64,000 nucleotides of DNA from positions 372,001 through 436,000 of the forward strand of contig NZ_MTCM01000002.1 in NCBI RefSeq assembly GCF_002000245.1, read 5' to 3'. The notes beneath the pieces are model-generated. The model was not told the DNA's origin, searched no databases, and worked only from the letters and a program-made list of their open reading frames with translations. Below are positions 1 through 64,000 of this stretch, one piece after another. Both the position numbers and the translations under genes were made by a program. Positions within the stretch are counted from its first letter, which is position 1, and every line of letters begins with the position of its first letter. The DNA is from Sphingobacterium sp. CZ-UAM (GTDB lineage Bacteria; Bacteroidota; Bacteroidia; Sphingobacteriales; Sphingobacteriaceae).

Positions 1-2
1 GG

Positions 3-1874
3 CGGATCACCCCCGAGCTTAAAGGAGAAGTATATGGGAGTTTCACGTATTCTACATTAAATAACGAGACCGGGGCTTCGCCAAATACCTATGCGTCGTA
101 TATAAATTTTCCTTTCGCTACCGCATTTGCTCCACCATATGAAGTGCCGGCCGAGTATAATAAAGGTTATCTGAAATCAGGGTTTGGACGTTCCCCCGCT
201 TATTCATTAAGAGCAGGCTTTGACTATAAAAAAGATATCAGTAATCTTCACTTCTTTGATGTCTACTTAGGAGCTGAAATTACAGACAAAAGAAACTGGA
301 ATTCTTCGTTCAAGTTACCAATGTATGATTTTAACAACAACCTTGGTGGTTTTCCGGATTTTCCATGGAATCCGATCCTGAATTCCGGACTGACTCAAAA
401 TATTGGTTCGCTTTCTAGTTATTTGTATGGTGGACAGGATCGTACCGGAAGTCTCTTTGGCGCTTTTTCATATACTTATGACGATAGGTATGTAATAAAT
501 GCGAATCTGCGTTTTGATGGAAGTTCTACAATTGACCCCAAAAATAGGTTTGTACCATTATGGTCTGTTAGTGGTCGATGGAATCTTCACAACGAAAAAT
601 TTATAAAAAACTGGATTCCTGATTTTGTATCTGAATTTGCTTTTCGTGGAGTATATGGCTTTACGGGCAATATCAATAAATCAGCATTACCCTATGCGTA
701 TATCAGGTTAACTAACCGATCTTATGATAACGAGTATACCGCAGGGATGGTCAGCTATCCCAATCCAAGCATAAAATGGGAGAAAAAAGAGGAACGGTCG
801 GTAGGACTTGATTTTTCATTCTTCCGTAATAGGTTTGGTGGTATGATCAACTACTATAATAATGTTACCCATGATGTACTCGGTGATGTGTTTAACTTAC
901 CAAATTCATATGGCGTTCCACATCTAGCGATGAACATACATTCCATCAAAAATGAAGGTGTGGAGTTGAATTTAAATTTTCGTGTCAAATTCAAAAAAGA
1001 TTTGTTGTGGATTGCCTCATTTAATGCTGCAAGAAACACCAATCGTATTTTGAGCGGTCCTTACCCTTCACCGTTAGACTGGAATGACCCCTCCAATTCT
1101 ACCCGTAATATTTTTGGGGGTATCCCAAGTGCGACGAATATCCAGGGGTATCCTCTCGGTACCATATTCGGCTATCAGTACGCCGGTGTAAATCCTTCGA
1201 CTGGCAATGTAGAAGTCGTCTTGTCAGAGGAATCACGGAATATGTATGCCGAAGTAAAGAATATACCTATTGATGAAGTCCCAACAGTATGGGGTCTGAA
1301 TGTGAATCCTGGAGGTTTTACAGATTACCGGACCCAATGGCTGAACCGTTCAATGGTGAAATTGGGCTCTTCTTCTCCTAGTTATACTGGAGGTTTTACA
1401 TCAACATTCAACTGGAAGAAACTTGAATTGCGCACGAGCTTTTCTTACGCTGTGGGACATTTGATCCGGAAATTTGATGAAAGAGATTTTACGATTTCCA
1501 ATAGCCCGGGTCAAGCAGCTGGGATATATACATCGCGTTTAAACAGACGGATGGATGTGCTCAACCGATGGCTTGTACCAGGGGATATCACCAATGTTCC
1601 TGCGATTACGACCAATGAGGATGCTTATACTTATTATTTGACATCTGACAAATTTCAGAAAGGTGATTATCTTGATCTAAGAGAAATAGCCCTTACGTAC
1701 AATCTGAATAAATCTTTTGTGCGAAAGATTGGCGCTCAATCTGCGCAGATCGGATTACAGGCGCAAAACTTATTTGTGCTAACCGGAGCGGAAGCTGTGG
1801 ATGTCACGACACGTAATGCTTTTGGCTATCCCAGAACGAAAATGTATTTATTAAACCTGCTATTATCATTTTAA
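3..1874 (+). CDS. SusC-like TonB-dependent outer-membrane receptor, 5' part outside window
   Basis: The frame is open from the first bases, and the coding sense before the GTG at 144 is clearly barrel sequence, so this is the C-terminal ~620 residues of a SusC/RagA receptor that begins upstream. The signal peptide, carboxypeptidase-D-like domain and plug are not in view. What is seen is a run of alternating aromatic beta-strands, a motif like those in SusC barrels (NANLRFDGSS), and a C-terminal strand ending in Phe. SusC proteins form the import pore capped by the SusD lipoprotein encoded 1 nt downstream. Because the N-terminus is missing, it cannot be judged whether an STN signalling domain is present, which matters for the sigma/FecR pair at 6.6-8.5 kb. 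Confidence 0.93.
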   Translation, partial: RITPELKGEVYGSFTYSTLNNETGASPNTYASYINFPFATAFAPPYEVPAEYNKGYLKSGFGRSPAYSLRAGFDYKKDISNLHFFDVYLGAEITDKRNWNSSFKLPMYDFNNNLGGFPDFPWNPILNSGLTQNIGSLSSYLYGGQDRTGSLFGAFSYTYDDRYVINANLRFDGSSTIDPKNRFVPLWSVSGRWNLHNEKFIKNWIPDFVSEFAFRGVYGFTGNINKSALPYAYIRLTNRSYDNEYTAGMVSYPNPSIKWEKKEERSVGLDFSFFRNRFGGMINYYNNVTHDVLGDVFNLPNSYGVPHLAMNIHSIKNEGVELNLNFRVKFKKDLLWIASFNAARNTNRILSGPYPSPLDWNDPSNSTRNIFGGIPSATNIQGYPLGTIFGYQYAGVNPSTGNVEVVLSEESRNMYAEVKNIPIDEVPTVWGLNVNPGGFTDYRTQWLNRSMVKLGSSSPSYTGGFTSTFNWKKLELRTSFSYAVGHLIRKFDERDFTISNSPGQAAGIYTSRLNRRMDVLNRWLVPGDITNVPAITTNEDAYTYYLTSDKFQKGDYLDLREIALTYNLNKSFVRKIGAQSAQIGLQAQNLFVLTGAEAVDVTTRNAFGYPRTKMYLLNLLLSF

Positions 1875-1875
1875 G

Positions 1876-3366
1876 ATGAAAAGATACATACTAATCACCA
1901 TGGTATTACTTGCAACCTCTTTAACACAGGGTTGTAAAAAATACTTGCAATATACCCCTGCTGATACAAGGTTTCTGATTGATATGCAATCCATAAAACA
2001 AACGCTTGCATCTTACTTGTATAATTTCCAGCGTAATGCAAAATTTCTAGGGGATGCACCAGGACCTTGGTTACGGGACTGCTATTATAGTACCACATAT
2101 CTTGAATATGCTGATGTTTGGTCTTTTTATAATTTAGATACAAAACCATCTGCATTAACCGAGGTTGAGAAAAGGCTTGTTGATCGAACAAAGCTAAATA
2201 ACCCTGAATGGGCGTCCCACTATGCTATAGTCGGTTTCATGAACCTTATCATCGCCGAGGGCTTAAAAACCACGGATAATGAAGAAATGAAGAATTATGT
2301 GGTGGGAGAGGCTTTGGTGCACAGGGGATATTCTTTATTCAAGTTGTTGCAATATTATAGCCCCGTTGATGATCCTGCATTGGGTATTCCATTGAATACG
2401 AGCATTGATGCAAATTACAAAGATCTCGATTTATCAAGGAAATCACAAAAAGAAGTATTCGACCGGATTATCAGTGATCTGACTGATGCCGAGGCGCGGA
2501 TCAATAAAACTTCGCCTAGAGCTTCCTATAATATATTTTATAATTATAATGTTATATATCGCTTGTTGGCGCAAGTGTATCACTGGTATGCAAGTGTCTC
2601 GGGATCTACTGAATATTGGACACAGGCTGAGAAATATGCCGATCTGGCTATTAATGATCAAAAAGCTGCTGCTGGGGCATTGCCATTGGATCTGCCAAAT
2701 TTGAAACGTCTTTGTTTCACGGGTTCTGTTGTGACCGGGGCTATAGGTACTGAAGGTTACCCAGAGTCTATTTTTAACATGAATGAGATTACTGCAAGTT
2801 ATACCAATTATGGGTATAAATTTGACTTATGGAATTCTTTATATCATGATAATGATCTGCGTAAGAGAGCTTGGTTTCTCTCCGCTAATAAACAAACAAC
2901 GCCTATTGCTGATCTTACTCCAGCTGACATAAATCCCATATCCAATAAGCTGGCTGCTTTGGGGCCTTATCGCAAATTCCCGGCATTTCGTCTTTCGGAG
3001 CAATATCTGATATGGATCGAAGCGTTGGCCCATACTAACCTTGATAAGGCAAAAGAGATTTTGAAAGTATGGCAGTCTCGACGTTATAGTGGTGATGCCA
3101 ATGGTTATTACAGCCCTGGAACGGCGCAGGAGTTGGTTGCTGAAGTTTTAAAAGAACGCAAAAGAGAATTTATCTTGGAAGGAGACATTCTTTGGCTGGA
3201 TATGAAACGTTCCCACACTTCGGAAATAAGAACCGTTCAAGGAAATCAATCCAAATTAGAAGGCAATGATTGGAGATACCAGTTTATGATCCCAGATTCT
3301 GAGACTGAGAAAAACCCTGGAATCAAGCAGAATCCGGGTTGGAGCGATGTTATTATTATTCAATAA
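1876..3366 (+). CDS. SusD/RagB-family outer-membrane lipoprotein
   Basis: A 496-residue protein with a lipoprotein signal peptide (lipobox ending at Cys20) followed by the SusD-type helical TPR-like fold, including a C-terminal segment of the kind usual in the family (KERKREFILEGDILWLDMKR, about residues 425-445) and a final NPGW motif near the stop. It starts 1 nt after the SusC stop, so the two are translationally linked and should form the lid-and-pore complex. The substrate is not evident. The genes that follow (protease-like lipoprotein and thioredoxin-like protein) are not glycan enzymes, so a peptide or protein-derived substrate is possible, but that is inference. Confidence 0.93.
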   Translation: MKRYILITMVLLATSLTQGCKKYLQYTPADTRFLIDMQSIKQTLASYLYNFQRNAKFLGDAPGPWLRDCYYSTTYLEYADVWSFYNLDTKPSALTEVEKRLVDRTKLNNPEWASHYAIVGFMNLIIAEGLKTTDNEEMKNYVVGEALVHRGYSLFKLLQYYSPVDDPALGIPLNTSIDANYKDLDLSRKSQKEVFDRIISDLTDAEARINKTSPRASYNIFYNYNVIYRLLAQVYHWYASVSGSTEYWTQAEKYADLAINDQKAAAGALPLDLPNLKRLCFTGSVVTGAIGTEGYPESIFNMNEITASYTNYGYKFDLWNSLYHDNDLRKRAWFLSANKQTTPIADLTPADINPISNKLAALGPYRKFPAFRLSEQYLIWIEALAHTNLDKAKEILKVWQSRRYSGDANGYYSPGTAQELVAEVLKERKREFILEGDILWLDMKRSHTSEIRTVQGNQSKLEGNDWRYQFMIPDSETEKNPGIKQNPGWSDVIIIQ

Positions 3367-3383
3367 ATTTTAAGTCAATTGAA

Positions 3384-4859
3384 ATGAGATATATAAAATT
3401 ATTCATGTCGGTGATCATTGCTCTTTCGTTTTGCTCATGCAAGAAAGAAAAGCCATTTGACTACAAGTTGAACGATTACAGTTTGGCAAAGGTCACTTGT
3501 CAGGCGAGCAGTCCTATTTTAGTTGCTGATAGAATATCAGAATTAGATTTAAATGTAAAGCTCTATATAGAAAACGGAACCTATACGGATATCAATTCTG
3601 TGGAGCGTACCGCTTATAAAGAAGTTCCAAAGGAACGATGGAGAGATCACGATATCAAATTTTTTCTTGCCGATGGAACGCCGGTTGTTCCCCCATTCAA
3701 AATTGCGACCGCTGCAGTGAATAAGTTACAGTTTTATGCAACTGTTGACGGTATGCGTTCCACAAAATCTGTAGCCGCATATCTGAGTGAGTTTCCACCT
3801 TTTGGCAGTAAGGTTACACCAATAGCGCCACAAAATGAACCCTCATTTTTTGACGTAACAGTCAAAGAGCCCCTTGCGGTCGGGACTGTCAAAAAGATAC
3901 CGGTCATATTTCATGTAATTAATCCAAAGCGCTACGAGGATGCTTATCAACGTTTGGATGAGGCTGTTCTCTACGATATGATTAATCAGTGGAACAATGT
4001 ATTTGGCCGTAAAAACGATCGGTCACCCAATGGGGGGAATCCAAATATTGAATTTGTTCCTGCGATAAAAGACCCCGCTGGAAGATTACTTGATAAACCT
4101 GGTATTCATAAAGTGATCTTGACAGACGCGCAAGTGACTACATTTGAAGCTTCGCCGCTATCCCATATATGGTCCAATACAAGCACTTTTTACTGGGACT
4201 GTGATCGGTATCTGAACGTTTGGATATCCTACAATTCTTCCAAACTTCCAACAACGGTGTGGCAAAACTATATTAAAAAATCAATGCCGCTTGTTTTTCC
4301 TCAAGGCGTTTGGAGTAATGCTGTGTTTCCTTTGCCATCCGATTATCAGGGAGCTGTAAAGCAGCTTAACGCTACAGAACTAAATGCATGGAAACTAAAT
4401 CCTGGAGGGACAGCGGGTACTGGTGAGCTTGAGCAAGTTGGATTATTGTTTGATTCTTCTCTTTTGACAATCAAGGATCGTGTCAATGTGGTTCAGCCGA
4501 TGGGCGCATTCCTTGGACTAATACCGAACGCACCGCTATTGTCCACAGCCAATTATCTTTTGCCACCGACAGGATCGGTCCGTAAATGGTATGACGATTT
4601 ATGTGCGGATACTTGGCAGTATAACCTGTGGTATGCAACAGTTGAAAATGGTGGATTTGAGCCAGTAGGTTCGGGCAGCCCGACGCTCAAGTATGGCCAG
4701 ATCACCGGTAGTCCGCAAGTTTATACCTCTTCTAATATTATGGAGGTAAGTTCGAATTGCACATCCATAAGCCTGCAACAGACAGCACGGATCAACTGGG
4801 TCCTGGAAAATGCGCCGGGAAGGCAGGCTTGGAAAAACCCTTCAGCCATAACAAAATGA
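3384..4859 (+). CDS. Lipoprotein resembling an M43 (pappalysin-type) metalloprotease with lost zinc site
   Basis: Taken from ATG 3384 (491 aa) because this gives a lipoprotein signal (SFCSC, Cys19); an upstream ATG at 3339 lies inside susD. The middle begins with an M43-like strand (KKIPVIFHVI) and continues with the family's layout: N-rich helix (MINQWNNVFGR), NIEFVPA strand, LNVWI strand, a region matching the zinc helix, then a Met-turn-like NIMEV and a final helix (QQTARINWVLENAPGR) like the QxxRM...L end of M43 proteins. Where HExGHxxGLxH is expected the sequence reads QPMGAFLGLIP (residues 371-381): Gly374 and LGL remain but His, Glu, His and His are Gln371, Pro372, Ala375 and Pro381. 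It is probably a non-catalytic binding protein on the cell surface. The family assignment is made by eye. Confidence 0.72.
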   Translation: MRYIKLFMSVIIALSFCSCKKEKPFDYKLNDYSLAKVTCQASSPILVADRISELDLNVKLYIENGTYTDINSVERTAYKEVPKERWRDHDIKFFLADGTPVVPPFKIATAAVNKLQFYATVDGMRSTKSVAAYLSEFPPFGSKVTPIAPQNEPSFFDVTVKEPLAVGTVKKIPVIFHVINPKRYEDAYQRLDEAVLYDMINQWNNVFGRKNDRSPNGGNPNIEFVPAIKDPAGRLLDKPGIHKVILTDAQVTTFEASPLSHIWSNTSTFYWDCDRYLNVWISYNSSKLPTTVWQNYIKKSMPLVFPQGVWSNAVFPLPSDYQGAVKQLNATELNAWKLNPGGTAGTGELEQVGLLFDSSLLTIKDRVNVVQPMGAFLGLIPNAPLLSTANYLLPPTGSVRKWYDDLCADTWQYNLWYATVENGGFEPVGSGSPTLKYGQITGSPQVYTSSNIMEVSSNCTSISLQQTARINWVLENAPGRQAWKNPSAITK

Positions 4860-4899
4860 TATATCAATTTAATATACAATGCAATATAATTTAATTAAC

Positions 4900-6303
4900 A
4901 TGAAAAAAGTCTTTTTCTTCATTGCGCTTATTTTTGTGATGACCGGCACATTGCGTGCGCAGAACATTTCATTTGAGCACGGTACATTTTCCGAGGCCTT
5001 AACGAAAGCCAAAACCGAAAATAAGTTGCTGTTTGTCGATTTTTATACAGACTGGTGTGCACCCTGTAAAAGAATGGCTGCTGAAGTTTTCACACTTCCT
5101 TCAATCACATCAATATTCAATGACCGTTTTGTCGCAATTAAAGTAAATGCGGAAAAAGGAGAGGGGATCGAGCTCGCTAAAAAATACAAGGTAAGCGGTT
5201 ACCCTACGATGTTCTGGTTAAACCCAGATGGCAAAATTGCTTATACCGTTGTCGGGTATAGAAATGAAGCTGACTTCCTGAAGGAAATTGAGCGTATTGA
5301 TAAATCCTCGGAATTTGGTGGGCTGGAAGCAATGACGCAGCAATTTAGAAATGGGGCGAGCGATCCTGTTTTCTTGTTGAACTTTTACAATATGTTGCCT
5401 GAAAAGGATCCAATGAGGGCTAAAGTTGCCCTTCAATATCTGAATAGTTTGCCTGACAATCAGCTTTTTGACCAGGAGAATGAGAAGACTATTGCCAATA
5501 TCAGTGATATGCTTGATGTTGTGAATATGTTTGATAAAAAGTTTTTTTACCATTATGCAGAAGAACTTGGAAAACGTGTTGACGGTGGCATGAAAATCTC
5601 TAAAAGTTATAGTCTGGGAGTTGTATTTAGTGTTCAACTGAAAATACGCGACTTCTTAAATGCCGCAATTTCAAAACCTAATAAACAATTGTTTGAGGAT
5701 CTGGTGACTTATCAGGAAAAATGGCCAAATCACGCTTATAAAAATCGGGACGGCGATGCCAACCTACAAAATGGCAGAGGGATCGGATTTGCATCTTCGG
5801 ACTTTCTGAAACTCCAGTATATGTTTGTCAACGATGATAATCCGGCGATGTTTACACAGATGCTAGTACCTTACATGGATCGTTTAATGCAGGATTCTAG
5901 CTCGTATAGCGCAAACAAAAAGCTGAATACCCTTTTGAATCGTCCTGATCAAAAAGGCGGTTTCAATGACATGTTGTATATGCTCTTCAAAGGTCATAAA
6001 GATATCGCTATGAAGAGTACTATCGATTGGGTAGATTATTTCTGGAAAAACTCCCCGTCCGATAAAAAGACAAAACAACTCGTTTCTAACTGGGCATTTT
6101 TTGCTGGAGAGCTCAACCCATTACAGTCCGAATTAGTAGTAGACGCGGCCATCCTGATAAACAGGACCGGTGATAAAAAAAGAGCATTGGAATTATTGGA
6201 CGAAACCATCACATTATTTAATAAAACGGTTATCAAAAACAAAGACCGAATAATCAAGAAGCTCGAAAATGGAAAGAGAGACATCATAAATAAGAAGGTC
6301 TAA
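4900..6303 (+). CDS. Secreted thioredoxin-like protein with long helical C-terminal region
   Basis: Start chosen at ATG 4900 (467 aa), which gives a clean signal peptide ending LRAQ; an in-frame ATG at 4879 would add seven polar residues. After the signal comes a thioredoxin-like domain of about 110 residues with the active site WCAPCK and the cis-Pro segment SGYPTMFWLNPDG. The remaining ~300 residues are helical and look TPR-like, ending in a lysine-rich tail. Proteins of this shape are periplasmic and act on disulfides or as chaperone-like partners. It lies 40 nt after the M43-like lipoprotein and is the last gene of the operon. Its link to the SusCD pair is by position only. Confidence 0.85.
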   Translation: MKKVFFFIALIFVMTGTLRAQNISFEHGTFSEALTKAKTENKLLFVDFYTDWCAPCKRMAAEVFTLPSITSIFNDRFVAIKVNAEKGEGIELAKKYKVSGYPTMFWLNPDGKIAYTVVGYRNEADFLKEIERIDKSSEFGGLEAMTQQFRNGASDPVFLLNFYNMLPEKDPMRAKVALQYLNSLPDNQLFDQENEKTIANISDMLDVVNMFDKKFFYHYAEELGKRVDGGMKISKSYSLGVVFSVQLKIRDFLNAAISKPNKQLFEDLVTYQEKWPNHAYKNRDGDANLQNGRGIGFASSDFLKLQYMFVNDDNPAMFTQMLVPYMDRLMQDSSSYSANKKLNTLLNRPDQKGGFNDMLYMLFKGHKDIAMKSTIDWVDYFWKNSPSDKKTKQLVSNWAFFAGELNPLQSELVVDAAILINRTGDKKRALELLDETITLFNKTVIKNKDRIIKKLENGKRDIINKKV

Positions 6304-6414
6304 TGACTTAGGTAAACTACTAGTATCTGTTAGTCATCCAATTTATTAGTTGACTATAGTGAGTTAATTAAATACGATGTAGTTTACGAGTTTCTGTTTT
6401 CTACACAATGAAAG

Positions 6415-6460
6415 GCTTACCGAAAGTTTCGCAACAGCGAATTCGGTAAGCTTCGTTATT
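6415..6460 (+). terminator. Intrinsic terminator after the first SusCD operon
   Basis: A 10-bp perfect stem (6415-6424 with 6442-6451, arm GCTTACCGAA) holds a second inner stem TTCGC/GCGAA (6428-6432 with 6437-6441) around an AACA loop, and is followed by TTCGTTATTTG. It lies 112 nt after the stop of the thioredoxin-like gene. The rest of the 6304-6608 gap holds only the promoter-like element before the sigma gene. Confidence 0.6.
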
Positions 6461-6572
6461 TGTATAGATTTAGCCCGGTTCGGATCAAAGAACGAAAAAG
6501 TTGTTATTCTTTAATCGGAGTGCCTTAGGAAGCCTTGTAATCAGGCTCATTCCATGAATTGGTGCAATGATG

Positions 6573-6580
6573 TATATTTG
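6573..6580 (+). promoter_or_regulatory. Bacteroidota -7 element (TATATTTG) before ECF sigma gene
   Basis: Matches the TAnnTTTG -7 consensus of the Bacteroidota housekeeping sigma factor and lies 28 nt before the sigma gene ATG. No clear TTTG -33 box was found at the usual spacing. Confidence 0.35.
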
Positions 6581-6608
6581 TATGTTTATTATATTTTAAA
6601 TTCTTGCA

Positions 6609-7202
6609 ATGTCAAACCCATCGGAGCATATAGATATAGTTAGTGGTTTGCGGCAGGGAGAAACCCGCTCCCTTAGCATCTTATTTGACCAATATTTTAC
6701 ACCTTTATGTCATTTCGCCCTCCATTTCGTTCAGGACAGCGATGATGCTAAAGACATTGTTCTGGTAACCTTTAATAAACTTTGGAAAAACAGGGAGAAT
6801 TTTCATACGGAGGAACATATTAAGTCATGGCTATATCTTGCTACAAAGAATTCGTGCTTGGATCTTCTGAAAGCCAACGACCGTCGTTTGGCACACGAAT
6901 ATAGTTTTTCAATGCTGGCAGAGAAATTTGAAGCGGACTTTGAAATAAGGCAGATTGAATCGGAGTTGTTGAGAAAAATTTACGAGGAAACGGCTAATCT
7001 TCCTGATAAATGTAGGGCCGTATTTGAACTAACTTATATGGAAGGGTTGACCTCCGGTGAAATCGCGGAGCGGCTCAATATATCCATTTCTAATGTAACC
7101 AGCCAAAGAACCAGAGCTATACAATTGCTTAAAATAGCTCTTTTAGATAAGAATAATCTGCTTCTTTATTTTTTTCTTTTAACCCTAAATGTAAAAACTT
7201 AG
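6609..7202 (+). CDS. ECF RNA polymerase sigma factor (FecI/SigW-like)
   Basis: 197 residues with ECF region 2 (DAKDIVLVTFNKLWKNR, then IKSWLYLATKNSCLDLLK) and region 4 with its helix-turn-helix (LPDKCRAVFELTYMEGLTS then EIAERLNISISNVTSQR). It would direct RNA polymerase to a small regulon when released by the FecR anti-sigma encoded 113 nt downstream. The C-terminus carries a short very hydrophobic tail (LLLYFFLLTL) after region 4, which is seen in many Bacteroidota paralogues. No STN-type receptor follows the pair, so its signal source is unclear. Confidence 0.92.
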   Translation: MSNPSEHIDIVSGLRQGETRSLSILFDQYFTPLCHFALHFVQDSDDAKDIVLVTFNKLWKNRENFHTEEHIKSWLYLATKNSCLDLLKANDRRLAHEYSFSMLAEKFEADFEIRQIESELLRKIYEETANLPDKCRAVFELTYMEGLTSGEIAERLNISISNVTSQRTRAIQLLKIALLDKNNLLLYFFLLTLNVKT

Positions 7203-7315
7203 CTCTTTACAAAAGATATTTTCATTTTCTTTTGACATCCAGAAGTCGGGTGTCGTTTAGATATATATAACACAATTCATACTTACTATAGCTAATAACA
7301 AACAAAAATCATAAG

Positions 7316-8479
7316 ATGGCACAATTTCAAGGCATAGAGGATTTGATACTAAAGTTTCTAAAGAACGAAATAAGTCCTGACGAAGAAAGGTTATTACAAC
7401 AGTGGCTAGACGAAGACGATAAAAACAAAATACTGTTTGATGAATTAACAAACAAAGATGTGCTTCAAAGCAAGGTCCGCGCTTTTTACAGCATCGAAAA
7501 AGACAAAAAAGAGGCTGCAAAAAAAGAGTTTTTTATGCAGTTAGCGAATGAAAATAAGGTAGTTCCCATAAACAGGTACAAGCGATCATGGGGCTGGATC
7601 GCCGCTGCCGTAGTTATAGGGTTCAGTGTCATTACATTAACTATTAATATGTTAAAGGATAAAGCAAGTCCTGTACCCAGTGCGAATGTTAATTCCAGAA
7701 CAGCTGTGGCCCCCGGACACGATGGTGCGATTTTGACTTTAGGAAATGGAAAGAAAATTTTTTTGGATGATGAGCAGGACGGAAAATTGACCGATGTTGC
7801 GGTAAAGGATCATAACCAAGTTTCCTATGTTGATGGTAGTGAAAGAAAGGTCGAATTGAACACCATGACGACACCAAAAGGAAGACAATTTTCCTTAATA
7901 CTAGGCGATGGAACCAAAGTCTGGTTGAATGCAGCTAGCTCTATTACTTTTCCTACTGCTTTTGTTGGTGCGGAAAGGAAAATAAACATGACAGGTGAAG
8001 CTTATTTTGAAGTGGCACATGATTCGAAAAAACCATTTATGGTAACTGTGAATGGGATGAATGTGCAGGTGTTGGGAACACATTTTAACATTAACAGCTA
8101 TGGAGATCAGGGCAGTATTAATACTACCTTATTGCAAGGTAGTATTAAAGTTTCTGTTGCAGGGAAAAGACAGCTTATAAAGCCAGGACAACAAGCTCAG
8201 GTTTCAAATGGGAATATTAAGATGTTATCAAATATTGATTTGGCTGCAGCAGTGGCATGGAAAAATGGATTCTTCTCGTTTGATGGCGTTGATATAAAAG
8301 GACTGATGAAGGAGTTATCAAGATGGTATGATATTGAAGTGATCTATGAGGGATATCCTAAGGATTTGTTTTCGGGTGAAATTGACAGAAACTTGACTTT
8401 AACTCAGGTTATGAAAGGTCTTGCTGATACCAAAGTAAGATATCGGATAGAAGGGAATAAACTAATCATCCTACCTTAA
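7316..8479 (+). CDS. FecR-family anti-sigma factor
   Basis: 387 residues: N-terminal cytoplasmic sigma-binding region (1-90), one transmembrane helix at about 92-112, periplasmic FecR domain (LGDGTKVWLNAASSITFP, GEAYFEVAHD, VLGTHFNINSY) and a C-terminal DUF4974-type domain (LMKELSRWYDIEVIYEG, VMKGLADTKVRYRIEGNKLIIL). FecR proteins hold the ECF sigma at the membrane and respond to contact with the STN domain of a TonB-dependent receptor. Partner sigma lies directly upstream. No receptor gene follows; the next ORF is a sigma fragment. Confidence 0.93.
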   Translation: MAQFQGIEDLILKFLKNEISPDEERLLQQWLDEDDKNKILFDELTNKDVLQSKVRAFYSIEKDKKEAAKKEFFMQLANENKVVPINRYKRSWGWIAAAVVIGFSVITLTINMLKDKASPVPSANVNSRTAVAPGHDGAILTLGNGKKIFLDDEQDGKLTDVAVKDHNQVSYVDGSERKVELNTMTTPKGRQFSLILGDGTKVWLNAASSITFPTAFVGAERKINMTGEAYFEVAHDSKKPFMVTVNGMNVQVLGTHFNINSYGDQGSINTTLLQGSIKVSVAGKRQLIKPGQQAQVSNGNIKMLSNIDLAAAVAWKNGFFSFDGVDIKGLMKELSRWYDIEVIYEGYPKDLFSGEIDRNLTLTQVMKGLADTKVRYRIEGNKLIILP

Positions 8480-8532
8480 TATTAGATAATTTCTAGCATA
8501 TTGCACTTTTTTCGGTCTTTCTATTTATTCCT

Positions 8533-8916
8533 ATGAAACATTTAGGTGACATCGAGCTATGGAACAGAATTCAAGCAGGTGACCGAAATGCATTTTCTGA
8601 ATTGGTCAATAGCTATTCGGAGATACTTTTTCAATTTGTTCACCGTCGGGTTTCTTGTGTGGAAGAAAGTGAGAATATTTTACAAGAAATATTTGTTTAT
8701 GTATGGAATCAACGGCAAAAAATTACGCTTGAATTACCACTATACCGCTACTTATTTAAAATAGCCAAAATCAAGGTTATAGAATGGATTGTAAATGAGC
8801 AAAGGAAAATTGTCCGAGCCGAAATATTGCTGACTCGTTTTCAGGGAACATTCCTATTGTCCAAGTCCGAAGAAGATTTTTTAACAAAAGAACTGGCGGT
8901 ATTGTCGATCTTTTAG
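8533..8916 (+). CDS. Truncated ECF sigma factor (region 2 only), probable pseudogene
   Basis: 127 residues that match ECF region 2 (NAFSELVNSYSEILFQFVHR, ESENILQEIFVYVWNQRQK, LPLYRYLFKIAKIKVIEWIV) and resemble the sigma encoded at 59428. The protein stops in the linker (ELAVLSIF), so region 4, which binds the -35 element, is absent. No region 4 remnant is visible in the next 200 nt in any forward frame. It is either a decayed sigma gene or a short protein that competes for core polymerase; decay is more likely. Confidence 0.6.
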   Translation: MKHLGDIELWNRIQAGDRNAFSELVNSYSEILFQFVHRRVSCVEESENILQEIFVYVWNQRQKITLELPLYRYLFKIAKIKVIEWIVNEQRKIVRAEILLTRFQGTFLLSKSEEDFLTKELAVLSIF

Positions 8917-9370
8917 TAAAGATATTCGACCGTTATTTATGATCGTTGTCTTGTCTTGTTAAGATCCCAATCGCGATATGTTCCATATCGGGTTTGCAGT
9001 TCCTTTGACTATTGCTATTTGTTGACAAAGTAGGAATGCTGTTTTATAAGCATTACACTACACGTGTGCAGAATCAAACTAACTACAATTTTACTGTTTT
9101 TTATTTGTGTAATATGTTTTTAATCAATCAATTGCGCTTCTGTTTGACTACTTTTTTTTAAAGGTAGTTTTTATTTAATTATAATCAATGATATATTTGG
9201 ATTAAGTAGGCCACAAGAACATAGTTATATTATAGCTTGTTCAGGTAAATTAACCAATTGGGAAATTTGTTCGTTATCAAATTATTTTGCCAAATTATTT
9301 GGTCACATTCATACAATTTTGGTACAATGATAATGGAGATTATCGGTGCTGCTGTTTAAATTGACTAAAA
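8917..9370. other. Intergenic region, 454 bp, A+T-rich
   Basis: No coding potential seen. It holds a TATATTTG -7-like element (9192-9199), a CCAATTGG palindrome (9254-9261) and two direct copies of CAAATTATTT (9278-9287 and 9291-9300), 13 bp apart, upstream of the DUF6377-like gene. These could be promoter or operator parts, but nothing proves it. Confidence 0.3.
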
Positions 9371-11020
9371 ATGATTAAATCTCTTCTTCTTCTCTTATTC
9401 TCGAGTCTGTCTATGTGTGTTTTTGCGCAGTCAGAGTTGAAGTCATTAGTAAAGAAACTTGATCAGACCATACAAAATAATAAATTGTACCTGGACCGTA
9501 AAGAGCGGAAGATTAATCAGCTAAAAGCTCGCTTGATAAGTCAGGACCAGCGTATACAAGATGTGTATGAAGTTAATAAAGCTTTGTGTGATGAATATCG
9601 ATCATATAAAACCGATTCCGCTGTACGTTATGTTGAACACAATATGAGAATCGCAGATTCGATAGGAGATACAGAAATGATTACAGAAACAAAATTACAG
9701 CGGATTTCTCTACACGCAATTTCTGGAATGTATCTTGAAGCTGAAAAGATGCTTAAATCCATTCCCAGTAATACACTTAATTATCGTCTAAAAACAGATT
9801 ACTATCAACTTGGAAAAGATCTCTATAATAATATATCAACCTACAACAGATCATTGACAGGCAAATATGTGCAATTGAGTGGTTTATATAGAGATTCTTT
9901 ATTAAGTATACTCGACAAACATTCGAAGCGCTACCAAGCTATTTATGCTGAAAAACTAGGACTAATGGGGCGATTTTCCGAAGCGCGTCAGATTTTGTTA
10001 AAACAACTGGAAAGTGTGACTGCCAGAAGTCATGAACATGCAATGGTAACCTCCGCGATAGGAAACGTATATCGGTACGAAGGTAATACCGAAAAGGAAT
10101 GTATATACTTTGCACTTTCGGCGATTTCAGATATTGAAAATGCTGTTAAGGAAAATACATCTCTTCAGGCTTTAGCTATAGCACTTTATCAGAGAGGGGA
10201 TTTAGATCATGCCTATAGCTATATCAAATATTCTATGGATGATGCTATTTTTTGTAATGCGCCTTTACGTACATTGATAATTTCTAAAATGTTTCCAATT
10301 ATTGATGCTGCCCATCAAGCAAAAATAAATAAACAACGTGAACAATTGTGGTTCTATCTTATTGTTATTAGTGTTCTTTCGGTTTGTTTGGCAATTGCAG
10401 TAATATATGTACTCCGGCAGATGAAAAAATTGCAACAGGGACGAATTGAAATCGGCAAAGCAAACGAACTTTTAGAAAAGCTCAATTTTGATTTAAAGGT
10501 TGGGAATGAAAAGGTCATCGGGGTCAATAATAAATTGGTCGAGGCTAACCGGATCAAAGAGGAGTATATCGGTAATTTCTTGGATCTCTGCTCCGATTAT
10601 ATAAATAAATTGGAGGACTATAGGAAAACACTCAATAAAACGGCTTCTTCCGGTAAGATGGAAGAATTATTGAAAATGTTGCGTTCTGGTCGTTTGGTCG
10701 ATGAAGAGCTCAAACAACTTTATAAAAATTTCGACAATATCTTCCTCCATTTATATCCCGATTTTGTTGAAGAGTTTAATAAATTATTAGTTGATGGAGA
10801 GCAATTTTTAATAAAGCCGGGGGAATTAAATACCGAGCTGCGAATCTTTGCCTTGATACGATTAGGGATATACGACACCGGTAAAATCGCAAATTTTTTA
10901 CGCTGTTCGATGAGTACCGTTTATAATTATCGGACGAAGATCAGAAATAAAGCTGCTGTTCCTAGAGGCGAATTCGATCAGTTTGTCCTTGAAATAGGAA
11001 CTTTCGCCAATACGTATTAA
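9371..11020 (+). CDS. DUF6377-like membrane regulator: TPR sensor, TM helix, C-terminal HTH
   Basis: 549 residues: signal peptide (cleavage after about VFAQ20), a charged N-terminal region with the family pattern (LDRKERKINQLKARL, YEVNKALCDEY), TPR-like helical repeats to about residue 315, one transmembrane helix at 327-348, a coiled coil to about 400, and a C-terminal helical domain ending in a HTH (TELRIFALIRLGIY then GKIANFLRCSMSTVYNYR, 488-521). The order suggests a periplasmic sensor joined to a cytoplasmic DNA-binding part. It precedes the starch locus on the same strand and is a candidate for its regulator, in the place SusR holds in Bacteroides. The family name is from memory of DUF6377 architecture. 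Confidence 0.75.
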   Translation: MIKSLLLLLFSSLSMCVFAQSELKSLVKKLDQTIQNNKLYLDRKERKINQLKARLISQDQRIQDVYEVNKALCDEYRSYKTDSAVRYVEHNMRIADSIGDTEMITETKLQRISLHAISGMYLEAEKMLKSIPSNTLNYRLKTDYYQLGKDLYNNISTYNRSLTGKYVQLSGLYRDSLLSILDKHSKRYQAIYAEKLGLMGRFSEARQILLKQLESVTARSHEHAMVTSAIGNVYRYEGNTEKECIYFALSAISDIENAVKENTSLQALAIALYQRGDLDHAYSYIKYSMDDAIFCNAPLRTLIISKMFPIIDAAHQAKINKQREQLWFYLIVISVLSVCLAIAVIYVLRQMKKLQQGRIEIGKANELLEKLNFDLKVGNEKVIGVNNKLVEANRIKEEYIGNFLDLCSDYINKLEDYRKTLNKTASSGKMEELLKMLRSGRLVDEELKQLYKNFDNIFLHLYPDFVEEFNKLLVDGEQFLIKPGELNTELRIFALIRLGIYDTGKIANFLRCSMSTVYNYRTKIRNKAAVPRGEFDQFVLEIGTFANTY

Positions 11021-11465
11021 TCACCTCCCATAACAACTTAATACTTGCTCATTTTGCTCGAGTGTGCAACATTCAGCATACACTCACTTGGATTGTATTG
11101 ACCTTGTATTCTCAAAACGCTACTAGACTATTTATACCATTTTTCCTTGAATTCCGGTTGACGACAAATAATATTTTTTTCTTTATTCCTATGCTTGGAA
11201 AATTTTAAGCTGGATTTTTATTTAGGGGATTCATGTCTACGAATTACAATGAGCGGATTTAGTCTGTTTCGCTGATATTTTCCTTCCAATTATCTATCCA
11301 TTTCTACAATTTACTCCTTTTGTCTGTGTGTTAAGTTGTTGTTTTTTAGATTGTTGTATTGTTTTTTGGTTTACAATTTGATTTTGGATAGGATATTTTA
11401 ATTCGTTTGTGCTTTACATTTGAAAACTATAAACCAATTAGATTTTCAACTTAAAAAGCCAGAAT
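11021..11465. other. Intergenic region, 445 bp, T-rich leader of the beta-propeller/susC operon
   Basis: No ORF of interest. The sequence is strongly T-rich on the plus strand between about 11280 and 11440. It ends with a TACATTTG -7-like element at 11415-11422. No hairpin terminator was seen for the upstream gene. Confidence 0.4.
11415..11422 (+). promoter_or_regulatory. Bacteroidota -7 element (TACATTTG) before beta-propeller/susCDE operon
   Basis: Exact match to TAnnTTTG, 43 nt before ATG 11466. A TTTG box at the expected -33 spacing is not present; activator dependence would fit a carbohydrate-induced promoter. Confidence 0.35.
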
Positions 11466-12824
11466 ATGATATCACCTTATGTATATTATTTCGTATGTGT
11501 GCGCCAAATTTTCAGGACGCAATTTTTGAGCAGCATCATTAGAATGATTATCCATTTAAGCTACTTAATGATCATAGGATCTGCTTCGGCAAGAGAGATG
11601 GATAGCCTACGGATTGATGGACTCAAATGGAAATTTGAGGGTAAAGCGGAAAGCTATTCTTCACCGGTAATATTTCAGGATAAAATATACGTCGGAAGCG
11701 AGGATCATTTCCTTTATGCTATTTATCTCGAAACTGGAAAAATAGCGTGGAAATTTAAAACTGCTGGCGCTGTAAATTCTTCACCTATTGTATTTGGTCA
11801 ACGGATCTATTTTGGTAGTATGGATGGCTATTATTATGCACTTGATGCTCAAACAGGTAAGCTCATTTGGAAATACAAAACTGGGGGAGAACATAAGATC
11901 GGAAGAAATGGATTATGGGGTATGCAACCTTATATGTTTTATATGGAAGATCCCTTTGATTTCTTCATATCTTCTCCAATCGCACAAGATGATGGAGTGT
12001 CGAAAACTATTTATTTCGGAAGTAGTGATGGTAATCTCTATGCATTGGATGCAGATAATGGAAACCTGAGGTGGAAGTATCTTACTGGTGCAGCTATAAG
12101 AACCACACCGTTGCTGTATGAGGGTAATATTTATATTGGGAGCTGGAATCAATACGTTTACGCAATTGATGCGCAATCAGGAAATCTGCATTGGAAATTT
12201 AAGACGAAGTCCGATGACGAAAATCATTTATTGGAAGGGATACAAGCATCGATATCTGCCGCAAACGGAATGGTATTTATAGGATCGCGAGACGGGTACC
12301 TCTACGCTTTGGATGCCAAAAAAGGAGAGTTAGCCTGGCAATACAGTACCTGGCCATCTTGGATTACAACCACATCGGCTGATAGAAAGGGTAACATATT
12401 TCTAACAAGCTCAGATTCTCGATTACTCATTGGTCTGGATGCTGCCACAGGAACAGAAAAATTAAAATATCAGACAAAAGGATACAATTTTTCATCTGTT
12501 TTAATCGACGAAGATAAATTATACATCGGTGATTTTACAGGTAAACTGCATGTCCTGAACAGTATTACTGGCAATTGCATGACATTTTTTGAAACAGATG
12601 GCCGAAAAGAAAATAAAAAACGATTGCTCAACCCGGACGGTATTCTTGAATTTCAATATTTGGTCGACAAAAGAGATCCATCTTTATATGCAACAACTGT
12701 TGACATCTTAAAGCTTGTACAGCAATTGGATCCCATTATTGGAAAACCCATTATTCAAGATCATATCCTTTATTTAAATACGGCGAATGGTCGGTTATAC
12801 GCTTTGACTTTACATAATCATTAA
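11466..12824 (+). CDS. Secreted PQQ-like beta-propeller repeat protein
   Basis: Up to 452 residues. An internal ATG at 11544 gives a tidier signal peptide (MIIHLSYLMIIGSASA), so the true start may be there (426 aa). The body is a string of propeller blades with the BamB/PQQ-type signature: GKIYVGS-like strand, then LYAIDAxTGxxxWKFKT, repeated at least six times (for example YYALDAQTGKLIWKYKT, YAIDAQSGNLHWKFKT, YALDAKKGELAWQYST). The repeats give an eight-or-so-bladed ring; nothing shows that PQQ is bound. It ends 14 nt before susC, so it is co-transcribed with the starch import genes, and a role in surface glycan binding or assembly of the complex is possible. Confidence 0.85.
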   Translation: MISPYVYYFVCVRQIFRTQFLSSIIRMIIHLSYLMIIGSASAREMDSLRIDGLKWKFEGKAESYSSPVIFQDKIYVGSEDHFLYAIYLETGKIAWKFKTAGAVNSSPIVFGQRIYFGSMDGYYYALDAQTGKLIWKYKTGGEHKIGRNGLWGMQPYMFYMEDPFDFFISSPIAQDDGVSKTIYFGSSDGNLYALDADNGNLRWKYLTGAAIRTTPLLYEGNIYIGSWNQYVYAIDAQSGNLHWKFKTKSDDENHLLEGIQASISAANGMVFIGSRDGYLYALDAKKGELAWQYSTWPSWITTTSADRKGNIFLTSSDSRLLIGLDAATGTEKLKYQTKGYNFSSVLIDEDKLYIGDFTGKLHVLNSITGNCMTFFETDGRKENKKRLLNPDGILEFQYLVDKRDPSLYATTVDILKLVQQLDPIIGKPIIQDHILYLNTANGRLYALTLHNH

Positions 12825-12838
12825 CCAAAATAAATACA

Positions 12839-15817
12839 ATGAAAATCCTTTATTTAAGAAGTAGCATGCTACTCATGCTTTGCTTTGTCGGAATATTTTC
12901 GGCTTATGCACAGTTAGGTAGCATCAATGGTCTCGTAGTAGACGAAATCAATCATCCGATTGCTGGAGCAGTCATTCGGATAGAGGGAACAAAACAGGCA
13001 AGTCGGACAGGCTCCGATGGAAAGTACGCTCTCAATGGGATCAAGAAAGGTCAGATTACGCTTGTCGTTAGTTTCGTAGGTTACGGTTCACAGAAAAATA
13101 CCGTCAACCTGAGTCAGGAAGCTACAGTGATAAATTTTCAATTGCAACGTGCCGAAGAGGTTTTAAATGAAGTTGTTGTTATTGGATATGGAACGCAGAA
13201 GAAGCAAGATCTTACGGGGGCTATAACCACAGTTACGACAAAGGACTTTCAAAAAGGAACGATCACGACACCGGAGCAGCTTATACAGGGAAAGGTTGCC
13301 GGAGTCAATATCGTATCCAATGGAGGACAGCCCGGCGGGGGCAGTATGATCCGTATTCGAGGTGGAGCATCATTGAATGCCAGTAACGACCCCTTGATTG
13401 TCATTGATGGGGTGCCTTTTAGTGGCAATGGAATCAATAACGCACCCAACCCATTAGCATTAATCAATCCAGCAGATATCGCAACCTTTACAGTGTTGAA
13501 AGATGCTAATGCTACAGCAATCTATGGTTCTAGGGCATCAAATGGTGTAATTCTGATTACAACAAAAAGAGGCGGGACAGGGAAACCGTTAATCGAATTC
13601 AATACCAATAATTCATATTCGACGATTGCTAAAAAAGTAGATGTGCTTTCTGCAGATGAAATTCGTACGTACTTTGATGCTCATCCTAACGCTACTTATG
13701 CCAATGCCCCTTTCAAAAACCTATTGGGAGATGCAAATACCGATTGGCAGGATGAAATTTATGAAAATGCATTTTCAACGGATAATAATTTAACCTTTTC
13801 AGGTGCATTTAAGGGAACACCTTATCGTCTGTCAGGAGGCTATTTGGATCAAAAAGGTATGTTGATTACAGACCGTTTTAAACGGGCTACTGGAGGTTTT
13901 ACCGTACAGCCAAGATTGTTCGATGGCCACCTAAAAATAGATTTAAACCTCAAAGGTACGCTTACAAAGGCCCATTTTGCCAACCAGGGCGCAATAGCCA
14001 ACGCAATACAATTTGATCCAACACAGCCCGTTAGAACTGAAAACGACGAATATGGCGGATATTTTGAATGGATAGCTGGTGAGGTGCTTAATCGGAATGC
14101 GGCCCGGAATCCTGTAGCAATGATCTTGATGCAAGACAACAATGGAAAAACAAAACGTAGCTTCGGTAATGTGCAGCTCGATTATTCTTTTCATTTTCTG
14201 CCGGAACTGCATGCGAATTTAAATCTAGGTTACGATGTGTCCACTGGAAGGGGTAATATTTTTGTTCCGGCAAATGCAGCGCTTAATTTTGCCTCGGGAG
14301 GTTTCCAGACGCAGTCACACTCGACTCAGAATAACAAAGTTGCTGAATTCTATTTAAATTATGCAACGAATCTTCAGTCCATAGAAAGTAAGCTTGATGT
14401 GACTACTGGGTATGGATATTACGACAATAAGGCTACTAATTATAATTTTGAGAATTATAACGCCGATGGGACTACAGCACAGTTTATACCAGCTTTTCCA
14501 TTTGATATTCCGAGAAATAAATTGATGTCCTATTATGGACGATTTGTTTATACTTTTGCGGATAAATATATTTTATCGAGTACCATGCGTGCTGATGCTT
14601 CTTCCCGGTTTTCAGAGACAAATCGATGGGGATACTTTCCTTCGGTGGGTTTCACTTGGCGGTTGAAGGAAGAGTGTTTCCTTAAAAAAAGCGATTATCT
14701 GTCGGATCTAAAGATCAGATTAAGTTATGGACAAACGGGGAATCAAGATGGTATTGGTAATTATAACTATCTGGCAAAATATTACTTAAATGCTCCAGCA
14801 GGACAGTATCAAATTGGTGATCATTTCTATGATTACTATTCGCCTTCGGATTACGATCCAGATTTGACCTGGGAGTCAACAACTACCTATAATGCGGGAT
14901 TGGATTTTGGCTTTTTTGGAGGAAAGATCAGCGGATCGTTAGATGTTTACAACAAAAAGACCAAAAACCTATTATCGGCAATAGATATTCCTTCCGGTAC
15001 GAATTTCAATAACATTCTGTTGACAAATGTTGGAAATATGAAAGTTAAAGGGGGCGAATTGAATATCAATCTCGATCTGCTTCAAAGGAAAGAACTTCAT
15101 TGGACCATCGGTTTTAATGCTTCCTATAATAAAAGAGAAGTAACGAATCTGTCGTTAAATCCTGATCCGAGATTCAAGATCAGTGCTGGAACAATCACTG
15201 GAGGGACAGGGGTAAACATCAAATATAATGGCATTGGAAAAACACCCCAATCATTCTTTGTGTATAAACAGATCTATGACCAAAATGGTAAACCTCTTGA
15301 AAATGTCTATGCAGATATTAACCACGATGGCGTAGTTAATACGGATGATCAATACTTCTATAAGTCTCCTGATCCCGCTTTTACCTTAGGTTTCAGCACG
15401 TCGTTTAACTTTAGAAGATGGACCGTATCAACGGTGATGCGGTCAAATATAGGCAATTATGTCTATGATAATGTTTCTTCCAACTTTGCCGTGCAGAATA
15501 GCATCATGAGCAGCCAGGGATTTGTCAATAATGCCAGCCGTGATATTTTTAATACGCAGTTTATAAGCAATCAATATCTAAGCGATTATTATATAAAAAA
15601 CGCTTCATTCTTAAAGATGGACAATCTGACGCTGGTATTTGACGCTGGCAAAATAATTAAGGGGCAAAGTAATAATTTGAGAATATCAGCTGGCTGCCAA
15701 AATGTGTTTGTCATCACAAAATATAAAGGGCTTGATCCAGAAGTCTTTTCAGGAATAGATTTCAACCTTTACCCGCGTCCGCGTATCTATAACTTAGGCT
15801 TTAGTGTTGGTTTTTAA
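12839..15817 (+). CDS. susC: SusC-like TonB-dependent receptor of the starch locus
   Basis: 992 residues: signal peptide ending SAYAQ, carboxypeptidase-D-like domain (INGLVVDEINHPIAGAVIRI), TonB-box region (EVVVIGYGTQKKQDLTGAI), plug (LIQGKVAGVNIVSNGGQPGG, IRIRGGASLNASNDPLIVID), then the 22-strand barrel ending in Phe. There is no STN domain before the carboxypeptidase-like part, so it does not signal through FecR in the classical way. It should import maltooligosaccharides, judged from the flanking susD, susE, GH13 and GH97 genes. SusD follows after 15 nt. Confidence 0.95.
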   Translation: MKILYLRSSMLLMLCFVGIFSAYAQLGSINGLVVDEINHPIAGAVIRIEGTKQASRTGSDGKYALNGIKKGQITLVVSFVGYGSQKNTVNLSQEATVINFQLQRAEEVLNEVVVIGYGTQKKQDLTGAITTVTTKDFQKGTITTPEQLIQGKVAGVNIVSNGGQPGGGSMIRIRGGASLNASNDPLIVIDGVPFSGNGINNAPNPLALINPADIATFTVLKDANATAIYGSRASNGVILITTKRGGTGKPLIEFNTNNSYSTIAKKVDVLSADEIRTYFDAHPNATYANAPFKNLLGDANTDWQDEIYENAFSTDNNLTFSGAFKGTPYRLSGGYLDQKGMLITDRFKRATGGFTVQPRLFDGHLKIDLNLKGTLTKAHFANQGAIANAIQFDPTQPVRTENDEYGGYFEWIAGEVLNRNAARNPVAMILMQDNNGKTKRSFGNVQLDYSFHFLPELHANLNLGYDVSTGRGNIFVPANAALNFASGGFQTQSHSTQNNKVAEFYLNYATNLQSIESKLDVTTGYGYYDNKATNYNFENYNADGTTAQFIPAFPFDIPRNKLMSYYGRFVYTFADKYILSSTMRADASSRFSETNRWGYFPSVGFTWRLKEECFLKKSDYLSDLKIRLSYGQTGNQDGIGNYNYLAKYYLNAPAGQYQIGDHFYDYYSPSDYDPDLTWESTTTYNAGLDFGFFGGKISGSLDVYNKKTKNLLSAIDIPSGTNFNNILLTNVGNMKVKGGELNINLDLLQRKELHWTIGFNASYNKREVTNLSLNPDPRFKISAGTITGGTGVNIKYNGIGKTPQSFFVYKQIYDQNGKPLENVYADINHDGVVNTDDQYFYKSPDPAFTLGFSTSFNFRRWTVSTVMRSNIGNYVYDNVSSNFAVQNSIMSSQGFVNNASRDIFNTQFISNQYLSDYYIKNASFLKMDNLTLVFDAGKIIKGQSNNLRISAGCQNVFVITKYKGLDPEVFSGIDFNLYPRPRIYNLGFSVGF

Positions 15818-15832
15818 AATAAGAAATAAAAA

Positions 15833-17422
15833 ATGAAAAATCTTTATAGAATATTATCCTTTCTGATTCTTTTGTCGATTTATTGTTCGTCGTGCAAACA
15901 ATCAGACTTAAACCTTTATCCGACCAATGATAAGGTTGGCGCAACAGTGTATACTTCGTTAGAGGCTTATAAAGCAGGACTGGTAAAAATGTATGCCAGC
16001 TTTGGTCTCGTTCATTCCAGTGGCGCTACAGCATCCAGTGATATAGGCGGGCTTAACGTCAGTTTCGCGGATTTCTTGCGTTTGTTCTGGATGTCGCAGG
16101 AATTAACAACAGATGAAGCGATATGCGGTTGGGGAGATACAGGAGTTCCAGATTTGGTTCAGATGAAATGGACCGCTGATAATCAATTTCTTAGGGGATT
16201 ATACTCTCGCGCACTCTATCAGATTACCATCTGTAATGAGTTTTTGCGGGAAAGTTCACCCGAAAAATTAGCTGCTAGAAATATTTCAGCAGCAGAAGAG
16301 ATTAAGCACTTCCGTGCTGAAGCACGCTTTCTACGTGCGTATCAATATTGGGTCTTGTTGGATGCTTTTGGTAACCCGCCTTTTGTAACGGAACAGGACG
16401 CTATTGGGAAACAAGCACCTAAACAGATTCAGCGATCAGAATTATTCAAGTATGTGGAAGCCGAGTTAATAGCTATTAACGATGACCTAATGGAACCACG
16501 GACAAACGAATATGGCCGCGCCGATAAAGGTGCAGCCTGGGCATTACTTTCTAGATTATATTTAAATGCGGAAGTTTATACAGGTACAGCGAGATACACA
16601 GAGGCTATTACTTACTCTCAAAAAGTCATTAACGCGGGTTATAAATTGGCCGCCGAATATAAAAATCTTTTTTTAACAGATAACAATGTGACGAGTAAAG
16701 ACGAAATGATATTGACCATCAATTACGACGCGAATAAAACGCAGAATAATGGAGGAACAACTTATATAATCAATGCTGCTGTGGATCCCGGTACGATGCA
16801 ACCAGCGTCTTTTGGTATTCCCAATGGAGGATGGTCCGGTAACAGGGTAAGAAGCACTATTCCGGCGATTTTCGGAGACTATAGTGGTGCTACCGATAAA
16901 AGAGCCATGTTTTTTGGTAATAAAATACAGAATGATAACATGTCCGAGTTTGGAGACGGTCTTAAAGCTATTAAATTTCGTAACGTGAGCTCTCAAGGTG
17001 TACCTTCATTAGATATTAACAGTGGTACCTTTTGCTCTTTGGATTTTGCTATCTTCCGTTTGGCCGAACAATATCTGATTTATGGGGAGGCTGTATTACG
17101 TGGTGGAAGCGGTGGTTCTGTCAGTCAAGCTATTACTTATGTAAATGAGTTGCGTAAACGCGCCTATGGTAATACCTCGGGAAATGTTCCGAATATCAAC
17201 CTTGATTTTTTTCTTGATGAGCGTGTTAGGGAGTTGTATTGGGAAGGATTCAGACGTACGGATCTGATTCGGTACAATAAGTTCACAGAATCAACTTATG
17301 TCTGGCCATATAAAGGCGGTGTTAAGTCCGGTGCTGGTGTTGATGGGAGCCGAAGGTTGTTTCCGTTGCCGACAGCAGACATTATTTCAAATACAAACTT
17401 AGTTCAAAATAAAGGTTACTAA
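15833..17422 (+). CDS. susD: SusD-family starch-binding outer-membrane lipoprotein
   Basis: 529 residues with lipobox (SIYCSSC, Cys21) and the SusD fold: N-terminal helix pair with the RAEARFLRAYQYWVLLDAFG motif (about 163-182), central GAAWALLSRLYLNAEVY TPR motif and C-terminal LDERVRELYWEGFRRTDLIR. Forms the lid over SusC and binds the glycan. Its neighbours (SusC 15 nt upstream, SusE-type protein 20 nt downstream, amylase and GH97 nearby) point to alpha-glucan as ligand. Confidence 0.95.
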   Translation: MKNLYRILSFLILLSIYCSSCKQSDLNLYPTNDKVGATVYTSLEAYKAGLVKMYASFGLVHSSGATASSDIGGLNVSFADFLRLFWMSQELTTDEAICGWGDTGVPDLVQMKWTADNQFLRGLYSRALYQITICNEFLRESSPEKLAARNISAAEEIKHFRAEARFLRAYQYWVLLDAFGNPPFVTEQDAIGKQAPKQIQRSELFKYVEAELIAINDDLMEPRTNEYGRADKGAAWALLSRLYLNAEVYTGTARYTEAITYSQKVINAGYKLAAEYKNLFLTDNNVTSKDEMILTINYDANKTQNNGGTTYIINAAVDPGTMQPASFGIPNGGWSGNRVRSTIPAIFGDYSGATDKRAMFFGNKIQNDNMSEFGDGLKAIKFRNVSSQGVPSLDINSGTFCSLDFAIFRLAEQYLIYGEAVLRGGSGGSVSQAITYVNELRKRAYGNTSGNVPNINLDFFLDERVRELYWEGFRRTDLIRYNKFTESTYVWPYKGGVKSGAGVDGSRRLFPLPTADIISNTNLVQNKGY

Positions 17423-17442
17423 CACGATAAATAAGCTTAACA

Positions 17443-18483
17443 ATGAGAAATTTAATCATTAAGGGGAGTCTGATCGGCCTACTTAGTCTTGGCCTCGCTA
17501 GTTGCAACAAATCAGAAAATCAAATGATTGCACATATAGGTCCCGTCGGGACATTGAATACTTCCACGACGGATCTGAAATTATCTTTAGCGGATGGGGA
17601 GAAGCCAGCGTTAACTCTCTCGTTTTCGAAGGTGGAGGTAACGGAAACCGAAATTCCAGTTACTTCGACTATCCAATTTGATGTCAAGGGAAACAATTTT
17701 GCGAATCCGCTGGAATTTGTTCAAAAGGCCTATACTTTTTCGCCCACTGTCAATCAAATGAATGAACTTATGTTGAAATTGGGAATGAAAATTGGTGAGC
17801 AAGGGCAGCTTGAAGTCCGGCTGAAATCCGAACCTGCTGCTAATGCAGTGAGTTATTCGAACATAATCTTATTGACAGGTAGACCGTTCAAGGCTTCAAG
17901 TTGGATCTATATGCCTGGAGCGTATCAAAATTGGTCTCCAGAAACTGCAGATAGCCTCCTCTCTTCAACAAGTAACGGCATTTATGAGGGCATTATTAAT
18001 TTTCCTGTAGGTAAGCTAGATTTTAAAATTACACCCAAAAAGAACTGGACCATAAATTATGGAGATGCCGGTAGTGGCACGTTTCGATTGGGAGGCGATA
18101 ATTTTAATGTGCTCACGCCAGGAGCGAAGAAAGTCATGATTGATATGAACAAAATGAAATGGGAGATTTCTGATGCCAAGATATGGTCCCTGATCGGTAG
18201 TGCAACTCCTAAAGGCTGGGATGGGGATACGGATCTAAAATTTGTAAACGACGGTACAGGTACATTTACTTTAACACAAGATCTAGCTGCTGGAGATATT
18301 AAAATAAGATATGGACACGACTGGGGCATAAATTTTGGTGGTAGCATCAATGATTTTGTCCTGAACGGTGGAAATGTTGCTGTCGCAGCAGGCAACTATA
18401 CAGTGAAGTTGAACGTAACCAAAACAGATGCGCAGGGAAATCCTACTGCAATCAAGGTCAGCCTGCAAAAAAACGAAAAGTAG
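17443..18483 (+). CDS. susE: SusE/SusF-type surface starch-binding lipoprotein
   Basis: 346 residues: lipobox at Cys21 (GLASC), N-terminal Ig-like SusE domain (TSTTDLKLSLADGEKPALTL), then two related starch-binding modules, the first around IYMPGAYQNWSPETADSL (about 155-170) and the second around LIGSATPKGWDGDTDLKF (about 250-267). In Bacteroides SusE/SusF these modules hold starch through aromatic residues; the Trp in each GxWxx element fits this. With two modules it resembles SusE rather than SusF, which has three. It is the last gene of the susCDE operon and ends at a strong bidirectional terminator. Confidence 0.88.
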   Translation: MRNLIIKGSLIGLLSLGLASCNKSENQMIAHIGPVGTLNTSTTDLKLSLADGEKPALTLSFSKVEVTETEIPVTSTIQFDVKGNNFANPLEFVQKAYTFSPTVNQMNELMLKLGMKIGEQGQLEVRLKSEPAANAVSYSNIILLTGRPFKASSWIYMPGAYQNWSPETADSLLSSTSNGIYEGIINFPVGKLDFKITPKKNWTINYGDAGSGTFRLGGDNFNVLTPGAKKVMIDMNKMKWEISDAKIWSLIGSATPKGWDGDTDLKFVNDGTGTFTLTQDLAAGDIKIRYGHDWGINFGGSINDFVLNGGNVAVAAGNYTVKLNVTKTDAQGNPTAIKVSLQKNEK

Positions 18484-18509
18484 CTCATCACGCTTCAAGT
18501 TTAAAATTA

Positions 18510-18537
18510 AAAGGCCCGGCAGTTATGCCGGGCCTTT
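18510..18537. terminator. Bidirectional terminator between susE and the GH13 amylase
   Basis: Perfect 12-bp stem (18510-18521 with 18526-18537, AAAGGCCCGGCA / TGCCGGGCCTTT) with a GTTA loop; A-tract and T-tract flanks make it work on both strands. It lies between two convergent genes. Confidence 0.85.
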
Positions 18538-18573
18538 GATTTATTAAGAGAGGATATATAGTATTGATTTAAC

Positions 18574-20427
18574 TTATTTTTTTAGTTCTAGTATCCACAT
18601 TTTCATAGGTGGAATTGTTGTCTTGCTTTTTGTTGAATAGACCTCTTCGGTAAGCACATTCTGTGCTAATTTAAAGTCCGAGGTACGCTCCTCATATTTT
18701 TTGAAGTCAATTTCCTTCTCGGTATCACTTGTATTCATAGCACACATAATTGTTTGATTGCCATCGTATCTGAAGTATACATATAACCCTTCTACAGGAA
18801 CATAATGCATCATTTTACCTGTCGTAATCGCTGATGACGTTTTTCTGAAATTTGCCAATTTACGAACAAGGTCCTGTGTGGACTTTTCATCTTCGCTGAG
18901 CCCTTTCCCTGTGAAAGCATTTTTTTTGTCTGTTTTCCAGCCACCTGGAAAATCTGACCGAAGGAGACCATCAGGTGCCTTAAGACCTTTCAAGAGCACT
19001 TCTGAACCATAATATAATTGCGGAATTCCTCGGTAGGTCAGGAGCCACTGATAGCCAATCTTCTGCTTCTCGGCATCTTCACCTACTAAAGAGAAAAATC
19101 TAGGTTCATCGTGGTTGTCCAATAGCAATACCTTTTGCATGGGGTTTTTGCTCAAGAAATCTGTACTCGCGGTATAATAGAGTTTATTTACTCCAGATGT
19201 CCAGCTTAAAGGCTCCGTCAGTGCGGGAATAATGCCATAGTATAAACTTTGAAAATCGACCACCGAAGGTAAGTTACTTTTAAAAGGTGTCGCGATGTTG
19301 TTCTGTTCGAAATACGTCTGATTGGCTACACCATGAACCATAATTTCTCCAAAAGCCGTAATTTGAGGAAATTCATTTAAGATTGCTTGGTTGCAACGGT
19401 TGGCAAAGTCTAAATCGTTGTAAGTATATGTATCCAAACGGACACCGTCAATACCAAATGTCTCGATATGCCATATGCAGTTCTGAATTAAGAAATTAGC
19501 CATATAGGGATTATCCTGATTAATATCAGGCATAGTGCTATCAAACCAGCCATCACTCATTTTCTTCCGATCCGATTTTGAAGCATAAGGATCAAATAGG
19601 GGCTGTTCCCGAAAAGAGGTCTGGGTATATTCCGACCAGCGATGTACCCAGTTGTTTTCTGGGGGATCCTGTTCTAAAAAATGGTATAAACCAAAATGGT
19701 TATACACGGCATCAAATATCAGTTTCATTCCTCTTTTGTGGAGTTCATCACTTAATTTCTTGTATAACTCATCACCACCGTATCTCTTATCGATTTTATA
19801 ATGGTTGGTAATAGCGTAACCGTGTTCAGTTCTGTTGGGCATATCATTTTCCATTACGGGAGTAAACCATAGGGCAGTAATACCCAGTCCTTGCAAATAA
19901 TCCAGGTTATTGATAATACCCTGGAAGTCTCCGCCATGGCGTGCATACATATCATTTCTATCTAAGGACTGATCTTTCATTCCTTTAACTTGATCGTTAT
20001 CGGGATCACCATTACTGAATCGGTCTACCATAATCAAATCGATAAAATCGGATGAATTCACCCCTTGTGCGTAAGTACTGCCATTGCCCGATCTGCGGCG
20101 ATTTAGTGGCCAGTAGATCTTCCTTTTCTTCCCATTTTGAAAGACCTCGATGGTGACATTGCCGGGTTGGGCCTGCGATGCGATAGAGATATCAGCAGCA
20201 AGATATCTTTTATTAGAAAATCGGTGTGTTTTTACCAACGTAACTCCTGGGTAGTTTATACGTATGCTATCGGATGAAAATGATTCTCCTGTGCTTCGAA
20301 TTAGAAGTTGCACTGTATTCGTTTTCATGTTGACCCACCAGTTGGTTGGGTAAATGTCAATATTTTGGGCATTGACGGTACATATGCTGCAAAGTAAAGC
20401 AACATACAATAAGATTGTTTTTCTCAT
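18574..20427 (-). CDS. Secreted GH13 alpha-amylase / neopullulanase-type enzyme (SusA-like)
   Basis: 617 residues with signal peptide (ending CTVNAQ), an N-terminal Ig-like E-set domain (about 22-110) typical of cyclomaltodextrinase/neopullulanase-like enzymes, a GH13 TIM barrel and a C-terminal beta domain. Conserved regions are intact: DAVYNH (239-244), GVRLDTYTYN with nucleophile Asp332, FGE with acid/base Glu361 and DNHDEPR with Asp440. It hydrolyses alpha-1,4-glucan or maltooligosaccharides in the periplasm or at the surface. It is convergent to susCDE and divergent from the LytS-type kinase gene, whose start is 149 bp away. Confidence 0.93.
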   Translation of the reverse strand: MRKTILLYVALLCSICTVNAQNIDIYPTNWWVNMKTNTVQLLIRSTGESFSSDSIRINYPGVTLVKTHRFSNKRYLAADISIASQAQPGNVTIEVFQNGKKRKIYWPLNRRRSGNGSTYAQGVNSSDFIDLIMVDRFSNGDPDNDQVKGMKDQSLDRNDMYARHGGDFQGIINNLDYLQGLGITALWFTPVMENDMPNRTEHGYAITNHYKIDKRYGGDELYKKLSDELHKRGMKLIFDAVYNHFGLYHFLEQDPPENNWVHRWSEYTQTSFREQPLFDPYASKSDRKKMSDGWFDSTMPDINQDNPYMANFLIQNCIWHIETFGIDGVRLDTYTYNDLDFANRCNQAILNEFPQITAFGEIMVHGVANQTYFEQNNIATPFKSNLPSVVDFQSLYYGIIPALTEPLSWTSGVNKLYYTASTDFLSKNPMQKVLLLDNHDEPRFFSLVGEDAEKQKIGYQWLLTYRGIPQLYYGSEVLLKGLKAPDGLLRSDFPGGWKTDKKNAFTGKGLSEDEKSTQDLVRKLANFRKTSSAITTGKMMHYVPVEGLYVYFRYDGNQTIMCAMNTSDTEKEIDFKKYEERTSDFKLAQNVLTEEVYSTKSKTTIPPMKMWILELKK

Positions 20428-20576
20428 GTGAATTGATGTTTAATTGATCGTAAAATCGAATATACCCTTCTCAGGGATGCTTAAAAAACAACTTATGCAG
20501 ACGACATTATTTATATTATAAACAACAACTTGCGTTTGAAAGAATAGCCTTATTTTTATAAACCTAGAAACACATT

Positions 20577-21638
20577 ATGCACATAAGAAATTCCAATAGG
20601 CAAAATAAATTGCTGCTGATAAAAATGTATAGTTTATATTGGCTGGGCTATATTTTACTATTTAGCGTTATCCAGAGTATACCTACTGGCGATTTTATTA
20701 CCGTATTACGCAACGAGTTTTATAGCCTTCTTCCTAAAATTATATTTGTAACGATTGTTGTGGAGTTGATGATGCCTCGATTATTATTCAAAAAAAAATA
20801 TGTCGTCTTTGCTTTTGGCTACATCGGGATGATTCTGTTTTTTGCTTTTGTGCAGCGGATAATCGATAATTATATTATCATACGTTATTATCTAACTTTT
20901 TGGAAGGCCGAATCCCTCTTTTCAGTTCCAGTCTATTTGTACAATATCAGTAAACTACAATTTGTGGTCAGTATCCCCGTAGCATGTCGGCTTTTTTATT
21001 ATTTAGCAGAAGAAAAGAGTAAAGTGCAGGCAATCATGTCTGAGAAATTGCAAGCTGAATTGTCTGCTCTTCGCAATCAATTTCACCCGCATTTTTTATT
21101 TAATGTATTAAATGGATTGTATAGTAAGATATTGAATCAATCTAATGATTCAGCTGAGATTGTTCTAAAAATATCGGATCTGCTTCGTTTTTCCTTGTAT
21201 GAGGCAGATCGCAAAAATATTCCTCTTTCAAGCGAAATTGACCATCTTACTAATTATATCGCGTTACAGCGTCTGCGCTTTGGTCATGATTTGCAGATCA
21301 GCTTTAGTATGTATGGCGAAAATAAGGATGCTGTTATCGAACCGTTTTTGATTTTACCATTTATAGAGAATAGTTATAAACATTGCCTAAATGAGACCAA
21401 TAAAGGTTGGATCACCATTGCAATTACAGTCAATGAAGAGTGGTTAGTTGTAAAGATTGAAAACAGTCTTTCCGGCAGGACTGCTTCTAAAATAAAGAAT
21501 GCAGAAGGAATTGGTTTGGCAAATGTAAAGCGTAGATTGGAGTTACTTTATCCGCATCGACATGTGCTGCAGATCAAACGGGATGACTCGAGTTTTTTTG
21601 TCTCATTAAAATTGAAGATCAAAGATGATAAAAATTAA
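20577..21638 (+). CDS. LytS/YehU-type sensor histidine kinase
   Basis: 353 residues: about four transmembrane helices in the first 145 residues with very little periplasmic sequence, a short coiled coil, then the His_kinase domain motif QFHPHFLFNVLNGL with the likely phospho-accepting His172, and an ATPase domain (ILPFIENSYKHCL, EGIGLANVKRRLELLY). It phosphorylates the LytTR regulator encoded next; the two genes overlap by 14 bp, so they are translated together. Position inside the Sus-like locus, divergent from the amylase, suggests that it senses sugar supply or envelope state, but no ligand domain is visible. Confidence 0.92.
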   Translation: MHIRNSNRQNKLLLIKMYSLYWLGYILLFSVIQSIPTGDFITVLRNEFYSLLPKIIFVTIVVELMMPRLLFKKKYVVFAFGYIGMILFFAFVQRIIDNYIIIRYYLTFWKAESLFSVPVYLYNISKLQFVVSIPVACRLFYYLAEEKSKVQAIMSEKLQAELSALRNQFHPHFLFNVLNGLYSKILNQSNDSAEIVLKISDLLRFSLYEADRKNIPLSSEIDHLTNYIALQRLRFGHDLQISFSMYGENKDAVIEPFLILPFIENSYKHCLNETNKGWITIAITVNEEWLVVKIENSLSGRTASKIKNAEGIGLANVKRRLELLYPHRHVLQIKRDDSSFFVSLKLKIKDDKN

Positions 21639-22347
21639 GTGTGCTATTGTTGAAGACGAATTGCCAGCTTCGGATTTACTTGAACTTCATATTTCCAAGT
21701 TCGATTTCTTGGATTTAAAAGGTAAGTACACGCACATTGTCGGATTACAACAGCTATTGGCTACCGAGAAAATAGACCTTCTCTTTTTAGATATAAATCT
21801 ACCAGGGAAGTCCGGAATTGAATTTGCCAAGAGTCTTTCCAAAGAAATAGCCATTATTTTCACAACGGCTTACCCTAATTATGCTGTTGAAGGATTTGAA
21901 CTGGATGCCATCGATTATATCTTAAAACCTATTTCTTTAGAACGCTTTACAAAAGCCGTGAATAAATACAGTAAGACCAAGCAGATAAGTTCCACGATAA
22001 CGGTTCCAGTTAACTATGTGGAAGATCGCGCTTTTATTTTTGTAAAATGTGATCGGAAAATGATGAAATTTTTTTTAGATGAAATAGAATACCTAGAATC
22101 TCAGGGTAACTATGTTATAATCTATACATCAAATGGCCCTTATAAAATTTATCAATCTATTACTGACATACAAGACCGTCTGCCAGAGGGTACATTCCTT
22201 AGAATCCATCGTTCATTCTCAGTAGCTATAAAGAAAATTACAAGTTTCGGTGCCAAACATATAAATATCCGAGATAAACAATTGCCTATTGGAAGATTTT
22301 ATCATAGTGACGTAGCAGATTTTCTGACGCGATTAGCTTCTGAATGA
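21625..22347 (+). CDS. LytTR-family response regulator
   Basis: 240 residues: receiver domain with acidic pocket (VEDE, 9-12), phospho-acceptor Asp56 (LLFLDINLPG), Thr and Lys switch residues (FTTAYPNYAVEGFELDAIDY then LKPI) and a C-terminal LytTR DNA-binding domain (IEYLESQGNYVIIYTSNG, FLRIHRSFSVAIKKI). Start overlaps the kinase gene by 14 bp. Likely target is the promoter region of the amylase or the downstream GH97 gene, by position only. Confidence 0.93.
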   Translation: MIKIKCAIVEDELPASDLLELHISKFDFLDLKGKYTHIVGLQQLLATEKIDLLFLDINLPGKSGIEFAKSLSKEIAIIFTTAYPNYAVEGFELDAIDYILKPISLERFTKAVNKYSKTKQISSTITVPVNYVEDRAFIFVKCDRKMMKFFLDEIEYLESQGNYVIIYTSNGPYKIYQSITDIQDRLPEGTFLRIHRSFSVAIKKITSFGAKHINIRDKQLPIGRFYHSDVADFLTRLASE

Positions 22348-22564
22348 CTCGTTTTCTTTAATAAATTCCCGAAAGGTGTTTATATTTTTCGATGTCGGGT
22401 GTTTGGTTAATGTTTTGTTTGTCAGCTTGTTGAATGATTTTCTTATTTATATTTTGTCTTAGTAGTCTTTCCCTTATATGAATGTTTCTCTAGATTTGGA
22501 AATGTTCAAGACGCTTAAAGAATGACCAATTAGTTGAGAATATCAAGCATTGATAATTTAAGAT
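22348..22564. other. Intergenic stretch before the SusE/F relic
   Basis: About 217 bp, A+T-rich, no ORF or hairpin that can be supported. Stops occur in all forward frames. Together with the relic at 22565-22702 it makes up the gap between the response regulator and the GH97 gene. Confidence 0.35.
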
Positions 22565-22702
22565 ATGCAAGTAGTCCGGTTTGTCTGGCGTATGCATCAT
22601 ACTTTGGTGGTAGGAGATGCTGCGCCAAACGGCTGGAATGGATATCCCATTTTATCTTGCTTCGATCATTCAACTGATTTCACCAATCAATTCGAATTTT
22701 AA
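22565..22702 (+). pseudogene. Relic of a SusE/SusF-type starch-binding module
   Basis: A 45-codon open frame (22565 to TAA at 22700-22702) encodes LVVGDAAPNGWNGYPI, the GDATPxGW signature of SusE/SusF C-terminal modules, comparable to LIGSATPKGWDGD in the intact susE at 17443. The rest ends with DFTNQFEF, which resembles a shortened FTWTGxLxxGEFKF strand pair. There is no signal peptide, no N-terminal domain and no second module, so it is almost certainly a deletion remnant of a second SusE/F gene that once stood before the GH97 gene. Confidence 0.6.
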
Positions 22703-24886
<2,184 letters not shown>

Positions 24887-24908
24887 AGGCCATTTAATGG
24901 ATTAAAAT

Positions 24909-24935
24909 AAGGCTTCTTTTTTAAAAAGAAGCCTT
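24909..24935 (+). terminator. Hairpin terminator between GH97 and MFS genes
   Basis: Stem 24909-24919 with 24925-24935 (AAGGCTTCTTT / AAAGAAGCCTT), A- and T-rich towards the loop. The downstream T-tract is weak, so partial read-through into the MFS gene is possible. Confidence 0.55.
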
Positions 24936-24963
24936 AATCCTGTCTATTAGCAATATCAATTTT

Positions 24964-26379
24964 ATGAAAAACCAACCTAAATCCAACTACACATTTTCCC
25001 TCATCACTATTACAGTCCTATTTTTTATGTGGGGGTTTATAACCTGCATGAACGATATCCTAATTCCCTATTTGAAACAGCTCTTTAATCTGAAATTCTT
25101 CGAGGCTATGTTGGTCCAGTTCTGTTTCTTTGGAGCTTATTTTATCGGTTCTTTGCTTTATTTCATTTATTCAGCAACAATGGGTGATCCTATTCATAAA
25201 ATAGGCTACAAAAAAGGAATTATTGCAGGAATTATGATTGCTGCATTGGGCTGTTTTTTATTCTATCCAGCGGCGACCATTTCTTCTTACCCTCTATTTT
25301 TAGCGGCGCTTTTTATCCTTGGTTTGGGGTTCACTGTCTTACAGATTACGGCAAATGCCTATGTCTCGTTATTGGGCAGTCAGGAGTCAGCTTCCAGCAG
25401 GCTGAATATGACACAGGCTTTTAATGCTTTCGGTACTACAATAGCGCCTATCCTAGGGGGACATCTTATCTTTGAGCTTTTTTCAACCGCGGATGGTTCT
25501 TTTAGTGCATTATCCACACGCGTACCCTATGTGGCCTTTGGTGTAGTTCTGATTCTAGTGGCTATATTTATTTCAAGGGTTAAGCTCCCTTCTTTTAATG
25601 CAGAATCAGGTTCTGAACCCGTTCGCGGCCTGACAGCGTTAAAGTTTCCGAACTTACGATATGGCATGCTCACAATGTTTTGTTATGTCGGCGGGGAAGT
25701 TGCAGTAGGCAGCTTCATCATTAGCTTTTTGGAATTGCCCTCCATTGTGGGCTTATCGGAAGCAGCTGCCAAAAATTATCTAGCCCTTTATTGGGGAGGT
25801 GCAATGATGGGACGTTTTTTAGGTTCGATCTCACTCAGTACTAAAATTCCAACAAATAGACGATTTGTATATATGTTCATTACAGCCATAGCGGTATTTG
25901 GGGTAATATATGCGGTAGTCGACTTAAATTTTTCACAGATAAGTTTTTTCTTATTATTTGTATTGTTAAACTTTGTGGCTTTTTTTATTGGGCAGTCATT
26001 GCCGGCTCGTACATTGATGATATTTGCTACGGTAAATATTCTTTTATTACTATCGGCTATTCTAAATCAGGGCTTTATGGCGATGTATAGCATATTGGGG
26101 ATAGGAATTTTTAATTCGATTATGTTCTCAAATATTTATACATTATCTATTTCAGGCTTAGGGAAATATACAAGCCAAGGTTCTTCGCTGGTCGTCATGG
26201 CAATACTCGGGGGGGCTTTGGTTCCAGTCTTGCAGGGATATATCGCAGATAGAGTAGGAGTACAGTCCTCATTTTTGTTGCCTACATGTTGTTATATCGT
26301 GATTGCGCTTTTTGGGCTCTATTCTTCACGGCATCTTTCCGTTGTTTCTCCGACGGCGGCAGCATTGGGAGGACATTAA
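24964..26379 (+). CDS. Sugar MFS permease (FucP / glucose-galactose type)
   Basis: 471 residues with about 12 transmembrane helices. The start FLMWGFITCMNDILIPYLK-like segment (residues 20-38, here FFMWGF then TCMNDILIPYLK) and the GLGFTVLQITANAYVSLLG helix are typical of the FucP/GluP sugar:H+ symporters. It would bring glucose made by the GH13/GH97 enzymes across the inner membrane. It lies 77 nt after the GH97 gene on the same strand. The exact sugar cannot be read from the sequence. Confidence 0.92.
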   Translation: MKNQPKSNYTFSLITITVLFFMWGFITCMNDILIPYLKQLFNLKFFEAMLVQFCFFGAYFIGSLLYFIYSATMGDPIHKIGYKKGIIAGIMIAALGCFLFYPAATISSYPLFLAALFILGLGFTVLQITANAYVSLLGSQESASSRLNMTQAFNAFGTTIAPILGGHLIFELFSTADGSFSALSTRVPYVAFGVVLILVAIFISRVKLPSFNAESGSEPVRGLTALKFPNLRYGMLTMFCYVGGEVAVGSFIISFLELPSIVGLSEAAAKNYLALYWGGAMMGRFLGSISLSTKIPTNRRFVYMFITAIAVFGVIYAVVDLNFSQISFFLLFVLLNFVAFFIGQSLPARTLMIFATVNILLLLSAILNQGFMAMYSILGIGIFNSIMFSNIYTLSISGLGKYTSQGSSLVVMAILGGALVPVLQGYIADRVGVQSSFLLPTCCYIVIALFGLYSSRHLSVVSPTAAALGGH

Positions 26380-26414
26380 TGGAGTTTTAAATCAGTGATC
26401 TAATTCAATCAATT

Positions 26415-26816
26415 ATGAAAATCAGCTTAGGAAGAAGTATCGTTTAGGTAGACGATTATGATGAAGCATTCGCTTTTTATGAGAAAAATTTTTATTGCGA
26501 AAAGCTTTATGACGAAAAAGTATATGATAGTCTCCGTTTCTTGCATATTAAATTTAATGGAGATCATAATAACGGAATTTGGTTTTTAGAAGCCAAGACA
26601 GAGGCGCAGCAAACACTGGTCGGTAAACAGACAGGGGGGCAGCCATTGTTGGTGATTTATAATGATGATTGTTATGCACTGTATGAGCATGTTCGATTAA
26701 ATCATGTGACTATCCTTGAGCCGATAGAAACGACAACAGGAAGTAAATATTTTCATTGTGCCGATTTATATGGTAATCGGATAACAGTAGTTGAATTGAC
26801 ACCGTATGAGAGCTAA
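26415..26816 (+). pseudogene. VOC (glyoxalase-fold) protein gene with an in-frame TAG
   Basis: From ATG 26415 the frame reads MKISLGRSIV, then TAG at 26445-26447, then VDDYDEAFAFYEKNF and on to the stop at 26814-26816, about 132 further codons less one. The stop falls in the first beta-strand, where VOC proteins have (L/Q)VDDxDxAxxFY; the rest of the domain is intact (LRFLHIKF, GIWFLEA, HCADLYGNRITVVELTP). Met-initiated translation after the stop (ATG 26541) would lack the first beta-alpha unit. A single base change from a Leu (TTG) or Gln (CAG) codon explains it. It is a recent nonsense mutation or a base-call error. Confidence 0.7.
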
Positions 26817-27017
26817 CTTAGATAATAAATTACTATCGAAAAAAAAATGAAAATCAAATATTTACTGCTTTATTCATGTTTGTTTGGTGTATTTTCTTTT
26901 ATCAATGCACTTCAGCAAATATTTAAATAACATAATTTTAATTGAAGTTTAATGTAATAGAGCTTCGATCAAATTCTTGAAATCTTGCTCAAGGAAGGTT
27001 CATATCGATATATAAGA

Positions 27018-27052
27018 GCTCAGTTATATTTGATAACTGAGCCCTTATTCTT
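27018..27052 (+). terminator. Intrinsic terminator-like hairpin
   Basis: Perfect 10-bp stem (27018-27027 with 27033-27042, GCTCAGTTAT / ATAACTGAGC), loop ATTTG, followed by CCTTATTCTTTT. It separates the VOC pseudogene from the esterase gene. Confidence 0.65.
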
Positions 27053-27236
27053 TTACTTCGAATCCTCAGGTTTGTGTTTGTGCGGTTTCAGATCGGGACG
27101 CTTCGGCTTGGTGTCGGGTGTTACCCGTTGTATTCTGTACTATATTTTAATGTTTTGATACTATTAATAAACGGTTCACATGCCTTCGAAGTACAGAATT
27201 CAGGTGTTTATTATTTAGAATTAATATAAATAATAG

Positions 27237-27244
27237 TATCTTTG
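27237..27244 (+). promoter_or_regulatory. Bacteroidota -7 element (TATCTTTG) before esterase gene
   Basis: Exact TAnnTTTG match, 63 nt before ATG 27308; -33 box not clear. Confidence 0.4.
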
Positions 27245-27307
27245 ACAGCGAACTTAATAGCGCGTTGAAAGGTATTTACTGTTCTTAATCATTTATTAGC
27301 TCATCAC

Positions 27308-28342
27308 ATGAAATTTAATCCATTTATCGTTTGTTTATTGTTGCTATTATCAATTGGCCCAGTTGCGGGTCAACAAGTAACTATCGGAGTCGAGGCCAGT
27401 ATCAGATCGCAGATTGTCAACGAGGACCGTTCCATCTTGATATCGGTGCCCGAAGGTTACCAAACCTATTCCAAAACCAGTTATCCCGTCATCTATATAT
27501 TGGATGGGGAGACCAATTTTAAGTACCTTGCCAGCCTATATCATTATCTGAGCCGTGAACCCTCGGGTATTCTGCCACCCGCTATTTTGGTGGGCATTGC
27601 CAATACGGACCGTACGCGGGACCTGACTCCGACCGCAGTTTCGGGACCGAAAGCGCTCTCCGGGAAACGCACCCGGGGCTTTGAACGATCAGGTGGAAAT
27701 GCTGCTTTTATGGATTTTATCGGCAAGGAGCTGTTTCCCTATATCGAAAAAAACTATCGTTCCAATGGCTACAAAGTGCTGGTAGGCCATTCCTTTGGCG
27801 GGCTGACTGCCATCAATAACTTATTGACAAATCCTTTGTTTAATGCCTACATTGCCAATGATCCCAGCCTCTGGTGGGATAATGAACTGCTGATCAAAAA
27901 AGGCGAAGCGTCAGGACGGGACTTTAAGGACATCCGCCTCTTTCTGGCGCAGGCCAATAACGCCCGCCTTCGAAATGTGAGCGATGATGAACATGAAATC
28001 GCGATTGCCAAATTCAGAACCTTGTTGGAAAATGAACAGCTCAAAAATCTCCAATGGAAATATGCTTTCTACGAAGAGGATGACCACGGTACCGTGCCGC
28101 TGCCGGGCAACAACGACGGCCTGCGCTTTATCTTTGGAGCTTATCGCTGGAACTTTCGGGATGCCCTAAAAGATCCAGCAGCCATTCGCCAGCATTTTGA
28201 TAGAGTTTCGGCCGAGCTGGGATACGAATTTCGCCCGACGCAGCTTTTCTTTCAGAAAATGCTGACCATTGCCAATGAGAGAAGCTCAATGCTGATCGTC
28301 GATCAGCTAAAGGCAATACAGCAGCACTATTACCCGCAATAG
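27308..28342 (+). CDS. Secreted alpha/beta hydrolase, esterase D / IroE-like
   Basis: 344 residues: signal peptide (ending VAGQ), then the Esterase-D/putative-esterase fold with YPVIYILDGETNF strand, nucleophile elbow GHSFGG with Ser162, and a catalytic His in DDHGTVPL. Family members cleave acyl groups from siderophores or polysaccharides such as acetyl or feruloyl xylan; the substrate here is unknown. The gene is visibly richer in G+C, with many GCC, CTG and CGG codons, than the A+T-rich genes on its left, and has its own promoter element and an upstream terminator, so it is a separate unit. Confidence 0.85.
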   Translation: MKFNPFIVCLLLLLSIGPVAGQQVTIGVEASIRSQIVNEDRSILISVPEGYQTYSKTSYPVIYILDGETNFKYLASLYHYLSREPSGILPPAILVGIANTDRTRDLTPTAVSGPKALSGKRTRGFERSGGNAAFMDFIGKELFPYIEKNYRSNGYKVLVGHSFGGLTAINNLLTNPLFNAYIANDPSLWWDNELLIKKGEASGRDFKDIRLFLAQANNARLRNVSDDEHEIAIAKFRTLLENEQLKNLQWKYAFYEEDDHGTVPLPGNNDGLRFIFGAYRWNFRDALKDPAAIRQHFDRVSAELGYEFRPTQLFFQKMLTIANERSSMLIVDQLKAIQQHYYPQ

Positions 28343-28512
28343 TGCTGTTGCAAAAAAATGCCGCTAACTAAACAGATAGCTCTTGCGAACGTTGGGTTCT
28401 CCTGTTTTTGTTAAAGCAAAAAGGCATATTTTACATGTTTTTACTATTTTTCTACATCTTGGATACCGTTAATAAGAGTTTCTTTGAATAACACTTTAAT
28501 ACCACATTATTT

Positions 28513-31500
28513 ATGAAGCTGTTATCCTTTTCTATCGGAGTTTTCTTTTGGATTATCTCAACTTATTCATTTGCACAGAACAAACATATGTTAGACGGAA
28601 CCTGGCGCTTTAGTCTGGACGAGAAAAACCGGGGACTGAAAGAAAAGTGGTTTGAACGTGATCTTGCCCAAACAATCCAATTACCGGGGACGACAGATGA
28701 AGCCAGATACGGGACAAAAACAAATGGATCTGACTTTGGTATCCTAACCCGAGCATATAAATATTATGGGCCTGCTTGGTACCAGCGGGAAATTACGGTG
28801 CCAACCAACTGGAAAGGTAAACAGATTTTTCTGAACCTGGAACGGGTGATGTGGCAATCTATGCTTTTCGTGGATGGTCGACAATTTACGCCGCAGGATG
28901 CATTAAACTCGCCACATCTGTATGCACTTGGGACGCTTAGTCCGGGCAAACATCGGCTGACAATCCGTATTAACAATGACATGATCTACAACATTGGTGA
29001 CAAAGGTCATGCTTACACAGAGTACACTCAGAGTATCTGGAATGGTATAGTCGGCAAAATTGAACTCATAGCAAAGAATCCAATCCATTTTTTTAATCCA
29101 CAAGTTTTCACATCAATTGCACCCAAGGCTTTTCAGCTCAAAGATACTTTATTGAATAATAGTGGCAAGAAAATCTCCGTAACGCTAGCCTATTCCTTAC
29201 GGGAACGTAAGAGTGGGAACGAGCTGTTTCTTGGAAAGCGGAAGTTTACTGTATTATCAGCAAAACAACCTATTGATATTACTGAAAATGTACCTGATTT
29301 AGTTCAATTGTGGGACGATATCAATCCGAATCTATATACATTGACGCTGAGGTTACTGGATGATAAGGATCGCGAATTGGAAGTGAAGGAGATGGAAATA
29401 GGTTTTCGTGAAATCAGCGCTTCCAAATCGAAGATTTTAGTAAACAAACGCCCCGTTTTTCTACGTGGAAATTTGGATTGCGTCCATTTTCCATTAACCG
29501 GTTATCCGGCGATGGATGTTGAAGAATGGGAACGGATCTTCCGTATCTATAAAGCTTATGGGTTAAACCATGTGCGCTTTCATTCCTGGTGTCCACCGGA
29601 AGCGGCATTTGTTGCCGCAGATCGAATAGGGCTTTATCTACAGCCTGAAGTCATCTGGCTGGATTGGTGGATGGCAGTTGACAATCCGGGACGTGAAGAA
29701 ATGAACACAAAGGGCAGGCCGAAGGGGCTAGGTCACAATGCGTCGGCGGATTCATTTGCACAAAAAGAGATTGCTACCATGTTGGCCAGTTATGGAAACC
29801 ATGCTTCTTTTATAACAATGGCCATCGGCAATGAATTGGGGAATTCAGACTTTGACGTCATGGAATCCTGGCTAAAACCTTATAAAGCAAAAGATTCAAG
29901 AAGATTATATGCTGTTTCTTCAGCACGGAAGATAACAGCGCTGGATCAGTTTATCGCAACACATTATATTGACAAATTAGGAGGGACCAGAGGGCTACGT
30001 GGTGCGACAACGGATTGGGATTTTGAAAAGGTGTATAGTCAATCCAATATCCCCGTTATCGCACATGAAATTGGGCAATGGCCCGTATACCCAAGATGGG
30101 ATGAAATAAAAAAATACACTGGCGTACTGAAAGCCAGAAACCTTGAACTTTTTCGCGAACAAGCCAGAAAAAACAAGCTCGAATCACAAAATGAAGCTTT
30201 CGTGCAGGCTTCTGGCGCACTCAACCAGCTGATGTATAAAAATGAGATAGAATCCTTTCTTCGAACACCTTCAGCAGCAGGCATACAACTGTTAAGCATG
30301 CAGGACTATCAAGGGCAAGGGGAAGCGCTAATAGGTTGGCTGGATGCTTTTTATGATAGCAAAGGGATTACTACCCCGGAAAAATTCAAGATGCACCATG
30401 ATACCACAGTGATGCTGTTACGTCTTCCAAAATTTGTATGGAAAACAGAAGAGCCTTTCCAGGCCAAAGTGCAGGTTGCCCATTACGGTAAGGCTGATAT
30501 CCAAGATGGGGTGTACTGGAAGATTTATGATGAAACAGCAACAGTGCTCTCCGCTGGTGATTTTACGAACCAAACTTTTCAGGCCGGGAGCTCAGAAATT
30601 ATAGGATCCTTTACCAGTGATTTTTCCAAGGTCAAAAGAGCTACAAAGCTAACCGTGGAGGTTGGATTGAAAGATCGACCCAATAAAAATCGCTGGGAGA
30701 TCTGGGTATATCCACCAGTCAATGTTCATGAAAAAGAGGTGTATGTAACAGAGCGGTTTGACGCTAAGGCAGAGCAAGTTTTAAATGCCGGCGGAAAGGT
30801 CTTGTTGGATGCTTCTGATCTGGGCAATGTGAAAACGGCAGATGTGATCAGCTTTTACCCACTGTATTGGTCACTTACTTTTTTTCCGGGGCAGGGAATC
30901 AATACGATAGGCCTATTACTGCGCGACAAACATCCGGCATTTAAGGAATTTCCAACAGATGCATACAGCAACTGGCAATGGCAAGCAATCTACAAAGGTG
31001 CAAAAGGCTTTTATATTAATAATTTTCCGGCGGTCTATAGGCCCATAGCACAGCCAATAGACGATTTTCATCGCAACAACAAGCTGGCTTCTATTTTTGA
31101 ATTAAAGGTTGGAAAAGGCAAGTTATTAGTGACTGGTTTTAACATACAAGATGAGAAAAATCCAGTAAGCCAGCAGTTGAAAGCAAGTCTCCAAAAGTAT
31201 ATGGTTTCTGATGACTTCGATCCCGATTACCAACCAAATTTGGATTCATTACGAAAAATGTTTGTCTTCGTGGAGCCTCTAAAAAGTGTTGTACCAAAAG
31301 TCTTTAAAAATTCATTGCTGTATGTCGAAGCCGGCAAAAAATCCCAAGCTACTGACCGAAATGTCGATTGGTCCTCTGTCGTGGATTTGAATGAAGCGAA
31401 TAAATCGGCGACTTATAGCGTAAAAGCAGAAGGTGTGTGGAAAGACGAGGTTTCTTCAGCATGGCAGGGCAAACAAATGGAAGTGACCATGCATGTGCCA

Positions 31501-31743
31501 CAAGGCATGATCGGTACTTTTTACGTCTTTTTCCATGACTGGAATAACTTGGGACGTCAGGCAGATATTGAATTTGAAGGACGGCCGTATACCTTAGGCC
31601 GACACGACAAAGATGGTCAGTGGATCAAATTGCATGTGATGCGTGAAGACTCCAATGATGGGGTATTAAAGTTAAAAGTGAGTACCTTAAAAGGACCCAA
31701 TACAATGATTTCGAAGATAGCCTTGACGGAGGAAGTAGATTAA
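28513..31743 (+). CDS. Secreted GH2-family glycoside hydrolase, 1076 aa
   Basis: Signal peptide (ending YSFAQ), GH2 sugar-binding jelly roll (about 25-190), Ig-like domain (190-300), TIM barrel (about 300-600) and a long C-terminal region of about 450 residues that is not recognised. Acid/base Glu441 (AIGNELG) and nucleophile Glu519 (VIAHEIGQW) are present in the expected order. The acid/base motif is NELG rather than the NES of the two GH2 enzymes at 45 and 50 kb, and the barrel start (LRGNLDCVHFPLTGYP) differs from classic beta-galactosidases, so it belongs to another GH2 subgroup. Substrate unknown. Ends at a bidirectional terminator. Confidence 0.9.
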   Translation: MKLLSFSIGVFFWIISTYSFAQNKHMLDGTWRFSLDEKNRGLKEKWFERDLAQTIQLPGTTDEARYGTKTNGSDFGILTRAYKYYGPAWYQREITVPTNWKGKQIFLNLERVMWQSMLFVDGRQFTPQDALNSPHLYALGTLSPGKHRLTIRINNDMIYNIGDKGHAYTEYTQSIWNGIVGKIELIAKNPIHFFNPQVFTSIAPKAFQLKDTLLNNSGKKISVTLAYSLRERKSGNELFLGKRKFTVLSAKQPIDITENVPDLVQLWDDINPNLYTLTLRLLDDKDRELEVKEMEIGFREISASKSKILVNKRPVFLRGNLDCVHFPLTGYPAMDVEEWERIFRIYKAYGLNHVRFHSWCPPEAAFVAADRIGLYLQPEVIWLDWWMAVDNPGREEMNTKGRPKGLGHNASADSFAQKEIATMLASYGNHASFITMAIGNELGNSDFDVMESWLKPYKAKDSRRLYAVSSARKITALDQFIATHYIDKLGGTRGLRGATTDWDFEKVYSQSNIPVIAHEIGQWPVYPRWDEIKKYTGVLKARNLELFREQARKNKLESQNEAFVQASGALNQLMYKNEIESFLRTPSAAGIQLLSMQDYQGQGEALIGWLDAFYDSKGITTPEKFKMHHDTTVMLLRLPKFVWKTEEPFQAKVQVAHYGKADIQDGVYWKIYDETATVLSAGDFTNQTFQAGSSEIIGSFTSDFSKVKRATKLTVEVGLKDRPNKNRWEIWVYPPVNVHEKEVYVTERFDAKAEQVLNAGGKVLLDASDLGNVKTADVISFYPLYWSLTFFPGQGINTIGLLLRDKHPAFKEFPTDAYSNWQWQAIYKGAKGFYINNFPAVYRPIAQPIDDFHRNNKLASIFELKVGKGKLLVTGFNIQDEKNPVSQQLKASLQKYMVSDDFDPDYQPNLDSLRKMFVFVEPLKSVVPKVFKNSLLYVEAGKKSQATDRNVDWSSVVDLNEANKSATYSVKAEGVWKDEVSSAWQGKQMEVTMHVPQGMIGTFYVFFHDWNNLGRQADIEFEGRPYTLGRHDKDGQWIKLHVMREDSNDGVLKLKVSTLKGPNTMISKIALTEEVD

Positions 31744-31767
31744 GAAAATATATAGATCTGGCAAGAA

Positions 31768-31809
31768 TTTAATATTTCTACCGTTCACAGCAACGGTAGA
31801 AATATTAAA
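31768..31809. terminator. Bidirectional terminator between GH2 and phosphodiesterase genes
   Basis: Perfect 18-bp stem (31768-31785 with 31792-31809), core CTACCGTT / AACGGTAG with A+T flanks, loop CACAGC. It lies between convergent genes. Confidence 0.85.
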
Positions 31810-31842
31810 AATATGTACGACAACAATTTGTTCGCGCTATTT

Positions 31843-32739
31843 TTATTTGAAAATTTCAGGAGGGGCGATACCAGTCCATGATTTAGGGATATTTTTAAGG
31901 CCAAAGATTTTAGCTAAGATCCACGAGGTATTTCGGTTACTGTTAAAAAAAGCAGCTGTATTGCCCAGGTTTTTTATCTTTTTGCCAGTGATACCAAAAG
32001 GGACTTGCATCTCGTTCATAGTCACTCCGCCGTGGCCTTTGGCAATACCGCCATGATCTGAAAGCAAGAGGAAATAACTGTCCTCATACAGATCATCGTC
32101 TTTTAGCTGTTGGACAAAACGACCAATTTCGACATCAACTTCTTCTATCGCGGCAATGTATTGCGGTGACATCCAACCATGCTGGTGGCCAGCGTGGTCG
32201 ACGTGAACACTGTATAAGAATACCAAAGTGGGATCATTCTTATTGTCGCTGATAAATTTTAATGCTTTTGCGTAGTTGCTTTGATATTTGTCATTTTCTT
32301 CAAAGGAAACTTCGTCAAGATATTTTTTGTTAATTGGATTGATGAGTTCTGCCCAATTGTAATAGAATGCAGTCTTGGCTTTTGGCTGTTTATCTTTCAG
32401 TACCTTAAATATCGAAGGGGTATAACCATTGACGTCTGTTTCTATTGCTTTGAGGGGATGCTTCGTCAAGGTCCAATTGTTGGCTGTGATTCCATGCTCT
32501 TCGGGACCTTGTCCCGTAAGATGACTTGTCCAGTTGGGCAAGGTCACTGAGGGGATCACAGGTCTACTGCTGAGGGTGATCAGTCCCTTTTCAAAAAGCC
32601 TATCAATATTGGGATGTTTGGATCCATTAAACCCTTCTGTACTGAAACCATCCAAACCGATGACAATAATACGTTGGGCGTTTACATGCAAGCATACAGC
32701 GAGCAAGAATAGCGAGAGTAGAGATTTTAGTTTTATCAT
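31843..32739 (-). CDS. Secreted NPP / alkaline-phosphatase-superfamily phosphodiesterase
   Basis: 298 residues, signal peptide ending VNAQ. Metal-binding and catalytic signatures of the nucleotide pyrophosphatase/phosphodiesterase branch are present: GLDGF (Asp30), PSVTLPN with nucleophile Thr66, SVHVDHAGHQHG and LLLSDHGG. It is short for the family (usually about 400). The same superfamily includes phosphonoacetate hydrolase (PhnA), so either a phosphodiester or a phosphonate substrate is possible. It is the fourth gene of the minus-strand cluster, 135 nt after the HAD gene, and would act in the periplasm before uptake by the MFS permease. Confidence 0.87.
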   Translation of the reverse strand: MIKLKSLLSLFLLAVCLHVNAQRIIVIGLDGFSTEGFNGSKHPNIDRLFEKGLITLSSRPVIPSVTLPNWTSHLTGQGPEEHGITANNWTLTKHPLKAIETDVNGYTPSIFKVLKDKQPKAKTAFYYNWAELINPINKKYLDEVSFEENDKYQSNYAKALKFISDNKNDPTLVFLYSVHVDHAGHQHGWMSPQYIAAIEEVDVEIGRFVQQLKDDDLYEDSYFLLLSDHGGIAKGHGGVTMNEMQVPFGITGKKIKNLGNTAAFFNSNRNTSWILAKIFGLKNIPKSWTGIAPPEIFK

Positions 32740-32874
32740 TTTTAGGTTATTAAATGTTTGTTTTTAATATTTCAATGGATAGTTTAAGTTGATTTTTTTG
32801 TTGAAACCCATGCATACATATAGCCTAGTCGAAGACTATATCTGCGTAGGATCAGTAGCTTTGTTATTTAATTT

Positions 32875-33609
32875 TTATAAATTGATATGTTGGATAATTT
32901 CGATAATTTCTTTCGGCTCTTTGATCAATTTGTCGTGCGGCAATACGCTCAATTCCTGTTCATTGTGTGAACCATATAATGACCCGACGTTGCAATACAC
33001 ATTTGCGCTGTACCCCGATTGCAGATCAGAAGGGGTATCCCCTAAATTGATTACCTCTTTAGAGTCCGAGATACCACACTTTTGCATGGCGAGATGAATC
33101 ATTTCCGGTGATGGACGGCCGTTGATAACATCTGAACTTGTTACAGAGCAGTTGATGATATGGTTTCCTGTTTTATCCAGATTGACATAATCGCTGTTTA
33201 GTCCATTATCCCAACCCAGTTTATGGAGGATGATATCCGTTACTTTGCGATAAAAGCCTGTTGTCAGCGCTACTTTGATATCATTTGATCTACAAAATTC
33301 AAAAACATCCAATACACCTTCGTAAGGTTTGGCTCCATACGCACGATAATGGTCCTCTAATATCTTGCAGAAATATTGATAAGACTCTTGCACTTTATTT
33401 TGATAATAAGGATGGCTTTCGCCAATTTCTTCTTTCCAGATCGTTTCGAATACCAATATTTTGGACCAGCCCATCATACTATTGATCTTCTCTGAAGAAA
33501 TACTTAGGTTGGTGGCGACTATTGCTTCGTAAAAACACTTTTCAACTTCACCGTTATCTTGGACGGTTGTCCCGGCCATATCGAAAATGGCTAATTTAAT
33601 TTTACTCAT
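32875..33609 (-). CDS. Phosphonatase-like HAD hydrolase (PhnX-related)
   Basis: 244 residues. Motif I is FDMAGTTV with nucleophile Asp10 and Ala12 in the place where most HAD phosphatases have Asp; phosphonoacetaldehyde hydrolase (PhnX, FDWAGTTVD) has the same Ala. A lysine, Lys50 in MMGWSK, sits where PhnX has its Schiff-base Lys53. Motif II (ALTTGF) and the motif IV acids (NLGDTPSD) are present. The family member closest in memory is the phosphonatase-like hydrolase group (TIGR03351). It overlaps the MFS gene by 8 bp, so both are translated together. It likely cuts a C-P or phosphoester bond of an aldehyde-bearing substrate. No phnW transaminase is nearby. Confidence 0.85.
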   Translation of the reverse strand: MSKIKLAIFDMAGTTVQDNGEVEKCFYEAIVATNLSISSEKINSMMGWSKILVFETIWKEEIGESHPYYQNKVQESYQYFCKILEDHYRAYGAKPYEGVLDVFEFCRSNDIKVALTTGFYRKVTDIILHKLGWDNGLNSDYVNLDKTGNHIINCSVTSSDVINGRPSPEMIHLAMQKCGISDSKEVINLGDTPSDLQSGYSANVYCNVGSLYGSHNEQELSVLPHDKLIKEPKEIIEIIQHINL

Positions 33610-34846
33610 TACAATTAATTATAGGATTGTTTGTTTTGACAAAGCTTATGATTGTTGCACATATGGCGCATATCAAGGCAACAAATAGAAATATATTGGC
33701 TGTATTGCCGGTGTAATCGATTAGTTTACCGAATAGGGGTTCGCCGATGGCTGCAAATACATAAGCAAACATATTCATCACGCCAATGCCTGTTCCCACG
33801 AGTTTTGTTCCCAATAGGTCTGGACATAAAGTCCAGAAATTGGCTTGCGGACCATACACAACGAAACCTGAAATAAACATGAGTACACCAATCAAAAGAT
33901 GGTTATGAATAGGTATGCAATAGATTAGGATGGCAATAAAGCTACTGGTGATCATACCTGTGGCAATGGACTTACTTCTGTTTTTATTGAAAAGGAGATC
34001 GGAGATGTAGCCAAAAGAAACCGCACCCAAAGCCATACCTATTGGAATAAGGAGCGTAAGCCACATATTGCCAGCAGAGTCTTTGTAGTTGTTGCCTAGA
34101 AAGTGGATGGGTACCCAAAAGATCAGACCATAACGTGCCATGCTTTGGAATCCGATGGCAAAAGACGCGATCATAAAGTTGCGGTTCTGAAAGACCTGTT
34201 GATAGGATTTTTTCCAGTTATTTTGTTTTTGGGGAGATACCTCCTCATCCTGGTTTGCATACCCTTTTTTTACTGGTGAGCTATAGGCAACAAGCAGAAA
34301 AATCAGCAAGGCGAAGGCGAGAAATAAAATGGGATATCTGAATAGTGTACGCCAGCTTTGCTCCTGTTGGACGAGGATCAACGCCATGAAAAAGGTTAAG
34401 ACCGAAGAGCTCCCTGCGGCCATGGTATAAAATCCAAAGGCTTTACCGCGTTCAGAACTGTTCCACCAGTTGGCAATCAGCTTGCCGCCAGAGCCCCAGG
34501 CCATGGATTGAAAATAACCGTTTAATGTCCAAAGGACAAGAATAGCGATATAGGAATTCGCAAAGCTGATAGATAGATTACATAAAATAGAAAATCCGCC
34601 GCCGGTGACAATCATCATTTTGGGGCTCCAACGATCTGCAAGGTTTCCGTTGATCAGCTGACCGATGGCATAGCCCATCAACATGGCAAAACTAATCCAG
34701 CCTACCTGCTGAAAACTAATACCAAGTTCGGTAGCGATTCCCCTTGCAGCCCACCCAAAATTGTGACGACCCGTGTAAAAAAATAGGTAGCAAAACATGG
34801 TGACAAACAACATCTTCCACTGATCTCTTCTGAATTGTTTTTCCAT
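33602..34846 (-). CDS. MFS permease of the organophosphate:phosphate antiporter (GlpT/UhpT) type
   Basis: Start placed at ATG 34846 (414 aa, MEKQFRRDQWK); a longer reading from 34903 would run into the upstream gene. Twelve predicted transmembrane helices; the first loop FFYTGRHNFGWAARGIATEL matches the conserved arginine-bearing motif of OPA permeases. It probably imports an organic phosphate or phosphonate ester. The gene lies between the MDR dehydrogenase (4 nt gap) and the HAD hydrolase (8 bp overlap). Confidence 0.88.
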   Translation of the reverse strand: MEKQFRRDQWKMLFVTMFCYLFFYTGRHNFGWAARGIATELGISFQQVGWISFAMLMGYAIGQLINGNLADRWSPKMMIVTGGGFSILCNLSISFANSYIAILVLWTLNGYFQSMAWGSGGKLIANWWNSSERGKAFGFYTMAAGSSSVLTFFMALILVQQEQSWRTLFRYPILFLAFALLIFLLVAYSSPVKKGYANQDEEVSPQKQNNWKKSYQQVFQNRNFMIASFAIGFQSMARYGLIFWVPIHFLGNNYKDSAGNMWLTLLIPIGMALGAVSFGYISDLLFNKNRSKSIATGMITSSFIAILIYCIPIHNHLLIGVLMFISGFVVYGPQANFWTLCPDLLGTKLVGTGIGVMNMFAYVFAAIGEPLFGKLIDYTGNTANIFLFVALICAICATIISFVKTNNPIINCNE

Positions 34847-34850
34847 GAAC

Positions 34851-35939
34851 CTATTGCATTGGGGGGTGTGTATAAAGACCTGCCCGGATAGGTTTCTGGG
34901 CAACAGCGTAGTCTATTGCTGTATTTACTTCATCCAGTGGAAATTCATATTCAATCAAGGATTCGAAAGGATATTTCTGCCAATTGGTAATGATAAAATC
35001 TACAGCGGTCGAAAAGTCTGTATAGTTGTAATTGTGGAGCCCTTTTATAGAGAGCATTTTACGGATCACTTTTTCTGCATCTATACCCGTAAGGCGCTGA
35101 TTAAATACTGCGCCTACAAGGACAGCGTGTCCATGCAACCCCAAAGTCTCGATGCCAAGTTCCATCGCTTCGGGTGAGCCGCTCATATCGATGAATCTGT
35201 CGATTACGATATCTTGGAGCAAAGTATTCTTTTTGGTCTCGCGAAGGTTGAGTACATGTGTTGCTCCGAAGCTCTTCGCCAATTGCAAACGTATGGGATT
35301 GATATCTGATGCAATAATGTCCTTGGCACCTAATTCGCGGCACATCGCAATGGTTACTAGGCCCAATAGTCCGATACCTGCGATGTGAACATTTTTAGCT
35401 GTTATCGTTTCCGCAAGCCGAAGCGCACCTGCCGAGGTCGCAACCGCACAATTGATTGTCGCTGCTACGGCTAAGGAAATATTCTTTGGAAGTATGCGGA
35501 TACATGTATGTGGACGCAGGATAATATGTGTGGCCAAACCACCGTGAAAGTCGTCCTGCGCTGTAATCTTCCGATGTCCGTATTTGTATAGCCGCTCGTT
35601 TTTTTGTGGAGTTTCAGGCTGATAGCTTGGAGTACTTGGATCGCTTGAAAACACGGTCCAAGTAACCAGATCTCCAATACGAAGTTCGTTGCCCTGCGCA
35701 TCCAAGCCGCAATGACTAGGGGATATTTCTTCAATTGTACCTACAATTTCATGGCCAAGAATGGTGGGACAAGGTTCGTTACGTAAACCACAGTATGTAT
35801 GAAGGTCGCTACCGCATAATGTGGTGTAGCGGATGTTTACCAAAATTTCACCTTCACCTAATGCAGGGAGAAGTTTATCCACTTTAGTCAGCGGAGTATT
35901 AGCACTGTTAAATACATAGTATGTTGCCAGCTTTTTCAT
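34851..35939 (-). CDS. Zinc-type MDR alcohol dehydrogenase (phosphonate-associated, HpnZ-like)
   Basis: 362 residues. Catalytic zinc ligands Cys42 (LCGSDLHTYCG) and His62-Glu63 (LGHEIVG) and the Rossmann motif (GIGLLGLVTIAMCRELG) are present. The lobe that normally holds four cysteines for the structural zinc has none: the stretch reads VFSSDPSTPSYQPETPQK before NERLYKYGH. The whole resembles the proposed phosphonate-catabolism alcohol dehydrogenase family (TIGR03366). It is first in the minus-strand operon and should oxidise an alcohol made from, or leading to, the substrate of the HAD enzyme. Confidence 0.85.
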   Translation of the reverse strand: MKKLATYYVFNSANTPLTKVDKLLPALGEGEILVNIRYTTLCGSDLHTYCGLRNEPCPTILGHEIVGTIEEISPSHCGLDAQGNELRIGDLVTWTVFSSDPSTPSYQPETPQKNERLYKYGHRKITAQDDFHGGLATHIILRPHTCIRILPKNISLAVAATINCAVATSAGALRLAETITAKNVHIAGIGLLGLVTIAMCRELGAKDIIASDINPIRLQLAKSFGATHVLNLRETKKNTLLQDIVIDRFIDMSGSPEAMELGIETLGLHGHAVLVGAVFNQRLTGIDAEKVIRKMLSIKGLHNYNYTDFSTAVDFIITNWQKYPFESLIEYEFPLDEVNTAIDYAVAQKPIRAGLYTHPPMQ

Positions 35940-36053
35940 CAGATATAAATATACATTTGTTTTACAATACTAAACAAAGTTTATTTATACTATATTTTTT
36001 TGGTATTAAGTTTTTGTGAAGAATATGGGCGGGATGAGCGTCATAAAGCTTTT

Positions 36054-36553
36054 TTACATCTTGCCACATAATATAGGCATCTCGGGTAGGAGCTTCATTA
36101 CTTTCCGCCACAAGGATGGGTTGGATAGAATAAATTTATTTGCGTTCTTCCCTTTTAGAATCAGTGTTTTCCAGCCGCTATCGCCAGCTGTGCCAACGTA
36201 GATCGGTGGTTAAGTTACTTATCCGGAAGCTTGATCAAATACTCATTCTGCTTGTCGCCATTGAGGTCAATTTCATAGAATGAAAAGCTGCGGTCAGCTG
36301 CTTGCAAAGTTTTGATGTCATCTTTAAGGTAGGACTGTAAAACAGCTGCTAAATTTTTGGCAGATATGGCATTGCTTGTCTCCTTCAGATAGGCGGTATC
36401 CTGCGGTTTTGAAGAAATCGAGTTTGTCGAATCGGTTGGACCGGAGTCGCGCTTGCTATCTCAGTTTTGTTGAACATCTGATTTATTGACATTACCGCAA
36501 CTTACAAAAATTCCTAAGGAGGCTGTTAGGAAAGCATATTTTAATTTTAACAT
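36054..36553 (-). pseudogene. Remnant of a small lipoprotein gene, with nonsense codon and internal deletion
   Basis: Reading minus from ATG 36553: lipoprotein signal (MLKLKYAFLTASLG, ending FVSCG), then a TGA after DVQQN, then the same frame continues (DTAYLKETSNAISAKNLAA, SFSFYEIDLNGDKQNEYLIK) to a TAA after LPDK. A shifted frame then gives PPIYVGTAGDSGWKTLILKG and NANKFILSNPSL, a second conserved block. In intact homologues these blocks are separated by a middle part that is missing here. So there are at least two lesions: one nonsense change and one frame-shifting deletion. Function unknown. Confidence 0.65.
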
Positions 36554-36572
36554 GAATAACAGTTTAATGTAA

Positions 36573-37100
36573 GGGACAACAGCGGAAACGCCTAAGTTAG
36601 CCGATGCGGTACGTAAATCCCTTGAATTAAGGACCAACGAAGGAACGGGCTGGGCAATCACCTGGAGAATTAATTTGTGGGCGAGGATGCAGAATAGCGA
36701 ACGTGCTTATGATGCTGTTAAAAAGCTGATGCGCTTTGTTGGTAAAGATGCCGCCATTAAATACGGGGGTGGGGGCGTTTATGCTAATTTATTTGGTGCA
36801 CATCCACCTTTCCAGATTGACGGAAATTTTGGTGGCGGAGCAGGTATCTCTGAGATGTTACTTCAAAGTCATCAGGGTTATATTGAACTGTTGCCGGCAC
36901 TTTCTGAGGAATGGAAGATAGGTGCAGTCAAAGGATTTGTGGCACGAGGTAATTTTGTGCTTGACTTTACTTGGGACAAGGGGCAGTTAAAAGAGGTAAA
37001 ACTGTTTGCCCGGAAAGGAGGAACCTGCAAACTCAAGTATAAGGATCAAGTGAAAACAGTCCGTACACAAGTGGGGAAAAGTTATGTGTTGAAGTTCTAA
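36573..37100 (+). pseudogene. C-terminal fragment of a GH95-family enzyme (alpha-L-fucosidase / alpha-galactosidase)
   Basis: The frame is open from just after a stop at 36570-36572 and starts without ATG: TPKLADAVRKSLELRTNEGT, GWAITWRINLWARMQ, NLFGAHPPFQIDGNFGGGAG, then LLPALSEEWKIGAVKGFVAR and FVLDFTWDKGQLKEV, to a normal stop. This is the last fifth (about 175 residues) of a GH95 enzyme of roughly 800; the part with the catalytic Glu is missing. The first ATG (36675) is internal. GH95 enzymes remove alpha-1,2-fucose or alpha-galactose, which fits the fucosidase and sugar-acid genes further on. Confidence 0.82.
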
Positions 37101-37127
37101 AAAATGCTAGCCCTTGACATCTAATAG

Positions 37128-37295
37128 CATCTTCGTACATGGCTGGATGTCCATGCGGACGCCAATAAACGCTTGGTTGCCGATCATGTTCTTGCAGGTA
37201 GAGAAGGTTTTTTGAGTTTGCATACCGAATTAGATTATAGGCCGCTTAAAAGAAATGATCAGGTGAACGGATCGATAACGCTCAAATTTAATTAA
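37128..37295 (+). pseudogene. Unrecognised C-terminal coding fragment
   Basis: A 55-codon frame with no start: TWLDVHADANKRLVADHVLA, then GREGFLSLHTELDYRPLKRN and a terminal GSITLKFN before TAA. The ending GSITLKF resembles the GAITLKF end of the GH2 enzyme at 45326, so it may be the tail of a lost glycoside hydrolase, but I cannot name the family. It follows the GH95 fragment by 27 nt. Confidence 0.4.
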
Positions 37296-37353
37296 ATTTA
37301 GGGAATTAACGGTATTGAACTTTTTAGGAACCTAAAATAAGCCTGGAAAAAAA

Positions 37354-38253
37354 ATGAAATATAAAATTTCTTACCTAAGCTGTATCCTACAGTACGGCTT
37401 ATTAATCTTATTATCGACTATCGCTGGGCCAGGTATGGGGCAGCGCAAAGCGAGTACCGACCGGGGCACCTTGGAAAAAAATGGAGCTAGTGATTTTAAC
37501 CTAGCTCAAAATATGAAATTGGGTGCTTCAAACTTAGATTTTCACGGATTTGAGGGCTATAGTTTTTCGTTTCATGGACGTGAGGCCAAGATTATCCGTC
37601 CAAAAGTCACAGCAATTGGCCACCCCTGGGTATGGCGCGCCCGCTTTTGGGGCCATGAACCGCAGGTAGACATAGGTCTGCTCGAGCATGGCTACCACGT
37701 GGTATACTGTGATGTCGCCGAGCTTTTTGGAAATGAAGAAGCATTGACAATCTGGGATGGATTTTACCGAAAGTTACAGGATGGTGGGCTCAACAAAAAA
37801 TCGGCTATGGAAGGAATGAGCAGGGGAGGTGTCTATATCTACAATTGGTGCCTGCGTTATCCTGATCGGATAAATGCCATATATGCCGATGCTCCCGTGC
37901 TGGATTTTAAAAGTTGGCCTGGTGGCAAAACAACAGGAAAAGGAAGCAAATCTGATTGGGAAACTTTTAAGAAAGACTACGGATTGACCGAAACGCAGGC
38001 TTGGGCATTTGCAGATGCACCTATTGATAAAGCCAAAATCATTGCCAGTTTCAAGATACCATTGCTCCATGTTGTCGGGGATAAGGACGATGTAGTTCCT
38101 ATCGCCGAAAACACCTTGCCATTTGCGGAGGAGATTCGTCGCGCGGGTGGGAGCATTGAGATCATCCATAAACCCGAGGTCGGACATCATCCGCATTGTC
38201 TGGTAGATCCTAGTCCGATTATAGATTTTATACTGAAAGCAAACAGTAAATAG
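37354..38253 (+). CDS. Secreted alpha/beta hydrolase
   Basis: 299 residues: long N-terminal signal region (ending GMGQ30), then an alpha/beta hydrolase domain with nucleophile Ser156 (GMSRGG), an acid in GDKDDVVP (about 243-249) and His278 (EVGHHPH). The HPWVWRARFWGHEP motif (90-103) at the oxyanion side is typical of a group of PUL-encoded hydrolases of Bacteroidota. The substrate could be an acetyl or methyl ester on the glycan. A strong terminator follows, separating it from the SusC gene. Confidence 0.85.
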   Translation: MKYKISYLSCILQYGLLILLSTIAGPGMGQRKASTDRGTLEKNGASDFNLAQNMKLGASNLDFHGFEGYSFSFHGREAKIIRPKVTAIGHPWVWRARFWGHEPQVDIGLLEHGYHVVYCDVAELFGNEEALTIWDGFYRKLQDGGLNKKSAMEGMSRGGVYIYNWCLRYPDRINAIYADAPVLDFKSWPGGKTTGKGSKSDWETFKKDYGLTETQAWAFADAPIDKAKIIASFKIPLLHVVGDKDDVVPIAENTLPFAEEIRRAGGSIEIIHKPEVGHHPHCLVDPSPIIDFILKANSK

Positions 38254-38284
38254 CGGCTAGAGTCATCGCTTCCTTTGGCTAAAC

Positions 38285-38320
38285 AAAAAGCCACATCAAG
38301 CTCTGTTGATGTGGCTTTTT
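38285..38320 (+). terminator. Strong intrinsic terminator after alpha/beta hydrolase
   Basis: Perfect 15-bp stem (38285-38299 with 38306-38320, AAAAAGCCACATCAA / TTGATGTGGCTTTTT), loop GCTCTG, ending in a T-tract. Confidence 0.85.
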
Positions 38321-38414
38321 GTTGCTGTATTTTATTGGATACCTGAATCTTAAATAGGATAAAATAGTTTTAATAATTGATTTCCAAGTTTTAGTTTCTC
38401 GATTCGATCTGTAA

Positions 38415-38422
38415 TAATTTTG
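38415..38422 (+). promoter_or_regulatory. Bacteroidota -7 element (TAATTTTG) before second SusCD operon
   Basis: Exact TAnnTTTG match 84 nt before ATG 38507; no convincing -33 box. Confidence 0.3.
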
Positions 38423-38506
38423 GTTAATAATAGCGCTGTAGACAGAGGCGAATCCATGGTGCCGTCGTTTACGGATGCTGAATTATAAACTAACTTATTA
38501 TTATTT

Positions 38507-41500
38507 ATGAAAGAACTGTTGACCAATAAAAAGCCTAGGGATCGTATGGGCAATTTTGACCTGTTGAAGGCTGGAATGGGAGTAGGGATACTTGCCATGT
38601 CTATTTGCTATGGACAGGATTCATTTGCCAAGGGGCGGCCCGAAAGTGAAAAGATGTTTACCATCCAATGGTCTTACAAAGGCGGACTTAATAGCAAAAC
38701 ACAAAAGGCGGAACCGGTCCTGATCGAAGGAACCGTTCGGAATAAAAAAGGTGAGCGACTAGCCAGCGTAACGATATTGTCCAAAGAGGATAGTAAAATC
38801 GGAACAAAGACTGACGATGAGGGCCATTTTTCCATCCAGGTGGCTGACCATTCGACCTTGATTGTTCGCCATGTAAATTATAGAAATCAGGAATTCACTG
38901 TCCATGGGACGCAAAAGAACGTAGAAATTGTTCTGGATGATAATGATATCGCCTTGGATCAGGTCGTTGTGGTTGGTTTTGGTACGACCAGTGTGAAGAA
39001 AAACTCTACTGCCATCGCTTCTTTTGATGCGAAAACAATTGAAAATTTGCCCTTTGGAGACATGGGGTCAGCTTTGCAGGGAAGAATTCCCGGAGTGATC
39101 GTGCAGCAAGGCTCGGCCGAACCGGGGCAAAATGGCGCCAGTATTTCCATTCGTGGCAATGGCACACCGCTTTATGTCATTGATGGGTTTATCTCTACAC
39201 AACAGCAGTTTTTTAGCCTCAATAAAGCGGATATCAAATCGATGACGATTTTGAAAGATGCGGCTTCAACTGCGGTGTATGGGATGAATGCCGGAAACGG
39301 AGTTGTGCTGATTACCACCAAACAGGGCGATTCGGGTAAACTCAATGTCAACTATCAGGCAAACTTTGGCTTTAATACGCCTTCATACCAAACCAAGCGC
39401 ATGGATGCCGATCAGTATGCCACAGCGATCAACAACCTTAACCAGGCTTTGGGAATGGGAATTAACTCCTTCAAGACGACTGAAGAAATGGAGGATATCA
39501 AAAACAATCTCAGTAACTTTACCAACTGGGAAAAAGAGTTGACCCGTAGGTTTGTGCCGCAACAGGACCATACGCTTTCACTGAACGGGGGGAGTGAAAA
39601 ACTGCGTTTCTTTGGTAGCCTGAATGCATTTAGTCAAGAGGGTATTTATAAAGCCAAATCACTGAATTATCACCGGTATACCTATCGGAGCAATGTGTCG
39701 AGCAACTTCGATAAAATCGGACTGAAACTAGATTTCAATGTCAATGGCTACATCCGAAATGAGGATTATCCACCGGCAAGTGCCTATACGATCTATAGTA
39801 GGCTGCGCGATCGTAATCCATTTGAAAAACCTTTTACATCCAGCGGCCAGATATCAAACCAGTTTGACAACCCTGCATTGGCCTTGCTGAGCCCGGGTTA
39901 TATCAAGTTAAAGACGGTGTATAATCAACTATCGGGGGCACTCAATTGGAACGTGCCATGGGTCGAAGGATTGAGCCTCGGATTTAATGGGAATTTTAAC
40001 ATCGAATCTCAGGATCGTGTAGACTGGGTCGAAACGGCTACCTATTACGATGAACAGGGAAATGCAACAAAAGAAGATCCTACAAACATAAGTGTCGGAC
40101 GTTCTTCTTACATGACACAAAACTTTGACGTCAATTTCAGAGCCGATTATCGGCGGACATTTGGTGATGGCCACAATGTGGAAGCAACCCTGGTTCAAAA
40201 CATGCGTCAGTATTATAGTAATGCCCTGAATGCGGGCTCTCGGGGCTTTTACACCACAGCGATCAAGCAGATCCAAAAAGGTGATGCGGAGTTGATTACA
40301 GCGAGCAATACCGAAGGCAAACAGGCATGGATGGGTTATGTGGGTAAGTTTCATTATGACTATAAACAGCGTTATATTTTTGATTTTGCAGGACGTTATG
40401 ACGGCTCAGACAATTTTATATCAACCAAAAGATGGGGCTTCTTCCCTTCATTCTCTGCCGGTTGGGCTTTGTCTGAGGAAAACTTCTTTAAAGATATAAA
40501 GGCCAAAAATGTCTTGACTTATTTGAAACTAAGGGGCTCTTACGGGCAAATTGGTCTCAATGATGCGGATCACTGGGCATATGCTTATCTCGCCACCTAC
40601 AACTACAATACAAATGGTTATGTGGTGGACGGGAAGTTGGTCAATACGGTTACTCCTGGTGCACAGCCAAGTATCAATATGACCTGGTATACGCGTTCGA
40701 AATACAATATAGGAGCAGATTTTGCCCTATTTGGAAATAAGGTCGATGGAGCATTGGACTATTTCTTTGAAAAGACCAAAGGTTATCTCGCCGCCCATAA
40801 TTCCTATCGCTATACAGATCCCATCGGGTATACGCTTCCGCTGGTGGTGACCGATGCCGAGGACCGGAAAGAAGGACTTGATGGTTTTATCAAATACAAA
40901 GACAAGATTGGCAACGTCGATTTTAATGCTGGTTTTAACTTTACCTACTATAAATCGTTTGCCTTTAAAACCAATGAAGACAGTGTCACTCTGGCTAATC
41001 CGCGGATTCGTCAACAGGGTAATTACTATGGCTACGTGGGTACTGGTTATGTGGGGGCTCAGTTCTATACGAATCCACAGGATATTCTGAATAATCCCAA
41101 ACGAGAAACTTCTACAGACCTCAGACCTGGAGATCTCTGGTACCAGGATGTCAATGGTGACGGTAAGATTGATGGGCAGGATCAAGTGCGCTATGGACAT
41201 AATTCGAGCCCGACATTTGTTTATGGCGTAGACTTGGGTGCAAGCTACAAAGGCTTCAGTGTACAATCTACCATACAGGGAACAGGGATGAAACAAAATT
41301 ACTTTTCCAATGTGGCCATGGGCTCCGAAGGCGAACGACGCCTGGACTTTCAGTTTCAGAACGACAATTGGTCGCCATCTAATCCTAATGCGACGATGCC
41401 AAGACCGGGCAACGCGAGTTTGAACAATAACAATAACTATTCGTCCTCAGACTTCTGGGCCCGCAATACCTATTATGTTCGATTGAAATCCTTAACGCTA

Positions 41501-41692
41501 TCATATGATTTTAAACATTCGATCATGAAGTCGCAGCAATGGATGAACAACTTGACCCTTTTTGTGTCGGGTGTAAACTTGTTGGCATTTGGGCCATCAG
41601 TCAAATATGCTGATCCAGAATCCAATACTTTTGATGGTTACGCATATCCAATGATGCGAACCTACTCCGCGGGATTTTTATTGGGATTTTAA
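38507..41692 (+). CDS. SusC-like TonB-dependent receptor of the second glycan locus
   Basis: 1061 residues. The N-terminus is an extended signal region (charged residues 1-20, hydrophobic stretch AGMGVGILAMSICYG, 23-37), then about 35 low-complexity residues, a carboxypeptidase-D-like domain (VLIEGTVRNKKGERLASVTI), TonB box (DQVVVVGFGTTSVKKNS), plug (LQGRIPGVIVQQGSAEPGQN, GNGTPLYVIDGF) and barrel. No STN domain. It imports the oligosaccharide handled by the GH2 and GH29 enzymes encoded further on, by context. SusD begins 16 nt downstream. Confidence 0.95.
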   Translation: MKELLTNKKPRDRMGNFDLLKAGMGVGILAMSICYGQDSFAKGRPESEKMFTIQWSYKGGLNSKTQKAEPVLIEGTVRNKKGERLASVTILSKEDSKIGTKTDDEGHFSIQVADHSTLIVRHVNYRNQEFTVHGTQKNVEIVLDDNDIALDQVVVVGFGTTSVKKNSTAIASFDAKTIENLPFGDMGSALQGRIPGVIVQQGSAEPGQNGASISIRGNGTPLYVIDGFISTQQQFFSLNKADIKSMTILKDAASTAVYGMNAGNGVVLITTKQGDSGKLNVNYQANFGFNTPSYQTKRMDADQYATAINNLNQALGMGINSFKTTEEMEDIKNNLSNFTNWEKELTRRFVPQQDHTLSLNGGSEKLRFFGSLNAFSQEGIYKAKSLNYHRYTYRSNVSSNFDKIGLKLDFNVNGYIRNEDYPPASAYTIYSRLRDRNPFEKPFTSSGQISNQFDNPALALLSPGYIKLKTVYNQLSGALNWNVPWVEGLSLGFNGNFNIESQDRVDWVETATYYDEQGNATKEDPTNISVGRSSYMTQNFDVNFRADYRRTFGDGHNVEATLVQNMRQYYSNALNAGSRGFYTTAIKQIQKGDAELITASNTEGKQAWMGYVGKFHYDYKQRYIFDFAGRYDGSDNFISTKRWGFFPSFSAGWALSEENFFKDIKAKNVLTYLKLRGSYGQIGLNDADHWAYAYLATYNYNTNGYVVDGKLVNTVTPGAQPSINMTWYTRSKYNIGADFALFGNKVDGALDYFFEKTKGYLAAHNSYRYTDPIGYTLPLVVTDAEDRKEGLDGFIKYKDKIGNVDFNAGFNFTYYKSFAFKTNEDSVTLANPRIRQQGNYYGYVGTGYVGAQFYTNPQDILNNPKRETSTDLRPGDLWYQDVNGDGKIDGQDQVRYGHNSSPTFVYGVDLGASYKGFSVQSTIQGTGMKQNYFSNVAMGSEGERRLDFQFQNDNWSPSNPNATMPRPGNASLNNNNNYSSSDFWARNTYYVRLKSLTLSYDFKHSIMKSQQWMNNLTLFVSGVNLLAFGPSVKYADPESNTFDGYAYPMMRTYSAGFLLGF

Positions 41693-41708
41693 TTAACAAA
41701 GAAAATTT

Positions 41709-43577
41709 ATGAAAAAACGTTTGATAATAGGAATGCTGGGCATGACGGTGATGTTCTTTTCTTCCTGTAAAAAGTTTTTAGAAACGACACCATACGATAA
41801 GATTACTGGTGAGCAGACCTGGAATAGTGAAAATTTGACAACAGCCTATATTTACCAGGTATATGCTGATGTATTGGGTACCGATGCCTGGATGTCGGGA
41901 TATGCACATCCTTATTCGGCAAGGTCGGAAGGAACCACTAAAAATGTGATGGTGGGTACGCTGAACGGTGCCTTTTGGACAAAAGAAAGAGCCGAGCTCA
42001 TGCTAAAATCAGATAATTATGGCTGGTTAAATTATTCACTTTTATGGCGTATTAATTCGGCAATTGCCAATATTGAAACGAGCACGACTTTTTCGAGTGA
42101 ATTTAAGAACAGGAGTTTAGGGGAGTTATATTTTTTAAGAGCTGCACACTACTTCGTGTATGCCAAACTGTATGGAGGACTGCAACTGATTGACAAAGTG
42201 TTGACACTGGATGATGATCTTCAGATTCCGAGAAGTTCAGCCAAGGAAACTTACGATTTTATGCTGGCCGATCTTCAAAAAGCCGCAACGGTTCTTCCGG
42301 CAACTGCCGAAAGGGGACGGGCTACCGCCAAAGCTGCAAATGCTATGATCATGCGCGTAGGGTTGCAGGCTGCGGCCTATGTGGATGGAGGGGCTGCAAA
42401 TAGCGGATATTACGACAAAGTAATTCAGTCGGGTGAGGCATTGGGACTCAATAATGGTGGAACGCAACTAAGTCCTTACTACAACATGTTTAGATCCTAT
42501 GAAACTGCAGTTGCGGCCACTGAGTTTATTCTCACCCGTGAGCGTAACAAAACAAATACTTCCCTCTATGATGTGCCTATGCAATATCAGGGACTTTGGT
42601 CCACAGGTAAGTTTTCGGCCTTTGCGAAAGCTAACTTTCCAATCAATGTCACGATGAATTTTTGGGGAATGGATGGCGGTTCATGGCCGACGCAAGACTT
42701 GGTCGATGACTATTTGGTCTCGGATGTAGATGGACAGTTGAAAACCTGGAATAATGCCAGTTATGTCACGACAGGTAAAAATGTGGACGAGAAAATGTAT
42801 TTCTCCAACAGCAAGAAAAGAGACCAACGCTTTTATGCAACGATACTCTATGATAGCTGTATGTATTTCAATAATCAGGTACGTGTGTTTTTTAGAAGGG
42901 ACGGAAATGTGAGCAATGCCAATAGCAAGATTAACGAAGGTTCGGTACAGGAATATGGGTACCAGTCAGGAAATACCGAAAATTATAATTCCAGTACGGG
43001 CTATGCGATGGTGAAGTATTTTTATGATAATATTGTAAGCCTGCCTTCACCATCTGACCAAAAATTGGACTATGTATTTTCGGTGCTCCGTTATGGGGAG
43101 GCTTATCTCAATATGGCTGAGGCTTATCTCATGAAGGGGGACTTTGCCAATGCAAAAAAATACATGCTGCCGACCATGGTACGTCATGGTGGTTTTTCTG
43201 AAAGTATCGTCAACCAATATCTAAATACACTTTCGGGCAACAACTGGGGAAACTCACTTTTTGAAGCTTATAAAAGAGAACGGAATGTGGAGATGGTTTA
43301 CGAAAATAACGATCGGTATTGGTCGCTGTTACGCTGGGGCATGCGCACATCGGGTGGTCTGCGCGATGGAGCTTATGTAGGATCAGGATTTGTTATTCCT
43401 GAATTGCAGGGCAGCTTACGGGGAATTCGAATTTCGAGAGATGGTAAATCTTATTCTTTTTTTGAAGACAATAATGTCGTTGGGGAAGCTCGATTCTCTG
43501 CCAAAAGGTACTTGATGCCAATCAACGAATCTTTCCGCTTGAAATCAGGCGTGAAGCAAAATCCGGGATGGGAATAA
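41709..43577 (+). CDS. SusD/RagB-family outer-membrane lipoprotein of the second locus
   Basis: 622 residues, long for a SusD. Lipobox FFSSC (Cys20), RAAHYFVYAKLYGGLQLIDK helix motif, C-terminal KRERNVEMVYENNDRYWSLL and a terminal NPGWE. It forms the lid of the SusC at 38507. The extra length lies in the middle and carries many Tyr and Asn residues that could line a larger glycan site (inference). Confidence 0.94.
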   Translation: MKKRLIIGMLGMTVMFFSSCKKFLETTPYDKITGEQTWNSENLTTAYIYQVYADVLGTDAWMSGYAHPYSARSEGTTKNVMVGTLNGAFWTKERAELMLKSDNYGWLNYSLLWRINSAIANIETSTTFSSEFKNRSLGELYFLRAAHYFVYAKLYGGLQLIDKVLTLDDDLQIPRSSAKETYDFMLADLQKAATVLPATAERGRATAKAANAMIMRVGLQAAAYVDGGAANSGYYDKVIQSGEALGLNNGGTQLSPYYNMFRSYETAVAATEFILTRERNKTNTSLYDVPMQYQGLWSTGKFSAFAKANFPINVTMNFWGMDGGSWPTQDLVDDYLVSDVDGQLKTWNNASYVTTGKNVDEKMYFSNSKKRDQRFYATILYDSCMYFNNQVRVFFRRDGNVSNANSKINEGSVQEYGYQSGNTENYNSSTGYAMVKYFYDNIVSLPSPSDQKLDYVFSVLRYGEAYLNMAEAYLMKGDFANAKKYMLPTMVRHGGFSESIVNQYLNTLSGNNWGNSLFEAYKRERNVEMVYENNDRYWSLLRWGMRTSGGLRDGAYVGSGFVIPELQGSLRGIRISRDGKSYSFFEDNNVVGEARFSAKRYLMPINESFRLKSGVKQNPGWE

Positions 43578-43596
43578 AAATTGGAATACAGATATA

Positions 43597-44160
43597 ATGA
43601 AATTGATTATGCATAGAATAAATCACAAAATAGGGCGTATTTTGCTCGGCCCACTAACGCTCATTGCAATGGGGAGCTGTTTAAAAAAGGGCTATGAAGA
43701 GCTGCCAAATTCGCCAGACAACAAACTGACTGCAGTAAGTTATTCATACCGCTTTCTATATAATGATACCATACAAAAAGGAACTCCCATGCAGGAGATT
43801 GAGCTTGACCGGGTCTGTGAGGTCGTTTTTAAGAATACGGCGGTAGCTTTTGATACGAATGGACAAAAAGGATATACGTCTACGATTTCGTACGATATCA
43901 ACTCAGTTAAGAAGGCGGGACCTTTGGGATCCGTCACCAAGCAGATGTTATTTGATGAGTTTAAAAAACGGATTCAAAAAGACCAACTTGCTAACCTGTG
44001 GGTTACGATCACTGTGTCGGACGTTTCGGTGGTTTCGCCGCTCAATGGAGCTCCAGTATTAGGTAAACCGGGCGATTTTTCACAGGATAGAATGTATCGG
44101 GTGACAGCAGCGAATGGTGACGCCCAAGATTATACTTTAAGAACAATAAAGGGGTTTTAA
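43597..44160 (+). CDS. Small surface lipoprotein, DUF5018-like
   Basis: 187 residues; signal peptide with lipobox IAMGSC (Cys28); an in-frame ATG at 43609 (MHRINH) is an alternative start. After the cysteine a single beta-rich domain follows (AVSYSYRFLYNDT, VCEVVFKN, ANLWVTITVSD, RMYRVTAANGDAQDYTLR), similar in outline to the DUF5018-type repeats in surface glycan-binding proteins next to SusD genes. It follows susD by 19 nt and is probably an accessory surface glycan-binding protein. Family call is tentative. Confidence 0.7.
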   Translation: MKLIMHRINHKIGRILLGPLTLIAMGSCLKKGYEELPNSPDNKLTAVSYSYRFLYNDTIQKGTPMQEIELDRVCEVVFKNTAVAFDTNGQKGYTSTISYDINSVKKAGPLGSVTKQMLFDEFKKRIQKDQLANLWVTITVSDVSVVSPLNGAPVLGKPGDFSQDRMYRVTAANGDAQDYTLRTIKGF

Positions 44161-44193
44161 ATAGGTGTTAGTTTCACTAAATTGGTAGGAGTG

Positions 44194-44213
44194 GGCTGTA
44201 CTTTGTTACAGCC
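44194..44213. terminator. Weak hairpin between convergent lipoprotein and AraC genes
   Basis: 7-bp stem (44194-44200 with 44207-44213, GGCTGTA / TACAGCC) with a 6-nt loop, followed by TCTCTTGTT. Plausible terminator for both strands. Confidence 0.4.
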
Positions 44214-44230
44214 TCTCTTGTTAGTTGTGG

Positions 44231-45109
44231 CTACAGATCCATTTCTTTTCGAAACTCGCGTGGTGTTTTGTTCATAATGGATTTAAAAAACTTATTGAAG
44301 TTGGTCAGATTTTGATAACCACATTCGTAGCAAATCTCCGATATGCTAAGCGTCCGGTCCATGAGCAGTTTACAGGCATGGCCAATGCGCATCTCATTGA
44401 CAAAGCGAGAAAATGTTTTCTGGGTATGACGTTTGAAAAAACGACAGAAGGCATTGGGCGTCATATTGAGCATATCGCTGGCAACTTGAAGATTAACTTC
44501 CTCTTTAAAGTTGCTTATCACATAAAGGTAAACCTTATTAATGCGTTGGGTCTCCTGTTCTCCAAAGGTTGGGCGATAACCGTCGGAAGCTAAACTTTCA
44601 AATTCAGCTGTTTCCTGTAGCAACTGAATAAGGCTGAGAAATTCGATGATTTTTGGAAATCCTTCTTTATCACTGAGTTTTTCCATTAAGCGCTGTGCCT
44701 TATCGAGTGTTTCACCATAAAAACGAAGTCCACGTTGAGCCTTGCGGATAAAATGCTGCATAGCCTGAATTGTCTGATGTTCATCGGTCAATCGAAGTAA
44801 AAAATCGGCAGGAAAATAGACAACAATTGCACGGGCACGTAACTGATTTCCCTGTTGTAGAAATGAATCATCATTACGCCAGATATGTGGAATATTTGGT
44901 CCCATCAGTACAAGATCACCTTCTGTAAACGTTGCTACGTTGTTGCCGACTATGCGCTTGCCGAAACTTTCCACGATCAGCACCAACTCACAGAGCTCGT
45001 GAAAGTGCAGCGGATTGCTCAAAAATTCCTGATCGACCAATTTGACATGGATTGTCTTTTCGCTGGGTGGCGTAAGTTCAATAAATTGAGGTTTGGATAA
45101 TTTGTTCAT
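44231..45109 (-). CDS. AraC-family transcriptional regulator
   Basis: 292 residues: N-terminal cupin-like sensing domain (LHFHELCELVLIVESFGKRI, GDLVLMGPNIPHIW), helical linker, and C-terminal double HTH (VASDMLNMTPNAFCRFFKRH, ISEICYECGYQNLTNFNKFF). Cupin-AraC regulators respond to a small sugar in the cytoplasm. It is divergent from the GH2-symporter-sugar-acid operon, with 216 bp between the starts, and is the likely activator of that operon. Confidence 0.92.
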   Translation of the reverse strand: MNKLSKPQFIELTPPSEKTIHVKLVDQEFLSNPLHFHELCELVLIVESFGKRIVGNNVATFTEGDLVLMGPNIPHIWRNDDSFLQQGNQLRARAIVVYFPADFLLRLTDEHQTIQAMQHFIRKAQRGLRFYGETLDKAQRLMEKLSDKEGFPKIIEFLSLIQLLQETAEFESLASDGYRPTFGEQETQRINKVYLYVISNFKEEVNLQVASDMLNMTPNAFCRFFKRHTQKTFSRFVNEMRIGHACKLLMDRTLSISEICYECGYQNLTNFNKFFKSIMNKTPREFRKEMDL

Positions 45110-45256
45110 ACATAGCTACATTGGTTAATGCAAAAATACGGTATTTACTGGTATTTCAAACAATATTCGCTTAATAATATGAAGTATGTTATCAATAGTG
45201 TGTAAATAGTTTTAGTTTTTGTATAACCAGTTGTAGTATTGCCGTGTGAGAGCAGC

Positions 45257-45264
45257 TATCTTTG
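45257..45264 (+). promoter_or_regulatory. Bacteroidota -7 element (TATCTTTG) before GH2/symporter operon
   Basis: Exact TAnnTTTG match 61 nt before ATG 45326, in the AraC-GH2 divergent region. A TTG at 45231-45233 is a poor -33 candidate, which fits activator dependence. Confidence 0.4.
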
Positions 45265-45325
45265 ACAAAGAATGTAACAACGTTGTATTGCATTCTAATC
45301 GGGTGGAATTACAACCTATTATGAT

Positions 45326-48295
45326 ATGAAAAAACTAAAAAAACTGGTGGTGTTGGCTTTGTGGGGGGTAATGGGGAGCTGGGCAATGGCGCAGCAGGCG
45401 GCTTATCAGTTGCCGGCCAAAGTGACTGGTCTGAAAGCTCCTGTACAATCCTTAAATGGCCAATGGAATTTCAAATTTGATCGCGGTTCGGCTTGGGAAA
45501 ATATTCAGGTTCCCGGGGAAGCTGTCATGCAGGGCTATGGTATTCAACACGACCAATCTATTTTTTATAGACGCAAATTTTTAGTACCCAGCCAGTATGA
45601 GGGAAAAAAGACGATCATTCGTTTTGATGGTGTGTATAGCTTTACCAAACTGAGCATCAATGGTAAAGCGGTGACAAGTCATCATGGTGGATTTACACGT
45701 TGGGAAGTAGATATTACACCTTATGTGATTTTCGGAAAGCAGAATGAAATTGAGCTTGAAGTACAGGATCAACTGGATGATATTTCTTATGCATCGGGCT
45801 ATGCACACCATCCGATAGGTGGGATCTTGCGGGATGTGACTTTATTTGCAACAGCGGCACATCCTGTGACCGACTTTAACATCGAAACAGCCTTTGACGC
45901 GTCGTATACCGACGCGCAGCTAAAATTGGATTTTGGCGGTTTTGTGGCCAAAGGGGCTACGATTACGTATACATTGACTGATCCGAACGGCAAAAGTATT
46001 ATCTTGGATAATCCTGAAAAACCAATTGTAGCGGGGGCCAACAGCCATGTGTTCCGTGTAGCTGCACCGCTAAAATGGGATGCCGAGCATCCAAATCTTT
46101 ATCGGTTGGATGTGGAAGTGAAAGAGCAGGGGAGGTCTACGTATGCCTTTCATAAATCGGTTGGGTTCCGCGAAGTAAAAGTGGTTAAAGACCAGCTTAT
46201 GGTAAACGGCAAACCTGTCAAGCTACGTGGCGCCAATAGGCACGATATGCACCCGACCTTAGGACGCAGTGCTTCGGCCTATTACGATAGCTTAGACGTT
46301 CAATTGTTTAAAGAAGCCAATATTAATTTTATCCGTACCTCGCATTATCCGCCCACAGAACGTTTCGTCGAATATTGCAACCAGTACGGTATCTATGTGG
46401 AAGTAGAGACTGCGATCTGTTTTGTGGATACTTATAGGCAAAAAAATTATGCACCCGGCGCCTCACAAAACGATCCGAAAAAGACGGATCAATACCTAAG
46501 TCAATCGCGTGAGATGGTCAATACCTTTAAAAGCCATCCAGCTGTACTTTTCTGGTCCATCGGCAATGAATCAATCTACGGCGACAACTTTAAGCAAAGT
46601 CACGACTTGGTGAAGCGCATGGATCCGACAAGACCCCTTATCTGGAGTTATCCGGGCTCTCAAACCACCGAACCTAAGATTTATGAACTTCTGAGCATGC
46701 ATTATCAGGACGTGTATGGTAACTTGACACAGTATGGCAAGACCACGCGTAACTTTGAGGGACATGGCATCCCGGCTTTATTCGATGAATGGGCTCATCC
46801 GGCCTGTTACACGTATAAAACCTTACAGGATGATCCGAATATCCGTGAATTTTGGGGAATCTCCATGGACATGATGTGGGGTGGGTTGTTTCCGAAGCAA
46901 GGGGGCCTTGGTGGTGCAATATGGGGCTATGTGGATGAGGTATTTATGATTCCACAGCAGCTGAAGAAGGGGACTGCTTTTTGGAAGGAATTTTCCCGTA
47001 CCGCCAAACCTGAAGATTTTCAGGGACAGGCGGTAGGTTACGGTGAATGGGGGATCGTCGATGTTTGGCGGCGCAAGAAACCTGAATTTTGGTCCACAAA
47101 AAAAGCGCAGTCTCCTGTATTGGTCACGTTGAAAGGAAAGATAATACCTGATTTTGCCCGCTTTCAGCCACTGACGATTCCCGTATACAATCGATTTGAT
47201 CATACTTCGCTCGAGGAAATTAAATTGGAATACACCTATGACGGAAAGACCTATACCCTAGGATTACCCAATATCGCACCGCATGAGAAAGGATATATTC
47301 AACTACCTGGTTTAGCTTGGCAACGGGGGGAACAACTGGCTTTGCGCTTTGTGGATAGCAAAGGGATGATACTGGATAGCTACCGTTATCATTTGGGAGA
47401 GCGTACTATTAAAATGCCTGAATCGACTCAGAATGGAGGTATTCAGCTTATTGAAGATTCTGGTCATTATCTGATTAAAGGCGAGGATTTTAACTTCCCG
47501 ATTTCAAAAACAACAGGTTTGATTGAAAATGCAACAATTGGCGGTAAAGTAGTTATACAAAAAGGTCCTTTCTTAAACATGGATATTAACCTCAATCATC
47601 TGACTGGTGCTGAAGTCCGCAAAAGTGCAAGCAAATACCTGCTCGAAGATAAAAATTGGCAATTGAGCAAGTTGGATGTACGCATCAAAGACAATTTGGC
47701 CCTGGTCTCGATTACGGGAAAAAATGGCAGTTTATCCATCCAGTTCGATCTAACTATAGATGGTAAAGGAGAAATGAAGACTTTATATCATACCCAGGGG
47801 GAGCCCAATGGCTACCTGCGCGAGATCGGAATTAAGTATTATCTCAGCAATGAACTCGATCGTATTACCTGGAGCAGAAATGGTTATTGGAACGATTATC
47901 CCCAAGAATCATTTGCGGGCAATGAAGGGGCGGCTAGCTTGTCTTATGTAGGTAACGCACAGTATGGCCAAGAGCCTAAGCAGCCATGGTACATGGATAC
48001 GCACAACTATTATTATTGGGCAGATAAAGGTGCACGCAGTCAGCATCCACTAACGCAGCAAGCAAAGGGAATGAAAGAGAATATATACTACTACTCCTTG
48101 GGTAGAGGGACAAAGGACCTCATGCATGTGGTTTCTCCATTGGGCGACAATGCTTGTCGTATGGATCGCCTGGAAAATGAACAGTTGGTTTTGTATGTAA
48201 ACAACAAATGGGATTATCCGGAAATTGCCTGGGGCAATTATTGCAAGACCTTGGAAGCTTCACCCTGTCAGGGAGCTATCACATTAAAATTCTAA
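45326..48295 (+). CDS. Secreted GH2 glycoside hydrolase, beta-galactosidase-like (first of two paralogues)
   Basis: 989 residues with signal peptide (ending AMAQQ). Jelly-roll domain (40-180), Ig-like domain (180-285), TIM barrel from VNGKPVKLRGANRHDMHP with acid/base Glu415 (FWSIGNES) and nucleophile Glu487 (ALFDEWAHP), then Ig-like and a C-terminal beta-sandwich of the beta-galactosidase small-chain type (about 700-989). Full-length similarity to the GH2 at 50654 shows they are paralogues. It likely removes a beta-linked terminal sugar such as galactose. First gene of the operon driven from the AraC intergenic region. Confidence 0.92.
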   Translation: MKKLKKLVVLALWGVMGSWAMAQQAAYQLPAKVTGLKAPVQSLNGQWNFKFDRGSAWENIQVPGEAVMQGYGIQHDQSIFYRRKFLVPSQYEGKKTIIRFDGVYSFTKLSINGKAVTSHHGGFTRWEVDITPYVIFGKQNEIELEVQDQLDDISYASGYAHHPIGGILRDVTLFATAAHPVTDFNIETAFDASYTDAQLKLDFGGFVAKGATITYTLTDPNGKSIILDNPEKPIVAGANSHVFRVAAPLKWDAEHPNLYRLDVEVKEQGRSTYAFHKSVGFREVKVVKDQLMVNGKPVKLRGANRHDMHPTLGRSASAYYDSLDVQLFKEANINFIRTSHYPPTERFVEYCNQYGIYVEVETAICFVDTYRQKNYAPGASQNDPKKTDQYLSQSREMVNTFKSHPAVLFWSIGNESIYGDNFKQSHDLVKRMDPTRPLIWSYPGSQTTEPKIYELLSMHYQDVYGNLTQYGKTTRNFEGHGIPALFDEWAHPACYTYKTLQDDPNIREFWGISMDMMWGGLFPKQGGLGGAIWGYVDEVFMIPQQLKKGTAFWKEFSRTAKPEDFQGQAVGYGEWGIVDVWRRKKPEFWSTKKAQSPVLVTLKGKIIPDFARFQPLTIPVYNRFDHTSLEEIKLEYTYDGKTYTLGLPNIAPHEKGYIQLPGLAWQRGEQLALRFVDSKGMILDSYRYHLGERTIKMPESTQNGGIQLIEDSGHYLIKGEDFNFPISKTTGLIENATIGGKVVIQKGPFLNMDINLNHLTGAEVRKSASKYLLEDKNWQLSKLDVRIKDNLALVSITGKNGSLSIQFDLTIDGKGEMKTLYHTQGEPNGYLREIGIKYYLSNELDRITWSRNGYWNDYPQESFAGNEGAASLSYVGNAQYGQEPKQPWYMDTHNYYYWADKGARSQHPLTQQAKGMKENIYYYSLGRGTKDLMHVVSPLGDNACRMDRLENEQLVLYVNNKWDYPEIAWGNYCKTLEASPCQGAITLKF

Positions 48296-48305
48296 TGATA
48301 TCGCT

Positions 48306-49937
48306 ATGTTGGCTTGGATTGATCAAATCATTTATCTGCTGTATTTTATTGTTGTCGGCGGCTATGGCTATTACATTTATCGACGCAAACAGAGTTCGGG
48401 TTCACTAACGCACGACTATTTTCTGGCGGAAAGTTCCTTAAGCTGGTGGGCAATCGGGGCTTCTATTATTGCTTCGAATATCTCTGCGGAGCAATTTATA
48501 GGGATGTCGGGCTCGGGTTTTGCGCTGGGACTGGCCATTGCATCCTATGAATGGATGGCTGCTATCGGACTAATTATTGTGGCGGTCGTGTTTTTACCCA
48601 TTTATCTGAAGAATAAGATTTTTACCATGCCTGGGTTTCTGCGTAAGCGTTTCGATCCACGGGTGAGTATGGTGATGGCTGTATTCTGGGTCTTGGTCTA
48701 TGTGTTTGTCAATTTGACCTCGATACTTTATCTGGGTGGTTTGGCCATTCAGTCGATTGCGGGGATTCCCATGGTTATAGCGGTTTGGTCACTGGCGGTA
48801 TTGGCCTTGATCATCGCCCTGGGCGGGATGAAGGTAATTGGCTACACCGACGTGATTCAGGTGGTCTTGTTGATTATAGGCGGGCTCACGACGACCTATA
48901 TCGCCCTCGATCTCGTGGCGCATACAAAGGGCATGGGACATTGGATGGACGGACTCCTTATCTTGAAAACGGAGGTGCCACAGCATTTTCATCTCTTTAT
49001 CGAAAAAGGACAGATGATAAAACCCGATGGTACCGATGCTTATATGGATCTGCCCGGATGGTCGGTTCTATTGGGTGGCATGTGGGTGATCAATCTATCG
49101 TATTGGGGATGTAATCAATATATTACCCAGCGTGCACTGGGAGCCAAAAATCTAAAAACAGCCCAAAATGGGATGTTGTTTGCAGCCGTGATGAAGCTGT
49201 TTATGCCCTTAATTGTGGTGCTGCCCGGCATTGCCGCTTATTATTTATACAAAGAAGGCTCAAATTTGAATTTTGCCCAGGGAATGCTTGAAGACAGTAC
49301 CGTGAAGCCCGATAAAGCTTATCCGCTGCTACTCTCGATTTTACCGACGGGCTTCAAAGGATTGGCTTTTGCAGCTTTAACGGCTGCTATCGTGGCCTCG
49401 CTGGCTGGAAAGGTTAATAGTATCGCAACGATTGTGTCTTTGGATATTTATAAAAATATAAAAGGCGATGCCGTGAGCGATACAGCTTTGGTGAAGCTGG
49501 GCAAAGTAACTGTACTGATTGCCTTGGTCATTGGTGCCTCCTTGGCTCCGCTATTGCAGCATCTGGATCAGGGCTTTCAGTTTATTCAGGAGTTTACAGG
49601 TTTTATCACACCGGGCGTATTGGCGATTTTTCTGATGGGTATCTTTACAACTTGGACAACACCTAACGCAGCATTTGCTGGTGCCATTTCTACATTTGCC
49701 TATTCTTTGCTCTTTAAAAATTTCTGGTTAGATCAAAGTCCCTTTATGAATCGCATTCTTGTGGTGTTTATATGTACCATAGCAACGATGGTATTGGTCA
49801 GCCTGCTGGGCAATCGAAACTATCGTAATGATACAGTAATCGTGAATAGAAATCTTTTTGTGACCTCCAGTGGTTTCAAATTAGTGAGTTTATTCATCCT
49901 GGGCGTATTGGTAGCCCTGTATGTCTTTTTGTGGTAA
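48306..49937 (+). CDS. Sodium:solute symporter (SGLT-like sugar transporter)
   Basis: 543 residues, about 14 transmembrane helices. Family signatures: ESSLSWWAIGASIIASNISA followed by EQFIGMSGSGFALG near the N-terminus, and GLAFAALTAAIVASLAGKVN in the middle with the sodium-site small residues. It imports the monosaccharide or acid sugar released by the flanking GH2 enzymes. It starts 10 nt after the first GH2 gene. Confidence 0.93.
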   Translation: MLAWIDQIIYLLYFIVVGGYGYYIYRRKQSSGSLTHDYFLAESSLSWWAIGASIIASNISAEQFIGMSGSGFALGLAIASYEWMAAIGLIIVAVVFLPIYLKNKIFTMPGFLRKRFDPRVSMVMAVFWVLVYVFVNLTSILYLGGLAIQSIAGIPMVIAVWSLAVLALIIALGGMKVIGYTDVIQVVLLIIGGLTTTYIALDLVAHTKGMGHWMDGLLILKTEVPQHFHLFIEKGQMIKPDGTDAYMDLPGWSVLLGGMWVINLSYWGCNQYITQRALGAKNLKTAQNGMLFAAVMKLFMPLIVVLPGIAAYYLYKEGSNLNFAQGMLEDSTVKPDKAYPLLLSILPTGFKGLAFAALTAAIVASLAGKVNSIATIVSLDIYKNIKGDAVSDTALVKLGKVTVLIALVIGASLAPLLQHLDQGFQFIQEFTGFITPGVLAIFLMGIFTTWTTPNAAFAGAISTFAYSLLFKNFWLDQSPFMNRILVVFICTIATMVLVSLLGNRNYRNDTVIVNRNLFVTSSGFKLVSLFILGVLVALYVFLW

Positions 49938-49959
49938 CATGATTTAATTGATATAAAAA

Positions 49960-50667
49960 ATGAAAGAAAACTATCTGGTGGAATGGGCAAATGATGAGGA
50001 GCTCTTTGAGCTGATCCGTAAGGAACTTTTTACAGCTGTCATTGGGGACGTCATGGATAAAATGGGATTGTTCCATCAATTTCTACCACCGAGTATAAGA
50101 CCGCTAAAATCCGATCTGTTTTTAATAGGCAGAGCAATGACGGTATTGGAAGCTGATGTCTGCGGGAATGCTGAAGAGCAATCGAAAAATCCGGTGCTGT
50201 CAAAATCATTTGGATTTATGCTTGAAGCCTTGGATGATCTGCGCCCGGGCGAGGTTTACATTTGCAGCGGCTCTTCGCCGGACTATGCGCTTTGGGGTGA
50301 AATCATGAGTGCAAGAGCAAAAGCATTGGGTGCGCATGGCGCGATTGTCAATGGCTACTCAAGAGACACCGTCGGGATCTTGGCGTTGGATTTTCCTTGT
50401 TTTTCCATGGGCTGTTATGCGCAGGATCAGGCACCGAGAGGCAAGGTTATTGACTGGCGTGTACCAATCCGATTTGGAAATGTCCTGATCAAGGATGGCG
50501 ATATGCTGATCGGCGATATTGATGGTGTCTGCGTAGTACCGCGCGAATATGAACAGGAGGTTTTCGCTCGGGCATTTGAAAAAGCCAGAGCTGAAAAAGT
50601 AGTATTGAACAAGGTTATGGAAGGCATGGGTGCCAAAGAAGCATTTGAAAAATATGGAATTATGTAA
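49960..50667 (+). CDS. RraA-like aldolase (HMG/CHA aldolase fold)
   Basis: 235 residues. Glu114-x20-Arg135-Asp136 (from GEIMSARAK to NGYSRD) matches the D/E-x20-RD metal and substrate motif of pyruvate aldolases of the RraA group. Other markers are AVIGDVMDKMG at the start, GAHGAIVNG and IGDIDGVCVVP. In catabolic clusters these proteins cleave 4-hydroxy-2-oxo acids to pyruvate plus an aldehyde or keto acid; the regulatory RNase E inhibitor is a different branch. Together with the dehydratase, SDR and SMP-30 genes downstream it could perform the final cleavage. It overlaps the second GH2 gene. Confidence 0.85.
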   Translation: MKENYLVEWANDEELFELIRKELFTAVIGDVMDKMGLFHQFLPPSIRPLKSDLFLIGRAMTVLEADVCGNAEEQSKNPVLSKSFGFMLEALDDLRPGEVYICSGSSPDYALWGEIMSARAKALGAHGAIVNGYSRDTVGILALDFPCFSMGCYAQDQAPRGKVIDWRVPIRFGNVLIKDGDMLIGDIDGVCVVPREYEQEVFARAFEKARAEKVVLNKVMEGMGAKEAFEKYGIM

Positions 50668-53560
50668 GGTCAAATTATCCAAAGGAAGCTGGTTGGCGCT
50701 GTTGTTGGCCTGTTCCAGCTTAGGAAATCTATCTGCGCAACAAGGTGGACAATTTTTGACGCCCTTGCCTGATCAATTGGTTATGACTAAAACCAGCCGC
50801 ATTCCTTTGAATGGACAATGGAATTTTAAGGTGGCCGACGCTAAACCCGTGGCCATTCAAGTACCTGGAGAATGGGAAATGCAAGGCCAACATGTTGCTC
50901 CGGGCGAAACCGCAGTGTATGAACGCTCATTTGACATGCCTGATGATTGGGAAGGCAATCCAGTATATATCCGCTTTGACGGTGTCAGTTCACATGCGCT
51001 TGTGAAAGTTAACGATCAGCTGGTCGGTGAACATGAAGGGGGATTTGTAGCTTTTCAGGTCGATCTGACCGGAAAAGTTAAGAAGGGTAAAAATAAACTG
51101 ACTGTAGAAATTCAGGCCAATACTATCAGTGATATTCTCTCCTGTGTATCTCAGTATGCGGCACATACTGTGGGTGGAATTTTGCGCAAAGCGACTTTGT
51201 TTACCGTGCCTAAGGTGCATATTTCGGATGCGCAGGCCGTCACAGATTTTGACTCAAAATATATTCATGCAACGCTCAAACTTGCAGGCTTGGTTCAAAA
51301 CAGTTCTAACCAGAAGCAACAGGTTTCACTGCGTTATGTGCTTAAAGATAGCAATGGAAAAATAGTTGTTGAAAAATCATCCGACCAGATTCAGCTTGGG
51401 GGAGGGAGTCATAAGCAGATCGAAAGTCTATTGACGGTGAAAAAGCCGATGCACTGGTCGGCCGAAACGCCTTACCTCTATGTGTTGGAAACAGCGCTGA
51501 TGGTGGATGGCAAGACCGTACAGATCAACATACAAAAAGTTGGATTTCGGGAAATTGAAGTGCTCAAAAATCAGTTGATGGTGAATGGTAAACCTGTCAA
51601 ATTGAAAGGAGTGAATAGGCATGCTGTACATCCGTTGAACGGTAGGGCTTCTGATCCAGCAATTGATCGGCAGGATGTTGTTTTATTTAAACAAGCCAAT
51701 GTCAACTATATCCGCACCTCGCACTATCCACCATCGGAAGAGTTTTTGAATGCAGCGGACGAGTTAGGTATGTATGTGGAGAGTGAGGCGGCTTTGAGCT
51801 GGATCCAGCATCATGCCTCACCAATCTGGCGCAAATGGGATTATAAAGACAAGCGTTTCTTGCCTGTCATGCTTGGCGCAAATATCGATAATGTGCTGGG
51901 CAACCGCAATCATCCCTCGATATTATTTTGGTCTTTGGGCAATGAATCGCATTGGAGCCCATTATGGGCGGAAGTCAATGCGCGTGTGAAAGCCTTAGAT
52001 CCAACGCGTCCGACGAGTTTTCATGACCAGACTTGGGGCGGATTTAACAATGGTGGGAGTAAAGCTGATATCGCCAATTACCACTATCCCGGCATTAACG
52101 GACCTAAGGCGACAGATACCATGACAAGACCGACTTTATTTGGTGAATACGCTCATTTGTCCACTTACAACAGGCGTGAACTGCTGACCGACCCCGGTAT
52201 CCGTGAGGCTTATAATGCACCCCTGGTCACTTTTGTTGATTCAATCTATAAACATTCGGCCAACTTGGGTGGCGCAATATGGAGCGGTATTGATGATAGC
52301 TTTCACCTTCCCGACGGACGTATTGTTGGGTATGGCCCTTGGGGTCCAATCGATGGTTGGCGTAGACCTAAACCTGAATATTTTGGCATGAAAAAGGCCT
52401 TTTCGCCCGTCAAGATCAGCACGCCGAAACTGAAGGATGGGAAAGTAGTGGTCGCTATTGAAAACAGATACGATTTTCTTTCGCTTGATCAGCTCAATCT
52501 GTTTGCCATCGTGGATGGCAAACAGATTCCTTTTAAGGCCCCAATCAAACCGCGAACAAGTGGAGAGGTAATATTACCGATTCAAGCTGATTATAGTTCA
52601 TTGCGGATTATTGCTATGGACAATCAGCAAAATGAGGTTGAAAATGAGCTATTTGAGAAAGTTGCTAAATGTCAGGAAAAGTTTTCGGCTACGGAACTAC
52701 AGCTCAAACAAGATTCGGCGTATATTTATGTCAAGCAAGGTATGGTAGATTATACATTCAGCCGAACCTATGGCAAATTGCTCGCTGTCCGAAAAAATGG
52801 GGAGCTGATTCTGACAAAAGGGCCTTCGGTTGCACTTATTGAATCCAATGCCGAGGATGGTGGTAAACCAAACGTGGCGGGGGAAACGTATCAAAATAAC
52901 ATAGCCCCATTGAAACAATATGAGCAATATACATTATTTGCGAATGCCATAGAGGCCAAACAGGCAGGCGACAGTGTAAGTGTTGTTGTGGATCTAACCT
53001 ACCAAAATGGAACAGGAAAGCAAAAATTTATTTTCCTTAAAAATGGCCTTTTACGGGTGGAATATGAGATGAACTATCAACAGGGGAAAGAAATGGATCT
53101 ATATCAATCCGGATTGATGATGGAACTGCCTTTATCTTACGGTAATCTCGCCTGGGCTCGGAATGGAACATTTTCGACCTATCCTGCCAACCATATCGGA
53201 CGTAATGAAGGCGAAGCGACATTGCACGCAGCAGCGCTGTATGAAGTGGAAGAGCACGGCAAGCCTCAGGCGAAAGATTGGAAAGATGATGCCAATATAT
53301 TGGGTTCAAACGACTTTAGGTCGACTAAAATCAATATTTACTGGGCAAGTTTGAAAAGCCCTATGGCAGAGATCAAAGTGATATCTAATGGACATCAGCA
53401 TACACGGGCCTGGAAGCAGGATCAGCATATTCAATGGTTGATAGCTGATTATTCGAATAATGGCTCAGAGCCTTTTTATGGCTCACCGCACAGTTATGGA
53501 CGTAAAAAGCTAAAAAAAGGCGACAAGTTAAGCGGACAGATTATTCTTAAGATAAAATAA
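50654..53560 (+). CDS. Secreted GH2 glycoside hydrolase, beta-galactosidase-like (second paralogue)
   Basis: Start at ATG 50654 (968 aa) preferred over 50630 because it shortens the overlap with the RraA-like gene to 14 bp and trims a charged extension from the signal peptide, which ends LSAQQ. Domain order equals the 45326 paralogue: jelly roll, Ig, TIM barrel (VNGKPVKLKGVNRHAVHP), acid/base Glu431 (FWSLGNES), nucleophile Glu498 (TLFGEYAHL), C-terminal beta-sandwich with ARNGTFSTYPANHIGRNEG. The two probably differ in linkage or aglycon preference. The overlap points to translational coupling with the RraA-like gene. Confidence 0.92.
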   Translation: MELCKVKLSKGSWLALLLACSSLGNLSAQQGGQFLTPLPDQLVMTKTSRIPLNGQWNFKVADAKPVAIQVPGEWEMQGQHVAPGETAVYERSFDMPDDWEGNPVYIRFDGVSSHALVKVNDQLVGEHEGGFVAFQVDLTGKVKKGKNKLTVEIQANTISDILSCVSQYAAHTVGGILRKATLFTVPKVHISDAQAVTDFDSKYIHATLKLAGLVQNSSNQKQQVSLRYVLKDSNGKIVVEKSSDQIQLGGGSHKQIESLLTVKKPMHWSAETPYLYVLETALMVDGKTVQINIQKVGFREIEVLKNQLMVNGKPVKLKGVNRHAVHPLNGRASDPAIDRQDVVLFKQANVNYIRTSHYPPSEEFLNAADELGMYVESEAALSWIQHHASPIWRKWDYKDKRFLPVMLGANIDNVLGNRNHPSILFWSLGNESHWSPLWAEVNARVKALDPTRPTSFHDQTWGGFNNGGSKADIANYHYPGINGPKATDTMTRPTLFGEYAHLSTYNRRELLTDPGIREAYNAPLVTFVDSIYKHSANLGGAIWSGIDDSFHLPDGRIVGYGPWGPIDGWRRPKPEYFGMKKAFSPVKISTPKLKDGKVVVAIENRYDFLSLDQLNLFAIVDGKQIPFKAPIKPRTSGEVILPIQADYSSLRIIAMDNQQNEVENELFEKVAKCQEKFSATELQLKQDSAYIYVKQGMVDYTFSRTYGKLLAVRKNGELILTKGPSVALIESNAEDGGKPNVAGETYQNNIAPLKQYEQYTLFANAIEAKQAGDSVSVVVDLTYQNGTGKQKFIFLKNGLLRVEYEMNYQQGKEMDLYQSGLMMELPLSYGNLAWARNGTFSTYPANHIGRNEGEATLHAAALYEVEEHGKPQAKDWKDDANILGSNDFRSTKINIYWASLKSPMAEIKVISNGHQHTRAWKQDQHIQWLIADYSNNGSEPFYGSPHSYGRKKLKKGDKLSGQIILKIK

Positions 53561-53572
53561 AATAGTAGAGCA

Positions 53573-54739
53573 ATGAAGATTATAGACGTTAAAGTCTGGT
53601 TGGTTGAAGGCGTAAAATACAATTGGACTTTAGTAAAGATTTATACCGATACAGGGCATACTGGTGTTGGTGAAGCGACCAACTGGCCTGGTAGTCCAAT
53701 AGTTTATGAAGCGGCCAAACATGTGGGGCAGCGGATTATAGGCTTGGATCCGATGAAAACAGATTTTATCTGGACCAAACTCTACCGCGATCTCAATTGG
53801 ATCGGACCCTATGGTGCAAGTATGTGTGCCATTTCGGGTATTGACATGGCCTTATTGGATTTGAAAGGTAAGGTGCTTGGGGTACCTTGTTACGAACTGT
53901 TAGGGGGCGCTTTCCGTAAAGAGATTTTGTTGTATGCCAACTATTGGTTTACTGGTGGTGGACATAATCCCGAAGACTATGCGCGACAAGCACGAGCAGT
54001 CAAAGAAGCCGGTTTTACAGGATTAAAATTTGATCCTTTTGCGCATACAAACTACCTTTATGGGGAAGATCTGGCAGCAAATCTGACCCTGACTGCCGAA
54101 CAGCAAGATCTCGCTTTTGAAGTGAGTAAAGCTGTTCGCGAGGGGGTAGGCCCCAATTTTGACATTATGATCGAGACACATGCCATGTTAAATTACCGTG
54201 TCGCTGTACAAATGGCGCAGCGCCTCTCGGAGCTGAATATTACCTGGTATGAGGAACCAGCAGGACCCGAAAATGCCGATAACTTGCGCGCCATGAGGGA
54301 GCGTATTCCCTCGAATGTGTCAATTTGCGTAGGAGAAAGACATTATACCCGCCATGGGATTAGGCCGGTATTGGAAAAAAATATCTGTGACATTATGATG
54401 CCTGATATTACGCGTTGCGGTGGGCCTTCGGAAATGAAGCGTATGGCAACAATGATGGAAGCATATAATGTATTATTGGCACCACATAACCCCAATGGGC
54501 CACTTTCCACCTTGGCCAGTGCGCATGTCTGTGCTTCAGTACCAAATTTCTTCAGACAGGAATTTATGTTCAATGATGTGCCCTGGCGCGATGAAGTCAT
54601 TGATCATTCGATTAAAGATATGGTGAAAAATGGCCATCTGGTCTTGAGCGAAAGACCGGGATTGGGGGTAGATTTGATCGAAGAAGAAATGTTAAAACAT
54701 CCTGGAGTATTGGAACATAGACCGGGGTTTTATGTGTAA
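53573..54739 (+). CDS. Enolase-superfamily acid-sugar dehydratase (mandelate racemase-like)
   Basis: 388 residues. Capping domain 1-120, then the barrel with metal ligands Glu201 (MIETHAML), Glu227 or 228 (WYEEP) and Glu255 (CVGE), and likely base His203 and His305 (LAPHNPNGPLST). The Glu-Thr-His at 201-203 replaces the Asp-x-His seen in DgoD galactonate dehydratase; the LKFDPF strand (151-156) takes the place of the KxK found in racemases. It probably dehydrates an aldonic acid, such as galactonate or fuconate, to the 2-keto-3-deoxy acid. It lies 12 nt after the GH2 gene and 12 nt before the SDR. Confidence 0.9.
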   Translation: MKIIDVKVWLVEGVKYNWTLVKIYTDTGHTGVGEATNWPGSPIVYEAAKHVGQRIIGLDPMKTDFIWTKLYRDLNWIGPYGASMCAISGIDMALLDLKGKVLGVPCYELLGGAFRKEILLYANYWFTGGGHNPEDYARQARAVKEAGFTGLKFDPFAHTNYLYGEDLAANLTLTAEQQDLAFEVSKAVREGVGPNFDIMIETHAMLNYRVAVQMAQRLSELNITWYEEPAGPENADNLRAMRERIPSNVSICVGERHYTRHGIRPVLEKNICDIMMPDITRCGGPSEMKRMATMMEAYNVLLAPHNPNGPLSTLASAHVCASVPNFFRQEFMFNDVPWRDEVIDHSIKDMVKNGHLVLSERPGLGVDLIEEEMLKHPGVLEHRPGFYV

Positions 54740-54751
54740 ATTTAATGTTAA

Positions 54752-55543
54752 ATGGCATTTACAATTGATTTAACAGGCAAGGTTGTCCTGATCACAGGTG
54801 GGATTTCGGGCATTGGGCTGGGGGCGAGCCTGCAATTTGCAGCGGCAGGTGCGACCGTCATAGCCTGTGCTGAATTGGCGTCAGATGATCAGGCTGTGGT
54901 TTCATTTGTTTCGGCAATGGAACCTTATCGGCAACGTACATTTTATTATAAAGCCGATGTGTCCAACGAGACAACTCTTAAAGAACTGGTCGTGCTCCTT
55001 CAACAGGAGCACGACCGTTTGGATATACTGGTATCGAATGCCGGACAGAATATCTTTAAGGGCCTGGATAATTGCACGCTAGCGGATTGGAACCAGAACA
55101 GCAGTTTGAACCTTGCATCTCATTGGTTGTTGGCGAGAGCGCTAAAACCGTTACTGGCACAAGCTTCACCGGGAGTGATTATTGTCATGGCTTCCAACCA
55201 TGCTTACGCCTCCATCCCAGGTTGTTTTCCTTATAACGTAACCAAAGGAGCGCTCCTTTCACTTGTTAGGGCTATGGCGATCGAATGGGCCCCAACTATT
55301 CGTACCGTAGGGCTTGCGCCGGGCTTTATAGACACTCCCGGCAATCAAAAATGGTTTGACAGCTTTCCTGATGCTGATGTCGAAAGACAAAAGACGGTGG
55401 GTAGACATCCCGTCAAGAGACTCGGAACGCCCGAGGAGATTGGCGGCTGGTGTGTTTTCCTTTCCAGTACCTATGCTTCCTTTGCAAATGGAACTACCTA
55501 TTTAATTGATGGTGGACGAAGTGCATTGATGCAGGAAGATTAA
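54752..55543 (+). CDS. Short-chain dehydrogenase/reductase (SDR)
   Basis: 263 residues: Rossmann motif TGGISGIG (15-22), NAG (96-98), catalytic Ser148, Tyr161, Lys165 (YNVTK) and the C-terminal NGTTYLIDGG. Fits sugar-1-dehydrogenases (fucose, galactose, arabinose type) that make an aldonolactone. The coding sequence holds a perfect 12-bp hairpin (54988-54999 with 55005-55016), and its last ~40 bases are part of an imperfect tandem duplication that continues past the stop. Between dehydratase and lactonase genes; most likely NAD(P)-dependent sugar oxidation. Confidence 0.9.
   Translation: MAFTIDLTGKVVLITGGISGIGLGASLQFAAAGATVIACAELASDDQAVVSFVSAMEPYRQRTFYYKADVSNETTLKELVVLLQQEHDRLDILVSNAGQNIFKGLDNCTLADWNQNSSLNLASHWLLARALKPLLAQASPGVIIVMASNHAYASIPGCFPYNVTKGALLSLVRAMAIEWAPTIRTVGLAPGFIDTPGNQKWFDSFPDADVERQKTVGRHPVKRLGTPEEIGGWCVFLSSTYASFANGTTYLIDGGRSALMQED
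54988..55016. repeat. Perfect inverted repeat inside the SDR coding sequence
   Basis: Arms GGTCGTGCTCCT (54988-54999) and AGGAGCACGACC (55005-55016) around TCAAC. Codes for LVVLLQQEHDRL, a surface helix in SDRs. It is G+C-rich and has no T-tract. Confidence 0.7.
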
Positions 55544-55625
55544 CTCCAAGTGAACTCGCCGATCTTATAAATGGTGGGCGATACTTTGATATAAGAAGAT
55601 AAACCTCAAGAAGAAATTGCCGATC
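55502..55625 (+). repeat. Imperfect tandem duplication at the 3' end of the SDR gene
   Basis: Unit 1 (55502-55564) covers the last 13 or so codons of the SDR and its stop; unit 2 (55565-55625) follows directly. Shared landmarks in the same order: ATGGTGG(A/G)CGA, TTGAT, GAAGAT(T/A)AA, CTCAAG-like, GCCGATC at the end of both. The old SDR reading can still be followed in unit 2 as INGGRYFDIRR next to IDGGRSALMQED in unit 1. Confidence 0.65.
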
Positions 55626-55642
55626 AGGTCAGGCATAATAGA

Positions 55643-56527
55643 ATGGTGATGGAAAAGAATTTAAAAGAAGCACGGGTCTTATTGGATATTCCCTGCCAGC
55701 TGGGAGAAGGAATGATGTGGAGTAAGAGGGAAAGATGTTTGTATTGGGTGGATATTTTGGACAAGCGCATCCATTCTTATCATTTGAAAAGTAAAGAGTC
55801 GGCCTGTTGGGATTTGCCCAGTTATGTGAGTAAGATTGTACCCTGGCCGGACGGATCGGGTAAGTTTCTTGTGGCCATGCAGCGGGGACTGGCTGTTTGG
55901 ACAAAGGAAACGCAAGATTTGACAGTCGTAGCCGAGCTGGATTCAAGGGACGGTCAAATTCGTACCAACGACGGTGGAATAGATCCCGAGGGCAATTTTT
56001 GGTTCGGAACGATGCATATGCAAGCGCTGTCCGGTCAGGGAAAACTGATGCGTTTCCGCAACGGTATCTTGGAGACTGTTATTCCGGAAGTTACGATTCC
56101 CAACGGCATCGTATGGCCCAACAATAGCCCTTATTTTTACTTTATAGATACCTATACGCGAGAAATACGTCGTTATGCTCGGCCTGCCGCACTTGACACG
56201 ATTAGGAAAGCCGGCAACACATTCAGCACCTTACTACGGGTGCCCGAGGAGTTAGGCATGCCGGATGGCATGTGTATAGGCCCTGATGGACATCTTTGGG
56301 TAGCGCATTGGGGCGGTTTCGCAGTCTGCAAATGGCATATTGAGACGGGCGAATTGCTGAATAAAATAGAGGTGGATGCACCTCATGTGACTTCCTGTTG
56401 TTTTGGCGGCCCTACAGGTAGCGATGTGTTTATAAGCACGGCTAGAGAGGGGCTGACTAACGAACAATTGGAATCCTTTCCTGACAGTGGAAAAGTATTT
56501 CATTTTAATTTAAGCGAGGGGAAATAG
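55643..56527 (+). CDS. SMP-30 / gluconolactonase / LRE-family lactonase
   Basis: 294 residues, six-bladed propeller of the regucalcin type. Metal ligands fit: Glu22 (LGEGMMW), Asn in IPNGIVW and Asp in GMPDGMCIG; RTNDGGIDPEGNFWFGTM is the family signature. No signal peptide, so cytoplasmic. It should open the aldonolactone made by the SDR. An in-frame ATG at 55649 is an equally good start. The gap of 99 nt to the SDR is partly filled by the tandem duplication. Confidence 0.92.
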   Translation: MVMEKNLKEARVLLDIPCQLGEGMMWSKRERCLYWVDILDKRIHSYHLKSKESACWDLPSYVSKIVPWPDGSGKFLVAMQRGLAVWTKETQDLTVVAELDSRDGQIRTNDGGIDPEGNFWFGTMHMQALSGQGKLMRFRNGILETVIPEVTIPNGIVWPNNSPYFYFIDTYTREIRRYARPAALDTIRKAGNTFSTLLRVPEELGMPDGMCIGPDGHLWVAHWGGFAVCKWHIETGELLNKIEVDAPHVTSCCFGGPTGSDVFISTAREGLTNEQLESFPDSGKVFHFNLSEGK

Positions 56528-56730
56528 TCTAATAAATGTTGATAATGTTCAATTATTAGTCGCTAATTCTCTTTTTGTGCTACACCTAAATTTTTACGCC
56601 AATTAGTATAGCTGTAAACAAAAGTTTATTTATTTTAAACATATAGTAATCTTTAAAATATTGACTACTTTATGGTTTTTCAATAGGCAATTGGTTGTTT
56701 TTGAAGATGATATGATTTAATTACTGAATT
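56528..56730. other. Intergenic, 203 bp
   Basis: A+T-rich gap between the lactonase and fucosidase genes; no hairpin or clear promoter element seen. The fucosidase may have its own promoter here or be read through from the operon. Confidence 0.3.
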
Positions 56731-58980
56731 ATGAAAGAGAAATTGATGTTTGCAATTTGTGTAAGTAGCTTTCTTACACCTGTCTTCGCACAGAAACAAG
56801 TCGAATCGCCTGCGCTAGTGTTTAAAAATACTTATGCTATAAATCCCCATGATGGTCCCAACGATATTATCGCCAAGGCGGTGCATATTGTGCCGACGGA
56901 TAAACAATATGAGGCGTTGAAAGATGAATTTATCGCCTTCATACATTTTGGCCCCAATACATTTACGAAAATGGAATGGGGGAGTGGAAAGGAAGATCCC
57001 AAGATATTTGATCTCAAAAATCTGGATACGGATCAATGGTGCGCTGCTATGAAATCTGCTGGCATGAAGAAAGTGATCTTCACAGCTAAGCACCATGATG
57101 GATTTGTTCTTTGGCAAAGCCGCTATACAAAGCACGGTATTATGTCTACGGGATTTCAGCATGGTAGGGGTGATATTTTAAGGGAGCTTTCACAATCATG
57201 CAAAAAATATGGGCTTAAACTGGGCGTATATCTTTCTCCTGCCGATCTTTATCAGATTGAAGATGCGAAAGGGCTCTATGGTAATCAAAGTGCTTATACG
57301 GAGCGTACTTTTCCAACTCCGGTAGCGGGCAGGCCCTTTAAAGACAAGCGAACATTTCGCTATAAGGCGGACGATTATAATGCTTATTTTCTGAATCAAC
57401 TCTTTGAATTATTAACTGAATATGGACCTATTCATGAAGTCTGGTTTGATGGTGCGCATCCAAAAACAAAGGGTGGTCAACAATATAATTATGCGGCTTG
57501 GCGAGATTTGATTTCCAATTTGGCACCTAAAGCGGTTGTTTTTGGTAAAGAAGATATTCGTTGGTGTGGCAATGAATCCGGTAAAACGCGAAGTACCGAA
57601 TGGAATGTGATTCCATTTGATGCAGACCCCATTAAAATGGAAGGTTTTCGTGATCTGACAGAGGAGGATCTGGGCAGTAGGGAAAAATTGTTTGACGCGA
57701 AGTTTTTACATTACCAACAAGCCGAAACCAATACATCGATCCGAGAGGGGTGGTTTTATCGCGATGATGTTTTTCAGAAAGTACGATCGGCAGATGATGT
57801 ATTTGATATCTATGAACGTTCGGTAGGTGGCAATTCGACTTTTCTCCTAAATATTCCACCCAATCGTGAGGGACGTTTCTCGGATGAAGATGTAAACGTA
57901 TTGAAAGCCGTGGGCGAGCGAATTCAATCGAGCTATAAAGACAACTTGCTCCGGGGGAGCGACCTCGACAAATCTCTTTTGGATAATAACGATAAAACAA
58001 ATAAAATATTTCATGCGGCGACTGGGGAGCTTATAATTTCGTTGCCACATCAAATTAAATTGAATCGGTTTGTGATTCAAGAGGCTGTACATAGCAGTGG
58101 CGAACGGATAGAACAGCATGCGCTTGATATCTGGCAAGATGGTCATTGGCAGCAGATCGTGACGGCCACGAATGTCGGATATAAACGAATTTTGCGGTTT
58201 CCGACACAAGAGACAAGTCGGATCCGACTCCGCGTGCTAGGGAGCCGCGCCAATCCAGTGTTGGGCAGTCTAGGGGCTTATTATGTGCCTACACGACCGC
58301 CCGAACTGCACATCGCAAGGAATAAGGCAGGCAAAATAGCTATAACACCTGCGAAAAGTGAATTTGGCTGGAAACCACATCATGAGGACGTTCTCAAAAA
58401 CCTCAATAGCACCTTTGAGATTTACTATACAGAGGATGGTACGGTGCCTTCAGCAGCTTCGCATAAATATATGGCTGAATTTGAAAGCAATGGTCATCTA
58501 ATTAAAGCTGTCGCAATTGATAAGGATGGAGAAAAAGGAGCAATTGCACAGAAAGAACTTGGGATTCCCAAACTAGCTTGGCAACTGCAGTCGGTAAGTA
58601 GTACAATGGATGGCAAGAACGGTCGTGAAGCCTTTGACGAGCAGGACGATACCTATTGGCTGTCAAACGCGACTGGCCCCTCACAAGAACTGGTGGTCGA
58701 TTTGGGGGCTGATTATTCCATAGCTGCATTTAGCTATACACCGCAACGCAAAAATGCCGAAGGTATGATGCAATCGGGAGCGATATCGGTTAGCCGGGAT
58801 GGTACGCATTGGGAAGATACAGAGAGCTTCGAGTTTGGTAATTTGATCAATGATCCGTCTACACGCACATACCGGTTTAAAAGTGTAAAAAATGCACGTT
58901 TTGTAAAAATAGCATCTACGGTGATTGCCGGAAACGGTAAATCCTTAGCCATAGCGGAGTTTGATTTTTTCAAGCCTTGA
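56731..58980 (+). CDS. Secreted GH29 alpha-L-fucosidase with C-terminal carbohydrate-binding domain
   Basis: 749 residues with signal peptide (ending PVFAQ). GH29 TIM barrel with FTAKHHDGFVLWQS (117-130) and nucleophile Asp240 (HEVWFDGAHP). After the barrel and a beta-sandwich (about 400-520), a chitobiase-like segment (FEIYYTEDGTVPSAAS) and an F5/8 type C-like discoidin domain (about 625-749, DDTYWLSNATGPSQELVVDL) follow. The layout resembles the GH29 subfamily B enzymes that act on alpha-1,3/1,4-fucose. It would supply L-fucose to the sugar-acid route encoded just upstream (inference). The acid/base residue cannot be fixed by eye. Confidence 0.92.
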   Translation: MKEKLMFAICVSSFLTPVFAQKQVESPALVFKNTYAINPHDGPNDIIAKAVHIVPTDKQYEALKDEFIAFIHFGPNTFTKMEWGSGKEDPKIFDLKNLDTDQWCAAMKSAGMKKVIFTAKHHDGFVLWQSRYTKHGIMSTGFQHGRGDILRELSQSCKKYGLKLGVYLSPADLYQIEDAKGLYGNQSAYTERTFPTPVAGRPFKDKRTFRYKADDYNAYFLNQLFELLTEYGPIHEVWFDGAHPKTKGGQQYNYAAWRDLISNLAPKAVVFGKEDIRWCGNESGKTRSTEWNVIPFDADPIKMEGFRDLTEEDLGSREKLFDAKFLHYQQAETNTSIREGWFYRDDVFQKVRSADDVFDIYERSVGGNSTFLLNIPPNREGRFSDEDVNVLKAVGERIQSSYKDNLLRGSDLDKSLLDNNDKTNKIFHAATGELIISLPHQIKLNRFVIQEAVHSSGERIEQHALDIWQDGHWQQIVTATNVGYKRILRFPTQETSRIRLRVLGSRANPVLGSLGAYYVPTRPPELHIARNKAGKIAITPAKSEFGWKPHHEDVLKNLNSTFEIYYTEDGTVPSAASHKYMAEFESNGHLIKAVAIDKDGEKGAIAQKELGIPKLAWQLQSVSSTMDGKNGREAFDEQDDTYWLSNATGPSQELVVDLGADYSIAAFSYTPQRKNAEGMMQSGAISVSRDGTHWEDTESFEFGNLINDPSTRTYRFKSVKNARFVKIASTVIAGNGKSLAIAEFDFFKP

Positions 58981-59152
58981 TTTTGAGTTGGAGCGTTTTG
59001 AAAGTGCTGGTAGGCCAACTGAAGAACTTGCGACTGGAATATTATCCGGAGAAAAATAATTAAAACTATTTTCCGATCAGCCTTGTTCGTAGATTGAATA
59101 GATATAAAGATGGATAAGAATTCGTAGGTTAATTAAAGGATAGTTTTTTTGG

Positions 59153-59182
59153 AGGCCGGAGCAAAATTGCTCCGGCCTTTTT
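59153..59182 (+). terminator. Intrinsic terminator downstream of GH29 gene
   Basis: Perfect 12-bp stem (59153-59164 with 59167-59178, AGGCCGGAGCAA / TTGCTCCGGCCT) followed by TTTTT. Confidence 0.85.
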
Positions 59183-59371
59183 CTATTGCATACGAAGGCT
59201 GTTTCGTGAACTGTACTCTCAACGTCGGACTTGATCAACGGATATAACTGCGCATTCAATTCAATGCCATGCAACCCGAAGGTTTTGTTAAAAGCCCTGT
59301 CCTGTGGAAAAATAGATTTTTCCTTGATCTTGCACGATGTACAATTTAATGTTATATTAACATCACAATTA

Positions 59372-59379
59372 TAACTTTG
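59372..59379 (+). promoter_or_regulatory. Bacteroidota -7 element (TAACTTTG) before second sigma gene
   Basis: Exact TAnnTTTG match, 48 nt before ATG 59428. This supports the shorter start: the in-frame ATG at 59377 would lie inside the promoter element. Confidence 0.45.
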
Positions 59380-59427
59380 CAAAAATCCTTTGGAAATCCG
59401 ATATCGCGTACATATAATCAATGCGTC

Positions 59428-59973
59428 ATGAAAGAACTGTCTGATAAGGAACTGTTTGATATTGTAAAAGATAACAATACCCAGGCATTTTCGGTGTTGT
59501 TTGATCGCCATGGAAATACATTGCTAAGCTTTATCTTAAAACGGATTGGCTCAATTACAGATGCGGAAGATATCCTTCAGGACGTTTTTGCCTCTTTGTG
59601 GAACCGGCGCCATAAAATCGAAATTGAGGATTCAATCTATCCTTACCTTTTCAAAGCGGCTAAATATGAGGTAATTGACTGGATGATCAAGGATCAAAAG
59701 CGGATCACGCATTTCGAGCGACTTGTGCTTCCATTGGAAAATGAACCCCTCGGCGAAAGCAATAGCGATGAGAAACTCATGGTGCAGGAACTATCATTGA
59801 TGCTGGATCATGAAATCGCCAAAATGCCTACAACCATGCAGTCGGCATTCAATCTCAGCCGTGTGGAAGGCCTGAGCATTAAGGAAATCGCTTTCCGTCT
59901 ATCCATCTCTGAGCAGACTGTCAAAAATAATATCTCCCTGGCTTTAAGTCGCTTAAAGCTGAAAACAAAATAA
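59428..59973 (+). CDS. ECF RNA polymerase sigma factor
   Basis: 181 residues from ATG 59428 (MKELSDKELFDIVKD). Region 2 (DAEDILQDVFASLWNRRHKI, YPYLFKAAKYEVIDWMI) and region 4 (MPTTMQSAFNLSRVEGLSI, KEIAFRLSISEQTVKNNISL) are complete. It should be held by the FecR at 60025 and drive the STN-SusC operon at 61298 once the receptor is occupied. Its region 2 resembles the truncated sigma at 8533. Confidence 0.93.
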   Translation: MKELSDKELFDIVKDNNTQAFSVLFDRHGNTLLSFILKRIGSITDAEDILQDVFASLWNRRHKIEIEDSIYPYLFKAAKYEVIDWMIKDQKRITHFERLVLPLENEPLGESNSDEKLMVQELSLMLDHEIAKMPTTMQSAFNLSRVEGLSIKEIAFRLSISEQTVKNNISLALSRLKLKTK

Positions 59974-60024
59974 AAATCATTTTTTTTCGGTACTTCTAAA
60001 GTTTATCTGGGGTTATATAAATAT

Positions 60025-61125
60025 ATGACAGAAGATAATCAAAGAGAGCAGGCTCAAAAATTACTGAAAAAATATCTCAACGGAGAATGTAATCCGGATG
60101 AAGAAAGGATGGTAAGCGAATGGTTCTTTTCACTTGATGAAGAACCTGCAGTTCCAGCCATGGAAAAGGAGGCGGCATTGGCACGCGCCAAAAATGTGCT
60201 GATGCACAAATTTGAAGGTGAGATAAATAAGGTAAAACCCAAAAGCAATGTGTTTACCCTTAAACGGATAGCCATAGCTGCTTCAGTTCTTTTTGCATTA
60301 ACGACAACGTTTTTACTGCTGCATCAAAAACAGAAAAGCACTGTACCACAGCTTGCCGCAATTACCGCAGATACTTCAGGCATGTTTAAGAATGATATCC
60401 TCCCGGGGGAGCGCTTTGCTAAACTATCCAATGAACGTGGAGAAACGCAGTTATTGGGAAAGGAAACTCAACCCGAAAATGTAAAACCCGACTTATTTAA
60501 AGGTAATCTCACATTGGAAGTTCCGGCTGCAGGCACTTATAGTGTCGTGCTGAGCGATGGAACAACAGTTTGGTTGAACGCTGCTTCTAAATTAGAATAT
60601 CCGGATCAATTTGTTGGTGACGAACGCAGGGTGAAGCTGGTAGGTGAGGCCTTTTTCCAGGTGGCCAAAGATGCCAGCAGACCTTTCCGCATCGAAGTCG
60701 AAAAATCCGTTATCGAAGTACTCGGTACCAGCTTTAATGTAAATGCTTACCAAAAGGAAATCAGTACCTCCTTGGTGGAAGGTAAGGTGAAAATTATGAG
60801 CCAAGGGCACGAGGCTTATCTTTCTCCAGGAAATGAAGCGATCATCAGTGTCGATAAAATACGGGTACAGCCTGCTGATATACAAAAGAACACGGCCTGG
60901 CAACGTGGTGAATTTTTATTGGATGGAAGTAGCTTCGAAGAGATTATCAACCAGATTTCGCGATGGTATAATGTGGATTTTGTCAATGCCGAGAGCATTA
61001 GCCTGGACAATCGGTTTAATGGAACACTCAGTAGGGAATCCAGACTTTCGGAGGTCTTGAAAATTCTGTCGTACACAACAAACCGAAAGTTTGAGATCGA
61101 TGGACGGCGTATCGTCATTCATTAA
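60025..61125 (+). CDS. FecR-family anti-sigma factor
   Basis: 366 residues: cytoplasmic N-terminal region, transmembrane helix at about 82-99, FecR domain (LSDGTTVWLNAASKLEYPDQ, GEAFFQVAKDASRPFRIEV, VLGTSFNVNAY) and DUF4974-type C-terminus (IINQISRWYNVDFVN, LKILSYTTNRKFEIDGRRIV). Stands 51 nt after its sigma gene and 172 bp before a SusC with an STN domain, the canonical signalling order. The STN domain of the receptor should contact the periplasmic part of this protein. Confidence 0.94.
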   Translation: MTEDNQREQAQKLLKKYLNGECNPDEERMVSEWFFSLDEEPAVPAMEKEAALARAKNVLMHKFEGEINKVKPKSNVFTLKRIAIAASVLFALTTTFLLLHQKQKSTVPQLAAITADTSGMFKNDILPGERFAKLSNERGETQLLGKETQPENVKPDLFKGNLTLEVPAAGTYSVVLSDGTTVWLNAASKLEYPDQFVGDERRVKLVGEAFFQVAKDASRPFRIEVEKSVIEVLGTSFNVNAYQKEISTSLVEGKVKIMSQGHEAYLSPGNEAIISVDKIRVQPADIQKNTAWQRGEFLLDGSSFEEIINQISRWYNVDFVNAESISLDNRFNGTLSRESRLSEVLKILSYTTNRKFEIDGRRIVIH

Positions 61126-61208
61126 TACACTTAATTTTTTACCAATTAAAATTTATAAAATATGATATAACCAGACGAATTAACCAAAAGGTCCAATACA
61201 ATAGTAAA

Positions 61209-61228
61209 GGGGATGTTGACGCATCCCC
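61209..61228 (+). promoter_or_regulatory. Hairpin between FecR and STN-SusC genes
   Basis: Stem GGGGATG / CATCCCC (61209-61215 with 61222-61228) with TTGACG loop, no T-tract. It may be an attenuator or an mRNA processing/stability element separating regulator and receptor expression. Confidence 0.4.
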
Positions 61229-61297
61229 TGTTGTAAAGAGCCAAATTTATTGAAGTGCGAATTCTATAGATTATTAAACCCTTAACAATTCAAAGTT

Positions 61298-64000
61298 ATG
61301 AAATTTTTTTCTCCATTAATAGCATGGGGGGACCGGAGAAGTCATTCTTATACCCTAAGCATTAAAGTCGTATTGACTATGAAGTTGATTTGTGTACTGC
61401 TGCTGGCATTTACAATTGGTGCTAGAGCATCAGGATATGCGCAACAAGTAAATCTATCCTTGAAAAATGCTACGATTGAAACTGTTCTTAAGGAGATTTC
61501 CAATCAAACAAGGTTACGTCTGTTTTACGACGAAAGATTATTTGAAAATGCTTCGCGCGTAGATATTTCCGTGGCTGGATCCGATGTACGGGCTGCCTTG
61601 GCAAAAACATTGCGCGGGCGCAATCTGGTCTTTGATATCATGGGAAGTACCATTGTCATTAAAGAAAAGAAGCAGACAGACCGGGAGATCACAGGTATTG
61701 TCAGGGATGCTACCGGACCAATGGCGGGAGTGAATGTGACTGTATTGGGGGTAGCTGGAATATCCACAAGGACAGATCGGGATGGGCGGTACAGCATTCG
61801 TGTTCCGGATAAGGCCATCCTACTGTTTCGTTTTATGGGGTATAAGGATGCTGAAGTCAATGTCTCCGACAAAAATAGGGCTGATGTACTGATGGAAACC
61901 GCGGAGTCTCACCTGGAGGAGGTTATCGTGGTCGGCTACGGTACACAGAAGAAGATCAATCTCTCGGGTGCTGTAGACCAAATCGGAGAAAAGTTTTTAG
62001 AAAGCAGACCCATTACAAATGTAGGGACGGCTTTGCAGGGAGCCATGGCGAATCTGAACATTACACCGACATCAGGAAGAGCGAACAGCTCGCCGGGAAT
62101 CAATGTGCGTGGTTATACCTCACTATCGGGTGGCGGGCCGCTTATCGTAATCGATGGGGTGCCAGCGACCAACGATGAACTTAACCGGATGAACCCCATG
62201 GATATTGCCAGTGTGACGGTGCTAAAAGATGCCGCTTCGGCAGCTATTTACGGCAGCCGCGCCGCTTTTGGTGTTGTATTGGTAACCACCAAATCGGGTA
62301 CAACAAAAGATATCAAGGTGACTGCCAACTCGATTTTTGGTGCCAAGGCTATCACACGAACAGTAGAAATCGAGGACGATCCTTATCAGGTCATGAAATA
62401 CAGAAATATCATGTCCGCTCCCTGGTACAACCTTTATGATGAGAAAATGCTCGAATATGGCAAACAGCTGAGTGAAAATCCATCATTGCCGCGTGTGATT
62501 GTCGATCCACAAAATCCAAATGCGTATATCTATCTGGGATCTACGGATTGGTTTAAGGAAGTTTATAAAGATATACAGCCTTCGTATACCAACAATATCA
62601 GCATTTCACAAAAGAATGAACGTTCCTCGTTTTATCTCTCGGGCGAATATTATAGACAAAATGGTATGCTGCGCATTAGTCCGGATACTTATGACCGCTA
62701 TAACTTTAGGGTAAAGGGTGATTATAAAATCACGGACTGGTTTACCCTGTCCAATAACACCACTTTTACAAATAATAAATATGATCAGCCTTCGGCAATC
62801 GATCAGGGCTACCTCTATTGGCATAATGTCAACCGCCAGCCTTCACTAAATACAGTTTATAATCCTGACGGTACCTATACCGAAGCCGGGGTAAACATGA
62901 TCGGCGCTGTTGCCGAAGGTGGCCGCAGCATCAGCCGAAATAACGATTTTCAGACGAGCTTCGGCGCAAAGATCGACTTCATCAAAAATGTATGGACCTT
63001 AAACGGAGATGCAACCTTCAGAAGGGTTTCTGGAAAATCGCATTTCTTTCAGCTGCCACTTGCCTATAGTACAGGTCCAAATGTGATGAACAAGCAAAAC
63101 TTTAATAGTTATGCCTCCAATGGGAGTAACGAAACACGTTATAATGTGTACAACATCTACTCGCAATATCAACGGACACTTAACGATCATTATTTTTCAG
63201 TGATGCTGGGCTTCAACCAGGAAGAACGGATCTATGAGTCTTTTTCGGCATCCCGGGATCAGTTGATTTCCAATTCGCTGCCAACAATAGGACTCGCGAC
63301 AGGTCAAACACCTTCTGTAGGGGCATCTGACTATGCCTGGTCTGTACGGGGGGCTTTCGCCAGATTGAATTATTCGTATAAAGATAGGTATATTCTTGAG
63401 TCTAACCTCCGCTACGACGGATCCTCAAGATTCCCTAAAAAAGATAGATTCGCATTCAATCCTTCGGTATCCGCTGCCTGGGTAGTTTCGCAGGAAAACT
63501 TCTTTCAGCCGCTGAAGGAAACAGTATCCAATTTTAAACTACGGGGATCGTACGGCTCATTGGCAAACCAGGATTTAAGGGACAACTATTACCCTTACAT
63601 TGCCAATATGTCCAAGGGCAGCGGGGCGATCCTGGATGGAAAGATCGTTCCCATTGTAGGCAGTCCGGGTTTAGTGTCCTCGACCCTGACCTGGGAGACC
63701 ATTACACAGTCCAATTTTGGGGTGGATATCGGTTTGTTTAAAAATCAGTTTTTTGGTTCATTTGACATCTATCGCCGCGATACAAAAGATATGCTAACCG
63801 CTGGCCGTACTTTGCCAATTGTACTTGGTACAGGTGTACCACTGGAAAATGCAGCCAACCTGAAAACCAATGGCTGGGAGCTGACACTCGGCTATAATAA
63901 AGAATTTATGGTAGCCAGTAAGCCATTTTCATTCTCCGCAAGAGTCAATCTAGCCGATAGTAGGGCCTATATTACCAAATACAGTAATCCTAAAAACAAC
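61298..64000 (+). CDS. STN-containing SusC-like TonB-dependent receptor, 3' part outside window
   Basis: Frame open from ATG 61298 to the window end (901 codons seen). Long signal region with hydrophobic core LKLICVLLLAF-like (MKLICVLLLAFTIGARA, about 28-44), then the STN domain (VNLSLKNATIETVLKEISNQ, FYDERLFENASRVDISVAG, LVFDIMGSTIVIKEK, about 49-130), carboxypeptidase-D-like domain (ITGIVRDATGPMAGVNVTVL), TonB box (EVIVVGYGTQKKINLSG), plug (ALQGAMANLNITPTSGRANS, YGSRAAFGVVLVTTK) and most of the barrel. The STN domain marks it as the signal-transducing partner of the FecR/sigma pair upstream. A SusD gene is expected just beyond the window. Confidence 0.95.
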   Translation, partial: MKFFSPLIAWGDRRSHSYTLSIKVVLTMKLICVLLLAFTIGARASGYAQQVNLSLKNATIETVLKEISNQTRLRLFYDERLFENASRVDISVAGSDVRAALAKTLRGRNLVFDIMGSTIVIKEKKQTDREITGIVRDATGPMAGVNVTVLGVAGISTRTDRDGRYSIRVPDKAILLFRFMGYKDAEVNVSDKNRADVLMETAESHLEEVIVVGYGTQKKINLSGAVDQIGEKFLESRPITNVGTALQGAMANLNITPTSGRANSSPGINVRGYTSLSGGGPLIVIDGVPATNDELNRMNPMDIASVTVLKDAASAAIYGSRAAFGVVLVTTKSGTTKDIKVTANSIFGAKAITRTVEIEDDPYQVMKYRNIMSAPWYNLYDEKMLEYGKQLSENPSLPRVIVDPQNPNAYIYLGSTDWFKEVYKDIQPSYTNNISISQKNERSSFYLSGEYYRQNGMLRISPDTYDRYNFRVKGDYKITDWFTLSNNTTFTNNKYDQPSAIDQGYLYWHNVNRQPSLNTVYNPDGTYTEAGVNMIGAVAEGGRSISRNNDFQTSFGAKIDFIKNVWTLNGDATFRRVSGKSHFFQLPLAYSTGPNVMNKQNFNSYASNGSNETRYNVYNIYSQYQRTLNDHYFSVMLGFNQEERIYESFSASRDQLISNSLPTIGLATGQTPSVGASDYAWSVRGAFARLNYSYKDRYILESNLRYDGSSRFPKKDRFAFNPSVSAAWVVSQENFFQPLKETVSNFKLRGSYGSLANQDLRDNYYPYIANMSKGSGAILDGKIVPIVGSPGLVSSTLTWETITQSNFGVDIGLFKNQFFGSFDIYRRDTKDMLTAGRTLPIVLGTGVPLENAANLKTNGWELTLGYNKEFMVASKPFSFSARVNLADSRAYITKYSNPKNN

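Follow-up and report, generated by a model that had tools for sequence, protein, structure and literature searches.

An operon proposed for the oxidative breakdown of a glycan-derived aldose in Sphingobacterium, with an RraA-like protein as candidate 2-keto-3-deoxy-acid aldolase

Known oxidative sugar pathways and the Sphingobacterium operon

The De Ley–Doudoroff pathway for galactose, whose acid part is encoded by the dgo operon of E. coli, combines the oxidation of galactose/galactonate and a GalD-type dehydratase with a KDGal kinase and a KDPGal aldolase. Non-phosphorylating routes, such as those of the Dahms type and the L-rhamnonate route with YfaU, use a dehydrogenase, a lactonase, a dehydratase and a direct cleavage to pyruvate and an aldehyde, the last step being performed by DHDPS- or HpcH-type aldolases. 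In a Bacteroidota glycan pathway, an RraA-family enzyme also acts on a 2-keto-3-deoxy sugar acid: FlDet of Flavobacterium sp. UMI-01 dehydrates and decarboxylates KDGR, and is inactive on KDG and KDPG (PMC8563752). In most homologues, one or the other of two metal-binding motifs is present, and these proteins are likely class II pyruvate aldolases (PMC5065237).

Here, we analysed a stretch of 64,000 nt from Sphingobacterium sp. CZ-UAM (NZ_MTCM01000002.1), called the window below. It holds an operon that probably encodes the oxidative breakdown of a single aldose taken from a glycan, more likely than not a galacto-configured one, in which an RraA-like protein would cleave the 2-keto-3-deoxy acid. 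It shares with the De Ley–Doudoroff pathway the oxidation logic and a GalD-type dehydratase, in which the catalytic positions are identical, whereas the RraA-like protein takes the place of the KDGal kinase and KDPGal aldolase at the locus, and the operon is linked to GH2 enzymes and a glycan locus. The series of steps would be that of the non-phosphorylating routes, with a structurally unrelated aldolase family predicted for the last one. FlDet, in contrast, is a dehydratase/decarboxylase, while the RraA-like protein is a proposed aldolase.

Table 1. Features of the operon and its surroundings; coordinates are those of the window, and families were assigned by Pfam.
Feature	Coordinates	Strand	Evidence
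AraC-family regulator, divergent from operon	44231..45109	-	Pfam HTH_18/HTH_AraC
GH2a, LacZ-like glycoside hydrolase, signal peptide (by eye)	45326..48295	+	Pfam; LacZ-type PDB matches
Na+/solute symporter (SSS family)	48306..49937	+	Pfam SSF; TIGR00813 above cutoff
RraA-like protein, proposed class II 2-keto-3-deoxy-aldonate aldolase	49960..50667	+	Pfam Aldolase/RraA
GH2b, LacZ-like glycoside hydrolase	50654..53560	+	Pfam; PDB matches; start codon context
DHT, enolase-superfamily acid-sugar dehydratase, GalD-like	53573..54739	+	Pfam MR_MLE
SDR, proposed aldose 1-dehydrogenase	54752..55543	+	Pfam adh_short
SMP-30/SGL lactonase	55643..56527	+	Pfam SGL; nearest PDB 7plb, SMP-30/Cgr1 family protein
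GH29 alpha-L-fucosidase (alpha-1,3/4-fucosidase-like)	56731..58980	+	Pfam Alpha_L_fucos; PDB 4zrx, 3mo4

The sequence-only reading had placed the symporter, SDR, SMP-30 lactonase, dehydratase and RraA-like protein on one strand, flanked by GH2 paralogues and GH29, and the coordinates and Pfam assignments bear this out: all named genes from 48306 to 58980, as well as GH2a, are open, full length and co-oriented. The order is GH2a, SSS symporter, RraA-like, GH2b, DHT, SDR and SMP-30, and the gaps are mostly 10–22 bp (10 bp between GH2a and the symporter, 22 bp between the symporter and RraA-like, 12 bp on either side of DHT); the ATG of GH2b at 50654 even precedes the RraA stop codon. Toward the 3' side the gaps widen to 99 bp between SDR and SMP-30 and to 203 bp between SMP-30 and GH29, so that GH29 probably lies outside the core transcript. 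A strong stem-loop is located at 59151–59180; the promoter and terminator scans gave match counts near those of shuffled sequence.

The sequence shows which genes are present, how they are ordered and conserved, and which catalytic residues and motifs they encode; from this we infer every reaction, the substrate and the place of the RraA-like protein as final aldolase. Exported GH2 enzymes would release the sugar, helped in some strains by GH95 or GH29 as accessory debranching enzymes, and the symporter would import it. The SDR, which has YxxxK at 161–165 and an upstream Ser, would oxidise C1 to give the lactone, SMP-30 would open the lactone, and DHT would dehydrate the aldonate through His/His chemistry of the GalD type. 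Finally, the RraA-like protein would act as a class II aldolase with the HMG/CHA-aldolase fold, dependent on a metal, and cleave the 2-keto-3-deoxy acid to give pyruvate plus an aldehyde. The succession of sugar, lactone, aldonate and 2-keto-3-deoxy acid, proposed earlier, fits the gene order of the operon, and in other genomes the RraA subfamily is found next to sugar-acid dehydratases of several unrelated families.

The RraA-like protein and its genomic neighbours

The AF2 model of the RraA-like protein (pLDDT 81.6) matches 5ir2, 3k4i and 3noj in Foldseek with probability 1.00, the last being an HMG/CHA aldolase (LigK/GalC type) with the alpha-beta-beta-alpha RraA fold. The two share the fold, the R-D pair and an acidic residue 21 positions earlier, and class II pyruvate aldol cleavage as in HMG/CHA aldolase is predicted for the RraA-like protein. 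However, identity is 25%, and HMG/CHA aldolases have aromatic-ring-cleavage neighbours while the RraA-like protein has sugar-acid ones. Since it scores below the curated cutoffs (68.2 bits, cutoff 179; 62.3, cutoff 304.5), it is not filed as a 4-carboxy-4-hydroxy-2-oxoadipate aldolase. A role as the RNase E regulator RraA was rejected because of a sub-cutoff score (35.3 bits, cutoff 136) and the gene context.

The metal motif is E114-X20-R135-D136 in this protein, and the subfamily motif (E-X20-R-D or G-X20-R-D-X2-E) is kept in 72/72 RraA sequences. R135-D136 is present in all 72; Glu occurs at 114 in 65, and the other seven have Gly at 114 and Glu at 139, which means that an acidic residue is always found at one of two positions. 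The two motifs of the aldolase class are acidic residue-X20-R-D and G-X20-R-D-X2-E/D; as published, the first has Asp where this subfamily has Glu.

We compared 68 distinct loci with the RraA subfamily with 40 control regions drawn from the same genome set. A sugar-acid dehydratase lies within about 10 kb in 59/68 RraA loci as compared to 0/40 controls. The nine loci with no dehydratase nearby, which include those of Acidobacteria, Vibrio and Variovorax, count against the aldolase reading. Five kinds of dehydratase are found beside the subfamily: GalD-like, UxuA (L045, L051), GD_AH/UxaA-like (L128, with UxaC, and L049), IlvD-like (L033) and another mandelate-racemase branch (L030). In L033, SMP-30 and SDR are fused into one protein of 547 aa, followed by the IlvD-family dehydratase, RraA and GH2; the fusion connects the SDR with the lactonase reaction. 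The IlvD-family protein of this locus scores above the NCBIfam cutoffs for ordinary dihydroxy-acid dehydratase, which is a point against the aldolase reading.

In 44/44 distinct loci with a DHT orthologue, RraA precedes DHT in the same orientation and is separated from it by GH2 or GH95 genes alone; the gene arrangement is therefore far above chance. GH2 is present in 42 of these 44. An AraC homologue accompanies 40/68 RraA loci and 0/40 controls, while the SSS symporter is absent from some relatives (e.g., L054). The sequence-only reading had expected such a use of an RraA-like protein to be uncommon, but the subfamily occurs in 49/400 genomes of the order.

No kinase or KDPG-type aldolase had been reported earlier, which is true of the locus itself but holds neither for the rest of the genome nor for one related operon. 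Genome family searches found a PfkB kinase together with an Eda-type aldolase on contig C5, and locus L101 has the same operon with a KDG-kinase-like PfkB and an Eda-type aldolase inside, 53% identical to the C5 pair. A PfkB-type KDG/KDGal kinase could therefore phosphorylate the keto-deoxy acid before the Eda-type aldolase splits it, with the RraA-like protein in an accessory role (e.g., decarboxylase, side-product removal). A parallel comes from haloarchaea, in which a mannanase/manD cluster contains an RraA-family gene and a KDG kinase/KDPG aldolase route has been predicted (PMC10963439). We regard this semi-phosphorylating route as unlikely: the two genes are nearby in only 1/68 loci, whereas RraA is the constant partner of the dehydratases, DgoK was not found in the genome, and the C5 pair is accompanied by an MFS transporter gene, a setting compatible with a separate hexuronate locus. 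Among the other known aldolase and kinase types, no DgoK, HpcH or FAH homologue was found in the 68 loci, DHDPS occurs in one, in an apparently separate cluster, and Eda in one.

Aldol cleavage of the 2-keto-3-deoxy acid by the RraA-like protein is thus the best reading of the dehydratase neighbours, the SMP-30/SDR fusion and the universal metal motif. The inactivity of FlDet on KDG weighs against it, as FlDet is an RraA-family protein with a different reaction. We found no report of an RraA-type aldolase activity of this kind in the literature searched, most subscription papers being outside its coverage. In many bacteria, relatives of the RraA-like protein lie next to sugar-acid dehydratases of unrelated kinds, which points to an uncharacterised yet widespread enzyme. 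If the reading is correct, genes annotated as “RraA family protein” or “ribonuclease regulator” would gain a specific metabolic role, absent last steps of oxidative sugar pathways would be filled in many Bacteroidota and Proteobacteria, and another metal-dependent aldolase fold would be added to sugar-acid chemistry. It also calls for caution in naming such genes by default as RNase regulators or aromatic-acid aldolases. On the opposing side, a glycerate kinase of family PF02595 for the aldehyde branch was not found in the genome.

The dehydratase, the glycosidases and the probable sugar

DHT is related to D-galactonate dehydratase (GalD), although it falls below the curated cutoffs (231.4, cutoff 311; 234.1, cutoff 750). 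Aligned to E. coli DgoD, it keeps all GalD catalytic positions, namely the metal ligands E201, E227 or E228, and E255, the catalytic H203 and H305, and the dyad D278. It has K152-x-D154 in place of KxK, and KxD is found in 7/7 DHT-type sequences aligned. These residues make a galacto-configured substrate more likely; the sugar most likely gives a (2R,3S)-aldonate, with D-galactose or a galacto-configured relative as first candidate.

L-fucose had been suggested as an alternative to D-galactose, with the flanking GH2 paralogues and GH29 as clues. In such a route, L-fucose would be converted via L-fuconate to 2-keto-3-deoxy-L-fuconate, and the RraA-like protein would yield pyruvate and L-lactaldehyde. 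It agrees with GH29 in the window, with GH95 in 13/68 RraA loci, including inside the operon, and with the failure to find a fucose isomerase in the genome. However, L-fuconate is a 2S acid, and its dehydratase reportedly uses the lysine of KxK, where the second barrel strand ends, as base, while DHT has KxD and the two catalytic His residues known from E. coli D-galactonate dehydratase. L-fucose is disfavoured because of this GalD-type catalysis with two His and no KxK base, and was demoted from leading substrate after the residue check. GH29 was dropped as a sugar clue, since it is not enriched (4/68 RraA loci and 3/40 controls) and not conserved in orthologous loci; the conserved glycosidase partner of the RraA loci is GH2 and, often, GH95, not GH29. 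Taken with this evidence, we judge the L-fucose route to be quite improbable. Still less probable is a FlDet-like route, in which a uronate would be oxidised to an aldarate and the RraA-like protein would dehydrate and decarboxylate the 2-keto-3-deoxy-aldarate to alpha-ketoglutarate semialdehyde: FlDet offers a precedent within the RraA family in a flavobacterial oxidative pathway, but the locus has no semialdehyde dehydrogenase, DHT is like aldonate and not glucarate dehydratases by curated model scores, the 19 published N-terminal residues of FlDet are unlike the conserved N-terminus of the RraA subfamily, and the GH2 proteins are LacZ-like.

A galacto-configured sugar, which we prefer, can be considered together with the GH2 enzymes. 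The LacZ catalytic and pocket residues E461/E537, H357, H391, H540 and W568 (LacZ numbering) are kept in 71/71 GH2 sequences. Of the same 71, 70 have Ser and one has Thr in place of D201, and all have deletions at positions 597, 601 and 604; GH2a itself keeps the catalytic Glu and has lost the LacZ Na+/C6 site (D201, F601, N604). We tentatively propose, with somewhat less than even confidence, that the RraA subfamily comprises cross-phylum non-phosphorylating 2-keto-3-deoxy-aldonate aldolases beside unrelated dehydratases, accompanied in Bacteroidota by a GH2 clade without the LacZ C6/Na+ site. The loss of this site suggests that the oxidised sugar may be galacto-configured and unusable by the Leloir route. 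The genome also encodes GalK and AraA, which would give D-galactose or L-arabinose a second route and counts against the proposed one.

Operon layout

The sequence-only reading had proposed an oxidative, non-phosphorylating sugar pathway with an RraA-like final aldolase, in which the GH2 and GH29 genes suggested L-fucose or D-galactose as the substrate. The open reading frames that it named are all present, complete and co-oriented, with each family confirmed by Pfam. The start of GH2b falls within the 3′ end of the RraA gene, and 203 bp separate GH29 from the preceding gene. The genome has a size of 5.84 Mb, and the nearest orthologous contigs belong to Sphingobacterium. The observation was confirmed and its interpretation supported in part: gene order, conservation, partner diversity and catalytic residues were shown, whereas the individual reactions, the sugar that is used and the function of RraA as aldolase are what we infer.

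Features of the operon and of other loci in the window
Feature	Coordinates	Strand	Basis
Starch-type utilisation locus	9371-24886		
Probable phosphonate catabolism cluster	31843-35939	-	
SusC/SusD-like pair, upstream of operon	38507-43577		families recognised from sequence
AraC	44231-45109	-	Pfam
GH2a	45326-48295	+	Pfam
Symporter	48306-49937	+	Pfam
RraA-like	49960-50667	+	Pfam
GH2b	50654-53560	+	Pfam
Dehydratase (DHT)	53573-54739	+	Pfam
SDR	54752-55543	+	Pfam
SMP-30	55643-56527	+	Pfam
GH29	56731-58980	+	Pfam
13-pair stem-loop, downstream of GH29	59151-59180		
Putative separate glycan locus	59377-64000		

Neighbourhoods and dehydratase partners of the RraA subfamily

The RraA-like protein was searched against GTDB genome contigs, plasmid records and 395 genomes of the phylum, and an alignment search found the subfamily in 49 of 400 genomes of the order. 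Neighbourhoods (71, of which three duplicate other genomes, leaving 68 distinct loci) were scored by tblastn and compared with 40 control regions of 20 kb each, drawn from the same genome set. An acid-sugar dehydratase was found at 59 of 68 loci and 0 of 40 controls, followed by SDR (55 and 2), GH2 (46 and 2), AraC (40 and 0), SMP-30 (28 and 0), the symporter (18 and 1) and GH95 (13 and 1). GH29, previously taken as a clue, gave no signal (4/68 versus 3/40). Since many of the 68 loci are mutually related, partner diversity is a stronger argument than these counts. Nine loci have no dehydratase neighbour, which leaves room for additional roles of the subfamily.

Five types of partner were distinguished. 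Type A is the GalD-like DHT, found in Sphingobacteriaceae, a Cytophagales MAG (L027), Phocaeicola massiliensis (L043), a Sphingomonadaceae MAG (L026) and others; at 44 distinct loci, RraA lies upstream of DHT on the same strand, with nothing between them except GH2 or GH95. Type B is UxuA, which adjoins RraA in Ensifer/Sinorhizobium and at L051, and type C comprises GD_AH (UxaA-like) genes, together with UxaC at L128. Type D, in a Candidatus Eisenbergiella MAG, is an IlvD-family protein, and the gene order is a fused SMP-30–SDR gene (a single 547-aa ORF, L033:6638-8281), IlvD, RraA and GH2; this IlvD protein exceeds the cutoff for dihydroxy-acid dehydratase, so its position is what suggests a sugar-acid role. 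Type E is a second mandelate-racemase branch in marine Bacteroidota, accompanied by SDR, RidA and creatininase-family genes; in Bacteroidota clusters of this composition (L028, L030, L036, L038), the creatininase-family protein may replace the lactonase.

When acting on a sugar acid, these dehydratases all yield a 2-keto-3-deoxy acid. Most simply, RraA would consume this acid. A Paenibacillus uxuA beside an RraA-family gene has been interpreted as belonging to a lignin-fragment pathway (PMC12673573); in view of the UxuA–RraA neighbourhoods (L044-L046), that pair may instead act on sugar acids.

RraA metal motif and possible exits from the keto-deoxy acid

The solved structures nearest to RraA by sequence are 5ir2, 3k4i and the HMG/CHA aldolase 3noj, and the predicted AF2 model recovers the same folds. 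The curated models for HMG/CHA aldolase and for RraA both gave scores below cutoff, and the protein was filed under neither name. Mazurkewich et al. 2014 reportedly described two metal motifs, D-X20-R-D and G-X20-R-D-X2-E/D. All 72 RraA sequences have R135-D136. At position 114, for which the first motif specifies Asp, 65 of them have Glu and seven have Gly; these seven all carry Glu at 139. PMC5065237, citing that study, states that most homologues carry one of two motifs and are likely class II pyruvate aldolases. In literature coverage that misses many papers, we found no publication on this predicted RraA activity.

The RraA fold by itself does not determine the reaction, as FlDet, an RraA-family enzyme of Flavobacterium sp. 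UMI-01, dehydrates and decarboxylates 2-keto-3-deoxy-glucarate and is inactive on KDG (PMC8563752). The strongest argument that RraA is not the sole exit comes from PfkB kinase and Eda aldolase genes. These adjoin each other on another contig (C5) of the Sphingobacterium genome, and their homologues (53%) lie directly downstream of the same RraA-DHT-SDR-SMP30-SSS operon in a relative, where it runs on into them (KDG-kinase-like PfkB and Eda-type aldolase, L101:3284-5003), where both exits may naturally coexist. Four DHDPS-family genes are found elsewhere in the genome.

Candidate sugars and other loci

Aligned to E. coli DgoD, DHT keeps the metal ligands and the D278 partner; H203 and H305 correspond to H185 and H285 of GalD, and K-x-D stands in place of the KxK found in enzymes whose S-specific base is a lysine. 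L-fuconate dehydratase, which acts on a 2S acid, relies on a lysine of this kind. Given the GalD-type histidines and K-x-D, DHT would be expected to act on 2R acids, e.g., D-galactonate, D-gluconate, L-arabinonate or D-xylonate. Between genera of the family, DHT shows unusually high conservation (mostly 86-91%); the adjoining SMP-30 and SDR drop to about 30-63%.

All 71 associated GH2 sequences keep LacZ E461, E537, H357, H391, H540 and W568, have Ser or Thr for D201 and lack the loop with F601 and N604, and thus the Na+ site for the galactose 6-hydroxyl is absent. A galacto-configured sugar without a 6-hydroxyl, or substituted there, is possible, though the site may be missing from other GH2 galactosidases too. 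GalK and AraA are encoded in the genome, and family searches of it found no fucose isomerase and no DgoK.

Judged from sequence, a separate glycan locus appears to start past the stem-loop with an ECF-type sigma factor, a FecR-like anti-sigma factor and a SusC homologue. The starch-type locus has SusR (above cutoff), a BamB-like propeller protein, SusC, SusD, SusE, a GH13 cyclomaltodextrinase, a histidine kinase/LytTR pair and GH97. The probable phosphonate cluster holds a PhnX-like HAD hydrolase (169 bits, below the curated NCBIfam cutoff of 219), a phosphonate-associated alcohol dehydrogenase of TIGR03366 type (284, below 328), an MFS transporter of the phosphate-ester type and a member of the type I phosphodiesterase family.
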